Shown here: in pieces, positions 1-38,138 of the stretch
Layout of the letters: every line of letters starts with the position of its first letter
How positions within the stretch are numbered: position 1 is the first letter of the stretch
Virus record (IMG/VR): IMGVR_UViG_3300043424_000660
Span: 1-38,138 of that record
Length of the DNA: 38,138 bases
Strand: one strand, 5' to 3'
From: a virus
The notes under the pieces: model-generated
Told to the model about the DNA's origin: nothing
The model's input: the letters and a program-made list of their open reading frames with translations, nothing else
Database searches by the model: none
Made by a program: the position numbers and the translations under genes

Positions 1-19
1 GTTTGACAGTCGCTCGTTA
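1..19 (+). repeat. Sequence shared upstream of both small terminase alleles
   Basis: The first 19 bases match 35102-35120 at 18 of 19 positions (core CAGTCGCTCGTTA). Both copies lie just upstream of a small terminase gene, after which the two sequences diverge. The position suits a packaging recognition site, a promoter element or a recombination junction; the sequence alone does not decide between these. Confidence 0.6.
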
Positions 20-46
20 CGAATCCGAGTGTTCAATATTTGACTC

Positions 47-712
47 GTGTTCAATAGCGTGGGCGTTACTGAACTCGCAAAACAACTCGGATGCACCAAA
101 GGCCTCGTCTCCATGCTGGTCAAGCGTGGGATGCCGACCGGATCGGTAGATGCAGCGAATGCCTGGCGCGCCATCAACGCTCCGCCGCGCAACCGCAAAG
201 ACAAAGCCAACCGATCAACGCCGCCACCGAAGGCTACCCCGGCACCGGCTCAACCGCTACAAACGCAACCGCCCACCGCCAAGGTATCAAATGATACCAA
301 GCCGATGGAATCAGCCAACACGCCGAAGCTCTCGCTTGATCGTGCGATCGCTGCCGAAGACGCCGCTCATCAAAAACTAAAAGAAATCGAACTCGGAGGC
401 GGATCGATCGAAGACTACCGCAAGGCCAATCAGGTTTACATCGCGGCCAGAAACAATCGGGTGAAAGCTCAGAAGGATTATGACGAGTGGCAGCGGATGC
501 AACAGATTACGATCTTTACTGCTGAAGGGTTGGAGTTTCTTCAAAGAATCCTGCTTCCCGTCCGGCAGATGGCCGAGGTCATGCCGAAAACCATGGCCCC
601 GCGTTTGGCGATGCAGCCGCAAAAGATGGTCGAGAAGACCTTGTTCGAATGGAGCGCCCGGTTGATTGAGAACGCAAAAGACGAGATATGGCCGCGAGCA
701 TTGAAGTCTTAA
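47..712 (+). CDS. Terminase small subunit, allele A
   Basis: Probable DNA-recognition subunit of the packaging motor, 221 aa. The N-terminus (about residues 6-28, VTELAKQLGCTKGLVSMLV) looks like a winged or helix-turn-helix DNA-binding motif of the Nu1 type. A Pro/Ala/Thr-rich linker follows at about 45-90, then a helical, charged C-terminal half likely to oligomerise and contact the large subunit. The start is a GTG; another in-frame GTG lies four codons downstream and no ribosome site separates them. It overlaps the large terminase gene by 25 bases, the classic terS-terL arrangement. It shows no obvious similarity to the second small terminase at 35157, which is 134 aa. Function is inferred from position plus the HTH. 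Confidence 0.7.
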   Translation: MFNSVGVTELAKQLGCTKGLVSMLVKRGMPTGSVDAANAWRAINAPPRNRKDKANRSTPPPKATPAPAQPLQTQPPTAKVSNDTKPMESANTPKLSLDRAIAAEDAAHQKLKEIELGGGSIEDYRKANQVYIAARNNRVKAQKDYDEWQRMQQITIFTAEGLEFLQRILLPVRQMAEVMPKTMAPRLAMQPQKMVEKTLFEWSARLIENAKDEIWPRALKS

Positions 713-2391
713 TGCAGGCCGCCAACGCGATGCTCGCACCGATCGACACCCGAACGGTCTGCGAGTGGTGCGAGGATGAGGTCATGCTTTCGGAGCGGCA
801 GACTCAATCCCCTGGACATTTCAGCACCGACCTCACCCCCTACCTGCGCGAGCCGCTCGAGTGTTTCGGCGATGTCGATGTCAGCGACCTCGTGCTCGTC
901 TTTGGGACGCAAACCGGCAAGACGACGATGGTTCAAGCAGGCACCGCCTGGCGGATCGTGAACAAGCCCCAGCCCGTCGTGTGGGTCATGCCCACCGAAG
1001 GCCTCGCCCGATCCTTTTCCGAGACGCGGTGGCTCCCGCTCTTCGAGGACAGCGCCACCCTCCGCGAGCAAATTCCCAGCGACCGGCACAAATTAAAAAA
1101 CCTCGAGCAGCACTTTTCGCGGTGCTCCCTCGTCTTCGTCGGCAGCAACTCCCCCGCGAACCTCGCCAGCCGCCCCGCCGGTCTCCTGCTCATGGACGAG
1201 GTGGACAAATTCGCCCGCGAGACCGACAGCGAGACCAGCGCCCTCTTCCTCGCCGAGAACCGCACGAAAAGTTTCGTCGGCGCGCTCAGAGTCAAGACCT
1301 CCACACCCACCACGCCCGACGGCGCGATCTGGCAGGAATATCTCAAAGGCACGCAGGAGAAATTCATGCTCGAGTGTCCGCATTGCCACGAGCGCATCGA
1401 GCTTTTGTGGGAGCAGGTGAAGTGGGACGCCACCGCCAAGGAGTCCGGCAAGTGGAACATGGCCCGCGTCGAGGAGTCCGCGCATTACCTGTGCCAGCGA
1501 TGCGGTGGCGAAATCAATGACGGCCAGAAAATGGAAATGCTTGGTGATGGAAAATGGCAAGCCACCAACCCCACCGCGCAACGCGGCTTCCGATCCTTCC
1601 ACCTAAACTCCCTTTACGCCCCGTGGCGCTCCTGCACATTCGGCGCGCTCGCCATCAAGTTCCTCCGGGACAAAGGAACGATCAACGGCCTCCAAGATTT
1701 CACGAACAGCACCATGGCCATGCCGTGGGAACAGATCGAAACCTCCATCGGCGAGTCGAACATCCTCGCCCTCCGTGGCGACTACCAACGCGGATCCTGC
1801 CCGATCGAACCCCGCGTCATTGTCACCTGCGCCGACATCGGCCAGGACAAACAGTATTGGGTCACGACCGCCTTCGCCGAAGACGGCTCCTCGTATGTCC
1901 TCGACTACGGAACCACCCTCGCCATTGAAGACCTTTTACTCGACGCCCCGCGCCGCGAATACACCACGCCGAGCGGACAAAAGCTCGCCCCCGAGTGCGG
2001 CCTCCTCGACTCCGGTTTCGCCACCTTCCGCGTCTATGCCGCCTGCCAAGCCAGCTCCGGATTCTACCACCCGGCGAAAGGATCAGGCGCAACCTTCGGA
2101 TCCAAAATCTCCCGCACCACGATCCCCGAATTCTCGAACATCGTCCTTTATACTTTTGTCGACCACGCCATCAAAACCGAACTCTTCACCGACCGCATCC
2201 GCAACGCAAAGCCCCCGGTGAAAATCCCCGCCGATGTCAGCGAAGACTTCCTCCGTGGTTTGAGCGGCCAGCGCCTCGTCCCCCGCAAGACCGCCAGCGG
2301 AACGGATCTCATCTGGAAATCCGTTGCCCAAGATCACTACATGGACGCCCTCAAACTCTGCCACATCGCGTGGCACATTTTGAAAAACTAA
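688..2391 (+). CDS. Terminase large subunit (GpA family), allele A
   Basis: Motor ATPase and nuclease that cuts and packages phage DNA into proheads, 567 aa, normal for the GpA family. The Walker A motif GTQTGKTT is at residues 73-80 and the Walker B LLLMDE at 166-171. Two CxxC knuckles (C230/C233 and C269/C272) form a zinc-ribbon insertion between ATPase and nuclease. The nuclease domain begins around CADIGQD (acidic D383) and includes GLLDSGF. The gene starts inside the small terminase and is followed by the gpW/portal pair. A second, divergent large terminase lies at 35558; their nuclease halves share motifs (ADxGQD, GLLDSGF, AKGSGA) but the ATPase halves differ strongly, suggesting an exchanged module rather than a recent duplication. 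Confidence 0.93.
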   Translation: MAASIEVLMQAANAMLAPIDTRTVCEWCEDEVMLSERQTQSPGHFSTDLTPYLREPLECFGDVDVSDLVLVFGTQTGKTTMVQAGTAWRIVNKPQPVVWVMPTEGLARSFSETRWLPLFEDSATLREQIPSDRHKLKNLEQHFSRCSLVFVGSNSPANLASRPAGLLLMDEVDKFARETDSETSALFLAENRTKSFVGALRVKTSTPTTPDGAIWQEYLKGTQEKFMLECPHCHERIELLWEQVKWDATAKESGKWNMARVEESAHYLCQRCGGEINDGQKMEMLGDGKWQATNPTAQRGFRSFHLNSLYAPWRSCTFGALAIKFLRDKGTINGLQDFTNSTMAMPWEQIETSIGESNILALRGDYQRGSCPIEPRVIVTCADIGQDKQYWVTTAFAEDGSSYVLDYGTTLAIEDLLLDAPRREYTTPSGQKLAPECGLLDSGFATFRVYAACQASSGFYHPAKGSGATFGSKISRTTIPEFSNIVLYTFVDHAIKTELFTDRIRNAKPPVKIPADVSEDFLRGLSGQRLVPRKTASGTDLIWKSVAQDHYMDALKLCHIAWHILKN

Positions 2392-2396
2392 ACGCC

Positions 2397-2425
2397 CCTC
2401 TGTGTCCTCTGTGCTCTCTGTGGTT
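2397..2425 (-). repeat. CACAGAG-type dispersed repeat
   Basis: Read on the minus strand this is an array of 9-base units of the form CACAGAGGA beginning AACCACAGAG. A second array in the opposite orientation lies at 27929-27956. In packaging allele B the equivalent spacer (37238-37286) lacks the array and keeps only the flanking GTGGTTAAA. Such arrays occur between genes in some environmental bacteria; here it separates terminase from gpW. Confidence 0.65.
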
Positions 2426-2436
2426 AAATCCTAGTC

Positions 2437-2459
2437 TTTGACACGCCCGCCGAGGCGTG
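2437..2459 (+). promoter_or_regulatory. TTTGACAC element with start-codon hairpin (gpW, copy A)
   Basis: TTTGACAC is followed by the inverted repeat ACGCC-CGCCGA-GGCGT, whose 3' arm contains the GTG start of gpW at 2457. TTGACA ends 13 bases before the start codon. No Shine-Dalgarno and no -10 box are visible. The same arrangement recurs at several other gene starts in the window. Confidence 0.6.
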
Positions 2460-2729
2460 ACCGACCTCGACAAAATCAGCGGCGTTAAATCCTACCTCCG
2501 CCGAACCAAGAACACCGCCGAACTCCAGGCGCTCGCCGACGCGGCGTTTCTCTCCGCGTCCGAGGAAGTCGTCATCACCAGCATCAGCGGCGACGGCACC
2601 GCCTCAAGCGGACAGGTCTCGTTTCCGAAGTGGCTCCTCCTCCAAGCCCTCGAGGAGATCCTCGCTGAGCCAAACGGCCGGCAACTCTGCACGGTCCTCG
2701 ACCGCTCGTTTTTCACCACCCCCGTTTGA
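2457..2729 (+). CDS. gpW-like head-tail connector, copy A
   Basis: A 90-aa protein between large terminase and portal, the slot occupied by gpW in lambda-like phages. The predicted fold (helix, a short beta hairpin around residues 38-55, then the helix WLLLQALEEIL) suits a gpW-type head-completion protein, although similarity cannot be proven by eye. The GTG start is preferred because it lies in the TTTGACAC/hairpin element and because copy B at 37287 begins identically. The two copies encode identical proteins while differing at about 20 nucleotide positions, all synonymous by my count, so the product is under strong purifying selection. The TGA stop sits inside the next TTTGACAC element. 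Confidence 0.65.
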   Translation: MTDLDKISGVKSYLRRTKNTAELQALADAAFLSASEEVVITSISGDGTASSGQVSFPKWLLLQALEEILAEPNGRQLCTVLDRSFFTTPV

Positions 2730-2755
2730 CACGGCGCTCGGAGTCAATGGCTCCG
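2725..2755 (+). promoter_or_regulatory. TTTGACAC element with start-codon hairpin (portal, copy A)
   Basis: TTTGACAC overlaps the gpW stop codon. It is followed by CGGAG-TCAATGG-CTCCG, a five-pair stem whose loop holds the ATG of portal at 2747. There are 15 bases between TTGACA and ATG. It is conserved at 37555-37585 in copy B. Confidence 0.55.
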
Positions 2756-4201
2756 AAAATCAAGAAATCAAGTTGGGGCGGACCTCGCCCCGGTGCAGGC
2801 CGTCCGCGCAAAGACCCCAAGGCAGCGGCATTTGAAGGTGCCGAGCACTCCCGCGAGCGGAGCTTGATTGTGATGAATACCTACGAGCCAAAGCGCGAAC
2901 TCGCGCCACGGACTCGCATGGAGCTGATGCAACGCGCCCGCTGGCTCTACAACAATTTCGGCACGGCTTCCTATCTCATCGAGCACCTCGCCCAGCGCGC
3001 CGTCGGCACGGGCATCGTCCCCAAGGCCCGCACCGCAGACAGCGCATGGAACCGCCAAGCCGAGCGCGCCTTCGAAGACCGCGCTTGCGGTGATGCGTGG
3101 GCCTTCGATGCCAGCGCCCAGGTGAATTTCTACGGCGCTCAATCTCTCATCCTCCGCCAAGTCGCCTGCGACGGCGACTTCTTCGCGCAATTTCTTTCCA
3201 CCCAAGCAGGCGGCACCCGCGTCCGATTCATCGGCGCCGAGGCGGTCGGATCCACGGCCAACAGCAACGAGCGCGCTTTCGACGGCGTTCTTCTCGACCG
3301 CTTCAACGCCCCCGTCAGCTATCGCGTCATTACCGACCGGGCCTCTGGAAAATTTCAAGATGTCCCAGCCGCCGACATGCTGCACTTCCGGCACATCCGC
3401 CGGGCAGGATACCCCCGTGGAGTCTCGTGGCTGCATAACGCCATCACCAACTGCCACGACCTTGTCGAATATCTCGCCTACGAAAAAGGATCCGCCAAAG
3501 CAGGCGCCCAGATCGGATTTGTCGTCACCAGCAACGAAGCCCAAAAGATCGGCCTCGGCGCAGGCAAGATGATCACCGGCCCCAACGGCGAAGAGATCAG
3601 CACCGAAGCCCTCTACAACGGCACGCTCATCCCGCGCCTCAAGCCCGGCGAGTCCATCCAATCATTCAAAAACGAACACCCCGCCGGAGCCTTCGAGCCA
3701 TTCATCCGCACCATCATGGGCGAGATCGCACGAGGCATGGGCCTCCCGCCCGAGGCACTCATGATCTTCGTCGGCAGCGCAGGCACCGAATTTCGCGGTC
3801 TCCTCGAAGTCGCCCAAAACTTCCTCGAGCGGCTCCAGCAAATGCTGATCGATCAATTCTGCCGGCCGCTCTGGAAATTCTGGATCTACCAAGAAATCCA
3901 AGCCGGGCGTTTGCCCTACCCTGGAGATGATTGGTGGCGCTGTGAGTTCGTCGCCCCGCGAAAAATTACCGTGGACAACGGCCGCGACGGCCGCCTCTAC
4001 GCCCAGCTTCTCGACTCCGGTTACATGTCTTGGGAGCGCTACTGCAACCTGCACGGCCTCGATGCCGAAGCCGAAGAGGACGACATCCTCAGCGCCTACA
4101 TTCGCCGCAAAGAAAAATGCGAATCCCTCGGACTCAACCTCGGCGATGTCTTCCCCGCCCAAGCCGAAGCTCTCACCCAACCAACCCAACCCACACCATG
4201 A
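2747..4201 (+). CDS. Portal protein (lambda gpB type), copy A
   Basis: Forms the dodecameric portal ring through which DNA is packaged and to which the tail attaches; 484 aa from the ATG at 2747. Support: typical lambda-type portal segments such as ARWLYNNFGTASYLIEHLA near the start, VRFIGAE, FNAPVSYRV, and a GMGLPPEAL helix-turn around residue 330, plus location between gpW and a ClpP-type protease. An upstream in-frame TTG would add seven residues, but the ATG lies in the hairpin loop conserved in both copies and is preferred. The N-terminus carries an unusual WGGPRPGAGRPRK stretch resembling an AT-hook, a motif more often seen at the front of terminase small subunits. The stop overlaps the next gene as ATGA. 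Confidence 0.9.
   Translation: MAPKIKKSSWGGPRPGAGRPRKDPKAAAFEGAEHSRERSLIVMNTYEPKRELAPRTRMELMQRARWLYNNFGTASYLIEHLAQRAVGTGIVPKARTADSAWNRQAERAFEDRACGDAWAFDASAQVNFYGAQSLILRQVACDGDFFAQFLSTQAGGTRVRFIGAEAVGSTANSNERAFDGVLLDRFNAPVSYRVITDRASGKFQDVPAADMLHFRHIRRAGYPRGVSWLHNAITNCHDLVEYLAYEKGSAKAGAQIGFVVTSNEAQKIGLGAGKMITGPNGEEISTEALYNGTLIPRLKPGESIQSFKNEHPAGAFEPFIRTIMGEIARGMGLPPEALMIFVGSAGTEFRGLLEVAQNFLERLQQMLIDQFCRPLWKFWIYQEIQAGRLPYPGDDWWRCEFVAPRKITVDNGRDGRLYAQLLDSGYMSWERYCNLHGLDAEAEEDDILSAYIRRKEKCESLGLNLGDVFPAQAEALTQPTQPTP
3182..3308 (+). repeat. 127-bp segment identical to the window's 3' end
   Basis: These 127 bases inside portal are identical to 38012-38138, the last 127 bases of the window. The base immediately before differs (C at 3181, T at 38011). 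The offset is 34,830, the same as for the gpW and portal starts. Confidence 0.95.
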
Positions 4202-5319
4202 TCAAATTCTATGCATTGGAAAAATCCAACGACGGCACGGCAACGATTCATCTCTACGATGAGGTCGGTGCTTTTGGCTCAGGGTCAAAAGAGTTCCTCG
4301 CCGACCTTGCCAAGCTCGACGGCCAACACATCCACCTCCGAATCAACTCGCCCGGGGGATCAGTTGTGGAAGGGACCGCGATATATAACTCGCTCCGTCG
4401 TCACAAAGGCGGGCTGACCGTCCACATCGACGCGCTCGCCGCCTCGATGGCCTCGGTCATCGCCATGGCAGGCGCTCCCGTTTACATCGCCGACAACGCT
4501 CTTTTGATGATCCACAACCCATGGACCGTCAGCATGGGAGACAGCGACCAGCTCCGCCGCGAAGCCGACCTCCTCGACAAACTCAAAGACTCCCTCCGCA
4601 ACGCGTATGTCCGCAAGACCGGCATGGAGGCTGACCGCATCGCCGAGATGATGGACCAAGAAACATGGCTCGATGCCGTAGAAGCCGTCGCCCTCGGATT
4701 CGCCGACGCCATCGAGGAAGGCGTCGCCGCCGCAGCCACCGCAACCCCCGCTCAACTCAGGGAGAGATTTGACACCTTCGCCAAAGCAAAATCTATGCAG
4801 AGCCAAGCCGAAACCCAACCCGCCGCCGAGCCCGAGGTCGAAATCCTCGACACCGTCGTCAGCGAATCCGCCCCCGAAGTTGTCGAAGCCCCGGCCGCTG
4901 AGCCCGCCGTCGAGACCGTCCTCGAAGCCGAGCCCACCCCCGAGCCCGAAGTCATCGAGCCGATCGAAAGCCCCGTCGCCAAGATCGCCGCCGCCGACCA
5001 AATCCTCGCCAAATACAACGCCGCCCTCGCCGAGCGTGATGCCGCCCTCGCCGAAATCTCCGCCTACAAAGCCAAACTGGACAACGCCAGCCTCGAGCTC
5101 GCCGCCGAGCGCGAAGCCCTCGCCCGCCTCGAGCGCAGCCTCGGCCTCTCCGCCGCCCGCGTCGTCCCTGTCATTGAGAACGCCAGCCCCGAGGCCTCCG
5201 ACCCCGTCGCCGAATACATCGCCGCCGTGGAAGCCGGAGACCGCAAAACAGCCTCGGCCCTCTTCGAAAAACACAAAGCCGCCATCTGGCAGCACCGCAA
5301 TAAAATTTCCAAGGCCTGA
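4198..5319 (+). CDS. ClpP-type prohead protease with scaffold-like C-terminus
   Basis: Serine protease of the S14/S49 group that matures the prohead, 373 aa. The ATG at 4198 overlaps the portal stop. The ClpP signature INSPGGSV is at 49-56, the probable nucleophile is Ser83 in ALAASMASV, and the probable catalytic His is 106 in LMIHNPW. After about residue 190 the protein becomes Glu/Pro/Ala-rich to about 265, then forms a predicted coiled coil (ALAERDAALAEISAYKAKL) to about 325 and a short helical tail. This resembles the lambda C/Nu3 design, in which protease and scaffold share one polypeptide. I see no separate scaffold or decoration-protein gene before the capsid gene, supporting that reading. 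Confidence 0.88.
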   Translation: MIKFYALEKSNDGTATIHLYDEVGAFGSGSKEFLADLAKLDGQHIHLRINSPGGSVVEGTAIYNSLRRHKGGLTVHIDALAASMASVIAMAGAPVYIADNALLMIHNPWTVSMGDSDQLRREADLLDKLKDSLRNAYVRKTGMEADRIAEMMDQETWLDAVEAVALGFADAIEEGVAAAATATPAQLRERFDTFAKAKSMQSQAETQPAAEPEVEILDTVVSESAPEVVEAPAAEPAVETVLEAEPTPEPEVIEPIESPVAKIAAADQILAKYNAALAERDAALAEISAYKAKLDNASLELAAEREALARLERSLGLSAARVVPVIENASPEASDPVAEYIAAVEAGDRKTASALFEKHKAAIWQHRNKISKA

Positions 5320-5338
5320 GCCAAGGAGAAACCCAACA

Positions 5339-5354
5339 CCAACCAACCACCACA
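5339..5354 (+). promoter_or_regulatory. A/C-rich leader before the capsid gene
   Basis: CCAACCAACCACCAC directly precedes the capsid ATG, and the same 15-mer occurs at 18910-18924 ahead of a fibre gene. An AAGGAG at 5323-5328 is about 26 bases from the ATG, too far for normal Shine-Dalgarno spacing. An unstructured C/A-rich leader may instead favour initiation. Confidence 0.4.
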
Positions 5355-6203
5355 ATGCCCAATACAATCGACAGCTCCCTGGTTGCTGACTCCATCGCTC
5401 AGCAAACAAAAACCGTCCTCAGCAAGCGCCTCAGCGCTTTGAACCTCTTCGCCTCCGATTTCAGCTCGGATGTTAAGAAGCCAAAAGACACCATCCATGT
5501 GCCAATCGCCTCCGCGACTGCCAGCACATCGGTGAACCCAACCACCTTCAACAGCATCGGCGGCACGACCCTCGGCAAAGCCAGCGTCAGCCTCGACCAC
5601 ATCTACCAGCCCTTCGGCCTCGCTTACAGCGACCTCCAAAGCGCACACCGCTTGGAGCGCCTCATCCAGATCAACCTCGACGCCATCGCCGACAAAATCT
5701 GGACCTTGGCCACAGCGCCCGTGACCGTTGCCAACTTCGGCGCAGCCGTCGTGGACAGCGCAGAAGGCTCGATCAACGCCACCTCCGGCGACCTCCCCTT
5801 GCTCTGGGCAGGTGTCCACAAGTCGATGCGCAAAGGCCTCGTGGTCTCGCCCGTCATCTACAGCAACCTCATCCCGACCAGCACCACCGCCCTCAATCTC
5901 GGTGAAGGCGCTTACGGATTTGAGAATGGCGTCCACTACGCAACCGCATTCGGCGGAGAGAGCGGCCTCAAAGGCTTCGCTTGCTCGCCCGAGGCGCTCG
6001 TCATGGCCGCAGGCGTTCCCGCCCTCGCGGACAACGACTACCTCGTCAGCGACTCGGTCACGCTCGATCAAGTCGGCCTGACCATCTCTTACAATGTGTA
6101 TTCGGACAAGAGCACCCGCTCGCTCATCGCATCGCTTGAAGTGATGTTCGGTGCGTCGAAAGGCCTCACCGACGGCACGATGGCGCTCATCGTCCCAGCG
6201 TAA
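5355..6203 (+). CDS. Major capsid protein
   Basis: Structural subunit of the head shell, 282 aa, plausible for an HK97-fold capsid protein. It follows the prohead protease directly and is followed by a strong terminator, as expected for the most abundant virion protein. The N-terminal ~35 residues (SSLVADSIAQQTKTVLSKRL) are helical and could be the segment trimmed on maturation. Central features such as VHKSMRKGLVVSPVIYSNL and the C-terminal YNVYSDKSTRSLIASLEVMFG suit the P- and A-domains of small HK97-like capsids. The ATG at 5355 is preceded by a C/A-rich leader. The call rests on gene order and composition more than on a diagnostic motif. Confidence 0.82.
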   Translation: MPNTIDSSLVADSIAQQTKTVLSKRLSALNLFASDFSSDVKKPKDTIHVPIASATASTSVNPTTFNSIGGTTLGKASVSLDHIYQPFGLAYSDLQSAHRLERLIQINLDAIADKIWTLATAPVTVANFGAAVVDSAEGSINATSGDLPLLWAGVHKSMRKGLVVSPVIYSNLIPTSTTALNLGEGAYGFENGVHYATAFGGESGLKGFACSPEALVMAAGVPALADNDYLVSDSVTLDQVGLTISYNVYSDKSTRSLIASLEVMFGASKGLTDGTMALIVPA

Positions 6204-6234
6204 TTCCAAGCGCACTCCCGCGCTCCTCGCCCGC

Positions 6235-6276
6235 AAAAGCCCTCGGCAGTCTCACTCCTGCCGGGGGCTTTTCTTT
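6235..6276 (+). terminator. Rho-independent terminator after capsid
   Basis: A 15-base arm (6235-6249, AAAAGCCCTCGGCAG) pairs with 6258-6272 (CTGCCGGGGGCTTTT) apart from one T/G position, with an eight-base loop and a T-rich tail. It is the strongest intrinsic terminator seen in the window and lies right after the capsid gene. It would separate the head transcript from the tail genes or set capsid level. Confidence 0.88.
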
Positions 6277-6298
6277 TGACACGGCCCCAGTGGCGTGT
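6275..6298 (+). promoter_or_regulatory. TTTGACAC element with start-codon hairpin (connector gene)
   Basis: TTTTGACAC immediately follows the terminator. ACAC-G-GCC and GGC-GTGT form a stem with one bulged G around CCAGT, and the 3' arm contains the GTG start at 6295. The 13-base spacing from TTGACA to the start equals that at gpW. Confidence 0.55.
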
Positions 6299-6618
6299 CG
6301 CCCGCATCCCGCAACGCTCTCGCCATACGCTCCGCCGCCGTTGGCAATGCCCTTCACGGAACTCTTGTAAAATTTCGCGGGCAGGAAATCCGCGTTTGCT
6401 TGGCTACAACGGCCATCGGCCTCGACCTCGAGACTGGGGGCTTGAAGCAGGGCGGCGAGTTCAGATGCCGATTTTTGGTTTCCGACCTCCAAAGCCCTCC
6501 GCGCCGTGGAGAATCAGTGTTCCTCAACGGGCGCACCTACCTCGTCACCGAAATCACCCAGCCGACCCACATCACCGGAGAGCATGTTGTCACGCTCACG
6601 CCCGGCTCCGCGCAATGA
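6295..6618 (+). CDS. Putative head-tail joining protein
   Basis: A 107-aa protein directly after the capsid gene and before the tail-terminator candidate, where lambda gpFII-like attachment proteins sit. The sequence suggests a small beta-barrel (GGEFRCRFLVSD, GESVFLNGRTYLVTEI, GEHVVTLTPGS), the usual fold of these connectors. The GTG start lies in a TTTGACAC/hairpin element. The stop overlaps the next ATG (ATGA), coupling it to the tail genes. The assignment is from fold impression and position only. Confidence 0.55.
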   Translation: MSPASRNALAIRSAAVGNALHGTLVKFRGQEIRVCLATTAIGLDLETGGLKQGGEFRCRFLVSDLQSPPRRGESVFLNGRTYLVTEITQPTHITGEHVVTLTPGSAQ

Positions 6619-7013
6619 CCCTCGATACCCAAAACGCCCTCGTCTCCTACCTTCGCGCTCTACCTGCCATGGAAGGGCTCACGATCCACGGCAGCACGGA
6701 CGACAAAGAAATCCCCGGCGACCTGCCCGTCATCGTCGTCTCGTGCGACAACGCCGAAAGCCCTGTCGCCAAGCTCTACCGCGCCACGGTCCAGATCACC
6801 CTCTCCACCCCTGTGCTCCTCGAGGATGCCTTGGAAACCCACCGCACTCTGACGGCAGCCCTCCGCACCGCCGCGAATCTCTCCGCCGTCTCCGCCTTCT
6901 TCCCACCGACTCTCGTTTTCAGCGGCCGTCACCTCACCACCTGGAGCGAATCCCGCGAAGACGAGCGCCTCACCACCACCGCCGAACTCGTCGTTGGCGT
7001 GCGGGAAATTTGA
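6615..7013 (+). CDS. Putative tail terminator / tail completion protein
   Basis: A 132-aa protein starting at the ATG overlapping the previous stop. The pattern of a helical N-terminus (NALVSYLRALPAM), a central strand region (DLPVIVVSCDNAE, ATVQITLSTPVL) and a long helix (ALETHRTLTAALRT) resembles the alpha/beta fold of gpU-type tail terminators that cap the tail tube and join it to the head. It precedes tail-tube-like genes, as such proteins commonly do. No diagnostic catalytic motif exists for the family, so the call is positional. Confidence 0.5.
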   Translation: MTLDTQNALVSYLRALPAMEGLTIHGSTDDKEIPGDLPVIVVSCDNAESPVAKLYRATVQITLSTPVLLEDALETHRTLTAALRTAANLSAVSAFFPPTLVFSGRHLTTWSESREDERLTTTAELVVGVREI

Positions 7014-7033
7014 CAACCCAGCTGAATCAAATG
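7009..7033 (+). promoter_or_regulatory. TTTGACA element before the 52-aa ORF
   Basis: TTTGACA overlaps the preceding stop codon and ends 15 bases before the ATG at 7031, similar to the spacing at the portal and gpW starts. No convincing hairpin is present apart from CAGCTG, so it is a weaker member of the set. Confidence 0.35.
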
Positions 7034-7189
7034 CCCGACCTCGAAACCAAACTCCGCGACCTAATCGACGAAGCCAACGCCGCCGGGGCTTTTGCCAGCG
7101 TTGGCAGCGTGCCGGTCGAAGGCGGCACCAAGCTCGAATTCTATTTCACCCTGCGCGTTCCCTCCGCGCCCCAACCCACCGACGAATAA
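7031..7189 (+). CDS. Small hypothetical tail-region protein
   Basis: A 52-aa acidic protein (LETKLRDLIDEANAAGAF, then VEGGTKLEFYFTLRVP). It is not recognised. The first half is a probable amphipathic helix and the second half a beta hairpin. It lies in line with the tail genes, between the tail-terminator candidate and the first tail-tube-like gene, with two bases to the next ATG. Its reality is supported by tight packing and by the lack of another reading frame that fills the gap. Confidence 0.6.
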   Translation: MPDLETKLRDLIDEANAAGAFASVGSVPVEGGTKLEFYFTLRVPSAPQPTDE

Positions 7190-7191
7190 CC

Positions 7192-7500
7192 ATGGCCTTC
7201 GCAACCATCGACCTTTTCGGAGTCTCCGATCCCGCCTCCGGCTTTGTTCAAGAGACGACCCAAACAGAAACCGCCGAAATCGCCTCCGTTCGCGACACGA
7301 CCGGAGTCACCAAACTGGCCGTGCTGAAAGGTGTCGTCACTACCGAGACGGTCATCAAAGGCAAAGGCACCTACGCGCCCGCCGTCACGGCCAATAACAA
7401 TGTCACCGGCACGGCTGTCATCACCTCCGCCAAAGTCTCCGAGTCCGCAGAGGATTTCCCAGACTACGAAGTCACCTACCAACAATTCGCCTCGAACTAA
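7192..7500 (+). CDS. Small beta-rich tail protein, paralogue 1
   Basis: 102 aa, probably almost all beta-strand. The start at 7192 is the first ATG after the previous stop. Blocks KGKGTYAP, TGTAVITSAKVSE and FPDYEVTYQQFAS align by eye with SGKGAPCP, TGKVIINSIKNQ and WESWEYSGEGFPS in the next gene, so the two look like tandem paralogues. Size, position before the chaperones and beta-rich composition would suit a minor tail or tube-decorating subunit. A classical 150-250-aa major tail protein is not otherwise evident between capsid and tape measure, so one or both may be tube subunits. Confidence 0.6.
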   Translation: MAFATIDLFGVSDPASGFVQETTQTETAEIASVRDTTGVTKLAVLKGVVTTETVIKGKGTYAPAVTANNNVTGTAVITSAKVSESAEDFPDYEVTYQQFASN

Positions 7501-7502
7501 CT

Positions 7503-7823
7503 ATGGCCGCTCCAACCGCAATCGGGATTACCCTCATCTCTACGGCTACCGCGCAAAGCGTGGAAGTCACCTCGCAGGGTGAAGTTGCCATCCTCGTCAC
7601 CAAGGACGGCAAGTTTTCCAAAGCCGCCGTCTACGATCCCAAGTTTTCTTTCACGGTTTCCGGCAAAGGCGCGCCCTGCCCCGTCTCGATCAACGCCAAC
7701 GGCACCGGCAAACCTACCGGCGTCACCGGCAAGGTCATCATCAACTCCATCAAAAACCAGACGAACAACGACGATTGGGAGTCTTGGGAATACTCTGGCG
7801 AAGGCTTCCCGAGCGCCACCTAA
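7503..7823 (+). CDS. Small beta-rich tail protein, paralogue 2 (tube candidate)
   Basis: 106 aa, two bases after the previous gene. The composition is beta-rich with Gly/Thr turns (VEVTSQGEVAILVTKDGKF, KFSFTVSGKGAPCPVSI). It resembles gene 7192 in order of blocks and length, which suggests tandem duplication followed by divergence. It is a candidate tail-tube or minor tail protein because a pair of tail-assembly chaperones and a tape measure follow. I do not recognise a named family. Confidence 0.6.
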   Translation: MAAPTAIGITLISTATAQSVEVTSQGEVAILVTKDGKFSKAAVYDPKFSFTVSGKGAPCPVSINANGTGKPTGVTGKVIINSIKNQTNNDDWESWEYSGEGFPSAT

Positions 7824-7843
7824 CCGCGCCACGGCGCCCGCTC

Positions 7844-7860
7844 GCAGACCGGCCGTCTGC
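7844..7860 (+). promoter_or_regulatory. Hairpin before gene 7875
   Basis: GCAGAC-CGGCC-GTCTGC is a perfect six-pair inverted repeat ending 14 bases upstream of the ATG at 7875. No T-run follows, so it is not a standard terminator. It resembles the start-proximal hairpins elsewhere but lacks TTTGACAC. Confidence 0.45.
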
Positions 7861-7874
7861 CCACCGATCACATT

Positions 7875-8378
7875 ATGTTAAAACCAGGCGACAGCTACCA
7901 CTACCTCACCGAGACTTCCCTCGGCGAGACCACCAAAGACGGACGCATCCGTTACGGAAACAACCCCCTCAACGCGCAGAATACCCGGCTCATCGCCGAC
8001 GCGCTCACGAGCGGCTTTCGATTAGTCGAAGGTAGCGGATTCCGCGACACCGTGGAGCAGACCGAAAAAGGCCCGCTTCGCAAAGTCGAGTGGTATATCG
8101 ACGGATCCAGCAAGGGGCTTTTTGTGACAGCCGAAGGCCGGGAGGAAATCGATTTTGAGGAATTCCGCAAACGCTACAACTCGGAGCAATGGTGCCTCGA
8201 GCACTCTCACCACCCCATTGCCTTCATGCGATGGTCCGCCCGCCACCTCTCCGAACTCCGCGACAAGATCCGCGAACTCACTCCCGCCGCCGTCCTTCGT
8301 CGAGGCAACCGCATGGTCACCGTCCCCGCCGACCTTCCCCAGGACAAAAAAGACAAACTCCTCTCTTACCTCAAATGA
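7875..8378 (+). CDS. Hypothetical tail-region protein
   Basis: 167 aa, mixed alpha/beta, not recognised. The N-terminal part contains GRIRYGNNPLNAQNTRLIAD and the C-terminal half is charged and helical (FEEFRKRYNSEQWCLEHSH; ARHLSELRDKIRELTPA). It lies between the tube candidates and the first chaperone gene and overlaps the latter as ATGA, so it is translated with the tail operon. A role in tail assembly is inferred only from that position. Confidence 0.65.
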   Translation: MLKPGDSYHYLTETSLGETTKDGRIRYGNNPLNAQNTRLIADALTSGFRLVEGSGFRDTVEQTEKGPLRKVEWYIDGSSKGLFVTAEGREEIDFEEFRKRYNSEQWCLEHSHHPIAFMRWSARHLSELRDKIRELTPAAVLRRGNRMVTVPADLPQDKKDKLLSYLK

Positions 8379-8761
8379 CCGATCCCAAATCCGACTACAT
8401 GTTTCTTGACCCCGACACCCTCGAGGTTGCCGGGCTCCGCCTCAGGCCGTTCTCCATCGGCACCTTCAACCTCATCCAGCGCCTCGGTATCAAACTCGAA
8501 GGCAACCAGACCGATGCCGAGCAAATGCGAAACCTCGCCGCTCTGGCGTGGATTCAAAGCGCGCCGATTTCCGAAGTCCTCAAATCCGTCCACAGCGGCA
8601 AGGCCGACGAATCTATCGACGCCTTCATGTTCTCGATCGACCTCTCGCGTGTCGGCGAACTTTCTGACGAACTCAACCGCATCGGCGAGCAGGTCGCCAA
8701 GGCGTCATTTGGCGTTGAGCCCAAGCCCGGCGATAAAGAGGAATCCACCCCCCCAAACTAA
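8375..8761 (+). CDS. Tail assembly chaperone, short form (lambda gpG analogue)
   Basis: 128 aa, starting at the ATG overlapping the preceding stop. Located two genes before the tape measure, it is the first member of the conserved chaperone pair of long-tailed phages. The N-terminus (LEVAGLRLRPFSIGTFNLI) resembles these chaperones. Near its 3' end the zero frame reads ACC CCC CCA across a run of seven C (8748-8754). The -1 frame is open from 8737 through 8982, so slippage would produce a fused long form of about 202 aa. The short form would end eight residues past the start of the C-run in PPN. Confidence 0.72.
   Translation: MTDPKSDYMFLDPDTLEVAGLRLRPFSIGTFNLIQRLGIKLEGNQTDAEQMRNLAALAWIQSAPISEVLKSVHSGKADESIDAFMFSIDLSRVGELSDELNRIGEQVAKASFGVEPKPGDKEESTPPN
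8748..8754 (+). promoter_or_regulatory. Predicted -1 ribosomal frameshift site (C7)
   Basis: C CCC CCA matches the X XXY YYZ slippery pattern in the frame of the 8375 gene. It is positioned just before that gene's stop, and the -1 frame continues into the 8785-8982 ORF. A shift yields ESTPP joined to KLIEPGQTAS. Confidence 0.7.
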
Positions 8762-8784
8762 TTGAGCCAGGGCAGACCGCCTCG

Positions 8785-8982
8785 ATGGTCTTCACCCTGG
8801 CCCGCGAAACCGGATGGTCCGAACACTACATACTCTGGCAACTCCCGCTGCACCGAGCACTAGCCTACCAGCACGCCGCGCTTCGCTCCCACGGCGTCTG
8901 GACCGTCACCCCCTCCGCGCCTGCCGAGCACGACCTCGCCGCGATTTTGACTCAGTTGCCAACTTATGACGACGAGGACTGA
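8785..8982 (+). CDS. Tail assembly chaperone downstream frame (lambda T analogue)
   Basis: 65 codons are shown from the first ATG, but the frame is open from 8737, upstream of that ATG. The ATG lacks a Shine-Dalgarno or coupling to a stop. The product (LARETGWSEHYILWQLPLHR, then ALAYQHAALRSHG) resembles the C-terminal domain of chaperone long forms, which in lambda binds the tape measure. It is therefore most likely expressed only as a -1 frameshift fusion with the 8375 gene. The stop is followed at once by the next gene. Confidence 0.68.
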   Translation: MVFTLARETGWSEHYILWQLPLHRALAYQHAALRSHGVWTVTPSAPAEHDLAAILTQLPTYDDED

Positions 8983-8983
8983 T

Positions 8984-9766
8984 ATGCCTGCTCCCACTGT
9001 AAAAATCGACGACGCCAAAATGCTTCGAAAAATGAAGCAATACGAAAAGATCGTCGGCAAAGAGGTCAAACAACTCGTCCACAATGCCGGCCGCCTTTGT
9101 TGCTTGGAACTTGCCAAAAGCACCGCACCAAAAGGCGCAGGGGTAGCCGCCAAAAAACAAGGAGAGAAAAAGATCACAAAAAACATTCGTGGCATTTTTA
9201 CCATCGTGAACCAGAAATGGTGGAAAGAAGTCACCAGTGGACGAGCATTTAGCAGCGGTGGGGCGGCTCTGCATGAGAAGAGCGGGATAGTCTGGGCGCT
9301 TGATTCGCAAGACACCATCGCCAGCGTTGATTCCGCCAAGTCATTTCACAAATCGCAGCGAGGATCCGACGGCCAAGCAAAACACTTGGGGATGTTGGAC
9401 CGCGCCATCGTGCGGCAAGCCGTCTATAGAAAATTCCTCAAAGAGACATTAGCAAGAGTCGGCATTTCCAAGGCGGGGTGGGGTATTGCTGCCGCCGCGT
9501 GCAAGGCTGACGCCCGCCAACCCGTTCGAGGAATTCCCGCATGGGTTCGCCGAAACATGGGCCGAGCTAAAGGATCCATCAACGATCGCCGGGCCGCCGG
9601 CTTCTCCTGGCAAATCAAACTCAGCAATAGAGTCCGATACGCCCGCGAAACCCTTTCCACCAACGGCCAATCCTTCGCCGTCAACCTCGCCCGCCGCAAA
9701 TTCTTTTCCATGATGAACCACGCCATTCGCGCGCAAAAGGCCAAGGAAGCCGGACTCAAACAATAA
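8984..9766 (+). CDS. Basic hypothetical virion-assembly protein before tape measure
   Basis: 260 aa from the ATG at 8984, which has a GAGGA about seven bases upstream; another ATG at 8966 in the same frame overlaps the chaperone and is less favoured. The protein is rich in Lys and Arg throughout, with a helical N-terminus (AKMLRKMKQYEKIVGKEVKQ) and a basic C-terminus (RRKFFSMMNHAIRAQKAKEA). Not recognised. Placement between chaperones and tape measure suggests a tail or minor structural protein; the general pattern is reminiscent of gp10-like minor tail proteins, but this is weak. Confidence 0.6.
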   Translation: MPAPTVKIDDAKMLRKMKQYEKIVGKEVKQLVHNAGRLCCLELAKSTAPKGAGVAAKKQGEKKITKNIRGIFTIVNQKWWKEVTSGRAFSSGGAALHEKSGIVWALDSQDTIASVDSAKSFHKSQRGSDGQAKHLGMLDRAIVRQAVYRKFLKETLARVGISKAGWGIAAAACKADARQPVRGIPAWVRRNMGRAKGSINDRRAAGFSWQIKLSNRVRYARETLSTNGQSFAVNLARRKFFSMMNHAIRAQKAKEAGLKQ

Positions 9767-9767
9767 T

Positions 9768-11360
9768 ATGGCAGATGTAACAGTCACACTAGGGGCCAAA
9801 GACACCGGCCTGCAAAACGCCATCAAAAAGGCGAACAGCTCCGTCGCCGCCATGAAACCCGCCATGGTCGGCGTCGCAGCCGCCGGAGCCGCAGCTTTCG
9901 CCGCTCTCGGAGTCGCCGCCGCAGGCGTCAAAGCCGCCCTCGATATGGGCGGCGTCCTCTCTGATGTCGCGGGGCAGACCGGCATGACCGCCGGGAAAGT
10001 CATGCTCCTGCGAACAGCCTTCGACCAGGCAGGCATCGGCGCGGATCAAGTCGGCGGCACGATCAATAAAATGCAGCGGGCGATTGCCGAAGCCACCACA
10101 GGCAGCGGCCCAGCCGCCGAGGCTCTGCAAAAGCTCGGCCTGTCCGCAGCCGATCTTTCCGCCCAATCCCCCGACCAAGCTTTCAATGCCATCGGCGCAG
10201 CCCTCTCCGGCATTGCCAACCCCACCGAGCGCGCCGCCGCCGCCATGGACATCTTCGGCAAAAGCGGCGGCAAGCTCCTCACCCTTTTCGGCGACTCGGG
10301 CGCCCTCGCCACAGCAGGCGACACCCTCGGCGCGCAGGCGTCGATCATGGATAAGAACGCCAGCGTGTTTGACCGGACATCCGATCTCATCAATGCCTCC
10401 TCCAACAAGCTCCAAGGCGTGTTCGTCGGCATGGCCGAATCGATCGCCCCGGCGATCCTGCCGCTCCTCGAGCAATTCAATAAGATGGATTTCACCGCGC
10501 TCGGGCAGCAGATCGGCAGCGCGGCCTCGATGTTCATCCAAGCGATGACCGATGGGTCGATTTGGAGCATCATTGGCGACAGCATCAAGATTTCCCTGGG
10601 CAACGCCGCCAACTTCCTTTTCCGGTCCCTCTCGGGAGTCATCACCGCCATCGCCCGCCTGATCCCCGAGATTGTGCAAAACGCCGTGAGCTTCTTCAGC
10701 CTCGTCACAAAGGCAGATTTTTGGAAAGGCATGTTGCAAGCACTCCTCGGCGCAGCCCAAGCATTTGGCGCAAAACTTCTCGGCATCATCGCCCAAGCCC
10801 TCGGGCTTTTTGCAAAAATCCCAGGCCTCGCCGGAATGCTCGAAGGCCCGATGGAGGCCGTGCAAAACGCCAGCAATTCCCTCCAAGGGTCCGCCGATCA
10901 AAACCTCGCGGAAGGTGGCGATGCGCTCACGCCGTTTTTCAATCAAGCCCGCGAGCGAATCAATGCCTCCCTCGCCGCCGCCGGCCAAGGCTTCATGGAA
11001 GGCTTCGATGGTGCAGGCGATGTCTTCGACCTTTCCGGTGTGCAGTCTAATCTCGACGGCACCTTTAACCGCTTGGGCAACACCGTCGAATCCCTCAAAA
11101 CCCAAGCCCAAGCCGCCCTCCCTGCTCCAAATGCCGGCGGCCTAGCATCCGCTTTCGGAGCGATGGAAGAAAAATCCGGCGCAGATGGCAAAGCCACCAA
11201 CCAACCACTCTTCGCCAGTTCCCTCGCCAAAATCGGCGGCGGGGGTGGCATCGCGGGCGGTCCCGCCGCACTGCTCGACGAAAACCGCCGCCAGACAAAC
11301 TTCCTCCGCCAGATCGCCCAGCGCCTCGGAAACCTCAACCCCACCCCGCTCCTCGCCTAA
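9768..11360 (+). CDS. Tail tape measure protein
   Basis: 530 aa; sets tail length and later helps DNA entry. The N-terminus (VTLGAKDTGLQNAIKKANSS) with a following hydrophobic Ala/Gly stretch at about 29-58 and GGVLSDVAGQTGMTAGKV is typical of TP901-like tape measures. Two further hydrophobic helical regions lie at about 275-305 and 320-355 (LGIIAQALGLFAKIPGLAG). It begins one base after the preceding stop. At roughly 0.15 nm per residue, 530 residues would correspond to a tail near 80 nm, short for a siphovirus. No tail sheath or baseplate set is evident, favouring a non-contractile tail. Confidence 0.87.
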   Translation: MADVTVTLGAKDTGLQNAIKKANSSVAAMKPAMVGVAAAGAAAFAALGVAAAGVKAALDMGGVLSDVAGQTGMTAGKVMLLRTAFDQAGIGADQVGGTINKMQRAIAEATTGSGPAAEALQKLGLSAADLSAQSPDQAFNAIGAALSGIANPTERAAAAMDIFGKSGGKLLTLFGDSGALATAGDTLGAQASIMDKNASVFDRTSDLINASSNKLQGVFVGMAESIAPAILPLLEQFNKMDFTALGQQIGSAASMFIQAMTDGSIWSIIGDSIKISLGNAANFLFRSLSGVITAIARLIPEIVQNAVSFFSLVTKADFWKGMLQALLGAAQAFGAKLLGIIAQALGLFAKIPGLAGMLEGPMEAVQNASNSLQGSADQNLAEGGDALTPFFNQARERINASLAAAGQGFMEGFDGAGDVFDLSGVQSNLDGTFNRLGNTVESLKTQAQAALPAPNAGGLASAFGAMEEKSGADGKATNQPLFASSLAKIGGGGGIAGGPAALLDENRRQTNFLRQIAQRLGNLNPTPLLA

Positions 11361-11366
11361 TCCGCC

Positions 11367-12020
11367 ATGTCCGTCGAAACCCGCCGCGAAAAGACCGTCA
11401 ATAACCGCAACCGGGGCGTCACCACCGTCACCATGGAAATGGTTGGGGCTACCGGGATAGACGCCATCCAAAAACCCACCGGCTCCTCAATCCGAAATGT
11501 CCGCCGCTCGATCGCCGATGGCCGCGCCGTCCTTACTTACGACGAGGTGGATGGCACGGTTGGCGATACATACAGCGTCAGCGGCACGGCCAGCCAAGAG
11601 CCCCTCGCCACACATCCGTTTTTTCAAGAGGGCGGCAAGTGGGCCGTCACGGAAGCCGAGTGGAAAAAGTGGGACAAATGGCAAAAAGAAGGCACGGACA
11701 TCTCCACGCTCACCCTCACCTCCGAAGGCGTCGGATTTCAGAAATTTATCAAGCTCTACCTCGCCGGATTCACCGACTACCTCCAGCCTCGCGTCTCCAT
11801 CCGCGTGACCGATGCGAATACCGACGAGCCCGACCTCTCGGAACTCGGCAAAATCGCCAGCCCTCCCAAAGCCCCCACGCTCCCCGATGGAGCGAACTGG
11901 CTCATGACCGGGTGCGACGCCAGCGAAGACGCGGATAAAAATTGGGAAGTCACCCGAGAATACATGTCGAGCGGCCCCGGCGGGTGGAATGCCGACATCT
12001 ACGGCGGCAGCACTCCCTGA
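11367..12020 (+). CDS. Hypothetical distal tail protein
   Basis: 217 aa, directly after the tape measure, where lambda M/L-like or distal-tail proteins lie. Features include WAVTEAEWKKWDKWQKEGTD, a Trp/Lys-rich helix, and PRVSIRVTDANTDEPDLSEL. Not recognised at family level. Its stop shares one base with the next ATG (TGATG). A role at the tail tip is inferred from position only. Confidence 0.6.
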   Translation: MSVETRREKTVNNRNRGVTTVTMEMVGATGIDAIQKPTGSSIRNVRRSIADGRAVLTYDEVDGTVGDTYSVSGTASQEPLATHPFFQEGGKWAVTEAEWKKWDKWQKEGTDISTLTLTSEGVGFQKFIKLYLAGFTDYLQPRVSIRVTDANTDEPDLSELGKIASPPKAPTLPDGANWLMTGCDASEDADKNWEVTREYMSSGPGGWNADIYGGSTP

Positions 12021-12718
12021 TGCAATACCCCTCCTTCCAAAAACGAGCCCCCCTTTCCGCCGCTGATCTCAACCTGGCGATGGATGCCCTCAAGCGCGCC
12101 CGCGTGCTCCCGGGCGTCGGCATCAAGCTCACGGAAACCCTCAACGGCACCGTCGTTTCCCTCAAGCCCCCGCGAGCCGCTGGCGGGGGGAGTTCCGTGG
12201 ATCGCCACCCTTGGCAAATCCACAACATGACGGGAGTCGGTGAGCCCGACGACGATGGGAATTACAACTCCTACGAATTTCAAGTCTGGCCGGGAACGAT
12301 CAACGGGCTGATCCCATCAAATTTATTCGACGGCGGGAAATTAAGGAAATTCACTGGCGATAAGACATTAAAAAATGTCCTGCTAAAATGCACCAGCAAC
12401 GGCAAGGAACTTAATGCCTGCACTATCGAGGTGGATGCATCCCTCCCTTCGCCGGATGCCGCTGTAAAATATGGCGTCCCATCAAATCTCAACATCGTCC
12501 TCGGCGCGGTCGTGAAAGACGCGGCGTTTCAAGTCGAATTTGATAACCTCTCCGCTACTCCACAAATGGTTTACATTAAGGAAAAAGACTCCGTGGCGGC
12601 AGGCGAGTATCCTTACGAGGTTTATCTGAACTGGATTTACCACAGCTACCAAGGCACAGGCGGAGGAGGCAGTGGAGGAGGTGGAGGTGGTGGTGGCGGA
12701 GGCGGTGGAGGATACTAA
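12020..12718 (+). CDS. Tail-tip protein with poly-glycine C-terminus
   Basis: 232 aa from the ATG at 12020. The N-terminal ~55 residues (PLSAADLNLAMDALKRARVL) look like an attachment helix, followed by a beta-rich domain (EFQVWPGTINGLIPSNLF; LNACTIEVDASLPSPDAA). The last ~20 residues are almost entirely glycine with one Ser and a final Tyr. Poly-Gly segments are known to form packed polyglycine helices in some phage tail-tip adhesins, so this may be a tip or adhesin component. The stop is immediately followed by the next gene's ATG. Confidence 0.6.
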   Translation: MQYPSFQKRAPLSAADLNLAMDALKRARVLPGVGIKLTETLNGTVVSLKPPRAAGGGSSVDRHPWQIHNMTGVGEPDDDGNYNSYEFQVWPGTINGLIPSNLFDGGKLRKFTGDKTLKNVLLKCTSNGKELNACTIEVDASLPSPDAAVKYGVPSNLNIVLGAVVKDAAFQVEFDNLSATPQMVYIKEKDSVAAGEYPYEVYLNWIYHSYQGTGGGGSGGGGGGGGGGGGGY

Positions 12719-14737
12719 ATGATTGCCTACACAATCACCGCGCCGTTGGCGAATGGGACGAGCTATCAGCGCACGGAGTCGGAGAGCGGGTCGTTTTTTG
12801 AAATAAAAACTGGAGGGTGGACAGTCAGCTCAACTACAAGAGACGACGCTGATGGGAAGACATATAAGATTCAAGATAACGGAGGCGAATCGCGATCAAT
12901 AACTTACACGAATCAACAAATAATTGACGGATATGTTTCCGAGTGGGGAGGGGTAACCTTTGAACACGGTTCAGGAGCTGGAGATTTTCACGAAACAGTA
13001 TCTCCTGAAGGGTTATACTCAGCAACCAACAGTCATGGATATACATGGACTATTATAAGGCAGTCAGATGATGCTTTTTACTATGAAAACGGCGAACGCG
13101 TAACAAGCAGAGTAGAAACACGCAGGCAATACGATACTGGCGAAGGTCATGTTATGGCTAGCCCAAATGCGCCAAAGGATAGCGATGGGAATACTGTTCA
13201 AGAAGCCCTTTATGCGACTTATACATACAACGGCGGCGGCGGAGTAGCTGTTCCTGCAAGTCTATATTTTTGGACATACGCATCGCAAACCACCACAAAA
13301 ACCACCGTTACAAATTACGGCAAAGTCACCACGACAACGCAGGAGAAACTAGCAAAAGTCGGCACGACGATCACACAAAGCGTCGGAACTTCGATTGTCA
13401 CCCTGCCAACCACGACCAACGCGAAATCGTGGACAGAAAACACCACGACAAACACCACCGCGACCGAAGAGGCTACGGTGGTCACGACCAGTATGGGCAT
13501 CGACTCGTATTGGAAAAAAACCGCTCACACGGTTTACATTTTAAGCAAAGGCGAAACGGCGGCTTTTCTCAAATCCGATGTCGCCCTCAACGCCACGAAT
13601 GGCGGGCCGACTGATACCGCCGCCTACGATACCTACAGCGGGCCGACGACTTTCACAATCACCCGAGCCGCAGGCACGACGAGCCAGAAGCCCGTAGTCG
13701 CCGACACAGCGACAGATATCGGTTTTGAGGCGGGAGAGGGATCGGAAACAACCGTGACAAATCGTTGGATCGTCGCCGCCAATAGCACAGGCACTTATTA
13801 TTATCCCGGCTGGCCCCATCATTTTCCATTATCTTCCGCCAACATAACGATCCAAACAGGAGTTACAGAATCCAGCTCAACTTTTAATGATTACAAACAG
13901 GGCGAAGGTTCATGGGGAGCAAATGCACAAACAACCACGCGCTCGGCTTGGAGCCAAACCTCGGTGACATACAACCTTGCGGGCGTGTCTTTCACAGAGG
14001 GCGTTCCCACTTACACGCAAGAAACCTACGCCCAGCCAATCGTTAGGTCGGGATCAGAGTCTTATGAAGGCGGCGCAAACGGCTTCGGAGAGCAAGCCAA
14101 CTATTTTGTCAACTTCCAAAACGAAGGCAGGCAAAACAACGGCGGTGGCGGAGCGGATGCTTTCTACGGCCTTGCCTACGCATGGGGGACTCTCGGCGGA
14201 ACCACGGCAACCCCCCGCCAATCCATCAGCGTGGATGGCATCGCCTCCAGCGAGTCGGTGACATGGCCGTTCGTCTCCATCTCCGCAGGGGTGCAGACAC
14301 CAAAACCCTTTGTCACTGTGTCCCAAAAGCCCGAAACAAGCGCGACATCCAGCACGGCAGCGACAAAGACCGAAGCGACCACGCGCCGGATTTGGGGCGA
14401 GGAGTTTGCTAAAACCACATCTAACCAAAATTCCTCCACAGGAACTTCCGGCTCTACGATCACGCCAATCCAAGCAGGCGGGGCCGCGATCACATCGTTT
14501 CAACTAGGAGGCGCAAGAGGCTTCCCCGTCAGCCAACTCGCAGGCGGATGGATTCCCGCGCCCGCCATGTTCGTCGTCGGCGGAATCGCACAGACCAACG
14601 ACAGCACCGCGATCATACCACCCGGTGAATATGCCAACTCCACAATCACCGCGCCCAAATCATTCTTCGGCTCCTCGATAGCGAACACCTACTTCGAGCC
14701 AAAAGCCGCAGTCACCTATCTATGCTTTCCATCGTAG
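12719..14737 (+). CDS. Large Thr-rich tail fibre/adhesin
   Basis: 672 aa, beginning with the base after the previous stop. It is rich in Thr, Ser and Gly with alternating short strands (TTKTTVTNYGKVTTTTQEKL; TTNTTATEEATVVTTSMG), as in fibrous beta-structured adhesins. No catalytic motif is recognised. About 12830-13300 is distinctly more AT-rich than the flanking tail genes and uses codons such as ATA and AAT, pointing to acquisition or diversifying exchange of the N-terminal third. The gene runs 16 bases into the glycosyltransferase-like gene. A receptor-binding role is inferred. Confidence 0.65.
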   Translation: MIAYTITAPLANGTSYQRTESESGSFFEIKTGGWTVSSTTRDDADGKTYKIQDNGGESRSITYTNQQIIDGYVSEWGGVTFEHGSGAGDFHETVSPEGLYSATNSHGYTWTIIRQSDDAFYYENGERVTSRVETRRQYDTGEGHVMASPNAPKDSDGNTVQEALYATYTYNGGGGVAVPASLYFWTYASQTTTKTTVTNYGKVTTTTQEKLAKVGTTITQSVGTSIVTLPTTTNAKSWTENTTTNTTATEEATVVTTSMGIDSYWKKTAHTVYILSKGETAAFLKSDVALNATNGGPTDTAAYDTYSGPTTFTITRAAGTTSQKPVVADTATDIGFEAGEGSETTVTNRWIVAANSTGTYYYPGWPHHFPLSSANITIQTGVTESSSTFNDYKQGEGSWGANAQTTTRSAWSQTSVTYNLAGVSFTEGVPTYTQETYAQPIVRSGSESYEGGANGFGEQANYFVNFQNEGRQNNGGGGADAFYGLAYAWGTLGGTTATPRQSISVDGIASSESVTWPFVSISAGVQTPKPFVTVSQKPETSATSSTAATKTEATTRRIWGEEFAKTTSNQNSSTGTSGSTITPIQAGGAAITSFQLGGARGFPVSQLAGGWIPAPAMFVVGGIAQTNDSTAIIPPGEYANSTITAPKSFFGSSIANTYFEPKAAVTYLCFPS

Positions 14738-15756
14738 TCGCAGCGACCAAGACCTACCTCCACGCCTTCCCTCAATGCGTCCGAGCTATTTCAGCCGCCG
14801 CCGCGCATCATGCCGAAGCGCATTTTATTTTTGTCACGGACGAATCAAAGGACGCCAAACGCGCCGAAGAAGCCCTGCAATCCGAACTCCCCGAAGGCTG
14901 GCGGCTCACCGTCCTGCGCCTCGCCATGGGCGATGATACCTCCACTCGCTACAAAGAAGAAGCGCAACTCCGAATCGCCCGCCTGCAAGGATCAGGCTTC
15001 GCCATGGCGCGAAAAATCCGCGCCTCCCGTTGCTGGGTGGTCGAAAGCGACACCATCGTCAGCGGCGATGCCCTGCGCGTCCTCGAATGGACGCTCGCCA
15101 TGCCCACGGCGGACGGATCGCCACACTACGACATCGCCGCCGCCACCTACCCGAACGGGCTTTTCCTCGGCGGTTTCGGCTCGCCACAGCACCAGATCGC
15201 CGAGGATTTCCTGCCCTCCGAAAAGAAACTCCCCGCCCGTTTAAAACTCTGCCTCGACACCTGCGAGTCCCGCCTCAAGTCCTGCAAAGATCAAACAACC
15301 GCCGAGCGCGAATACAAGCGCATGGAGCGTCTCCGCGAGCGCATCAAGAACTGCCCGCCCGACGGCAATGTCTTTGAAGTCACGGCCAAGCACGGCTGGC
15401 GGCGGCGCGGCTGGATGGATTTCGCTTATCCCGCCATCGGGCGCGGAGCCATCGTGCCGAGCGATTGGTGCGGCTTGGGTTGCACACTCCTCTCTGCCCG
15501 TGCCCTAGCCCACGCCGACTTCACGGGCTACGAAGGCAAAGGCACACAAGACCTTTTCCTCTGCTGGTCGCGGTGGTATCCGGCGGGCCTCAAGATCGCC
15601 TGCGTCCCCCATGTCGTCTGCGACCACATCAAACGCAAATCTGCCGACGCTCCGAAGGACGCCCCCGAAATCATCCACCACCGAGCCTACCACGAAACCG
15701 AGGGAGAATGTCGCGGACATCTTCGCGTCCGCACTCAACCCTTTGTTGCTGTCTGA
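14722..15756 (+). CDS. Glycosyltransferase-like protein
   Basis: 344 aa. The N-terminus MLSIVVAATKTYLHAFPQC has the hydrophobic strand plus turn of GT-A-type glycosyltransferases. A metal/nucleotide-sugar motif candidate is CWVVESDTIVSG (E108-S-D110). The C-terminal region GKGTQDLFLCWSRWYPAG and VPHVVCDH resembles the acceptor-side acidic and His segments of GT-A enzymes. A charged helical insertion (about 175-215) is unusual. It sits between fibre genes and overlaps both neighbours, so it belongs to the late tail operon. Possible roles are glycosylation of the virion's own fibres or alteration of the host surface. The enzymatic class is inferred from motif layout; it is not a confident family match. 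Confidence 0.6.
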   Translation: MLSIVVAATKTYLHAFPQCVRAISAAAAHHAEAHFIFVTDESKDAKRAEEALQSELPEGWRLTVLRLAMGDDTSTRYKEEAQLRIARLQGSGFAMARKIRASRCWVVESDTIVSGDALRVLEWTLAMPTADGSPHYDIAAATYPNGLFLGGFGSPQHQIAEDFLPSEKKLPARLKLCLDTCESRLKSCKDQTTAEREYKRMERLRERIKNCPPDGNVFEVTAKHGWRRRGWMDFAYPAIGRGAIVPSDWCGLGCTLLSARALAHADFTGYEGKGTQDLFLCWSRWYPAGLKIACVPHVVCDHIKRKSADAPKDAPEIIHHRAYHETEGECRGHLRVRTQPFVAV

Positions 15757-17240
15757 TGTTACTTGTCGTTCCAGTTTCGATTTTTGATCGCCACATTGCG
15801 GCGGATTTTATTTCTGCCGTCTTGACTCAAGGGAAGTGTAAAAAACACCGTCTGCTGGTGGTAGCCTCACCACAGGCGAGCATTTATGCGCTCCGCCTAT
15901 CCGTTGAAATTGGCGGGCTTTTTGAATCCTGCGACACCCACATCTTTGATGAAAATGGGCCGGAAGGCTGGCCGTGCGGCCCGAATTATTACTTCTCGCA
16001 AACCGTCAAACACCTTGAGGAAATCAACAACCCCTTCCCGTGGTTGTGGTGCGAACTGGACTCCACGCCGATGCTCCCGAACTGGCTGGACATCATCGAG
16101 GCGGAATATGTTGCCGCCGCCATGCCCTTCCTTGGCGTCAAAGCGACTTGCGATAGACGCTCTGGAAAGTATGTCGTGCAACAAAACTATGTCGTCGGCG
16201 TTGCCGTTTACCCTCCGAAATTCTCACAGTATTTCCGCGACTATATGCACTTCCCTCCCGACACGGCATTCGATCTGTATTTAGGCGCACATTTGCACGA
16301 GCTGGCGGCACAGAGCCAAACGATCCAGCACTGTTACCGAACCAAGAACTACCAAGACACGGGGGGCGGAGTTTTTCAGGGATGCCACGGATCGGACTAC
16401 AAGTCCAAGCCCATGAATGATCCCGTAAATCCCGAAACGGCGTTGTTGCATGGATGCGACGATGGCTCTCTGGCTCGTCTAATCGCTCCAAAGCGACCAA
16501 AACCAAAAGAATTAGACACAGTGCCGCTATTTCTGGCTGTCCCGCGATGTGGAACGACCTACACGCGAGAATCCATGAGGCAAATTTTGCGAGATCGCGC
16601 TAACCGATTGAGAAAGTCGTGGGCAGTTTTGCAATTTGGAAACAATGGAGGGGTTGAGATTGAAGCCTATATTTTAGGAGCAGACCCAGCCCCCATGCAA
16701 TCGCTCTCCATGCTTTTCAAAATGAATCACCCCGGCCTCTTGTTTGCCTGTGCCACATCGGTCGCTTTTGAAAATCGAGATGCCTACAATCCCGTTGTCG
16801 ATAAAATCGCCCAGCACTCTCCCAAGCCGCTCGAATGCTTTACTTTTATTCGCCCGCCCGTGGATCGAATCGAGTCGTCGTCTGCATATAATCAATCCGA
16901 GCAGATTAGCGAAAACTGGATGACCAAGTATTTATACGCCTGCTTTTATCCCGAGCAATGGCCCGCTCCGACACCTATTGAAGCCAAGTTTCGGGCTTTG
17001 GAAGGCTTAATCGAATCCGACAAGATAAAGGTTTTTCGCTTTCCGTTTTTTAACGAAGCCCTCTCAAAAATTTCCGCTTCAAAACTGCCACTTCATTTTG
17101 GCGAAATTTCACACAGAGAGCGGTCGTTCAATCGCCGCCCAGCATTTCACGCAGCCTTTGATTCGGAAAAAATAAATTCAGGGAATGAGGTCGATTTGAA
17201 ACTTTATCAATTAAGTCAGCCCTCCGAACCGCTCCAGTAA
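15756..17240 (+). CDS. Glycosyltransferase-like / sulfotransferase fusion
   Basis: 494 aa from the ATG overlapping the previous stop. The N-terminal half (1-250) has a GT-A-like layout with WLWCELDSTPM (E100-x-D102), similar to the E-x-D of the preceding protein. The C-terminal half carries a sulfotransferase signature: the 5'-phosphosulfate-binding loop LFLAVPRCGTTYTRESM at about 258-274 and a 3'-phosphate-binding segment FTFIRPPVDRIESSSAYN at 362-379, matching the FxFxRDPVxRxxSxY pattern of carbohydrate sulfotransferases. The expected reaction is transfer of sulfate from PAPS to a glycan. From about 16500 the gene is more AT-rich than its surroundings. Its place in the fibre cluster suggests modification of a virion or cell-surface glycan. 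I am fairly sure of the sulfotransferase domain and less sure of the N-terminal one. Confidence 0.7.
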   Translation: MLLVVPVSIFDRHIAADFISAVLTQGKCKKHRLLVVASPQASIYALRLSVEIGGLFESCDTHIFDENGPEGWPCGPNYYFSQTVKHLEEINNPFPWLWCELDSTPMLPNWLDIIEAEYVAAAMPFLGVKATCDRRSGKYVVQQNYVVGVAVYPPKFSQYFRDYMHFPPDTAFDLYLGAHLHELAAQSQTIQHCYRTKNYQDTGGGVFQGCHGSDYKSKPMNDPVNPETALLHGCDDGSLARLIAPKRPKPKELDTVPLFLAVPRCGTTYTRESMRQILRDRANRLRKSWAVLQFGNNGGVEIEAYILGADPAPMQSLSMLFKMNHPGLLFACATSVAFENRDAYNPVVDKIAQHSPKPLECFTFIRPPVDRIESSSAYNQSEQISENWMTKYLYACFYPEQWPAPTPIEAKFRALEGLIESDKIKVFRFPFFNEALSKISASKLPLHFGEISHRERSFNRRPAFHAAFDSEKINSGNEVDLKLYQLSQPSEPLQ

Positions 17241-17260
17241 AGACTCGGAAGCCCGCCCGA

Positions 17261-17291
17261 TTTGACACCCGCCGCTCGCTCGAGCGGCATG
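17261..17291 (+). promoter_or_regulatory. TTTGACAC element with hairpin (HxH fibre)
   Basis: TTTGACACCC is followed by CCGCTCG-CT-CGAGCGG, a perfect seven-base inverted repeat, and then ATG at 17289. TTGACA lies 21 bases from the ATG, the longest spacing in the set. This is the cleanest inverted repeat among these elements. Confidence 0.55.
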
Positions 17292-18662
17292 AAACTTTTC
17301 CTCGACCAAAAAAACCGGCGATTCATCAAATCGGCCGCGTCGAATGTCGCGCTCCAGACCCTCGTCTTAAAACGCCGCGACCAGGTTCCGATCGAGGTCA
17401 TCTTCGTAGAGAACGGCGTGGCCGTCGATCCCCCCGCTGGAACCCAGTCCACCGTTGCGCTCAAGAACTCATTCTCTGACTCCAATTTTTTAGCTTTGGC
17501 GGCTCCTGGCCAAACCATCCTCGATTTAAATACCCAGCCAGTCGAAGCCGCCTTCTCCTCCGACCCTGCCAGCATCTCCGCCTTCCTTGAGATCCGCTGG
17601 ACCGCTCCGACCCAAGCCCTGCGCACCGCGACCCTCCAAGTCGAAATCCAGAACAGCGTCATCCTCGGCGACGAAGGCACACCCGCCGCCCTGCCAGACG
17701 GCAAAGCCACGCAGGCCGAAGCGGAAGCCGGAACCGACAACGAAAAATGGATGACGCCGCTCAGGACGGCGCAGGCCATCGCCGAACTTGCCCCTCCGCC
17801 CACCTGGGACAGCGTCACCGGCAAGCCAACCGAGTTTCCTCCCGAGGCCCACACGCACACCGCCGCCGACATCGAGGACTTCGCCGAGGCGGTTGTTGCC
17901 GTCTCCCCACCCGTCGATTGGTCCTCGCTGACAGGCAAGCCGAGCACCTTCGCACCGAGCAGCCACACGCATCCAATCAGCGAGGTCGAAGGTCTCCAAA
18001 CCGCCCTCGACAATGCCAGCGATCGGATCGACCTCCTTGCCGAAAACCTCGGGACCGAAAATCTCGACTCCATCGCTGAAGCCGCCGCCTCGATCAATAC
18101 GCTACAGGCTCAGGTTGACGGCAAAGCCCCCGCCGTCCACACCCACGCCGCCACCGAGATCACCGGCCTTTCGTCCTACATCATCGCCTCCGCTCCCGGC
18201 CTGCAAATCAACACCACCGTCCGCATCGGCGACGGCGTGAGCGTCACCTTCCCGATCGACGGCCTCGTCAGCTCCGACCCCGAGCATGTCCTCGTGGCCC
18301 TCAACGGTGTCACCCAAACCCCAGTCGCCGACTACACCGTCAGTGAGGCCACCGGCACGATCACCTTCGACAGCGCGCCCGCCGCCGGAATGCAGATCTC
18401 CTGCACCGCCCTCGGCCTCCGCACCGTCCAGCCGCCGATCGACCCGACTCTCTACCTCTACGCCTTCGACCAATCGCAGGACGGCCTCACCACCTTCAGC
18501 GGCCGCCTCCTCAATGCCGACCGCCCCGCCGCGCCCGCACTCCCCGAGACCGCCACAACCTGGACCATCCGCCGATCCACCCTCTCCGCCGCCGGGCGGA
18601 TCCTCGCCACCGCCTCCGCCGTCGGCGCGTGGGCTAACCGCACAACGCTCTCCTACCAATGA
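17289..18662 (+). CDS. Tail fibre protein with HxH repeats
   Basis: 457 aa from the ATG right after the hairpin (an upstream in-frame TTG at 17262 would lie in the regulatory element). The N-terminal ~135 residues form a BppU-like beta domain (KRRDQVPIEVIFVENG). Three repeats of the form WxSxTGKPxxFxPxxHTH occur at about 175-195, 215-235 and, shortened to APAVHTHAATEI, near 286; HxH pairs in phage fibres bind metal ions along a trimeric shaft. The segment between them is predicted coiled coil (ALDNASDRIDLLAENL). The C-terminal domain is beta-rich (VRIGDGVSVTFPIDGLV). It overlaps the next small gene as ATGA. Confidence 0.78.
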   Translation: MKLFLDQKNRRFIKSAASNVALQTLVLKRRDQVPIEVIFVENGVAVDPPAGTQSTVALKNSFSDSNFLALAAPGQTILDLNTQPVEAAFSSDPASISAFLEIRWTAPTQALRTATLQVEIQNSVILGDEGTPAALPDGKATQAEAEAGTDNEKWMTPLRTAQAIAELAPPPTWDSVTGKPTEFPPEAHTHTAADIEDFAEAVVAVSPPVDWSSLTGKPSTFAPSSHTHPISEVEGLQTALDNASDRIDLLAENLGTENLDSIAEAAASINTLQAQVDGKAPAVHTHAATEITGLSSYIIASAPGLQINTTVRIGDGVSVTFPIDGLVSSDPEHVLVALNGVTQTPVADYTVSEATGTITFDSAPAAGMQISCTALGLRTVQPPIDPTLYLYAFDQSQDGLTTFSGRLLNADRPAAPALPETATTWTIRRSTLSAAGRILATASAVGAWANRTTLSYQ

Positions 18663-18886
18663 CAACGATCACCGAGAGCAACCTCACGCAGACGCTCGAT
18701 CTCTCCGGGTTCGATCTCACGCTCCCCGCCGTCATCGTCGAATACCCGAACCGCTTGAGCTTCCCGAGCGTCGGAAAAGCGGACCGCTTGTATATGGCGA
18801 TGGACGAGGGGATGCCCTACCGCTGGAGCCCCACCGCGTCAGCCTACGGCTTGATGATCCCAGTCATTGACGCAGGCAACTTTTGA
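18659..18886 (+). CDS. Small fibre-associated protein
   Basis: 75 aa, starting at the ATG overlapping the fibre gene's stop. The sequence (SFPSVGKADRLYMAMDEGM and PYRWSPTASAYGLM) resembles small tail-fibre-associated modules that mention a value and display position rather than an enzyme; I do not recognise a family. Coupled translation with the HxH fibre suggests it is a partner subunit or chaperone. Its stop lies in a TTTTGACA sequence 51 bases before the next fibre gene. Confidence 0.55.
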   Translation: MTTITESNLTQTLDLSGFDLTLPAVIVEYPNRLSFPSVGKADRLYMAMDEGMPYRWSPTASAYGLMIPVIDAGNF

Positions 18887-18909
18887 CAACTCACCCACCC
18901 ACGAACAGC

Positions 18910-18938
18910 CCAACCAACCACCACCAACCTAACTAGCC
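18910..18938 (+). promoter_or_regulatory. A/C-rich leader before coiled-coil fibre
   Basis: It contains CCAACCAACCACCAC, the same 15-mer that precedes the capsid ATG at 5339-5353. It is unstructured and C/A-rich up to the ATG at 18939. No Shine-Dalgarno is visible. Confidence 0.4.
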
Positions 18939-19856
18939 ATGGCCAATCCCATCATCAAAATCAAACGCGGTTCCGGCGCGCCCGTCTCCTTGCAGACAGG
19001 TGAGCTCGCAATCGACACACTGAACAAAAGCCTTTTTGTAGGCACAGCCGAAGGCGTCCTCGCCATCGGTGGCGAGCATGTCTTCGCCAAAAAGACCTAT
19101 GTGGACAGCGCCGTTTCGAGCGAGCAATCCGCCCGCGAAGCAGCCGACACGACCCTCACCAACAACCTCAACGCCGAAATCTCCCGCGCCCAAGGTGCCG
19201 AGAGCGATCTCGCGGACGACATCTCCGCCGAGGAGACAGCGCGCATCGCGGCCGTTTCCGCCGAGCAATCCGCTCGCGAAGCAGCCGACCTCGTTTTGGA
19301 CGGCAAAATCACGACCGAGAAAGGCCGAATCGATGCGATCCTCTCCGCCGCTGACGCCGACAAGGACTCCTTCTCAGAGATCGTCCAGCTGATCAATTCG
19401 GTCGATCTGACCAACGACAACGCCCTCGCGGCCGCAGTCCTCTCGATCAACGACGCAGTGGATGCCGAAGAGACAGCTCGCATCGCTGGCGATTCCGGTC
19501 TTCAGACATCGATCAACACCGTCTCGAGCGACCTCTCCGCGTTGACCACAAGAGTCACCGCCGCCGAGGCCGACATCGTTGCTGAAGAGTCCGCTCGCAT
19601 CGCCGCAGTCTCCGCCGAAGCCGCTGCCCGCGCTTCGGATGTGTCCGGCCTCGAGTCCGACATCGCCACGGTCCAAAGCAATTTGGATTCAGAAAGCTCG
19701 ACTCGTGCGACAGCCGACACCTCGTTGAGCAATCGGATTTCTGTTCTCGAAGGTGCCAGCGCGGACACCCGCCTGACCGACCTCGAGAGCGATGTAGCCG
19801 ATCACGAGACCCGCATCAGCGCTCTCGAGTCCGTCATCGATGGCGGCAGCTACTAG
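18939..19856 (+). CDS. Coiled-coil tail fibre protein
   Basis: 305 aa. The N-terminal ~50 residues (IKIKRGSGAPVSLQTGELA) form a recognisable fibre attachment module also seen, in variant form, in the next gene. The remainder is a long heptad-patterned coiled coil built from repeats such as EETARIAAVSAEQSAREAAD, present at least three times, and it ends with DHETRISALESVIDGG. The repetition is visible in the DNA (19111-19148 against 19252-19289). This is the architecture of a trimeric fibre shaft without an obvious receptor tip, which may be provided by one of the following proteins. Confidence 0.75.
   Translation: MANPIIKIKRGSGAPVSLQTGELAIDTLNKSLFVGTAEGVLAIGGEHVFAKKTYVDSAVSSEQSAREAADTTLTNNLNAEISRAQGAESDLADDISAEETARIAAVSAEQSAREAADLVLDGKITTEKGRIDAILSAADADKDSFSEIVQLINSVDLTNDNALAAAVLSINDAVDAEETARIAGDSGLQTSINTVSSDLSALTTRVTAAEADIVAEESARIAAVSAEAAARASDVSGLESDIATVQSNLDSESSTRATADTSLSNRISVLEGASADTRLTDLESDVADHETRISALESVIDGGSY
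19111..19148 (+). repeat. Internal fibre repeat, copy 1
   Basis: A 38-base repeat matching 19252-19289 with about four mismatches. It encodes the AVSxEQSAREAAD unit of the coiled-coil fibre. Confidence 0.7.
19252..19289 (+). repeat. Internal fibre repeat, copy 2
   Basis: Second copy of the 38-base unit at 19111-19148. Such in-frame repeats allow shaft length to change by recombination. Confidence 0.7.
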
Positions 19857-19872
19857 TAACTAACCCAACCCC

Positions 19873-19898
19873 GGCGGGGCGCTCCATAGCGCTCCGCC
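19873..19898 (+). other. GC-rich hairpin between fibre genes
   Basis: GGCGGGGCGCT-CCAT-AGCGCTCCGCC is an eleven-pair stem with one G-T pair and a four-base loop. It lies in the 81-base gap between two fibre genes. No T-run follows, so it may be a factor-dependent terminator, an RNA processing signal or a 3' stabiliser. Confidence 0.6.
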
Positions 19899-19937
19899 AC
19901 GCGGGGGGTCTAACTCCGCAAAATCAAAAACCGGCCC

Positions 19938-20318
19938 ATGCCAAATCCACAAATCATTCCAAAAAAGTCGGTCCAAGCCTCAGCCATTCCGACCACCGCG
20001 CAACTCGCCCTCGGCGAGATTTGCGTGAACCACGCCGACCGCCGAATCTACTCGCGCAACCCCTCCACCGGCGAAGTCTACAAACTGGCCGGAACCAAAG
20101 ACGCCCCCGATCGCGTCTGGTCCTTCGACATCTCCGCCGACGGCACAACGACCTACCTCGGCTTTCTTCTTTACGCCGATTTCCCCGCCACCGGCAGCGT
20201 CTACGACAGCGCCAACTGGGAAATCTCCCGCACCATTTTCAACGCCTCCGGCACCACCAGCACCGAATCCAGCGCCACCGGCGCGTGGTCCAATAAAGAA
20301 AATCTCACCTACGCATGA
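19938..20318 (+). CDS. Fibre attachment / small fibre protein
   Basis: 126 aa. The N-terminus (TTAQLALGEICVNHADRRIY) is a variant of the fibre attachment module in the 18939 protein (LQTGELAIDTLNKSLF). The C-terminal part (GTTTYLGFLLYADFPATG and ATGAWSNKENLTYA) resembles the end of the HxH fibre protein (WTIRRSTLSA...WANRTTLSYQ), so these small proteins share a terminal module. It overlaps the LRR adhesin gene as ATGA and probably assembles with it. Confidence 0.6.
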   Translation: MPNPQIIPKKSVQASAIPTTAQLALGEICVNHADRRIYSRNPSTGEVYKLAGTKDAPDRVWSFDISADGTTTYLGFLLYADFPATGSVYDSANWEISRTIFNASGTTSTESSATGAWSNKENLTYA

Positions 20319-21343
20319 TCGCCCAGCCACTCTTTCCAAAAGCCAAATCCAAAAATAGCTGGAACCGCCCCGGCGATTGGCTACCCCTCACGGCTCCGAG
20401 CAGCCAAGGCTTTGCGGGCCTCCACGCGGTATGGGAGAATGATTCCAATTTCGTCGCAGTCACCGTCTCGGGAGCCTACACGGTCGATTGGGGCGATGGA
20501 TCACCCGCCGAGAACTTGGCGACCGGTGCCACCGCCGAGCATATTTATTCGTGGGAAGATCTCCCCGCCTCCAGCCTCACCAGTCGCGGCTACCGCCAAG
20601 CGATCATCCGCATCACGCCACAGAGTGGCGCGAATCTGACCAGCATCACCCTACATGTGAAGCACTCGCAGTCTGGATTGGTTAGCGCCTACAGCTCCGG
20701 TTGGTTGGAACTCAAATACAACACGCCGAATTTGAGTGGAAACTTCGGTCCCGGCGGCGCGGCAAGTCTTGTGAGGCACCGCTATTTGGAGCGAGTGCAG
20801 TTCCTCGCTCTCGGGGCGATTGGCGTTTATCAAGCATTCAATTTCTGTAGCGGCCTAATCCAAGTCGATTTCCCTCCAAACACATCAAGTGGCAACGGCG
20901 CTCTCTTTTGCGAAGAAGCGAGGTCTTTGAAGGCCGGGCCATCGGTAAATACCTCAAGTGTCACGGATTTCCAAAGAGCGTTCCAAAACTGCTCATCGCT
21001 GACCAGCATCCCGCTTTACAGCTTGGGATCATGCACAAACATTAGCTCGGCTTTTTCTGGCTGCTCCGCTCTCAAGGAAATCCCCGCTCTCAACCTCTCG
21101 GCGGTCACAAATTTCACGAATACTTTCTTAAACTGCACCAGCCTCTCCCGAGTTCGCGCCACAGGCATCAACGCCACCGTCTCGTTTGCCAACTGTTCAC
21201 TGAGCGCCACCGCGCTCAATGAGATTTACACAAACCTCTCCAGCACCGGCAGCGGCAAGACTATCACCGTCACCGGCAACTACGGAACGGCCTCCGACAA
21301 CCCCAGCATCGCCACCGCCAAGGGCTGGACCGTCACCGGTTAA
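20315..21343 (+). CDS. Tail-tip adhesin with PKD-like and BspA-type LRR repeats
   Basis: 342 aa. Residues about 45-80 include YTVDWGDGSPAENL, the core of a PKD-like domain. From about 170 onward there are repeats of BspA/DUF285 type: FNFCSGLIQVDFP, FQNCSSLTSIPL, FSGCSALKEIPALNL, FLNCTSLSRVRATG, each with the FxxCxxLxxIP pattern. BspA-like LRRs are surface-binding modules in cellular adhesins. Used by a phage they would suit a receptor-binding tip. The gene is coupled to the upstream fibre module by ATGA. GC is slightly lower than in adjacent fibre genes. Confidence 0.75.
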   Translation: MIAQPLFPKAKSKNSWNRPGDWLPLTAPSSQGFAGLHAVWENDSNFVAVTVSGAYTVDWGDGSPAENLATGATAEHIYSWEDLPASSLTSRGYRQAIIRITPQSGANLTSITLHVKHSQSGLVSAYSSGWLELKYNTPNLSGNFGPGGAASLVRHRYLERVQFLALGAIGVYQAFNFCSGLIQVDFPPNTSSGNGALFCEEARSLKAGPSVNTSSVTDFQRAFQNCSSLTSIPLYSLGSCTNISSAFSGCSALKEIPALNLSAVTNFTNTFLNCTSLSRVRATGINATVSFANCSLSATALNEIYTNLSSTGSGKTITVTGNYGTASDNPSIATAKGWTVTG

Positions 21344-21348
21344 AACTT

Positions 21349-21552
21349 ATGGAAACACCCGACACCTCTGGATTCTACAAAAACGACAACGGCAGCCTCC
21401 TCCACGGCCCGAACTATGTCCTGAACTCCGCCTACGAACTCCGCCGCGAGAACCTAGCCGCCCTCACGCTACCCGTGGACGGTTGGCAGTGGTTCGACAG
21501 CGAATCCGCCGCCCGCACCGCCTTCAACCTGCCCGCAGACCCAACCAACTAA
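21349..21552 (+). CDS. Small fibre-cluster protein
   Basis: 67 aa, five bases after the LRR adhesin. It contains GFYKNDNGSLLHGPNYVLNS and ends with DGWQWFDSESAARTAFNLP. Similar short proteins accompany phage tail fibre genes, but I do not recognise a named family. Six bases separate it from the next fibre-like gene. Confidence 0.6.
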   Translation: METPDTSGFYKNDNGSLLHGPNYVLNSAYELRRENLAALTLPVDGWQWFDSESAARTAFNLPADPTN

Positions 21553-21558
21553 ACTCCC

Positions 21559-22740
21559 ATGGCCAACGAACTGAACATCGCCCTCGCCGAATCCGGCAAA
21601 ACCGTCACCGCCCAACGCTACCAAGCCGGAGCCGCCATCGGCAGCCCCATCAGCCTCACCGAAATCTCCGCCTCGGGATTTTACAGCGGCGACATGACCG
21701 GCAGCGCCGGAACCTACTTCCTCGTCTTTAACGACGGCACCGAAAATGTCGGCACCGGCAGCATCGTGTGGGATGGCACAGCAGAAGTCGCCAGCAGCGC
21801 ACCAAGCGTCGTGCAAATCCGGCAGGAGATGGACAGCAACTCGACCAAGCTCGCAAATCTCGACGCCACGATCTCCAGCCGCTCGACCCTCACCACCGGC
21901 GACCTGCCGAGCGTGCCGAGCGCCTCGTCGGTGGCAACAGCCGTCCGCACCGAGCTGACCGAGATTTCCAATCTCGATGCTTCCGTGTCGAGCCGTTTGG
22001 CCTCGGCGTCTTACACAGCGCCAGCAAACTCGGACATCACCGCGATCAAAGCGAAAACCGACAACCTTCCAGCAAACCCTGCCGCCGTCTCCGACATCCC
22101 GACCACCGCGCAAATCTCCGCCGCCGTCGAAGGCAGCCTCCTCGATGAGAACGACGGCCAAGCCGTCCTCAACGCCATCGTCGGAGCCATCGGCAACCAG
22201 AATGTGAACGAAATCGCCCTCGTCGCGGCCATCCGCTCAGACCTCGAGCGCGCCGGCGGAAAACTCGACAGCCTCCCCACCGATGCCGCTCCCAGCGCGG
22301 CTTCCGTGGCAAGCGCCGTGTGGTCCGCTGCAACCAAAGAAATCACCGGCGGAGTGGTCGATACCCTCACGAACTCCCCCGATGTCCCGACCGAATCCGA
22401 AATTGCCGCTCAAGTCCGCACCGAGCTTTCGGTGGAACTTGGCCGAATTGACCAAGCGATCAGCACCCGCCTCGCTTCGGCCGATTACACTGCGCCAAGC
22501 ACCCCGCCAACCGCCTCGGCCATCGCCGACGAGGTCCGCGTGGAACTCGCCAGCGAACTCGCCAACCTCGACGCCCCCGTAAGCGGAGCGACTGCCCCAA
22601 GCGCCGCCACCGTGGCCAGCCAAGTCCGCACCGAACTGACCGCCGAACTCGCCAAGGTCTCGGCCTTGAACACCGAGCGCCTCGCCAATGTGGCGACGAC
22701 CGCGATTGTGGGGAATCTCCTGGTTCAGGCGAACAGCTAA
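21559..22740 (+). CDS. Repeat-rich tail fibre/needle protein
   Basis: 393 aa. The N-terminal ~85 residues form a beta domain (SGDMTGSAGTYFLVFNDGTE). The rest is a set of irregular repeats combining SxLDxxxSxRLASAxYTAP with VRTELxxELxxLD, a pattern common in phage fibres and in the lower collars of tailed phages. The repeats are predicted helical and probably trimerise. The last gene of the fibre region, its stop overlaps the first holin-like gene by one base (TAATG), joining tail and lysis genes in one transcript. Confidence 0.68.
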   Translation: MANELNIALAESGKTVTAQRYQAGAAIGSPISLTEISASGFYSGDMTGSAGTYFLVFNDGTENVGTGSIVWDGTAEVASSAPSVVQIRQEMDSNSTKLANLDATISSRSTLTTGDLPSVPSASSVATAVRTELTEISNLDASVSSRLASASYTAPANSDITAIKAKTDNLPANPAAVSDIPTTAQISAAVEGSLLDENDGQAVLNAIVGAIGNQNVNEIALVAAIRSDLERAGGKLDSLPTDAAPSAASVASAVWSAATKEITGGVVDTLTNSPDVPTESEIAAQVRTELSVELGRIDQAISTRLASADYTAPSTPPTASAIADEVRVELASELANLDAPVSGATAPSAATVASQVRTELTAELAKVSALNTERLANVATTAIVGNLLVQANS

Positions 22741-22922
22741 TGAACGGCGACCAATTCAAAACCATCGGCACCGGGCTCATCGGCAGCGCCACCAGCATCG
22801 GCGCGGCGATCTACTCCATGCTTCCTCACCTTGAAGCATGGATGCGCCTCGCCTCTGTTGCCGTGGGCCTCGCTGTCGGCATCGCCACATTGATTAAAAT
22901 CCTGCGCGACCTTCGCCGCTGA
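22740..22922 (+). CDS. Holin-like protein 1
   Basis: 60 aa with two hydrophobic segments (about 8-28, TIGTGLIGSATSIGAAIYSM, and 38-55, ASVAVGLAVGIATLIKIL) and a basic C-terminal tail (RDLRR). This is the layout of a small two-helix holin that would open the inner membrane at the end of infection. It begins in the stop of the last fibre gene and starts the lysis cassette that ends with an endolysin. Confidence 0.68.
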   Translation: MNGDQFKTIGTGLIGSATSIGAAIYSMLPHLEAWMRLASVAVGLAVGIATLIKILRDLRR

Positions 22923-22925
22923 TCC

Positions 22926-22949
22926 TTTGACACCCACGCCCATTCGATG
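22926..22949 (+). promoter_or_regulatory. TTTGACAC element (second holin-like gene)
   Basis: TTTGACACCCAC with TTGACA ending 14 bases before the ATG at 22947. No clear hairpin is present, so it shares only the motif and spacing with the other members. Confidence 0.4.
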
Positions 22950-23120
22950 AAAGCACTCTACTTTGTCCTCGACCGACTCAGCGAAAACAGCACATGGCGC
23001 GGCCTCATCCTCGTCGCCGTCGCTCTCGGCGTGAAGCTCGACCCCGAGATGCAAACCCAGATCATCGCCGCCGGGCTCGGCCTCGTCGGCACGATCAACA
23101 TTTTCCGCAAAGGAAAATGA
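22947..23120 (+). CDS. Holin-like protein 2
   Basis: 57 aa with two hydrophobic stretches (RGLILVAVALGVKL; IIAAGLGLVGTINIF) and a short basic tail (RKGK). The arrangement STWRG, transmembrane, LDPEMQ, second hydrophobic segment is seen in small phage holins and holin-like proteins. Its TGA overlaps the ATG of the lipoprotein gene. With protein 1 it may form a holin/antiholin pair; the sequence does not say which is which. Confidence 0.65.
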   Translation: MKALYFVLDRLSENSTWRGLILVAVALGVKLDPEMQTQIIAAGLGLVGTINIFRKGK

Positions 23121-23368
23121 CCCCCAAGCAAGTCGCCGCCGTGCTGATGATCCTCGGCTGGCTCTGCATCGCCATGGCCTTCTTGACCTCGTGCGTCGCC
23201 GTGCCGATGCCTCCATTCGGCGACCGCATCGGCGAAGCCGGAACGCTACACATCCGCGCCACCGTGCGCTTCGAGCCACGCCTCAGCGAAAGCGAAACCT
23301 CCAACCGCGACCTCTGGCACGCCTTCGGCAAATTCCAAGAAACCCTCCCCGCTCTTAAAGACAAATGA
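23117..23368 (+). CDS. Small lipoprotein, candidate outer-membrane spanin
   Basis: 83 aa. An N-terminal hydrophobic segment ends in the lipobox LTSC (about residues 23-26), so the mature protein would be lipid-anchored at the Cys. The mature part is short and charged (RFEPRLSESETSNRDLWHAF). In a Gram-negative lysis cassette such a protein fits an o-spanin (Rz1-like), although no matching inner-membrane spanin is obvious. It overlaps both neighbours (ATGA), so it is translated as part of the lysis set. Confidence 0.6.
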   Translation: MTPKQVAAVLMILGWLCIAMAFLTSCVAVPMPPFGDRIGEAGTLHIRATVRFEPRLSESETSNRDLWHAFGKFQETLPALKDK

Positions 23369-23514
23369 TCTCCCTCCTCGCCCGATTCTTCATGCTTCCA
23401 AAACCTCAGGTGTCCCCCGCGCCTGAGCCAGTCGTTGTAAAAAAAAAGCGGTCGGTAAAAAAGCCAGCGAAAAAAAAGCCGACCACAAAATCTCGCGCCA
23501 AGAAAAAGCCGTGA
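23365..23514 (+). CDS. Lys-rich ORF, possible N-terminus of endolysin fusion
   Basis: 49 aa with a short hydrophobic start (MISLLARFFMLP), a Pro/Val linker and a Lys-rich end (KKKRSVKKPAKKKPTTKSRA). Its frame contains two AAAAAAG heptamers (23442-23448 and 23472-23478), each in X XXY YYZ register. The -1 frame is open from 23427 into the endolysin. A -1 shift would add a hydrophobic plus basic leader to the endolysin, giving about 207 aa. Alternatively an indel error in the nine-A run has split a single gene. Without shifting it would be a stand-alone basic peptide. Confidence 0.5.
   Translation: MISLLARFFMLPKPQVSPAPEPVVVKKKRSVKKPAKKKPTTKSRAKKKP
23442..23448 (+). promoter_or_regulatory. A AAA AAG slippery heptamer
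   Basis: It is in the frame of the 23365 ORF, at the 3' end of a run of nine A (23439-23447). The same heptamer recurs at 23472-23478. It is the slippery type used by E. coli dnaX. The downstream -1 frame is the endolysin. Confidence 0.5.
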
Positions 23515-23987
23515 TCGACGCGCGCTCTGAGAAAGTCCTCGCCACCCTGCACCCGCAGGTGCAGCCGGTCATGCGGTCTTTCCTCATCGCAGCCAAAGCC
23601 ATCGCTGCGAAATCCGGCCTTGAGGTCAAAGCCATCTCCGGCCTCCGCAGCTACGCCGAGCAGGATGCTCTCTACGCGAAAGGCCGCACCGCCCCCGGAT
23701 CGATCGTAACGAAAGCACGCGGGGGCTTTTCTAATCATAATTTTGGTTTGGCAATCGACCTCGGCGTCTTCAGTGCCGACGGCAAAAAATACTTTGGAGA
23801 GCACAAACTCTACGACGAACTCGGCCCGCTCGGCCAAAGCCTCGGCCTCGAGTGGGGCGGCGCATGGAAATTCAAAGACTCCCCCCACTACCAATTCCGC
23901 CCAGATTGGGCACGCGGCCTTGCTGAACGCGAATTCCTCGCCTCCCTCCGCGCCCGTGTGAAGGCGAAGAAGGACATTTTAGCCTAG
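23511..23987 (+). CDS. Endolysin, M15 (VanY/L-Ala-D-Glu type) peptidase
   Basis: 158 aa from the GTG overlapping the preceding stop (GTGA). Motifs of M15 peptidases: SGLRSYAEQDALYAKGR at about 43-59, the zinc-binding SNHNFGLAIDLGVF with His and Asp ligands at about 74-87, and EWGGAWKFKDSPHYQ with the third zinc His near 126. The enzyme cleaves peptide cross-links of peptidoglycan at the end of infection. It has no signal peptide of its own in this frame, so release depends on the holins or on the putative frameshifted leader. It is the last gene before attP. Confidence 0.9.
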   Translation: MIDARSEKVLATLHPQVQPVMRSFLIAAKAIAAKSGLEVKAISGLRSYAEQDALYAKGRTAPGSIVTKARGGFSNHNFGLAIDLGVFSADGKKYFGEHKLYDELGPLGQSLGLEWGGAWKFKDSPHYQFRPDWARGLAEREFLASLRARVKAKKDILA

Positions 23988-23992
23988 TTGCG

Positions 23993-24010
23993 CGCAACAA
24001 GAGCGCAACA
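23993..24010 (+). other. CGCAACA repeats left of attP core
   Basis: CGCAACA at 23993-23999 and 24004-24010, with a variant CGCAAAC at 24015, at an 11-base spacing (about one helical turn). Three more copies lie right of the core. These are candidate arm-type integrase sites. Confidence 0.5.
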
Positions 24011-24046
24011 CCTACGCAAACACATGCAAAACAAAGACCAAAATTT

Positions 24047-24092
24047 GATTCGTAATCGATAGGTCGCGGGTTCAAATCCCGTCGTCGGCTCC
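24047..24092 (+). other. attP core: 3' half of tRNA-Thr(CGT)
   Basis: It contains the anticodon loop TTCGTAA (anticodon CGT at 24051-24053), the 3' anticodon arm, the T arm GCGGG-TTCAAAT-CCCGT and the 3' acceptor strand CGTCGGC with a following T and CC. The 5' half of a tRNA is absent upstream, so it is not a functional gene. Phages that integrate into tRNA genes carry exactly this 3' portion to restore the host tRNA. It lies between the endolysin and integrase genes, the usual attP position. Confidence 0.83.
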
Positions 24093-24168
24093 CCCCTTCT
24101 GAAGCCCCTCGAACCGCATAAACACTGCCTCGGCGGGCTTTTTTCTTTACTTCTCGAAAGGGATTGAA

Positions 24169-25203
24169 ATGGCACGGCAAATGGTTGAAATTGCCCCCGT
24201 GAGCGCAACAGACGCAACACGGCGCAACAAGCCAGTTGTCACCATTCGCACGGCGACGGTGCGGGGGGAACCTCGCTTTGTTGTTTTTTCTCGGATCAAT
24301 GGCACGACAAAGAGGGAATTTTTTCGCACCCAGACGGAGGCGAGGGTTCATCAGGCGGCACTCTTGGAGAAGCTGGAGACTCGGGGGACGGAGGCTTTCA
24401 CCGGCCCGGCGGGAATGACGGTAGCGCAGGGGTGGCGGGAGTTCTGCCTGGCGCGGATGCCGAAGCTGAAGGACGGAAATCACCGGCGCTTGCTGGAGTG
24501 GTGGTGGGGAAAATTTGTGGCCGAGTATGGCGCGAAGGAACTCCGCGACATCAAGGCGATTCACATCGATGCGTTTCTCTCGCGGCCGGGATGGTCGGGG
24601 ACTACGGCGAATCAGGGCTTCGTGTATCTGCGGTTGGTCTGGAATTGGCTTGTGCGCTACGAACTCACCTCGACCAATCCGGTGCTGAAGATCGATACGC
24701 CGAAGGCGGCGCCGGAGCATCACTTGTTGACGGTGCCCGAGGTGAAGCGTCTTTTGGCTCTCACGAAAAAAGATGCGCGCCTCCGGGCTTGGCTCGTGCT
24801 CGGAGTTTTTGGCGGCATGCGAATCTCAGAGGTTTGGCGGTGCGAGCCGAAGCACATCGAAAAAGATGAGATTTTCATCCCGATCCGCAAAACGACGGAC
24901 ATCCAACCGAGGCCTCATTTCGTGCCGATCCTCCCTGCCCTCCGCCGGCATCTGCCAAAAAAGTGGCCGCGCATCAACGAGGACATCATCAAGCGCGCCC
25001 GCACGAAGCTGGCCGAACAAATGAAGTGGGAGGAATGGCCGCAGAATTGCCTTCGCCACACGGCGGCATCCATGCACCGCGCCATGTGGCAGGATTCCAA
25101 TAAGACGGCTTATTTTCTCGGGCATTCCTCGGCGCGGATGGTGGAGGAAAAATATGCGCGGGGCGTGCGAAAAGCGGACGCGGAGAAGTTCTGGGCGCTT
25201 TAG
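24169..25203 (+). CDS. int: Tyrosine-family integrase
   Basis: Site-specific recombinase, 344 aa, starting at an ATG with GAAAGGG upstream. An N-terminal arm-binding region is followed by a SAM-like core-binding domain (about 80-175) and a catalytic domain. Catalytic residues: Arg218 in GVFGGMRISEV, a likely Lys at 241, Arg296 in QNCLRHTAAS, His319 in FLGHSS and the nucleophile Tyr329 in VEEKYAR. The usual His three residues before the second Arg is Asn293; integrases with N-x-L-RH occur in Verrucomicrobiota and Planctomycetota mobile elements. The 5' coding region overlaps three CGCAACA repeats. It faces the minus-strand RHH gene. Confidence 0.92.
   Translation: MARQMVEIAPVSATDATRRNKPVVTIRTATVRGEPRFVVFSRINGTTKREFFRTQTEARVHQAALLEKLETRGTEAFTGPAGMTVAQGWREFCLARMPKLKDGNHRRLLEWWWGKFVAEYGAKELRDIKAIHIDAFLSRPGWSGTTANQGFVYLRLVWNWLVRYELTSTNPVLKIDTPKAAPEHHLLTVPEVKRLLALTKKDARLRAWLVLGVFGGMRISEVWRCEPKHIEKDEIFIPIRKTTDIQPRPHFVPILPALRRHLPKKWPRINEDIIKRARTKLAEQMKWEEWPQNCLRHTAASMHRAMWQDSNKTAYFLGHSSARMVEEKYARGVRKADAEKFWAL
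24204..24229 (+). other. CGCAACA repeats right of attP core
   Basis: Three copies at 24204-24210, 24213-24219 and 24223-24229 inside the first codons of the integrase gene. Together with the left pair they flank the core, consistent with integrase arm sites, though here they are also coding sequence. Confidence 0.45.
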
Positions 25204-25216
25204 TCGGTCAGGTCGA

Positions 25217-25543
25217 TTATTTCGCCTTGCCACCCCGGCGGTAATTCACAGTCGTCCGAGTTAATGATCCACCATCGGAGGTTTCGGATGGATCTAAGAG
25301 ATTCTTCTTCGCGCTCTGGGTGGAGTCGTTTCCCTGATCATTCAAAATGATTCTTGAGACTTCTATTTGGCCGGTTGACTCAAGCGCACGGAGCTGCTCG
25401 ACCGCATCGCTTATGACTGCGCTTCGGCTCGATTTCAGGCGCCTGTCTTTTTTGTTTAGGTCTTTAACTTTTTGATCCACCCACTCCATCAAATCGGGCT
25501 CCATTGAAATGGAAAATTTCTTCACTTTTTCTGAATCACTCAT
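25217..25543 (-). CDS. Ribbon-helix-helix regulator
   Basis: 108 aa on the minus strand. The N-terminal ~55 residues follow the RHH fold: a beta strand (KKFSISMEPDLMEWV) then two helices (SRSAVISDAVEQLRAL). RHH proteins bind DNA as dimers of dimers and often repress their own promoter. A palindrome lies just upstream of its start (25553-25569). The C-terminal half is polar and variable (NDQGNDSTQSAKKNL). Being the only minus-strand regulator next to integrase, it is a candidate lysogeny repressor or integrase regulator, in place of any recognisable CI-like protein. Confidence 0.75.
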   Translation of the reverse strand: MSDSEKVKKFSISMEPDLMEWVDQKVKDLNKKDRRLKSSRSAVISDAVEQLRALESTGQIEVSRIILNDQGNDSTQSAKKNLLDPSETSDGGSLTRTTVNYRRGGKAK

Positions 25544-25552
25544 GACCCACTG

Positions 25553-25569
25553 GTAATACCAAGTATTAC
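25553..25569. promoter_or_regulatory. Operator-like palindrome between divergent regulators
   Basis: GTAATAC-CAA-GTATTAC is a perfect seven-base inverted repeat, 10 bases upstream of the minus-strand RHH gene. A partial GTAAT appears at 25693-25698 near the other regulator. It fits an RHH operator. An AT-rich stretch (25580-25600) follows that could hold the leftward promoter. Confidence 0.65.
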
Positions 25570-25705
25570 GAAAAGCAAATTCAGAAAAAAAATATTTTCG
25601 CCCGCCGCGCTTGTGTCCATGCGGGTGTCAATAGAAAAGTGAATCTAAATAGAACACCCCATTGACGATTTTTGTTGCCCCTCGGTGCGACTAGTAATAG
25701 TTAGT

Positions 25706-25870
25706 ATGACCATGCGCACCGCGTATGACAAAACAAGCATCAGTCTCCCATCGGACCTGCTCGGGTTCCTTAAGGAGAAAAGTGAAAAGATTGGCACCCC
25801 TGTGAGCCGCCTCATAGCGGCAGCAGTTCGGCAGCAAATGGAGTCGGAAAAACGGAGGGCGAAGAAATGA
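25706..25870 (+). CDS. Small CopG/RHH-like regulator
   Basis: 54 aa from the ATG at 25706; an ATG two codons downstream is equally possible. The pattern TSISLPSDLLGFLKEKSEKI then TPVSRLIAAAVRQQME is a minimal ribbon-helix-helix domain. It is divergent from the RHH gene at 25217 across a 162-base control region and is the first gene of the rightward early operon. The stop overlaps the excisionase-like gene (ATGA). It probably regulates early transcription. Confidence 0.68.
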   Translation: MTMRTAYDKTSISLPSDLLGFLKEKSEKIGTPVSRLIAAAVRQQMESEKRRAKK

Positions 25871-26064
25871 CCAGCGCAACGGAGATGGCGCAACGGCTCG
25901 GGTTGGCTCGGCCGACGCTCTTAAAATGGGCGGCACAGAATCGGGTGCCGGGTTTCAAGGTCGGGCGGGAGTGGAAGTTCGATGAGGCCGATGTCGTCCG
26001 GGCTTTGAAAATTACGACCGGCAACGGTCTTCAACAGGCGAGCAGCCGGGGGAGGGCCAACTAA
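25867..26064 (+). CDS. Excisionase-like HTH protein
   Basis: 65 aa. SATEMAQRLGLARPTLLKWA and VPGFKVGREWKFDEADVV match the MerR/HTH_17-type helix-turn-helix plus wing of excisionases and small DNA-binding regulators. It follows the integrase region within the rightward operon, so a role in directing excision or early regulation is likely. It is coupled to both neighbours (ATGA upstream; the downstream ATG begins on the last base of its TAA stop). Confidence 0.72.
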   Translation: MTSATEMAQRLGLARPTLLKWAAQNRVPGFKVGREWKFDEADVVRALKITTGNGLQQASSRGRAN

Positions 26065-26171
26065 TGGACCACGAAACACTGATCCGCCTGCTCGGTTACG
26101 GGATCGAGTTTTGCCAACTGATGGCGGCGCCGGTGGCGTTGGCCGCTCTCACATGGAGGCTGGCGCGATGA
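26064..26171 (+). CDS. Small hypothetical protein
   Basis: 35 aa; the N-terminal part is polar and the C-terminal part hydrophobic (MAAPVALAALTWRLAR), suggesting a membrane-associated peptide. It starts on the last base of the excisionase stop, which favours real translation. No family is recognised. Confidence 0.45.
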   Translation: MDHETLIRLLGYGIEFCQLMAAPVALAALTWRLAR

Positions 26172-26519
26172 CTACGGCATCAGATTTTTCTTTGCCAACT
26201 CTACAAGAAGGGTTTTCAGAAGATCAAAAGTCCACGCCCCGCCCGTCAGGAGAATCCGGTTCTTTGCCTTCGTCCAGATGTCTTCATTGCGGGCAGCTTC
26301 AAGGAAGTCATGCCCGGCCCACAAAAGCCTTCCAGGACTGGCTGCAACAATCTGGCCTGAACCTGATCGGACAACTTGGCCTTGTAGAAACCCGGCTTCT
26401 ACGAGCAATTCGAAGTGAGCGAGGATTACAGCTTCTGGCTGATCCGGAATCTGTAGGATGGGAGTTTCTTTTTCCGTTCGAAGGAGAATTTCCCGACAAA
26501 GATCGATATCGCGGCGCAT
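26172..26519 (-). CDS. DUF2513 protein, antisense to early operon
   Basis: 115 aa from the ATG at 26519 (an upstream in-frame ATG at 26573 would give 133 aa). The sequence carries the DUF2513 pattern: MRRDIDLCREILL at the start, AHFELLVEAGFLQG, LLWAGHDFLEAARNEDIWTK and a terminal WTFDLLKTLLVELAKK. DUF2513 proteins are common in prophages and mobile elements and resemble winged-helix regulators; their function is not established. It is the only minus-strand gene inside the rightward operon. A plus-strand ORF (26168-26578) covers the same DNA but its product has no recognisable features. Confidence 0.8.
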   Translation of the reverse strand: MRRDIDLCREILLRTEKETPILQIPDQPEAVILAHFELLVEAGFLQGQVVRSGSGQIVAASPGRLLWAGHDFLEAARNEDIWTKAKNRILLTGGAWTFDLLKTLLVELAKKNLMP

Positions 26520-26574
26520 CGGGAACGGATAGCAGCCCGGTGTTAAGAGTTCAATCGGAAGGGAGCCTCGCACG

Positions 26575-26724
26575 ATGAAAAAGCGACTCTGGCACTGCGA
26601 GGGGCTGAATTTCCTCAGGCACAGGGTGGGGGAGTATTTCTGGGCATTCTCGGCATTCGAGGCGCGGGAGCGGTTCGCTCAACAATTCGGCGGCGTTCCG
26701 AGCCGCGTGGAGGTAGTGCGATGA
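26575..26724 (+). CDS. Small hypothetical protein
   Basis: 49 aa (MKKRLWHCEGLNFLRHRVG, then EYFWAFSAFEARERF). It is rich in aromatic and basic residues and not recognised. It begins just past the DUF2513 gene and overlaps the next small gene at ATGA, so it is likely translated as part of the rightward operon. Confidence 0.55.
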   Translation: MKKRLWHCEGLNFLRHRVGEYFWAFSAFEARERFAQQFGGVPSRVEVVR

Positions 26725-26891
26725 GCGCGTGGGAGGCCGTCCTTCTTTCCTCGATCGCCTTCGGGTCCATGTGGGCCTGCTACCGAATCGGTTGGCGTGA
26801 CGGGCGCATGAATGAGCGCCGTCGCCAAGAGCGCTACTACCGCCGCGAAGAGTTCGGGCGCGACTGGGACAACATGGAGGATTTCGACTGA
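26721..26891 (+). CDS. Small single-pass membrane protein
   Basis: 56 aa with one probable transmembrane helix (AWEAVLLSSIAFGSMWACY) followed by a very basic and then acidic tail (RRRQERYYRREEFGRDWD). Not recognised. Coupled to the upstream gene by ATGA. Small membrane proteins in this early position are often superinfection-exclusion or host-interaction factors, but nothing here proves it. Confidence 0.55.
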   Translation: MSAWEAVLLSSIAFGSMWACYRIGWRDGRMNERRRQERYYRREEFGRDWDNMEDFD

Positions 26892-26904
26892 TTTTGCCTC
26901 GCTA

Positions 26905-26919
26905 GTCCCCAAGGGGGAC
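26905..26919 (+). other. GC hairpin in early spacer
   Basis: GTCCCC-AAG-GGGGAC is a six-pair stem in the 96-base gap before the ATPase gene. No T-run follows. It may be an attenuator or an mRNA processing site. Confidence 0.4.
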
Positions 26920-26987
26920 GCAGGGGCCAAGGGGGGCAGCGCATCCCAAAAAACGCTGACCAAACAACAAAAAATAGGAGTGAGACC

Positions 26988-27920
26988 ATGAAAATAATAT
27001 CTGGAAAACAACAAAGACCACAGCGGGTGGTCATTTACGGGGTGGAGTCGGTCGGCAAGACGACTTTCGCCAGCAATTTCCCAAATCCTCTCTTTCTCGA
27101 CATCGAGGGCGGATCGAACCACCTCGCCGTGGACCGCGTGGCGGTCTCGAGTTGGAAGGAACTCGGGCAGTGCATCACCGAGGCAGCGGCGACGGACTAC
27201 GAGACGGTCGTGATCGACTCGGCAGATTGGGCGGAGCGTCTTGCGGTGGAGGACTTACTTGCAACCAATAAGAAGCAATCCCTCGAGGATTTCGGCTTTG
27301 GCAAGGGATGGGTCATGACGGCGGAAAAGGTCAGCCGGTTCCTGACCGCTCTGGATAAGCTCATCGATGCCGGCAAGCATGTGGTTGTCCTGGCGCATTC
27401 CAAGGTTCAGCGCACCGAGCCGCCGGACATCCTCGCCGCTTACGATCGTTACGAACTCAAGCTATCCAAGCAGTCCTCGCCGTTGGTTAAAGAGTGGGCG
27501 GATGAGTTGTGGTTTTTTAGATTCAAAACCAAGGCCGTCTCGCAGGAGAACGGCAAGGCGAAGGGCATCGGGGGCAAGGAGCGCATCATCCTAACCACCC
27601 ACTCGGCGGCCTACGACGCCAAGACCCGCTCGGGTCTCGCAGAAGAACTCCCGATGGAATGGGAATCGGTGGCGCATGTGTTTGGGAAGCCTACACCAAA
27701 AACCTCGGAGCCTGTTGAAATCCTCGGTGCCGAGACGATGGCGGCCATGGAGTTGTTGGAAGCCAACGAGGAGGCGGTGAATGCCTTCCTGACCGGCAAC
27801 GGATCCATCCAAGAGGGCGAGACCTGGCGTAATGCCTCGCCGAAGTTGCTGGCACAAATCAAGGCCCGCCCGCAGGCGCTCATTGCCAAGGCGACCGCAC
27901 AAATGGAGGTGGCAGCGTGA
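26988..27920 (+). CDS. Sak4-like RecA-fold ATPase (AAA_24)
   Basis: 310 aa. The start has a rare good Shine-Dalgarno (AGGAG at 26976-26980, seven bases before ATG). Walker A GVESVGKTT is at about 18-26 and Walker B TVVIDSADW at about 72-80. This is the phage ATPase family that works with ssDNA-binding proteins in single-strand annealing recombination. The nuclease and DUF669 genes downstream complete a Sak4-type recombination module. The C-terminal ~100 residues are helical and likely mediate assembly. It overlaps the next gene as GTGA. Confidence 0.85.
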   Translation: MKIISGKQQRPQRVVIYGVESVGKTTFASNFPNPLFLDIEGGSNHLAVDRVAVSSWKELGQCITEAAATDYETVVIDSADWAERLAVEDLLATNKKQSLEDFGFGKGWVMTAEKVSRFLTALDKLIDAGKHVVVLAHSKVQRTEPPDILAAYDRYELKLSKQSSPLVKEWADELWFFRFKTKAVSQENGKAKGIGGKERIILTTHSAAYDAKTRSGLAEELPMEWESVAHVFGKPTPKTSEPVEILGAETMAAMELLEANEEAVNAFLTGNGSIQEGETWRNASPKLLAQIKARPQALIAKATAQMEVAA

Positions 27921-28228
27921 GCGGTTTGACCACAGAGGACACAGAGGGCACGGAGGTTACGACGGATGAATGGGCGCATGGAGGGCCAGCGTTCCCATGC
28001 GTTAATTACACGAAGCCAAAGGGTGTTGGAGTGAGTATCATGACAATCACTGGCGGCATGACCCTACGCGACTGGTTCGCTGGGCAAGCATTGACTGGCA
28101 TTGCCGAAGCAATCAGATCGGCGAACCTTATCACAAACGCGAATACGCCATCCGAGGACATTGCTGCAAAATGGGCTTTTCGGTTTGCAGACGCTATGCT
28201 GGCGGCTCGTAAGGAGGGCGGGAAATGA
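27917..28228 (+). CDS. Small phage protein with repeat-derived N-terminus
   Basis: 103 aa. The recognisable part is WAHGGPAFPC, GMTLRDWFAGQALTG and KWAFRFADAMLAARKE, typical of a widespread small phage protein family of unknown function whose members usually begin near GGPAFP. The first ~16 residues (LTTEDTEGTEVTTDE) are encoded by a CACAGAG repeat array at 27929, which therefore supplies the present start region and the GTGA coupling to the ATPase gene. The stop overlaps the nuclease gene as ATGA. Confidence 0.7.
   Translation: MSGLTTEDTEGTEVTTDEWAHGGPAFPCVNYTKPKGVGVSIMTITGGMTLRDWFAGQALTGIAEAIRSANLITNANTPSEDIAAKWAFRFADAMLAARKEGGK
27929..27956 (+). repeat. CACAGAG-type dispersed repeat inside a gene
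   Basis: ACCACAGAGGACACAGAG followed by GGCACGGAG: three units of about nine bases. It is the reverse orientation of the array at 2397-2425 and lies within the N-terminal codons of the 27917 gene, translated as TTEDTEGTE. Confidence 0.7.
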
Positions 28229-29235
28229 TTGCCAAGGAAATCTCCCCTTCCTCCCTTCCGAAACTCGCCGAGTGCGCGCTTTACACGAGCGCACCCGGCA
28301 CCAGCGCGGCGGCGGAGCGTGGGACGCTAATCGACAAAGCGATCCGCGAGCTTTTGGTGGATGATCCGACGACCTTCGACTTGCTGAGCGCGGAGGATCA
28401 GGCGGTGGCTCGGTGGGGCGTGGAGGAACTTCGGACGCTCTCGGGTGGCTACCATGTGGAGACGCGGGAGGAATATCTCGGCATGGAGGTGCTGGGTCTC
28501 TCGAAACCCGGCACGGCGGATGCGGTATGCGTTCGGGCGCAATGGGTGGCGGACATCAAGACCGGCCAAGTGCGGAACTATAGGCAGCAACTCGCGGCCT
28601 ATGCGCTCGCCTGTATGCACGAGCACTTTGCCGACTCCTGGACGGCGCATGTGGTCTATGTGGATCAGCGACTTCGCCGCACCTACACATTCACGAGGGA
28701 ACAAGCCGAGGCGACCGTTTCGGCGGTGATTGCCGAGGCCAGCAGCCGGTTGGCGGAGCCGACGCCTAATGAATACTGCGGCTGGTGTGCTCATCAAAAC
28801 GGGTGCCGAGCCTTGGTGCGTCAATCCTCCGAGGCCTTGGCTTTGGTTCGGTCCGAGACCTCCCTCGAGGCGATCCGCGACCAAATCCTCGCCAACCCGG
28901 TCGAGCTATCCGCCTTCGCCGCGAACTGGAAAATCGCTGAAGACAAAATTGCCGAGCCTGTTTTTAAGGTTCTCAAAGAAAAGCTGATCGCTGGTGAGGA
29001 CATTCCCGGCTGGAAGGTCACGACCTCCGCTGGGCGTCAATTTGTGGAGACGCCGGCCATCGCTGCAGCAGCCGCCAATGTTTCAAAAGAGACGCTCATC
29101 CTCGCTCTAGGCGGGTCAATGAGCGCCGACAAATTTCGCCAGTTCTGCACCGAGTGCGGCGTGGAAGTGGATGAATCCGCAGTCAAGTCAGGGAAACCAA
29201 TCAACACCCTGCGCCAAATCAAAACCAAAAAATAA
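28225..29235 (+). CDS. Cas4-like PD-(D/E)XK nuclease (DUF2800 type)
   Basis: 336 aa. Nuclease core: an Asp in GTADAVCVRAQW at about 98-109, then VADIKTGQVRNYRQQLAAYA at about 110-129 (D-x-K plus the Q-LxxY helix of RecB/Cas4-type nucleases). CGWCAHQNGC near residue 190 with a Cys near the N-terminus (AECAL) could form the iron-sulfur cluster of this group. It probably makes the ssDNA substrate for the Sak4-like ATPase and DUF669 protein encoded alongside. The gene overlaps its upstream neighbour as ATGA, with a three-base gap downstream. Confidence 0.82.
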   Translation: MIAKEISPSSLPKLAECALYTSAPGTSAAAERGTLIDKAIRELLVDDPTTFDLLSAEDQAVARWGVEELRTLSGGYHVETREEYLGMEVLGLSKPGTADAVCVRAQWVADIKTGQVRNYRQQLAAYALACMHEHFADSWTAHVVYVDQRLRRTYTFTREQAEATVSAVIAEASSRLAEPTPNEYCGWCAHQNGCRALVRQSSEALALVRSETSLEAIRDQILANPVELSAFAANWKIAEDKIAEPVFKVLKEKLIAGEDIPGWKVTTSAGRQFVETPAIAAAAANVSKETLILALGGSMSADKFRQFCTECGVEVDESAVKSGKPINTLRQIKTKK

Positions 29236-29238
29236 GTT

Positions 29239-29673
29239 ATGCCTACCTACAAACAGAGTGAACCGAAACCCGTCTATTTCGTGGAGCCGGGAACCTACAA
29301 AGTCGAAATCGTCAACGCCATGGAGAAGCTCTCCAAGGCCGGAAACCCTATGATCAAGCTCATTTGCCGAGTCCAAATCGGCGAGGGCGCCAAGGGGCCG
29401 GAAGTCCATGAGCACCTGACATTCACGGAAAAAGCGGGGTGGAAGATTGACCAAGTGCGCGAAGCCTGCGGGTTCGCCGTGGTGCCAGGCGAGGACATCG
29501 ATGTTCAGCCCGAGGATTTCATCGGCAAGACGGCCACGGTCGTTCTTGGCGAAGAAGAAGGAGCCGACCCCGGCCATCGCTTTAACACCCTCGAACGCTG
29601 GGTGTCACCCAAAGCCTCGGCCCCCGCGCCGAAGGCCAAACCTGCCAAAGAGACGGACGACATCCCGTTCTGA
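29239..29673 (+). CDS. DUF669-type ssDNA-binding protein
   Basis: 144 aa. It has the DUF669 pattern: VEPGTYKVEIVNAMEKLSK at the front, KLICRVQIGEG, and EDFIGKTATVVLGEEEG, an OB-like arrangement. The C-terminus after a Pro/Ala/Lys linker is KETDDIPF, which ends exactly like the acidic tip of bacterial SSB (DDDIPF). That tip recruits replication and repair enzymes, so this protein likely acts as the phage SSB for the recombination and replication genes around it. Confidence 0.82.
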   Translation: MPTYKQSEPKPVYFVEPGTYKVEIVNAMEKLSKAGNPMIKLICRVQIGEGAKGPEVHEHLTFTEKAGWKIDQVREACGFAVVPGEDIDVQPEDFIGKTATVVLGEEEGADPGHRFNTLERWVSPKASAPAPKAKPAKETDDIPF

Positions 29674-29716
29674 TTCAACCTTCCGGGGCGCGGCGTGGAT
29701 ACGCGCAGTTTTTTTA

Positions 29717-30181
29717 ATGTATTCAATCCAAGATAATTTATTCGACCTCGAGCCAATTACTAAAAGTGATTTGCTACTGAGCGGTAATGATAATTGCAGG
29801 CTTGGAGTTGTAACTGAAATGATTTTTGCAACCATAATGCTCGAGCGTGGTTATGATGTTTTTTCTCCGCTTGGGCATTCGCAAAAAGCCGATTTAATTG
29901 TTCATAAGCCACCATTTAAGTCCAAAGCAATACAAATAAAAAAAGGAACATCACGCGGTGGAGCTTCTTGGCAAATATCAACCTCCACAAAAAAAAGAAC
30001 AGCATCTGAAGGATCGGTTTACACAAATTACCAAATTGGGGATTTCGATATTTTAGCGGCTCATATCGCTGAAGTTGACTGCTGGGCCTTGTGGCGAATT
30101 GAAGAAATAGCGGGAAAAAGCTCGGTAACTTGGAACAAGTTTGAAACGCATAGGAACAATTTCGATTTATTAGATTTATGA
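29717..30181 (+). CDS. PD-(D/E)XK endonuclease (PDDEXK_11-like), AT-rich cargo
   Basis: 154 aa from the ATG at 29717. Catalytic pattern: Glu34 in GVVTEMIFATIML, Asp59 in HSQKADLIV and Gln73/Lys75 in AIQIKKG, followed by YQIGDFDILAAHIAEVDCW, the layout of small homing or repair PD-(D/E)XK nucleases. The whole gene and the next one (29717-30405) are strikingly AT-rich against the surroundings, with codons such as ATA, AAA and TTA. This signals recent transfer into the replication operon. It overlaps its partner gene at ATGA. It could be a mobile nuclease, a host-attack enzyme or a defence-type moron. Confidence 0.75.
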   Translation: MYSIQDNLFDLEPITKSDLLLSGNDNCRLGVVTEMIFATIMLERGYDVFSPLGHSQKADLIVHKPPFKSKAIQIKKGTSRGGASWQISTSTKKRTASEGSVYTNYQIGDFDILAAHIAEVDCWALWRIEEIAGKSSVTWNKFETHRNNFDLLDL

Positions 30182-30405
30182 AAGTATATTTATGCAAATG
30201 GCCTGATGGGACGATCAGCATCCTTACAGCTAATTCAAAAAGAGAATTGTATTTGCTTTTAGATTACGAGGGCGATCCGGAGCAGGCTAATGTTTATAAG
30301 CTGCCTAGCGGGTTTCACATATCAACGGAGGTAATTAACAGAAAAATCTCAGCCGATATGTGCGGATATTTTGCAGAAGCCAAGTGCAGGAAAGTAAAAT
30401 TTTAA
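30178..30405 (+). CDS. Partner of AT-rich nuclease, hypothetical
   Basis: 75 aa, AT-rich like the nuclease it overlaps. The sequence begins MKVYLCKWPDGTISILTANS and includes LLLDYEGDPEQANVYKLP. Not recognised. Its coupling to the nuclease (ATGA) and shared base composition say the two arrived together; it may be an inhibitor or accessory subunit. Confidence 0.6.
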   Translation: MKVYLCKWPDGTISILTANSKRELYLLLDYEGDPEQANVYKLPSGFHISTEVINRKISADMCGYFAEAKCRKVKF

Positions 30406-30406
30406 C

Positions 30407-30604
30407 ATGCTCCCTGAAATTACCCTCCGCCTAGCCATTTGCGCGAACGCCTGCCCGATCGGCCCACGGCTCGAGCGCGGCACGCCGTTGCCACCCTACC
30501 AGCGCACTTATGCGCTGGAGGATCAGGCGAAGGCGGAGGCGGACATGGAGAAGGTGCGGGAATACATCGAACGGAATCACAACTTAAAGAAGGGGAGGAA
30601 ATAA
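30407..30604 (+). CDS. Small hypothetical protein
   Basis: 65 aa. The C-terminal half is a predicted amphipathic helix (EDQAKAEADMEKVREYIERN) and ends in KKGRK. GC returns to the phage average here, marking the end of the AT-rich cassette. It is one base from the next gene, in the replication operon. Not recognised. Confidence 0.5.
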   Translation: MLPEITLRLAICANACPIGPRLERGTPLPPYQRTYALEDQAKAEADMEKVREYIERNHNLKKGRK

Positions 30605-30605
30605 G

Positions 30606-31058
30606 ATGGCCGGTGAATGGTTGAAAATCGAGCATCATGTGGCTGAAAAGCCCGAGGTGCTACAAATCGCGGCGACCTGCGAGATGGACCCGGATTTAGT
30701 GGTCGGCAGGCTCGTGAAGGTGTGGGCCTGGGCGTCCCGAAATTGTCCTGCCGGGGGAAGGACACACATCGCAGCGATGCCACATTTGAACACGATCGGG
30801 GGGCACGAACGCTTCGCACAAAGTATGGTCGAAGCGGGCTGGTTGAAGATCAAAGACACGGAAATGACCTTCGTAAACTTTGACCGCCACATAAGCCAAA
30901 GCGCTAAGGAGCGAGCACTTAACGCGGCGAACAAGGCGAAGCAACGGAGTCCCGATTATGTCCCGAAAATGTCCCGATCCGAGAAGGACAAAAAAGGGAC
31001 TAGAGAAGAGAAGAATAAAGAGCGCTCTAGCGAGCGCTTTCTCCCGACCTGCGTATGA
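30606..31058 (+). CDS. Putative helicase loader / replisome organiser
   Basis: 150 aa. The N-terminal ~100 residues (WLKIEHHVAEKPEVLQIA; DLVVGRLVKVWAWASRN) resemble the winged-helix domain found at the front of phage replication organiser proteins. The C-terminal tail is very basic (SRSEKDKKGTREEKNKERSS). The following gene, overlapping at ATGA, is a DnaB-type helicase, so recruitment of that helicase to the phage origin is the likely role. Confidence 0.65.
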   Translation: MAGEWLKIEHHVAEKPEVLQIAATCEMDPDLVVGRLVKVWAWASRNCPAGGRTHIAAMPHLNTIGGHERFAQSMVEAGWLKIKDTEMTFVNFDRHISQSAKERALNAANKAKQRSPDYVPKMSRSEKDKKGTREEKNKERSSERFLPTCV

Positions 31059-32326
31059 CACCGAGCGCAAAGATTATCCCGATGGTTCCCTCTGTGCCGA
31101 TCAATGAAACTGCGGAGAAGGCGGCGATCTCGTGCATCCTGCAAAACTTCGAGTGCCTGAGGGTGATGTCATGGCCGGAGGAGTTGTTTTTTAGCGAAGC
31201 GCACCGGATCGTGCTAGCGGTGGTGAAGGAGCTGGCCGAAAAGGGCGTGGCGACGGATCCGCTGGCGGTGCAGGCGAAGCTGGAGCAAAAGGGGCTGCTG
31301 GATGCCATGGGGGGCATCGATGAGTTCACGCGGCTCATGGACTACATTCGCACGAGCGACCCGGGGACGGCGGCGATTTACCGCTCGAACTTGATCGATG
31401 CGGCGCGTTACCGGCGGGCGCTGGCCGCGGTGCGGGATGCGGAGCGGGCCTTTGTGCGCCAGGAGGGGGACATCGCGGCGGTGTCGCTGGCGCTATCGGA
31501 GGCGGCGATGATGGTGGACCGGCCGAGGGAGAGCACGAAGGACCTCCTGCTCAAACTGACGGAGGAACTCGAAAACCACACGCCTGCGGAGGCATTTGGC
31601 ACCGGCATCGATCGTCTGGACCGCTGGACGAATGGCGGCGTCAAGCGGGGTGAACTCCTGACGATCGGCGCGCCGACCTCGGGCGGTAAGTCGATCCTGC
31701 TCCTCCAGATGGCAGTGCAGGCGGTCCTCGCTGGCAAAAAGGTGGCGGTCTTCAGCCTCGAGATGCCGGCCACCCAAGTCCTCGCTCGCATGGTCTCGCA
31801 CTTGGCGGGCTTTAATGTCGGCGTCTTCCGCATCGCGGGCGCCAAGGGAGCGGTCAACAAGGACATGCTGGCAAAATTCAACTCGGCGTCGGGGTTGATT
31901 TCCCAATCCGGCCTCGTGGTGGAGTCGGGCTTCACCGACATGGAGTCGATCGACGCCTCGGCGCGTGACCTCGCGGGCAAGGGCGAAGCCGACCTCGTGA
32001 TCGTGGATTATGTGCAACTCGTCCACCTGCGGGCCATGGCCTCGAACGAGACGCGCGAGCAGCATGTCTCGGAGATCACCCGGCGGCTCAAGGCGCTGGC
32101 CCTGCAACTCAACATCGCGGTCGCCACGGCCAGCCAGCTCAACGAGGACGGCAAACTGCGCGAATCCCGCGCCATCGGGATGCACTCCGACCATGTCTGG
32201 ATGATCCGCCACGGAGACGAATCTTTCATTTCGCTCGACAAAAACCGCGACGGCGAGCGCGGCCACGCGGTGCCGGTCCAGATGGACGGCGCCATCGCCA
32301 AATTCACCCAACAACAAGACTCATGA
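31055..32326 (+). CDS. DnaB-like replicative helicase
   Basis: 423 aa, near the usual length for phage DnaB. The N-terminal domain (PINETAEKAAISCILQN; FFSEAHRIVLAVVKEL) is the DnaB-N fold. The RecA-like core has Walker A GAPTSGGKS at about 207-215, SLEMP after it, Walker B LVIVDYVQL at about 311-319, and later ATASQLNEDGKLRESRAI. It unwinds DNA at the phage fork. Its stop region overlaps the 3' end of the antisense HNH gene by six bases. Confidence 0.92.
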   Translation: MTPSAKIIPMVPSVPINETAEKAAISCILQNFECLRVMSWPEELFFSEAHRIVLAVVKELAEKGVATDPLAVQAKLEQKGLLDAMGGIDEFTRLMDYIRTSDPGTAAIYRSNLIDAARYRRALAAVRDAERAFVRQEGDIAAVSLALSEAAMMVDRPRESTKDLLLKLTEELENHTPAEAFGTGIDRLDRWTNGGVKRGELLTIGAPTSGGKSILLLQMAVQAVLAGKKVAVFSLEMPATQVLARMVSHLAGFNVGVFRIAGAKGAVNKDMLAKFNSASGLISQSGLVVESGFTDMESIDASARDLAGKGEADLVIVDYVQLVHLRAMASNETREQHVSEITRRLKALALQLNIAVATASQLNEDGKLRESRAIGMHSDHVWMIRHGDESFISLDKNRDGERGHAVPVQMDGAIAKFTQQQDS

Positions 32327-32923
32327 ACAAATTAAAAAATACCTTTTATTCAAATCATCAAACCCAAGGATGTTTTTCTTTAATAACTCTTTTACGCAGA
32401 GATTTAAACTCCCGTGCGCCAATAAGTGAGCTCTTCCATTTGCTAACAACGAAAGGTTTGACGGGTCGTTATTATGAGGATCGCAATCAATATGATGAAC
32501 GACCTCGTGCGATTCTAGCATTCTACCAATCTTTTTTTCCATCACAGCGCGATGCTCGTAAATCCTACCATGGTGAGCTTTTGGATGATTCGGCATCCAA
32601 ATTCTTAAAGCAGTCTTTCCATTTGATCGCACCTTTTCTGTTTTTTCTTTCCATGCGTGATGGTTTTTGCCGCTTCGTTGAAATATCCAGCATTTTTTAC
32701 TGCATGTTAGCTTTTCTCCACGCTTCGATATATCAGAAACCGATCTCAGCGTGTTTTTTCCACAAATGCAACATTCAGCATATCTCCAATAAAACCTTTG
32801 CCCTTTAGGTCTAAATTTAGTGACTTTTCTTTCATAAAATCTCCCATCACCCAAATCAAAAAGCAACTTACCTTTATGTTTAAATGATTTCGTCATGTCG
32901 TCTGATTGAAAATTTGCAGGCAT
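32321..32923 (-). CDS. HNH homing endonuclease, antisense insert
   Basis: 200 aa on the minus strand (a second ATG at 32896 gives 191 aa). An N-terminal zinc-ribbon (ECCICGKN, CSKKC) is followed by the HNH core: YEHRAVMEKKIGRMLESHEV, VHHIDCDPHNNDPSNL with the HH and N residues, and a final His in GRAHLLAHG. Strongly AT-rich against flanking genes. Free-standing HNH genes of this type move by cutting neighbouring alleles. It sits tail-to-tail with DnaB and head-to-head with ruvC, so it probably invaded a dnaB-ruvC junction. Confidence 0.9.
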   Translation of the reverse strand: MPANFQSDDMTKSFKHKGKLLFDLGDGRFYERKVTKFRPKGQRFYWRYAECCICGKNTLRSVSDISKRGEKLTCSKKCWIFQRSGKNHHAWKEKTEKVRSNGKTALRIWMPNHPKAHHGRIYEHRAVMEKKIGRMLESHEVVHHIDCDPHNNDPSNLSLLANGRAHLLAHGSLNLCVKELLKKNILGFDDLNKRYFLICS

Positions 32924-32965
32924 ATCAAAACTATACTCAACAAAGAAAATAAATCAAAGAAAAAA

Positions 32966-33412
32966 ATGAACATTTACATTGGCATTGACCCTGGAATTAA
33001 CGGAGGGATTGCCGTTATTCATTCTAATTCTGCGGTAGCATATAAAATGCCGCAAACTAACAGCGATTTGTGGGAATTGATTTTAGAAATAAAAGAAATT
33101 TCCAAAATTGAAGAGCTGCATATTAAATGCTGCCTAGAGGCTGTATCTTCAAGCCCGCAAATGGGCGTTTGCTCGGCATTTACTTTTGGTCAAGGATTTG
33201 GCCATCTTGAAATGGCTCTTACTGCCGCACGCATCCCTTACGAGCGAATCCGCCCGCAGGCATGGCAGAAGGCAATGGGGTGTTTAACCAAGGGCGACAA
33301 GAATGTGTCGAAACGCCGGGCGCAGGAGCTTTTCCCAAGCCTCAAGGTCACGCACGCCGTGGCGGACGCGCTGCTCATCGCCGAATTCAACCGGAGGACG
33401 GCACGGCCATGA
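32966..33412 (+). CDS. RuvC-like Holliday junction resolvase
   Basis: 148 aa from the ATG at 32966. Retroviral-integrase-type fold with acidic residues in IYIGIDPGINGGIAVI (D8), CCLEAVSSS (about E58) and THAVADALLIAEFN (near residue 136). It resolves branched DNA before packaging. The first ~265 bases are AT-rich like the HNH gene next door, while from about 33230 the gene switches sharply to the phage's high GC. The overlap with the next gene is ATGA. Confidence 0.85.
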   Translation: MNIYIGIDPGINGGIAVIHSNSAVAYKMPQTNSDLWELILEIKEISKIEELHIKCCLEAVSSSPQMGVCSAFTFGQGFGHLEMALTAARIPYERIRPQAWQKAMGCLTKGDKNVSKRRAQELFPSLKVTHAVADALLIAEFNRRTARP

Positions 33413-33633
33413 GCTACGACGACAAGGGGTGCCGCGAACTCATGTGCGCTTTCATTCGCCAGACCGTGTTCGATGTGGATGCCAAGACGGATTTTGCGAA
33501 CAAAAACAAGAACGCCGAGTGGGAACTCCACAAGGCCAGCGCGATCCATTTCATACGCTCCCCGATTTTTGTCTCCCTCTGCCGAACCCTTCGACTCCCT
33601 GCCGACAAAATCCAACGCCGAGCCTTCCAATGA
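33409..33633 (+). CDS. Hypothetical phage protein
   Basis: 74 aa from the ATG overlapping ruvC. It is helical and charged (VDAKTDFANKNKNAEWELHK; HFIRSPIFVSLCRTLRLP). Small proteins of this length often follow DnaB/RuvC in phage early operons. No named family is recognised. It overlaps the next gene as ATGA. Confidence 0.6.
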   Translation: MSYDDKGCRELMCAFIRQTVFDVDAKTDFANKNKNAEWELHKASAIHFIRSPIFVSLCRTLRLPADKIQRRAFQ

Positions 33634-34136
33634 ACACCTTCACCGCACGCGACGGCGAACCTGCCTATATGCCCGACCTCGACATTGATTCACCCGAAGA
33701 CATCCTCGCCGATGAACTCGGCACGACGCCGGCCGTCGCCCGCAAGGTCATGGCCATGCTCCAAGCCGCCGAGGTTCGTCAGCAGGCGCTCACGCTTGGC
33801 AAAGTCGTCGGGCTATTGCTCGAGACCAACAACCTCCCCGTCATGGCGAACGCCATCGCCTTCGCCGCCGGCCTCGACCAGCTCAACGGCAAAAAGTCCC
33901 AGGCCGAAGTCGCGCGGGAGCTAAAGGTCACACGCGCTCTTGTCTCCCACTATGTCGTCGGGGTTCGGGATTTCCTATCAGGCAAAAGCCAGACATTCGA
34001 CTGCACCAAGTTCCGTAAGTCCAACAAGTCGCGCCAGACCTTCAGAGAGAAAGCGACGGATCCATTCACGGCGGCCAAGGCGGCTGCCATCGCAAGATAC
34101 AAAGCCAGTAACCACATAACAAAAAAATGCAACTAA
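33630..34136 (+). CDS. HTH DNA-binding protein, candidate late regulator
   Basis: 168 aa from the ATG at 33630. A helix-turn-helix is visible in SQAEVARELKVTRALVSHYV at about 91-110, preceded by a long helical region and followed by a basic tail (RKSNKSRQTFREKATDPF). It is the last sizeable regulator before the packaging genes and so a candidate for switching on late transcription; the sequence alone does not establish this. It overlaps the following gene by ten bases. Confidence 0.6.
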   Translation: MNTFTARDGEPAYMPDLDIDSPEDILADELGTTPAVARKVMAMLQAAEVRQQALTLGKVVGLLLETNNLPVMANAIAFAAGLDQLNGKKSQAEVARELKVTRALVSHYVVGVRDFLSGKSQTFDCTKFRKSNKSRQTFREKATDPFTAAKAAAIARYKASNHITKKCN

Positions 34137-34552
34137 TCGACACCACCATGTTCACGCTCCATGCGTTGAACCTACCCGAAACCCTCACCCCTGCCGAGTG
34201 GACGAATATCCACCGCGACATCCTCGTGTGCAAGCGAGCCGCCTCCAAGTGGCTCAGTCAGTCGAGGGATTACAGCACGGCACGCTGGGGCATGGAGTTC
34301 ACCGCCGACACCGAGGCACAGCTCGAGCTTGACCTCGGCCTCACCTTGACCGAGGAGAAGCCAACCCTCAACCCGGACGATAAGACCAAGGCCATCGTGA
34401 CCATCGAGGGATTGAGCCAGAAGTTCACCGTATGGGAGAGGAAGATGTCCGACGACATCGGCAAGTGGGATAAGGCACGGCTCGAGCGCGCCCTCGAACT
34501 CCTAACGCCTATGGAGGCGACAGCCGCACGGATCCGGGGGCTATTGTCATGA
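34127..34552 (+). CDS. Hypothetical phage protein
   Basis: 141 aa. The N-terminal portion (TPAEWTNIHRDILVCKRAAS) is helical and the centre is acidic (TADTEAQLELDLGLTLTEEK). Not recognised. Two ATGs (34127 and 34148) are possible; the first overlaps the HTH gene. It overlaps the next gene as ATGA. Confidence 0.55.
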   Translation: MQLIDTTMFTLHALNLPETLTPAEWTNIHRDILVCKRAASKWLSQSRDYSTARWGMEFTADTEAQLELDLGLTLTEEKPTLNPDDKTKAIVTIEGLSQKFTVWERKMSDDIGKWDKARLERALELLTPMEATAARIRGLLS

Positions 34553-34830
34553 GCGACACGCCCGAGACGGACGCCAAAGTTTCCGCACACATTGGATTCT
34601 ATTCGTGCGCAACGGTTCCTGCTGAATTGTGCCGACGCATGGAACGCGAGCGGGATGAGGCGCGGGCTGAACTCCACGACATCAGGTTAAACCTAGGCGA
34701 CAATGCGGAGGGCTACACCTTACTCCATGCCGTATGCGCTTTGCAAAACGAACGCGACGAGTTGCTCGAGCGCAACGCCAAGCTCCGCGACATTGCCGAC
34801 CGAGCACTAACGCTCAACCAATCCCAGTGA
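34549..34830 (+). CDS. Small coiled-coil phage protein
   Basis: 93 aa. It begins MSDTPETDAKV and continues VPAELCRRMERERDEARAEL, the pattern of a common family of small phage proteins that start with TPxTDA and end in a coiled coil. Function unknown. It is linked to the next gene by GTGA. Confidence 0.6.
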   Translation: MSDTPETDAKVSAHIGFYSCATVPAELCRRMERERDEARAELHDIRLNLGDNAEGYTLLHAVCALQNERDELLERNAKLRDIADRALTLNQSQ

Positions 34831-35057
34831 CCTGCCCGACCTGCGGCACGAACACCCGAGTCATCGCAACCCGCGACGGATACAGGCGCAGACTATGCAC
34901 CAAGGGCCATCGGTTCGTAACCCTTGAACAGGCGCACGAAACGAAATTCCCATGGCTATCCAAACCAAAGCGCAAACCATTGAAGAAGAAAAAGAAACCA
35001 AAGCAGGACGACAAATGGATCGAACGCATCAACGCCAAGCTCGCCGAGCCATCATGA
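34827..35057 (+). CDS. NrdR-type zinc-ribbon protein
   Basis: 76 aa from the GTG overlapping the previous stop. MTCPTCGTNTRV and YRRRLCTKGHRFVTLE match the zinc-ribbon half of NrdR, with His in place of the fourth Cys. The rest is a very basic tail (KPKRKPLKKKKKPKQDDK). It lacks the ATP-cone of NrdR, so it is a free-standing DNA- or RNA-binding zinc ribbon. The last gene before the packaging module, it may influence late gene expression. Confidence 0.6.
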   Translation: MTCPTCGTNTRVIATRDGYRRRLCTKGHRFVTLEQAHETKFPWLSKPKRKPLKKKKKPKQDDKWIERINAKLAEPS

Positions 35058-35101
35058 GGGGGGTGGCATGGGAACCCTACCGAAACCATTCAACCATCGC
35101 A

Positions 35102-35120
35102 GTTTGCCAGTCGCTCGTTA
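35102..35120 (+). repeat. Sequence shared upstream of both small terminase alleles (copy B)
   Basis: GTTTGCCAGTCGCTCGTTA matches bases 1-19 at 18 of 19 positions. It lies in the 99-base spacer before the small terminase of allele B. Sequences on both sides are unrelated to those of allele A. Confidence 0.6.
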
Positions 35121-35156
35121 GTTTTATGTGAGCAATAAAATTCCCATTTCCCTATA

Positions 35157-35561
35157 ATGAAAGCAAAGAAGACCCCAAAGAGAGGAAAAGGCCGCCCGCG
35201 CAATCCTGTGACGGATCACATTGCCGATGAGCTTGCTGTCACGAAACGGCAGGCGCGCAACCTTGCCGCCGAGTCCGAGACCACCGGCCTTCCCGTGGAG
35301 GACATGAAGGCCGCGAGGCTCAGGAAGCTGAAGCTCGAGGGCGACCGGATCGAGTATTTGCTCGAGGTCACCAAAGGGAAGCACATTGCAAAAGAAAAGG
35401 TAGAGGAAGAAATGATCGGCCTCGGCATGGCTGTGAAGGCTCAACTCTTTTCGTGGGTGGGTGCATTGCCTGGTCGACTCGAAGGGCTATCGGCGGCGCA
35501 GATGGTGCCGATCTTGGAAGATGAAATAAACCGGATCCTCAAAACGCTTTCCGACGAATGA
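35157..35561 (+). CDS. Terminase small subunit, allele B
   Basis: 134 aa. The start at 35157 follows a TATAATG sequence. The N-terminus is basic (KAKKTPKRGKGRPRNPVTDH) and precedes a helix-turn-helix-like ADELAVTKRQARNLAAE, then a helical charged body (KLKLEGDRIEYLLEVTKGKH) typical of Nu1-type small subunits. The stop overlaps the large terminase as ATGA. It is unlike the 221-aa allele A protein, so the two packaging modules recognise DNA with different subunits. Confidence 0.72.
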   Translation: MKAKKTPKRGKGRPRNPVTDHIADELAVTKRQARNLAAESETTGLPVEDMKAARLRKLKLEGDRIEYLLEVTKGKHIAKEKVEEEMIGLGMAVKAQLFSWVGALPGRLEGLSAAQMVPILEDEINRILKTLSDE

Positions 35562-37237
35562 TCGCAGAATTCTTCAAGCTCGGGGTGAACCCCGGCGAGC
35601 GGCTCAGTCCGGTGCAATGGATGTCTCGGCATGTCGTCGTTCCGCACTCGGCACGAAATACGCAATTCGATTCCACGACAGCGCAGTGGATGAACGAGCC
35701 AATCGAAGAGATCGCCAAAGACACGAACGACGAGATCCTTATCTGCGCACCTGTCGGCAGTGGGAAGACCACGCTTTTCGAGTCTCTGCTGGCATGGATC
35801 ATCTCGGAGAACCCCGGCCCGACATTGGTGACCGGGCAGACGGACAAAACAGCGAAGCAGTGGGCCGAGTCGCGCCTCGGGCCGATGCTCGAAGCGATAC
35901 CCTCGGTCGCCAAGCTCTTCCCAAAAGACCGGCACCAGAAGCGCAAAACCGAAATCCTCTTCCCCCACATGCCGCTCTTCATCGGAGGCGCAAACCTCAC
36001 GAGCCTTCAGGAGAAATCCATCCGCTGGGCGATAGCCGATGAGGTGTGGCGTTGGAAGCGCGGGATGCTCGAGGAATTCCGCCGGCGAACTCACGACCGA
36101 TGGAACGCCCGCCGCATCCTAGTCTCGCAAGGAGGCGAGGAGGGCGACGATTTCCATGACGCAGAAGACTTATGCGAAAAGCGCGAATTCTCCTGGCAGT
36201 GCTTATGCGGTGAAGTTCACCCGTGGGATTTCAAAAACATAGCCTTCGACCGCGAGACCGACGCCAATGGCGCCATGCTCTGGGACCGCGTGGCCAAGAG
36301 CGCCCGGCTCGTCTGCCCCACATGCTCGCACGAATTCATGGACGACCCCCGCATCCGCCGCGCCTTGTCATCCGGCTCGCGCTACATCGTGAAGTCGCAC
36401 GGCGCGCCAGGGCGGATCGCCTTTCACTACGATGCCGCTGCCGTCTGGTGGATTCCGTGGGGATCGCTGGCGGTGGAGTGGGTCAAAGCCGATCTCGACC
36501 GTAAGGCCGGAGACACCGAGGCGATGAAACAATTCGTGCAAAAGCGCAACGCCCGCCGCTGGACCGTGCAAGGCACCGGAGCCACCAGCGCCGAGGTTCT
36601 GGCCTGTCGCAAAGACTACCTTCGCGGAGCCTGCCCCATCGAGCCCGTCGCCATCACCCTCTCGGCGGATGTTGGCCAAGACACATCGCACTGGACCACG
36701 ATGGCCTTTGCAGAAAATGGCGACGCCTATGTCATCGACTACGGCACCGTCACCGGCATCGACGACATGCTCGAGGTCGCGCAGTCGCAGAAATACAAGA
36801 CCGCCGAAGGCCGGGAGGTCACGCCTATCGGCGGCCTGCTCGACTCAGGCTTCAACGCCAACGCCGTCTACCGCGCTTGCTATCTCTCGGCAAATTTCTT
36901 TTTCCCCGCCAAAGGATCAGGCGCAAACTTCGGCAGCATCTCCGAGAGCGTGCTGAAGGAATACCCCACCATGCCGCTCTACACGGTCAACGAATTCGCG
37001 TCGAAGGTCTCGCTATTCATCGACCGAATCGCCAAGCGGAAATCCCCATTTCTATTTTTCCCGAAAGACGCAGGCGAAGAATTCCTATCCGCTTTCATGG
37101 GTCAAAAAATCATCGTCAGCAAAAAAGGCCGGAAAGAATGGCGATCGGTGGCAGGTGACCACTTCGCCGACTCTGTTCGCCTCAACTACGCCTGCGCTCA
37201 ACAACTGCGCAAAGCCGGAGCCATCGAATTCAAATAA
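35558..37237 (+). CDS. Terminase large subunit (GpA family), allele B
   Basis: 559 aa. Walker A APVGSGKTT is at about 64-72 and Walker B AIADEVW at about 158-164. CLCGEVHPW and CPTC supply the zinc-ribbon cysteines; the nuclease domain begins at LSADVGQDTSHWTTMAFAE. Similarity to allele A is visible mainly from that point on (DYGT, GLLDSGFN, PAKGSGANFG); the ATPase half is much more divergent. It is followed by a spacer without the CACAGAG array, then the second gpW copy. Confidence 0.93.
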   Translation: MIAEFFKLGVNPGERLSPVQWMSRHVVVPHSARNTQFDSTTAQWMNEPIEEIAKDTNDEILICAPVGSGKTTLFESLLAWIISENPGPTLVTGQTDKTAKQWAESRLGPMLEAIPSVAKLFPKDRHQKRKTEILFPHMPLFIGGANLTSLQEKSIRWAIADEVWRWKRGMLEEFRRRTHDRWNARRILVSQGGEEGDDFHDAEDLCEKREFSWQCLCGEVHPWDFKNIAFDRETDANGAMLWDRVAKSARLVCPTCSHEFMDDPRIRRALSSGSRYIVKSHGAPGRIAFHYDAAAVWWIPWGSLAVEWVKADLDRKAGDTEAMKQFVQKRNARRWTVQGTGATSAEVLACRKDYLRGACPIEPVAITLSADVGQDTSHWTTMAFAENGDAYVIDYGTVTGIDDMLEVAQSQKYKTAEGREVTPIGGLLDSGFNANAVYRACYLSANFFFPAKGSGANFGSISESVLKEYPTMPLYTVNEFASKVSLFIDRIAKRKSPFLFFPKDAGEEFLSAFMGQKIIVSKKGRKEWRSVAGDHFADSVRLNYACAQQLRKAGAIEFK

Positions 37238-37266
37238 AATAATCCCAGTGGTTAAACCTCTGATTC

Positions 37267-37289
37267 TTTGACACGCCCCCTCGGGCGTG
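37267..37289 (+). promoter_or_regulatory. TTTGACAC element with start-codon hairpin (gpW, copy B)
   Basis: TTTGACAC is followed by ACGCCC-CCTC-GGGCGT and the GTG start at 37287. Relative to copy A the loop bases differ but the stem remains paired and gains one pair. Confidence 0.6.
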
Positions 37290-37559
37290 ACCGACCTCGA
37301 CAAAATCAGCGGCGTTAAATCCTACCTCCGCCGCACCAAGAACACCGCCGAACTCCAAGCCCTCGCCGACGCCGCGTTTCTCTCCGCCTCCGAGGAAGTC
37401 GTCATAACCTCCATTTCCGGCGACGGCACCGCATCGAGCGGACAGGTCAGTTTTCCGAAATGGCTCCTCCTCCAAGCCCTCGAAGAAATCCTCGCTGAGC
37501 CAAACGGCCGGCAACTCTGCACGGTCCTCGACCGCTCGTTTTTCACGACCCCCGTTTGA
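37287..37559 (+). CDS. gpW-like head-tail connector, copy B
   Basis: 90 aa, identical in protein sequence to copy A at 2457, with about 20 synonymous nucleotide differences. It starts with GTG in the hairpin element and ends in the TTTGACAC element of portal. The synonymous-only divergence shows a diverged allele rather than a re-read of the same DNA. Confidence 0.66.
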   Translation: MTDLDKISGVKSYLRRTKNTAELQALADAAFLSASEEVVITSISGDGTASSGQVSFPKWLLLQALEEILAEPNGRQLCTVLDRSFFTTPV

Positions 37560-37585
37560 CACGGCCCTCGGAGTCAATGGCTCCG
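37555..37585 (+). promoter_or_regulatory. TTTGACAC element with start-codon hairpin (portal, copy B)
   Basis: Same layout as 2725-2755: the motif overlaps the gpW stop, and CGGAG-TCAATGG-CTCCG holds the ATG at 37577 in the loop. The stem bases are unchanged between copies. Confidence 0.55.
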
Positions 37586-38138
37586 AAAATCAAGAAATCA
37601 AGTTGGGGTGGTCCGCGCCCCGGTGCCGGCCGTCCTCGCAGAGACCCACAAGCAGCGGCCTTTGAAGGAGCGGAGCACTCCCGCGAGCGCTCCTTGATTG
37701 TCATGAATACCTACGAGCCCAAGCGCGAACTCGCGCCACGGACTCGCATGGAGCTCATGCAGCGCGCCCGCTGGCTTTACAACAATTTCGGCACCGCCTC
37801 CTATCTCATCGAGCACCTCGCCCAGCGCGCCGTCGGCACCGGCATTGTCCCAAAGGCCCGCACCGCCGACACCGCATGGAACCGCCAAGCCGAGCGCGCC
37901 TTCGAAGACCGCGCTTGCGGTGATGCGTGGGCATTCGATGCCAGCGCCCAGGTGAATTTCTACGGCGCGCAATCTCTCATCCTCCGCCAAGTCGCCTGCG
38001 ACGGCGACTTTTTCGCGCAATTTCTTTCCACCCAAGCAGGCGGCACCCGCGTCCGATTCATCGGCGCCGAGGCGGTCGGATCCACGGCCAACAGCAACGA
38101 GCGCGCTTTCGACGGCGTTCTTCTCGACCGCTTCAACG
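37577..38138 (+). CDS. Portal protein, copy B (3' end cut by window)
   Basis: The first 187 codons of a portal nearly identical to the 2747 protein, with a few changes such as K to R and K to Q near residues 22-25 and S to T around residue 98. Nucleotide differences are scattered up to 38011; the final 127 bases are identical to 3182-3308. The reading frame is open at the window edge, so the rest is presumably the same as 3309-4201. Confidence 0.9.
   Translation, partial: MAPKIKKSSWGGPRPGAGRPRRDPQAAAFEGAEHSRERSLIVMNTYEPKRELAPRTRMELMQRARWLYNNFGTASYLIEHLAQRAVGTGIVPKARTADTAWNRQAERAFEDRACGDAWAFDASAQVNFYGAQSLILRQVACDGDFFAQFLSTQAGGTRVRFIGAEAVGSTANSNERAFDGVLLDRFN
38012..38138 (+). repeat. 127-bp terminal segment identical to 3182-3308
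   Basis: An exact match to the interior of the first portal gene, running to the last base of the window. 127 equals the largest k-mer size allowed by the SPAdes assembler, so this looks like a graph overlap that closes a circle of 34,830 bases. Confidence 0.93.

Follow-up and report, generated by a model that had tools for sequence, protein, structure and literature searches.

The window analysed here (38,138 nt) is an IMG/VR virus record which, as a preliminary description had noted, carries two terminase modules (1-2391 and 35157-37237) flanking one phage backbone. The terminase, gpW-position, portal and integrase genes and the cos elements described below are given on the plus strand. The first module (A) encodes a small terminase subunit (TerS_A, 59-712; profile phrog_57, 7e-5), modelled as a helix-turn-helix (HTH), a disordered linker and a long helix, and a large subunit of 567 residues (TerL_A, 688-2391). 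The second module (B) encodes a TerS_B of 134 residues (35157-35561; phrog_57, 1.8e-11) and a TerL_B of 559 residues (35558-37237). Both large subunits combine a GpA-type ATPase with a nuclease, and the large terminase domains PF05876 and PF20454 score above cut-off in TerL_A (3.6e-61 and 2.4e-25) as well as in TerL_B (4.2e-27 and 1.3e-23). Each module is followed by a gene for a 90-residue protein (2457-2729 and 37287-37559) and by a portal gene (2726-4201; PF05136, 8.4e-52), of which the B path contains the 5' part (37556-38138). Position and size make gpW, the head-tail joining protein of lambda, a candidate name for the 90-residue protein. It matched no Pfam, PHROG or PDB profile, its low-confidence model gave no significant fold match by Foldseek, and a comparison by VIA-align 2 was uninformative (best Z 4.5, with lambda gpW absent from the rows).

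A BLASTP alignment of TerL_A with TerL_B covers almost the full proteins at 31% identity (E 1e-77). Their ATPase halves had been described as strongly diverged, and domain-wise alignment agrees, with 24% identity in the ATPase half versus 40% in the nuclease half. The accompanying remark that the two TerS proteins look unrelated was too strong. BLAST found no alignment between TerS_A and TerS_B, but common membership in phrog_57, which is matched by the TerS proteins of types A, B, B' and C (some weakly), speaks against their being unrelated. The TerS_A gene itself is confirmed, but not its previously given length of 221 residues, counted from a GTG at position 47. The most likely start is position 59 (217 residues), because an M-G-[VI]-[TS]-E-L start is conserved in 36 relatives and the codon at position 47 falls at the second of two cosB repeats. 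In the TerS_A model (pLDDT 73.5), helices 3-10, 14-22 and 30-40 form the predicted HTH; a TerS fold search returned no significant match.

Downstream of the terminase genes the two variants converge. The two 90-residue proteins are identical (90/90) though their DNA differs, and the portals agree at 189 of the 193 residues common to A and B, both in line with the preliminary description. At the DNA level, 55 of 874 positions differ across the gpW-position gene and portal start, and the differences fade to none towards the stretch 3182-3308. This stretch is repeated exactly as the terminal 127 nt of the window (38012-38138), the longest repeated suffix of the sequence. An assembler working at k = 127 leaves an exact overlap of 127 nt. 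From this terminal copy we conclude that the window is a lasso-shaped assembly, a single path across two co-occurring variants and not one molecule. Variant B's left end lies within a closed loop (3182-38011; 34,830 nt), and that of variant A forms a branch (1-3181) that joins the loop inside the portal gene; variant A sequence covers positions up to 3308. This reading draws on the 127-nt overlap together with the contig ends described below.

Since A and B stand on the same contig, 34.8 kb apart, one could also propose a single genome that bears both modules, either in tandem or through a duplicated left end. We consider this very improbable. An exact 127-nt overlap is an assembly signature, the A-B spacing equals one genome unit, and each module also occurs alone with the same portal type. 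Furthermore, 48 of the 50 relatives that were searched as whole records contain one TerL; one record has none and one record of 57.5 kb has two, along with two portals (the remaining relatives were searched over up to ~13 kb). On the strength of the overlap and the single TerL in 48/50 whole records, we rejected the presence of both modules in one genome. A second proposal, that 1-2391 stems from an unrelated contig joined in error, is compatible with the composite nature of the window and with the abrupt beginning of A at position 1, and appears to us less probable still. Module A runs continuously into its own diverged gpW-position gene and portal start, with no differences at the join, and position 1 is a cohesive end. 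The search for each combination in relatives showed that A and B both recur with the window-type portal in independent assemblies; locus L085, for example, encodes a TerS_A of 96% and a TerL_A of 88% identity next to the same portal type. These independent contigs and the continuity into the diverged gpW and portal start led us to discard the stray misjoin. As a practical consequence, IMG/VR records of such kind can be composites of two variants.

To describe the genome ends, we used related IMG/VR contigs gathered with the portal, TerL_A, TerL_B and two DNA patterns. The first bases of 23 distinct contigs are precisely GTTTGMCAGTCG or a near variant, another 12 distinct contigs stop directly behind this motif, and 83 distinct sequences cross it. 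Such fixed, unique genome ends are those of a cos packaging phage. Given these exact starts and ends, the 12-mer GTTTG(C/A)CAGTCG is a cos end common to all members, and variant A begins at position 1 with its left cohesive end (cosN GTTTGACAGTCG, 1-12). The cosN of the B path (GTTTGCCAGTCG, 35102-35113) is crossed uncut. The preliminary description had placed A and B between the same upstream 19-mer and the same gpW. The shared gpW holds, and the 19-mer is this physical genome end, identical at 18 of 19 positions with one C/A difference at position 6. The A and B overhangs accordingly differ at 1 of 12 positions; lambda-like phages with mismatches at 2 of 12 overhang positions stay viable (PMC4669245). 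Left and right ends overlap by 12 nt, which are present as a single copy in joined molecules, as expected of filled-in 5' ends. We therefore infer 12-nt 5' overhangs. A pile-up of contig ends alone cannot distinguish these from a 12-bp terminal repeat, which would be implausibly short. The length of the cosN agrees with that of the lambda end, GTTTGCCAGTCG bears no resemblance to it in sequence, and two-fold symmetry of the lambda style is absent (2 of 18 positions match their own reverse complement). Twenty nucleotides upstream of cosN lies a conserved right-end element (GGCATGGGAACCCTACC, 35065-35081) that is found before cos in A- and B-type phages and is a candidate cosQ. This analysis illustrates that metagenomic contig ends alone can locate cos to the base. 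Separately, loci L018, L030, L031 and L033 begin at GTGTTGGGCCACTCTCGTCAGT and L078 begins at GTGTTGAAAGACTCTCGTCATT, ~58 nt before an A-type TerS; these starts probably represent another type of cos that A-type terminases use.

The phages, presumably of freshwater origin given the kind of samples, are temperate, as indicated by an integrase gene at 24169-25203 (phrog_1, 9e-31). Prophages, circles or concatemers are therefore possible sources of the contigs that cross cos, and virions of those that end there. A contig of a Verrucomicrobia MAG from another collection, the one close match in genomes, is among the 23 that start at cosN. Of the annotated phages, Akkermansia phage Moulinsart (ON453896) comes closest; it is also temperate, with a GpA-type TerL (34% identity to A, 26% to B) and with a small protein, portal and Clp-like protease in the same order, and its portal is 27% identical. 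Together, the MAG match and the kinship to Moulinsart make Verrucomicrobiota the probable host. A search of record ON453896 for the cosN of these phages gave no match, and a literature search found no description of these phages or their cos.

The relatives reveal how often terminases change behind this end. After deduplication we retained 159 TerL loci, 96 of type A, 34 of type B and 29 of a third type C, which forms a single clade on the portal tree and uses the same cosN. When portals are clustered at ≥85% identity, both A and B occur together in four clusters, with A/B counts of 28/16, 8/5 (the cluster of the window), 4/7 and 1/1; one portal sequence is found unchanged in three loci, two of type A and one of type B. 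A portal tree with 133 rows requires 18 or more switches between A and B, and well-supported branches force at least 13 of them; these counts are approximate, as recombination may have blurred the portal tree as well. The mean identity of B-type TerLs is 93%, and their portals drop to 38%. The mixed clusters, tree changes and identical portals support the earlier suggestion of an exchange of the entire terminase that leaves the portal in place.

The borders of the exchanged segment can be read from pairwise comparisons. In 114 of 114 A-B pairs with homologous right ends, homology ends 16-27 nt (median 17) past the first cos base; in A-A and C-C pairs it runs further past cos than in A-B pairs. 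Right ends beside cos are common to A and B phages, as exemplified by a 60-nt stretch that is identical in L110 (A) and L173 (B). In the pairs L110/L173 and L234/L003, strong body homology returns downstream of TerL. Because homology stops after cos and resumes downstream of TerL, the cassette begins directly right of cosN and extends through the whole of TerL. Judged from sequence, the exchanged unit is a putative cosB with TerS and TerL, located between the common cosN and the gpW-position gene. The presence of candidate recognition DNA inside the cassette supports the original wording that packaging specificity is exchanged, as far as specificity can be predicted from sequence.

A landmark accompanies the right side of cassette A: the repeat CTCTGTGTCCTCTGTG... 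occurs twice in the window, in inverted orientation (2396-2416 and 27928-27948), and its copy at 2396-2416 marks the right border of the cassette. Of 138 loci, 27 also have it in the gap between TerL and gpW, a region that makes up ~5% of the bases searched and holds a large share of the 65 matches. The same gap serves as a cargo site in many loci (e.g. L081 and L189), with a 71-residue protein without known role (38 loci) or an ATP-dependent DNA ligase on the opposite strand (8 loci). Another cargo site is the TerS-TerL gap of many A-type loci (e.g. L127, L113 and L139), which contains an N6/N4 methyltransferase with a ParB-like N-terminus (36 loci), a C5 methyltransferase or a Mom-family protein. 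The A cassette of the window has no such cargo between TerS and TerL.

The DNA between cosN and TerS_A offers a candidate binding site. Two GTTCAAT iterons, 18 bp apart (31-37 and 49-55), precede the conserved TerS start, and all 36 A-type cos sites with readable iterons have two 7-bp repeats at offsets +31 and +49. Six of these sites combine GTTCA(A/G)T iterons with the TerS helix region CTKGLVSMLVKRG, and the other 30 combine GTTGCA(T/C) iterons with the helix region IDKSVVSRL(V/F)KKG. Iteron type and TerS recognition helix thus covary perfectly in type A (36/36), and in the TerS_A model helix 14-22 falls over the covarying stretch. These data are consistent with the idea that TerS binds the cosB iterons. 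The iteron/helix type switches at least three times on the TerL tree. Between loci L142 and L143, the C-terminal half of TerS is nearly identical and TerL is similar, and the two differ over the first 239 nt, which comprise cosB and the TerS HTH. Exchange therefore takes place at two nested levels, and DNA recognition (cosB with the TerS HTH) swaps also within one terminase type. The cosB of type C contains inverted GGAAC/GTTCC repeats, and no obvious repeat or iteron was found in that of type B.

As a whole, a two-variant composite together with exchange of cosB/TerS/TerL cassettes behind one cosN is in our view a highly probable explanation. According to this model, all members would cut concatemers at the common cosN to create the 12-nt ends seen at the contig termini. 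The comparisons show that cosB, TerS and TerL are replaced as a unit by strongly diverged versions, with the right end including cosN, the gpW-position gene and the portal being kept. Each TerS would read its own cosB through the HTH and position its own TerL over the common cosN, and either TerL could dock on the same portal. The reading and docking steps are suggested by the iteron/helix covariation and by the repeated occurrence of diverged TerLs beside the same portal. Such an exchange would most likely occur by recombination in lysogens or co-infected cells. It may be tolerated since the cassette forms a functional set of its own, with cosN having to fit the right end. Resident prophages are a possible driver, as a phage with a specificity of its own would not start packaging on them. 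It has been argued that different specificities should benefit phages whose hosts carry related prophages (PMC4669245).

Lambda, 21 and N15 provide the precedent for exchange of packaging specificity (PMC4669245, PMC9026076). Like these, the phages described here have 12-nt cohesive ends with a conserved cut site, a left end with the terminase genes ahead of a small head gene and the portal, and a specificity that appears to be set by cosB and the N-terminal HTH of TerS. They appear to work like lambda, 21 and N15 but stand outside the lambda-like cos group of PMC4669245, because their 12-mer differs from the lambda cosN. The principle is known; new are its scale, how strongly the exchanged motors differ and the mapping of the boundary. 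The TerLs of lambda and N15 are 64.9% identical (PMC4669245), compared to 31% for the TerLs exchanged here, where TerL travels with TerS. The cosB is compact, with TerS starting ~55-60 nt from the end versus 191 nt in lambda and 89 nt in N15 (PMC9026076), and unlike in lambda, 21 and N15, at least three cosB layouts occur with one cosN. The diversity in these phages is larger than the only modest diversity reported among lambda-like phages (PMC4669245). Redirection by PICI cos-rpp also leaves cosQ and cosN in common and alters specificity by a different DNA reader beside cos (PMC9026076, PMC6739421); in our case, complete terminases are replaced in full phages. As in lambdoid mosaicism, functional blocks are swapped between related phages at gene borders, except that the block here starts from the physical end of the genome and brings its own candidate recognition DNA with it.

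The coincidence of the left boundary with cos could have a mechanical origin. Cohesive ends of different phages might anneal and be ligated in a co-infected cell, so that the left end of one phage lands after the right end of the other and a single crossover in gpW or portal completes the recombinant. The 12-mer is common to three terminase types, homology ends within 27 nt of cos in every A-B pair, mismatched lambda and N15 ends still cyclize (PMC4669245), and in the 57.5 kb record ~38 kb separate two units that differ in their terminases and have a cos motif in front of each. Yet function alone predicts the same boundary, since cosB has to travel with TerS and cosN has to match the right end; the A-B pairs had been selected for homologous right ends; and the long record may be an assembly or prophage artefact. 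We regard end joining as possible but rather unlikely. It would give the left boundary for free and is not needed, and ordinary recombination is the parsimonious reading. With equal reserve, we can envisage the common cohesive end as a universal joint, with cos being the exchange site of a mobile left-end cassette in addition to the packaging site. If true, one crossover after end-to-end joining in a mixed infection would suffice to move a complete packaging cassette.

Returning to ordinary cassette recombination behind one cosN, these phages offer a naturally occurring series, replicated independently many times: a single cosN is used with three or more distantly related terminases, and one portal type with two of these. 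Such a series opens two questions to testing, namely the extent to which TerL can diverge without losing the ability to cut this cosN and to dock on this portal, and whether resident prophages impose diversifying selection on packaging specificity.

Two further observations concern recombination in this group. The 57.5 kb record (IMGVR_UViG_3300027746_000023, 57,528 nt; loci L141 and L071) combines a type C with a type A terminase and different portals, and the right ends before its two cos motifs share no similarity; it is either a mixed concatemer, a pair of tandem prophages or an assembly chimera. In the window, positions 26988-32326 hold replication and recombination genes, among them an AAA_24 ATPase, PD-(D/E)XK nucleases, a DUF669 protein and a DnaB helicase, and recombination encoded by the phage itself could drive the mosaicism.

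Follow-up and report, generated by a model that had tools for sequence, protein, structure and literature searches.

The C-terminal half of a 494-residue protein encoded in the tail module of a metagenomic phage (IMG/VR virus record IMGVR_UViG_3300043424_000660) is supported, at the level of the enzyme family, as a divergent sulfotransferase by the sum of sequence comparisons and a structural model. It is fused to an N-terminal domain, here called GTN, that is probably a GT-A enzyme, and its gene is coupled to a conserved glycosyltransferase-like gene, here called GT1. The best reading of this locus, which I hold with about even confidence, is that the putative enzymes glycosylate and sulfate a tail protein of the virion in the cytosol. 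The window, that is, the whole stretch of DNA analyzed, is 38,138 nt in length, and the features needed below are as follows.

9768-11360: tape measure gene, upstream of the fusion gene in the tail module
12719-14737, plus strand: 672-residue hypervariable Ser/Thr-rich (26.5%) tail-module protein, the candidate glycan acceptor
14722-15756, plus strand: GT1, conserved 344-residue GT2-like glycosyltransferase (borderline PF13641), translationally coupled to the fusion gene
15756-17240, plus strand: 494-residue fusion protein (GT-A-like N-terminal domain and C-terminal sulfotransferase domain); open reading frame with an ATG start, orthologs and purifying selection
15756-16499, plus strand: GTN, residues 1-248, putative GT-A glycosyltransferase domain, based on its family and alignment
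16503-17237, plus strand: C-terminal sulfotransferase domain, residues 250-494, based on profile matches, hhalign, an AF2 model and Foldseek
16536-16574, plus strand: 5'-phosphosulfate-binding loop AVPRCGTTYTRES, residues 261-273, with R264 at the usual Lys/Arg place
16839-16892, plus strand: 3'-phosphate-binding motif FTFIRPPVDRIESSSAYN, residues 362-379, with R366 and S374 at the R+8 spacing
17262-18662, plus strand: PTR-repeat/minor tail protein, the 3' border of the accessory slot
24169-25203: integrase gene

The first-pass annotation had described an open reading frame with both PAPS motifs lying among fibre genes, and this was confirmed. The gene order is tape measure, Ser/Thr-rich gene, GT1, fusion gene and PTR/minor tail gene. 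The stop codon of GT1 overlaps with the start codon of the fusion gene (TGATG at 15754-15758), and the start region of GT1 overlaps by 16 nt with the end of the gene for the 672-residue protein. Thus, the coupling of the Ser/Thr-rich gene, GT1 and the fusion gene is real. As for the naming of the coupled gene as glycosyltransferase-like, GT1 is borderline, scoring 26.9 bits against PF13641 with a cut-off of 27.

In the fusion protein, the starts of the two PAPS motifs are 103 residues apart. The core of the 5' loop, AVPRCGTT at residues 261-268, comes after a strand (256-260) and before a helix starting at about residue 267 in the AF2 model. A chance match was considered and put low; a loose version of the motif pair arose once in 20,000 shuffles of the fusion protein, and among 484 background ORFs of at least 200 residues it was found in the ortholog only and in no unrelated ORF. 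A profile (A5) made from the C-terminal domains of the fusion protein and its phage relatives was searched blind in 286 bacterial genomes of a single class, that of a metagenome-assembled genome (MAG) labelled Chthoniobacter flavus. This gave only three matches (E 8e-4 to 4e-3). Each of them bears sulfotransferase motifs, such as IHIPKCGG together with FTVVRNPVDRAHSLYNY or FAHIPKTGG together with YITFLRDPADLLVSYYNY. All three align at the 3' motif, and two of them also, in a separate alignment, at the 5' loop; one match (G050:C11) independently exceeds the PF03567 cut-off. The register of R366 and S374 (R+8) is that of the bacterial sulfotransferases found in this way. When the group of the window protein alone was compared by hhalign with bacterial Sulfotransfer_2 proteins, p was 0.0006 to 0.003, reaching 3e-5 with the relatives included, while the controls (decoys, reversed sequence and the N-terminal half) gave p of 0.12 or worse. 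PF03567 also matches 4 of the 19 members of the C-terminal domain family, with a best value of 8e-4; where a score was given, it lay under the cut-off.

An AlphaFold model of the C-terminal domain, based on a 19-sequence alignment, has a P-loop-like fold (pLDDT 76, pTM 0.79). Against the PDB, Foldseek ranked SULT1A1-PAP first with an E-value of 0.05, and against viral structures a sulfotransferase was again first (E 0.02, probability 0.77); TM-scores were 0.3 to 0.4, and neither match is significant by itself. Structure prediction of residues 250-494, the check that had been suggested, yielded a P-loop-like model with sulfotransferases ranked first but matches of E 0.02-0.05. Of the 50 best PDB matches, 16 were sulfotransferases and much of the remainder were P-loop kinases or GTPases. 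A kinase reading of this half was considered too, and the absence of a Walker A GKT/S from the fusion protein argues against it. The assignment rests on the summed tests, several of them partly independent, and on these the predicted sulfotransferase domain stands. It resembles PF03567 (Sulfotransfer_2, the carbohydrate sulfotransferases of the PAPS sulfotransferase clan) in that both PAPS motifs are in order and in register and that relatives match the family. In contrast to that family, the fusion protein itself has no match in Pfam, and none in PHROGs or NCBIfam; it is joined to an unrelated N-terminal domain, and it is shortened after the 3' motif, where about 23 residues found in relatives are missing. 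All three close orthologs retain R264, R366 and S374. Both halves of the fusion protein are under purifying selection, with dN/dS of 0.13-0.19 for the N-terminal half and 0.15-0.29 for the C-terminal half, as compared with 0.03-0.06 for GT1; an out-of-frame value for the Ser/Thr-rich protein of L002 was left out of this comparison.

The N-terminal half had been described as glycosyltransferase-like. GTN belongs to a family found in more than 87 viral contigs, and in an alignment of 37 sequences (A10), E100, D102, W110, G148 and D173 are invariant and H232 is present in 36. The invariant E100 and D102 form an ExD motif of the metal-binding type. Together with the linkage to sugar genes, this motif suggests that GTN is probably a GT-A enzyme, so the earlier description is plausible in this respect, while the homology tests were negative: GTN had no profile match in Pfam, PHROGs or PDB, and hhalign of GTN against GT1 and against PF13641/GT2 proteins was not significant. 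GTN was not filed as a member of a glycosyltransferase family because it has no detectable homology to a known one. Two bacterial proteins with no assigned function are its distant relatives. The sole model spanning the N-terminal half, an AlphaFold model of the full protein from four sequences, has a pLDDT of 33. Elsewhere in the family, the ORF at L127:3144-4583 looks like a tandem pair of GTN domains, and L122:5776-8241 has a GTN fused to an apparent further glycosyltransferase.

Is the pairing of GTN with a sulfotransferase conserved in other phages? A search for such pairs had been proposed, and they were found in several phage lineages, either fused or adjacent. Orthologs with the full architecture are present in L001 (95% identity), L002 (about 89-90%) and, more distantly, L016 (34%). 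Including the window and L236, whose layout is different, five contigs have GTN and the sulfotransferase domain in one chain, and in another five (L094, L218, L219, L232 and L234) a GTN gene lies directly upstream of a separate sulfotransferase gene. The L236 protein (L236:3261-5879, 872 residues) consists of a GTN-like part, a degenerate sulfotransferase domain and an intact one, and is apparently a separate glycosyltransferase-sulfotransferase fusion. The L016 protein (L016:7068-8663) has FIENPFKRVAS, with Glu replacing the 3'-phosphate-binding Arg. At L220:6001-8400, three neighbouring genes have sulfotransferase motifs, the middle one of which (6887-7501) has no Pfam match. Large contigs of up to 217 kb that bear a sulfotransferase also have genes for GT61, FkbM methyltransferase, GT11, Glf (UDP-galactopyranose mutase), WcbI, RgpF and GDP-mannose dehydratase. 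By tblastn, neither the fusion protein nor GT1, GTN or the sulfotransferase domain had a relative among 50,697 phage records.

GT1 is more widespread, with relatives in at least 108 metagenomic viral contigs, 80 of which were kept for analysis (60-98% identity). GT1 adjoins a Ser/Thr-rich protein of 380-900 residues in every one of the 72 loci whose neighbour could be mapped. The Ser and Thr content of this neighbour is 21-39% with a mean of 29.5%, against an average of 15% for other ORFs of at least 300 residues, and it is the most Ser/Thr-rich ORF in 64 of 65 loci; as the ORF calls came from a simple script and the loci are related to one another, the Mann-Whitney p of 1e-32 for this enrichment overstates independence. 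One out-of-frame row (4196-5319) was excluded from these figures. The neighbours, in the window and in L005-L165, are hypervariable, falling into 37 sequence clusters beside GT1 proteins that are 60-98% identical. The link persists even when the Ser/Thr-rich gene is on the opposite strand, as in L022-L053. On the other side of GT1, the slot is variable and is occupied by the sulfotransferase fusion, GTN alone, DUF3431 or an RmlC-like epimerase, or is empty, with a fibre gene directly after GT1. A sugar-type gene (RmlC-like, GTN or DUF3431) is near GT1 in 29 of 76 mapped loci. Since most phages with GT1 have no sulfotransferase, sulfation is not essential. In a few loci (L066:7008-7712, L068, L069, L079 and L083), DUF3431 (PF11913) lies between GT1 and the RmlC-like epimerase, and this position suggests a sugar role for DUF3431.

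The phage is marked as temperate by its integrase gene, and its host is probably a verrucomicrobium, judging from sequence relatives. The nearest annotated phage by TerL is Akkermansia phage Moulinsart (34%), the product of 5355-6203 has its only match in Verrucomicrobia phage P8625 (25%), and GT1 has a 75% match in the MAG labelled Chthoniobacter flavus, in which most of the tail module is present and no fusion gene follows GT1. In genomes from the family of this MAG, sulfotransferases abound (20 of 26 over the PF13469 cut-off). The probable hosts are thus rich in sulfotransferases, and PAPS is therefore likely to be available. With 93.6% identity, the portal gene start (2420-3308) recurs at the end of the record (37248-38138), and the second of two TerL genes (688-2391 and 35558-37237), which are only 31% identical, precedes the repeated portal start. 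This may mean that the assembly is chimeric and over-wrapped, or that related phages lie in tandem. After the fibre genes, the region 20315-21343 has a weak similarity to BspA-type LRR/DUF285 (E 4e-6 and 2e-5).

I infer sugar transfer by GTN, sulfate transfer, the acceptor and the biological benefit from this context. The fusion protein would be a soluble enzyme with two domains, produced from the late tail operon; no membrane segment was found in it or in GT1 (highest 19-residue hydropathy 1.46). GT1 probably adds the first sugar or sugars, GTN probably adds a sugar as a GT-A-type enzyme with an ExD metal site, and the C-terminal domain would transfer sulfate from host PAPS onto the glycan. 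As acceptor, the Ser/Thr-rich tail protein whose gene lies directly upstream of GT1 is the likeliest; it would be modified in the cytoplasm during virion assembly to give a short sulfated O-glycan on the tail. The fusion gene would then be an optional decoration cassette in the slot after GT1. On a wider scale, I tentatively suggest that a widespread phage lineage, seen so far only in metagenomes, glycosylates its hypervariable Ser/Thr-rich tail protein by a modular pathway to which some members add sulfate, making a mucin-like sulfated virion glycan; my confidence in this falls somewhat short of even.

The first-pass annotation had offered three roles for such a glycan, namely decoration of the phage's own fibres, mimicry of sulfated host polysaccharides and alteration of the cell surface against superinfection. 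These are inseparable by sequence alone, and decoration of the virion itself is the best supported because GT1 is linked to the Ser/Thr-rich protein. This link could, however, be shared synteny, the loci being related. It is rather unlikely, if by no means far-fetched, that the enzymes instead act in the cytoplasm on a surface or capsule glycan of the host, or on its lipid- or nucleotide-linked precursor, causing a receptor change and superinfection block or lysogenic conversion. The integrase would suit such a role, as would the Glf, RgpF and GDP-mannose dehydratase genes of the large sulfotransferase-bearing contigs, and phage glycosyltransferases beside tail fibres were interpreted likewise by the authors of PMC7029224. 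However, the genes are coupled within a late tail operon instead of standing as a separate unit, neither a flippase nor a GtrB-like gene was seen next to them, the enzymes lack a membrane segment, and GT1 keeps its Ser/Thr-rich tail-module partner despite changes of strand order.

The C-terminal domain might also have the fold of a sulfotransferase without its activity, or it might sulfate protein tyrosine or some other acceptor and play no part in a glycan. The great divergence of the domain, the missing Pfam match, the loss of some 23 residues behind the 3' motif and the higher dN/dS of the C-terminal than of the N-terminal half all point that way, but the three binding-site residues are kept in the close orthologs, a dN/dS of 0.15-0.29 means constraint, and the domain is repeatedly found joined to a sugar-type gene or next to one. 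I regard this as improbable. Least probable by far is that the bases of phage DNA are hypermodified by a sulfated sugar. Phage systems of this kind, with glycosyltransferases and sulfotransferases, were proposed computationally (Iyer et al. 2013, as cited in PMC10829341); the present genes, however, sit in a tail operon, and no base hydroxylase, hydroxymethylase or thymidylate-synthase-like enzyme is among the annotated proteins of the window.

Mycobacteriophages Che8, Corndog and Myrna use glycosyltransferases of their own to glycosylate capsid and tail tube (Freeman et al. 2023, as summarized in PMC12363180). Glycosylation of virion proteins by phage-encoded glycosyltransferases, as inferred here, would resemble that system. 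In contrast, no sulfotransferase is mentioned in the searched text of PMC12363180, the acceptors there are capsid and tail tube rather than a putative Ser/Thr-rich tail protein, and the present host is probably in Verrucomicrobia. Phage sulfotransferases of unclear function are on record in OM43 phages and Synechococcus phage S-SRM01 (PMC10580990). Those are likewise PAPS-type enzymes of tailed phages, but they belong to Sulfotransfer_3, while the domain described here is a divergent Sulfotransfer_2-like one that, within a defined glycan locus, is joined to a sugar-type domain. In pelagimyophages, hypervariable regions of glycosyltransferases, most commonly GT8, lie beside tail fibres, and modification of the host O-chain was inferred (PMC7029224). 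Sugar genes thus adjoin fibre genes in these aquatic phages as well, although no sulfotransferase is mentioned for them. Since phage sulfotransferases had already been recorded (PMC10580990), the novelty is confined to the composition of the system.

Few phages are known for Verrucomicrobia. Here, fusion and gene order connect a phage sulfotransferase with a sugar-type domain, with GT1 and with a candidate acceptor, which makes a testable hypothesis. If it is true, the surface chemistry of phages would gain a new layer in the form of sulfated virion glycans, with a bearing on how phage particles adsorb to sulfated polysaccharides and how they are recognized.

Follow-up and report, generated by a model that had tools for sequence, protein, structure and literature searches.

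The mobile ORFs of fungal mitochondria (Allomyces atp6; Glomus atp6, atp9, cox2 and nad3) bring with them a foreign gene end, which takes the place of the native one, as described in the available portion of PMC3630166, within which the Allomyces case is itself cited. Introns with N-terminal duplications are described from Tremella in the accessible part of PMC7315562. In T-even phages, free-standing enzymes of the HNH and GIY-YIG types co-convert their flanks when they home (PMC2988022, available text), and HEG islands sit at the boundaries of phage gene exchange (PMC10448857, available text). The window analysed here is the whole stretch of 38,138 bases that makes up positions 1-38,138 of the IMG/VR virus record IMGVR_UViG_3300043424_000660, and in it an HNH gene lies next to a resolvase gene of two-part composition. 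We assign a probability of about three in four to the reading that this is a free-standing HNH homing element, placed antisense upstream of a ruvC/MOC1-type gene and carrying a diverged replacement ruvC 5' end, with putative cleavage by the HNH protein.

The HNH gene between dnaB and ruvC

The upstream neighbour is a dnaB-like replicative helicase gene on the plus strand (31055..32326; Pfam DnaB_C, E 1e-35; PHROG 19), whose end is overlapped by the stop codon of the minus-strand HNH endonuclease gene (32321..32923; 200 aa; GC 0.375; Pfam HNH_3 PF13392, E 6e-9). The HNH_3 domain, residues 123-160 (32444..32557, minus strand), is kept in 4/4 distinct HNH types, with scores of 35.8 bits for the window, 34.6 for L004, 33.0 for L119 and 32.6 for L120, all above the curated cut-off of 24.8 bits. 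The HNH motifs are conserved across carriers and pN is well below pS among homologues (e.g., 0.21 vs 0.77 with L004), and by this measure the HNH protein is under purifying selection. An AT-rich spacer (32924..32965) separates the divergent starts of HNH and ruvC, and promoter-like matches in 32250-33050 are at chance level. The ruvC gene (32966..33412, plus strand; 148 aa) has its own start after HNH and consists of an AT-rich 5' part, codons 1-88 (32966..33230), which would have been brought by the element, and a native high-GC 3' part (33231..33412) with 95% aa identity to L005 and L009.

In HNH-free loci, dnaB and ruvC touch or nearly so; in the closest of these loci, the start codon of ruvC and the stop codon of dnaB overlap as ATGA. 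The position of this old native start is marked in the window by ATGAA (32323..32327, plus strand), where HNH-free relatives read ...TCATGAAACT(A/C)TACAT and the window reads TCATGAA followed by CAAATT, departing from the native sequence right after ATGAA; blastn alignments of the window to natives stop at 32326-32327. The earlier note had proposed a search for HNH-free relatives with dnaB running into a high-GC ruvC, and these make up 31 of 41 non-redundant dnaB-ruvC loci, with another insert of about 0.9-1 kb in 7/41 and this HNH in 3/41. The HNH gene is thus present or absent between orthologous flanking genes (3/41 vs 31/41), as in free-standing homing endonuclease systems. HNH genes are often located in introns, and the contigs are metagenomic, which would speak for a group I intron, an intein or an assembly chimera, but we regard this explanation as scarcely credible: the full ruvC has its own start after HNH, and the same architecture occurs in six contigs with six different sample numbers. 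A group I intron was rejected, as Rfam gave no match up to E 1 at any of four loci. The HNH gene accordingly stands outside any intron or intein, again as a free-standing homing endonuclease gene does.

Other cargo occupies the dnaB-ruvC junction of the relatives L010, L031, L093, L095, L097 and L024, L025, L027, L038, L063; it is of two kinds, a 288-aa ORF without a Pfam match and a 197-aa ORF together with a 6-pyruvoyl tetrahydropterin synthase-like ORF, and both kinds are found with both dnaB types. The same replication module of the window holds a second AT-rich island (29718-30423; GC about 0.38) with a PD-(D/E)XK endonuclease ORF (Pfam PDDEXK_5, E 1.5e-9; PHROG 5018) and a 75-aa ORF; it looks like another nuclease insertion, because in L083 its flanks are only about 20 bp apart.

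The fold model of the HNH protein is poor (pLDDT 58) with no structural match at E 0.001 or better, a PDB sequence search with the HNH profile gave no match, and the 203 records returned from named phages are all below 60% identity, with none covering 80% of the query. The 98 ruvC records from named phages are likewise all below 60% identity, and no match was found for the element DNA in plasmids or for 31055-34100 of the window in phages. In G003, the record of L119, a second, distant HNH-profile match lies at C1:15594-15860 (E 1.5e-5). Most of the antisense HNH gene stays open when read on the sense strand in the phase of the old ruvC start (32323-32808, with counterparts in L004, L119 and L120), and in the four distinct HNH genes this frame holds 5, 1, 2 and 1 stops vs 9.1, 8.1, 8.9 and 6.4 in synonymous shuffles. 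A low-stop lean is shared by 110 control ORFs (mean z -0.91, minimum -4.09), which still included a few variants or opposite-strand ORFs of HNH, and with codon-junction dinucleotides fixed the P values are 0.047, 0.16, 0.02 and 0.29; since the controls lean likewise and the openness is weak once dinucleotides are fixed, we do not claim the open frame as an HNH-specific signal.

Composition and relatives of the two parts of ruvC

The GC content of the window ruvC is 0.41 over the first 265 nt vs 0.63 over the remainder, or 0.366 in codons 1-62 vs 0.630 in codons 95-end (0.35 vs 0.80 at third positions), and the reading frame is unbroken across the change. In 124 distinct ruvC homologues that lack HNH, the GC of the 3' part minus that of the 5' part averages 0.018 (sd 0.047, maximum 0.111), vs 0.264 in the window, 0.236 in L004 and 0.227 in L003, and because the difference is small in the HNH-free homologues the break is no property of ruvC itself. 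The earlier note had described just such a GC break beside the antisense HNH gene with the frame intact, and these controls bear it out. The break, at about 33230, coincides with a statistical recombination breakpoint zone (33216..33247, plus strand; ruvC nt 251-282) located by the informative-site scan, which in the AlphaFold model falls about where helix 68-87 yields to strand 92-95. In the case of L119 (0.45/0.48) and L120 (0.45/0.52) there is little GC break, and their genomes are about 48-50% GC.

The two parts of the window ruvC, divided at codon 88, differ in their closest relatives; identical closest relatives would, according to the earlier note, have refuted its reading. Against the HNH-free relatives L005, L009 and L026, the 5' part has 52-54% aa identity, with extra codons in a loop, and the 3' part 93-95%. 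The 5' part is 100% identical to that of L003 and 69-72% identical to those of L004, L119 and L120, and HNH identity to the window is 100% for L003, 73% for L004, 65% for L119 and 62% for L120. DNA trees were built separately for codons 1-62 and 95-end from 38 of the 129 distinct ruvC sequences: in the first, the five distinct types of carrier all fall together as a single clade (support 99/97), and in the second the carriers need 5 changes and constraining them to a single clade is rejected at p-AU 6.7e-5. The same shape is seen in protein trees of the full 129 distinct ruvC sequences (5' clade support 97; 5 changes for the 3' part), though in the protein AU test of the 3' part, with 129 rows and 54 columns, a single carrier clade is not rejected (p 0.121). 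The 3' part of L004, for example, groups with L098, L041, L099 and L042, and not with the window. By identities and trees alike, the window ruvC is a recombinant gene.

Recent sharing of sequence is visible between the window and L003, which is identical to L064. Over 1004 bp (32234..33237) the window differs from L003/L064 at one position, 32708, a silent change in HNH, vs 20 mismatches in the preceding 313 bp and 21 in 33286-33405; beyond the tract the next differences are at 33238 and then from 33286 on. The synonymous difference between the two is 0.008 in HNH, 0.000 in ruvC codons 1-62 and 0.368 in codons 95-end, and their dnaB genes are 70.7% identical over the first 420 nt and 94.6% over the remainder. 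In its own backbone L003 is closer to HNH-free contigs (e.g., 96.8% identity with L037 as far as the dnaB stop). No exact upstream limit can be given for the tract, since the HNH-free relatives compared as DNA also share the last ~70 nt of dnaB, with identity or near-identity. An alternative in which HNH inserted before ruvC and the first half then drifted AT-rich with no recombination would account for the 5' part being the one nearest the insert, but the zero synonymous difference there vs 0.37 in the 3' part, the extra loop codons, the clustering of 5' parts from distant carriers and a remnant of native ruvC in L120 leave it a very small chance.

The shared tract also bears on the source of the element. 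It continues beyond the GC break for about 55 nt of high-GC ruvC, in which there is 1 difference, vs a median of 8 differences over the same ~55 nt in HNH-free pairs, of which 4.8% have 1 or fewer; the donor of the most recent transfer was therefore probably itself already hybrid, and not a low-GC phage. The earlier note had taken the hybrid resolvase to be a product of homing with DNA copied from a low-GC donor. The hybrid gene and its link to HNH are supported, since the relatives of the two halves differ and the HNH-free dnaB-ruvC order exists. The donor portion fared worse. A one-step direct co-conversion from a low-GC donor phage would fit an element of GC 0.37-0.41 within a backbone of about 60% GC, but no low-GC carrier and no HNH-free owner of the 5' part were found among the viral and genome contigs scanned, the tract shared with L003 continues beyond the break and the other carriers show separate hybrids, and we consider it distinctly improbable. 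Among genome contigs, the HNH profile search gave 0 relatives in 49 stretches, and the 5'-part profile search gave no carrier and 1 distant relative (44%).

Separate hybrids, linkage and a displaced native start

Profile scans of IMG/VR (2.9 million viral contigs) with HNH and with the ruvC 5' part return the identical six contigs, which bear six different sample numbers in their names; they represent only five distinct types, and every one is metagenomic. Viral scans with four-type profiles likewise return only the six carriers, and every genome found to have the 5' part also has HNH. By informative-site scan, native ruvC sequence resumes at nt 251-282 for the window and for L003 and at about 185-255 for L004; for L119 and L120 the zone is roughly 192-240 and varies with the native chosen as reference. 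The dnaB adjoining the L004 element is only 56% identical to that of the window, and the gene neighbourhood of L119 and L120 is a different one, with a dnaB match in neither locus and a cytosine methylase gene upstream in L120.

In L120 a native ruvC start, to KMPG, is kept upstream of HNH, and it matches the natives L136 and L167 at 26/28 aa vs 15/29 for the L120 element copy. L119 has a similar start, to KMPET, upstream of HNH, but at 19/29 to natives vs 16/29 to its own element copy it is ambiguous. Of the native start only ATGAA remains in the window and ATGAAAC in L004. As the remnants differ in length, the insertion points differ as well, at codon ~2 (window, L004) and codon ~31 (L119, L120). 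Judged by these sequence features, hybrid ruvC genes occur in at least three backgrounds. In each hybrid the foreign ruvC piece is in frame with the native remainder, as in mobile ORFs of the fungal type, and the shared tract, trees and breakpoints indicate that a co-converted flank accompanies the HNH gene, as it does with free-standing homing endonucleases.

Ordinary phage mosaicism, in which exchange happens at the dnaB-ruvC junction and general recombination swaps a block made up of a ruvC 5' part and HNH, the latter as passenger, draws on the other cargo at the junction in 7/41 loci and on the mosaic phage genomes around the locus. It is nonetheless an unlikely account, although one that carries some weight: the pairing of HNH and 5' part is identical in 6/6 contigs found, ruvC is native and of even GC at the loci that have other inserts, blocks ending inside the gene recur in separate lineages and HNH is conserved under selection. 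An old portable combination of HNH and ruvC 5' end would be the better unit to describe these loci than one accidental co-conversion.

Proposed homing route and known counterparts

For a homing element that carries a replacement 5' end, the nuclease would cut or nick ruvC of an HNH-free phage within the part that is later replaced, and repair off the carrier would copy both the HNH gene and the carrier ruvC 5' part. Copying would cross back to the resident ruvC in a conserved stretch, about codons 62-94, and the product would be an intact hybrid resolvase whose new 5' part presumably lacks the cut site. We infer cleavage of ruvC by the HNH protein, and with it the cut site, the resistance and the direction of transfer, from the arrangement of the sequences. 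Native ruvC between codons ~31 and ~62 is lost in every carrier, and the putative cut site is therefore best guessed in or next to codons ~31-62. A good MOC1/RuvC resolvase fold is predicted for the hybrid protein: its model has a pLDDT of 90 and a best PDB match to ZmMOC1 (E 8e-10, TM 0.80), with RuvC structures ranking from 12 onward among the PDB structure matches. Residues D8 and E58 are invariant and D134 is nearly invariant in 22 sequences, and we take these three to be the catalytic residues.

In the carriers and their relatives, homing that alters a section of a core recombination gene would be documented in nature, with the natives identified along with the hybrids, the breakpoints and one displaced native start. 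Recipients would be made immune, with the resolvase still working, if the cut site is in the replaced part, and such immunity, if true, would explain how a nuclease lives off an important gene with neither intron nor intein. Codons ~31-94 of native ruvC provide a testable target. Resolvases of Holliday junctions act in the very kind of repair by which the element would be copied; to have one as the target makes the case more interesting but is no evidence of a special link.

The closest resemblance is to the fungal mobile ORFs, which, like the locus here, join an endonuclease ORF to a foreign piece of the host gene, with in-frame replacement and a hybrid gene as the outcome (PMC3630166, available text). 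According to the same portion of that source the native end that was displaced stays next to the ORF, a feature that is clear here in L120 and ambiguous in L119. The fungal cases it describes have a replacement C-terminal end and a downstream ORF of LAGLIDADG or GIY-YIG type, whereas the phage element substitutes the N-terminal end and has an ORF of HNH type, antisense and upstream. The Tremella introns described in the accessible part of PMC7315562 also exchange an N-terminal gene fragment via a homing element, but that system is intron-based and mitochondrial, and no intron was found at the phage loci. SegF, SegG, MobA and MobE share with the present case a free-standing gene between core genes and flank co-conversion (PMC2988022, available text); their cut site is apart from the gene and the HNH members nick one strand, in the account given there, and HNH activity here is predicted. 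The portion of PMC2988022 available describes for them no lasting replacement gene segment or displaced native start, unlike what is seen here. In HEG islands, too, nucleases mark the borders of exchanged blocks (PMC10448857, available text), but in contrast to the islands as that text presents them, the border here is inside a gene and recurs in separate lineages.

Searches of open-licence papers turned up no phage case with the layout of HNH plus a replacement gene 5' end. We lean slightly towards regarding HNH and the ruvC 5' part as a heritable "gene-mending" unit, which would break the resident resolvase gene and mend it with its own cut-proof 5' end, present in at least three phage lineages with entry at codon ~2 and ~31, and which would be the phage counterpart of the fungal mitochondrial mobile ORFs in mirrored orientation. 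On the best reading of the sequences, HNH and the ruvC 5' part extend known co-conversion and parallel those fungal ORFs, as a case of intronless homing with a carried replacement gene end.
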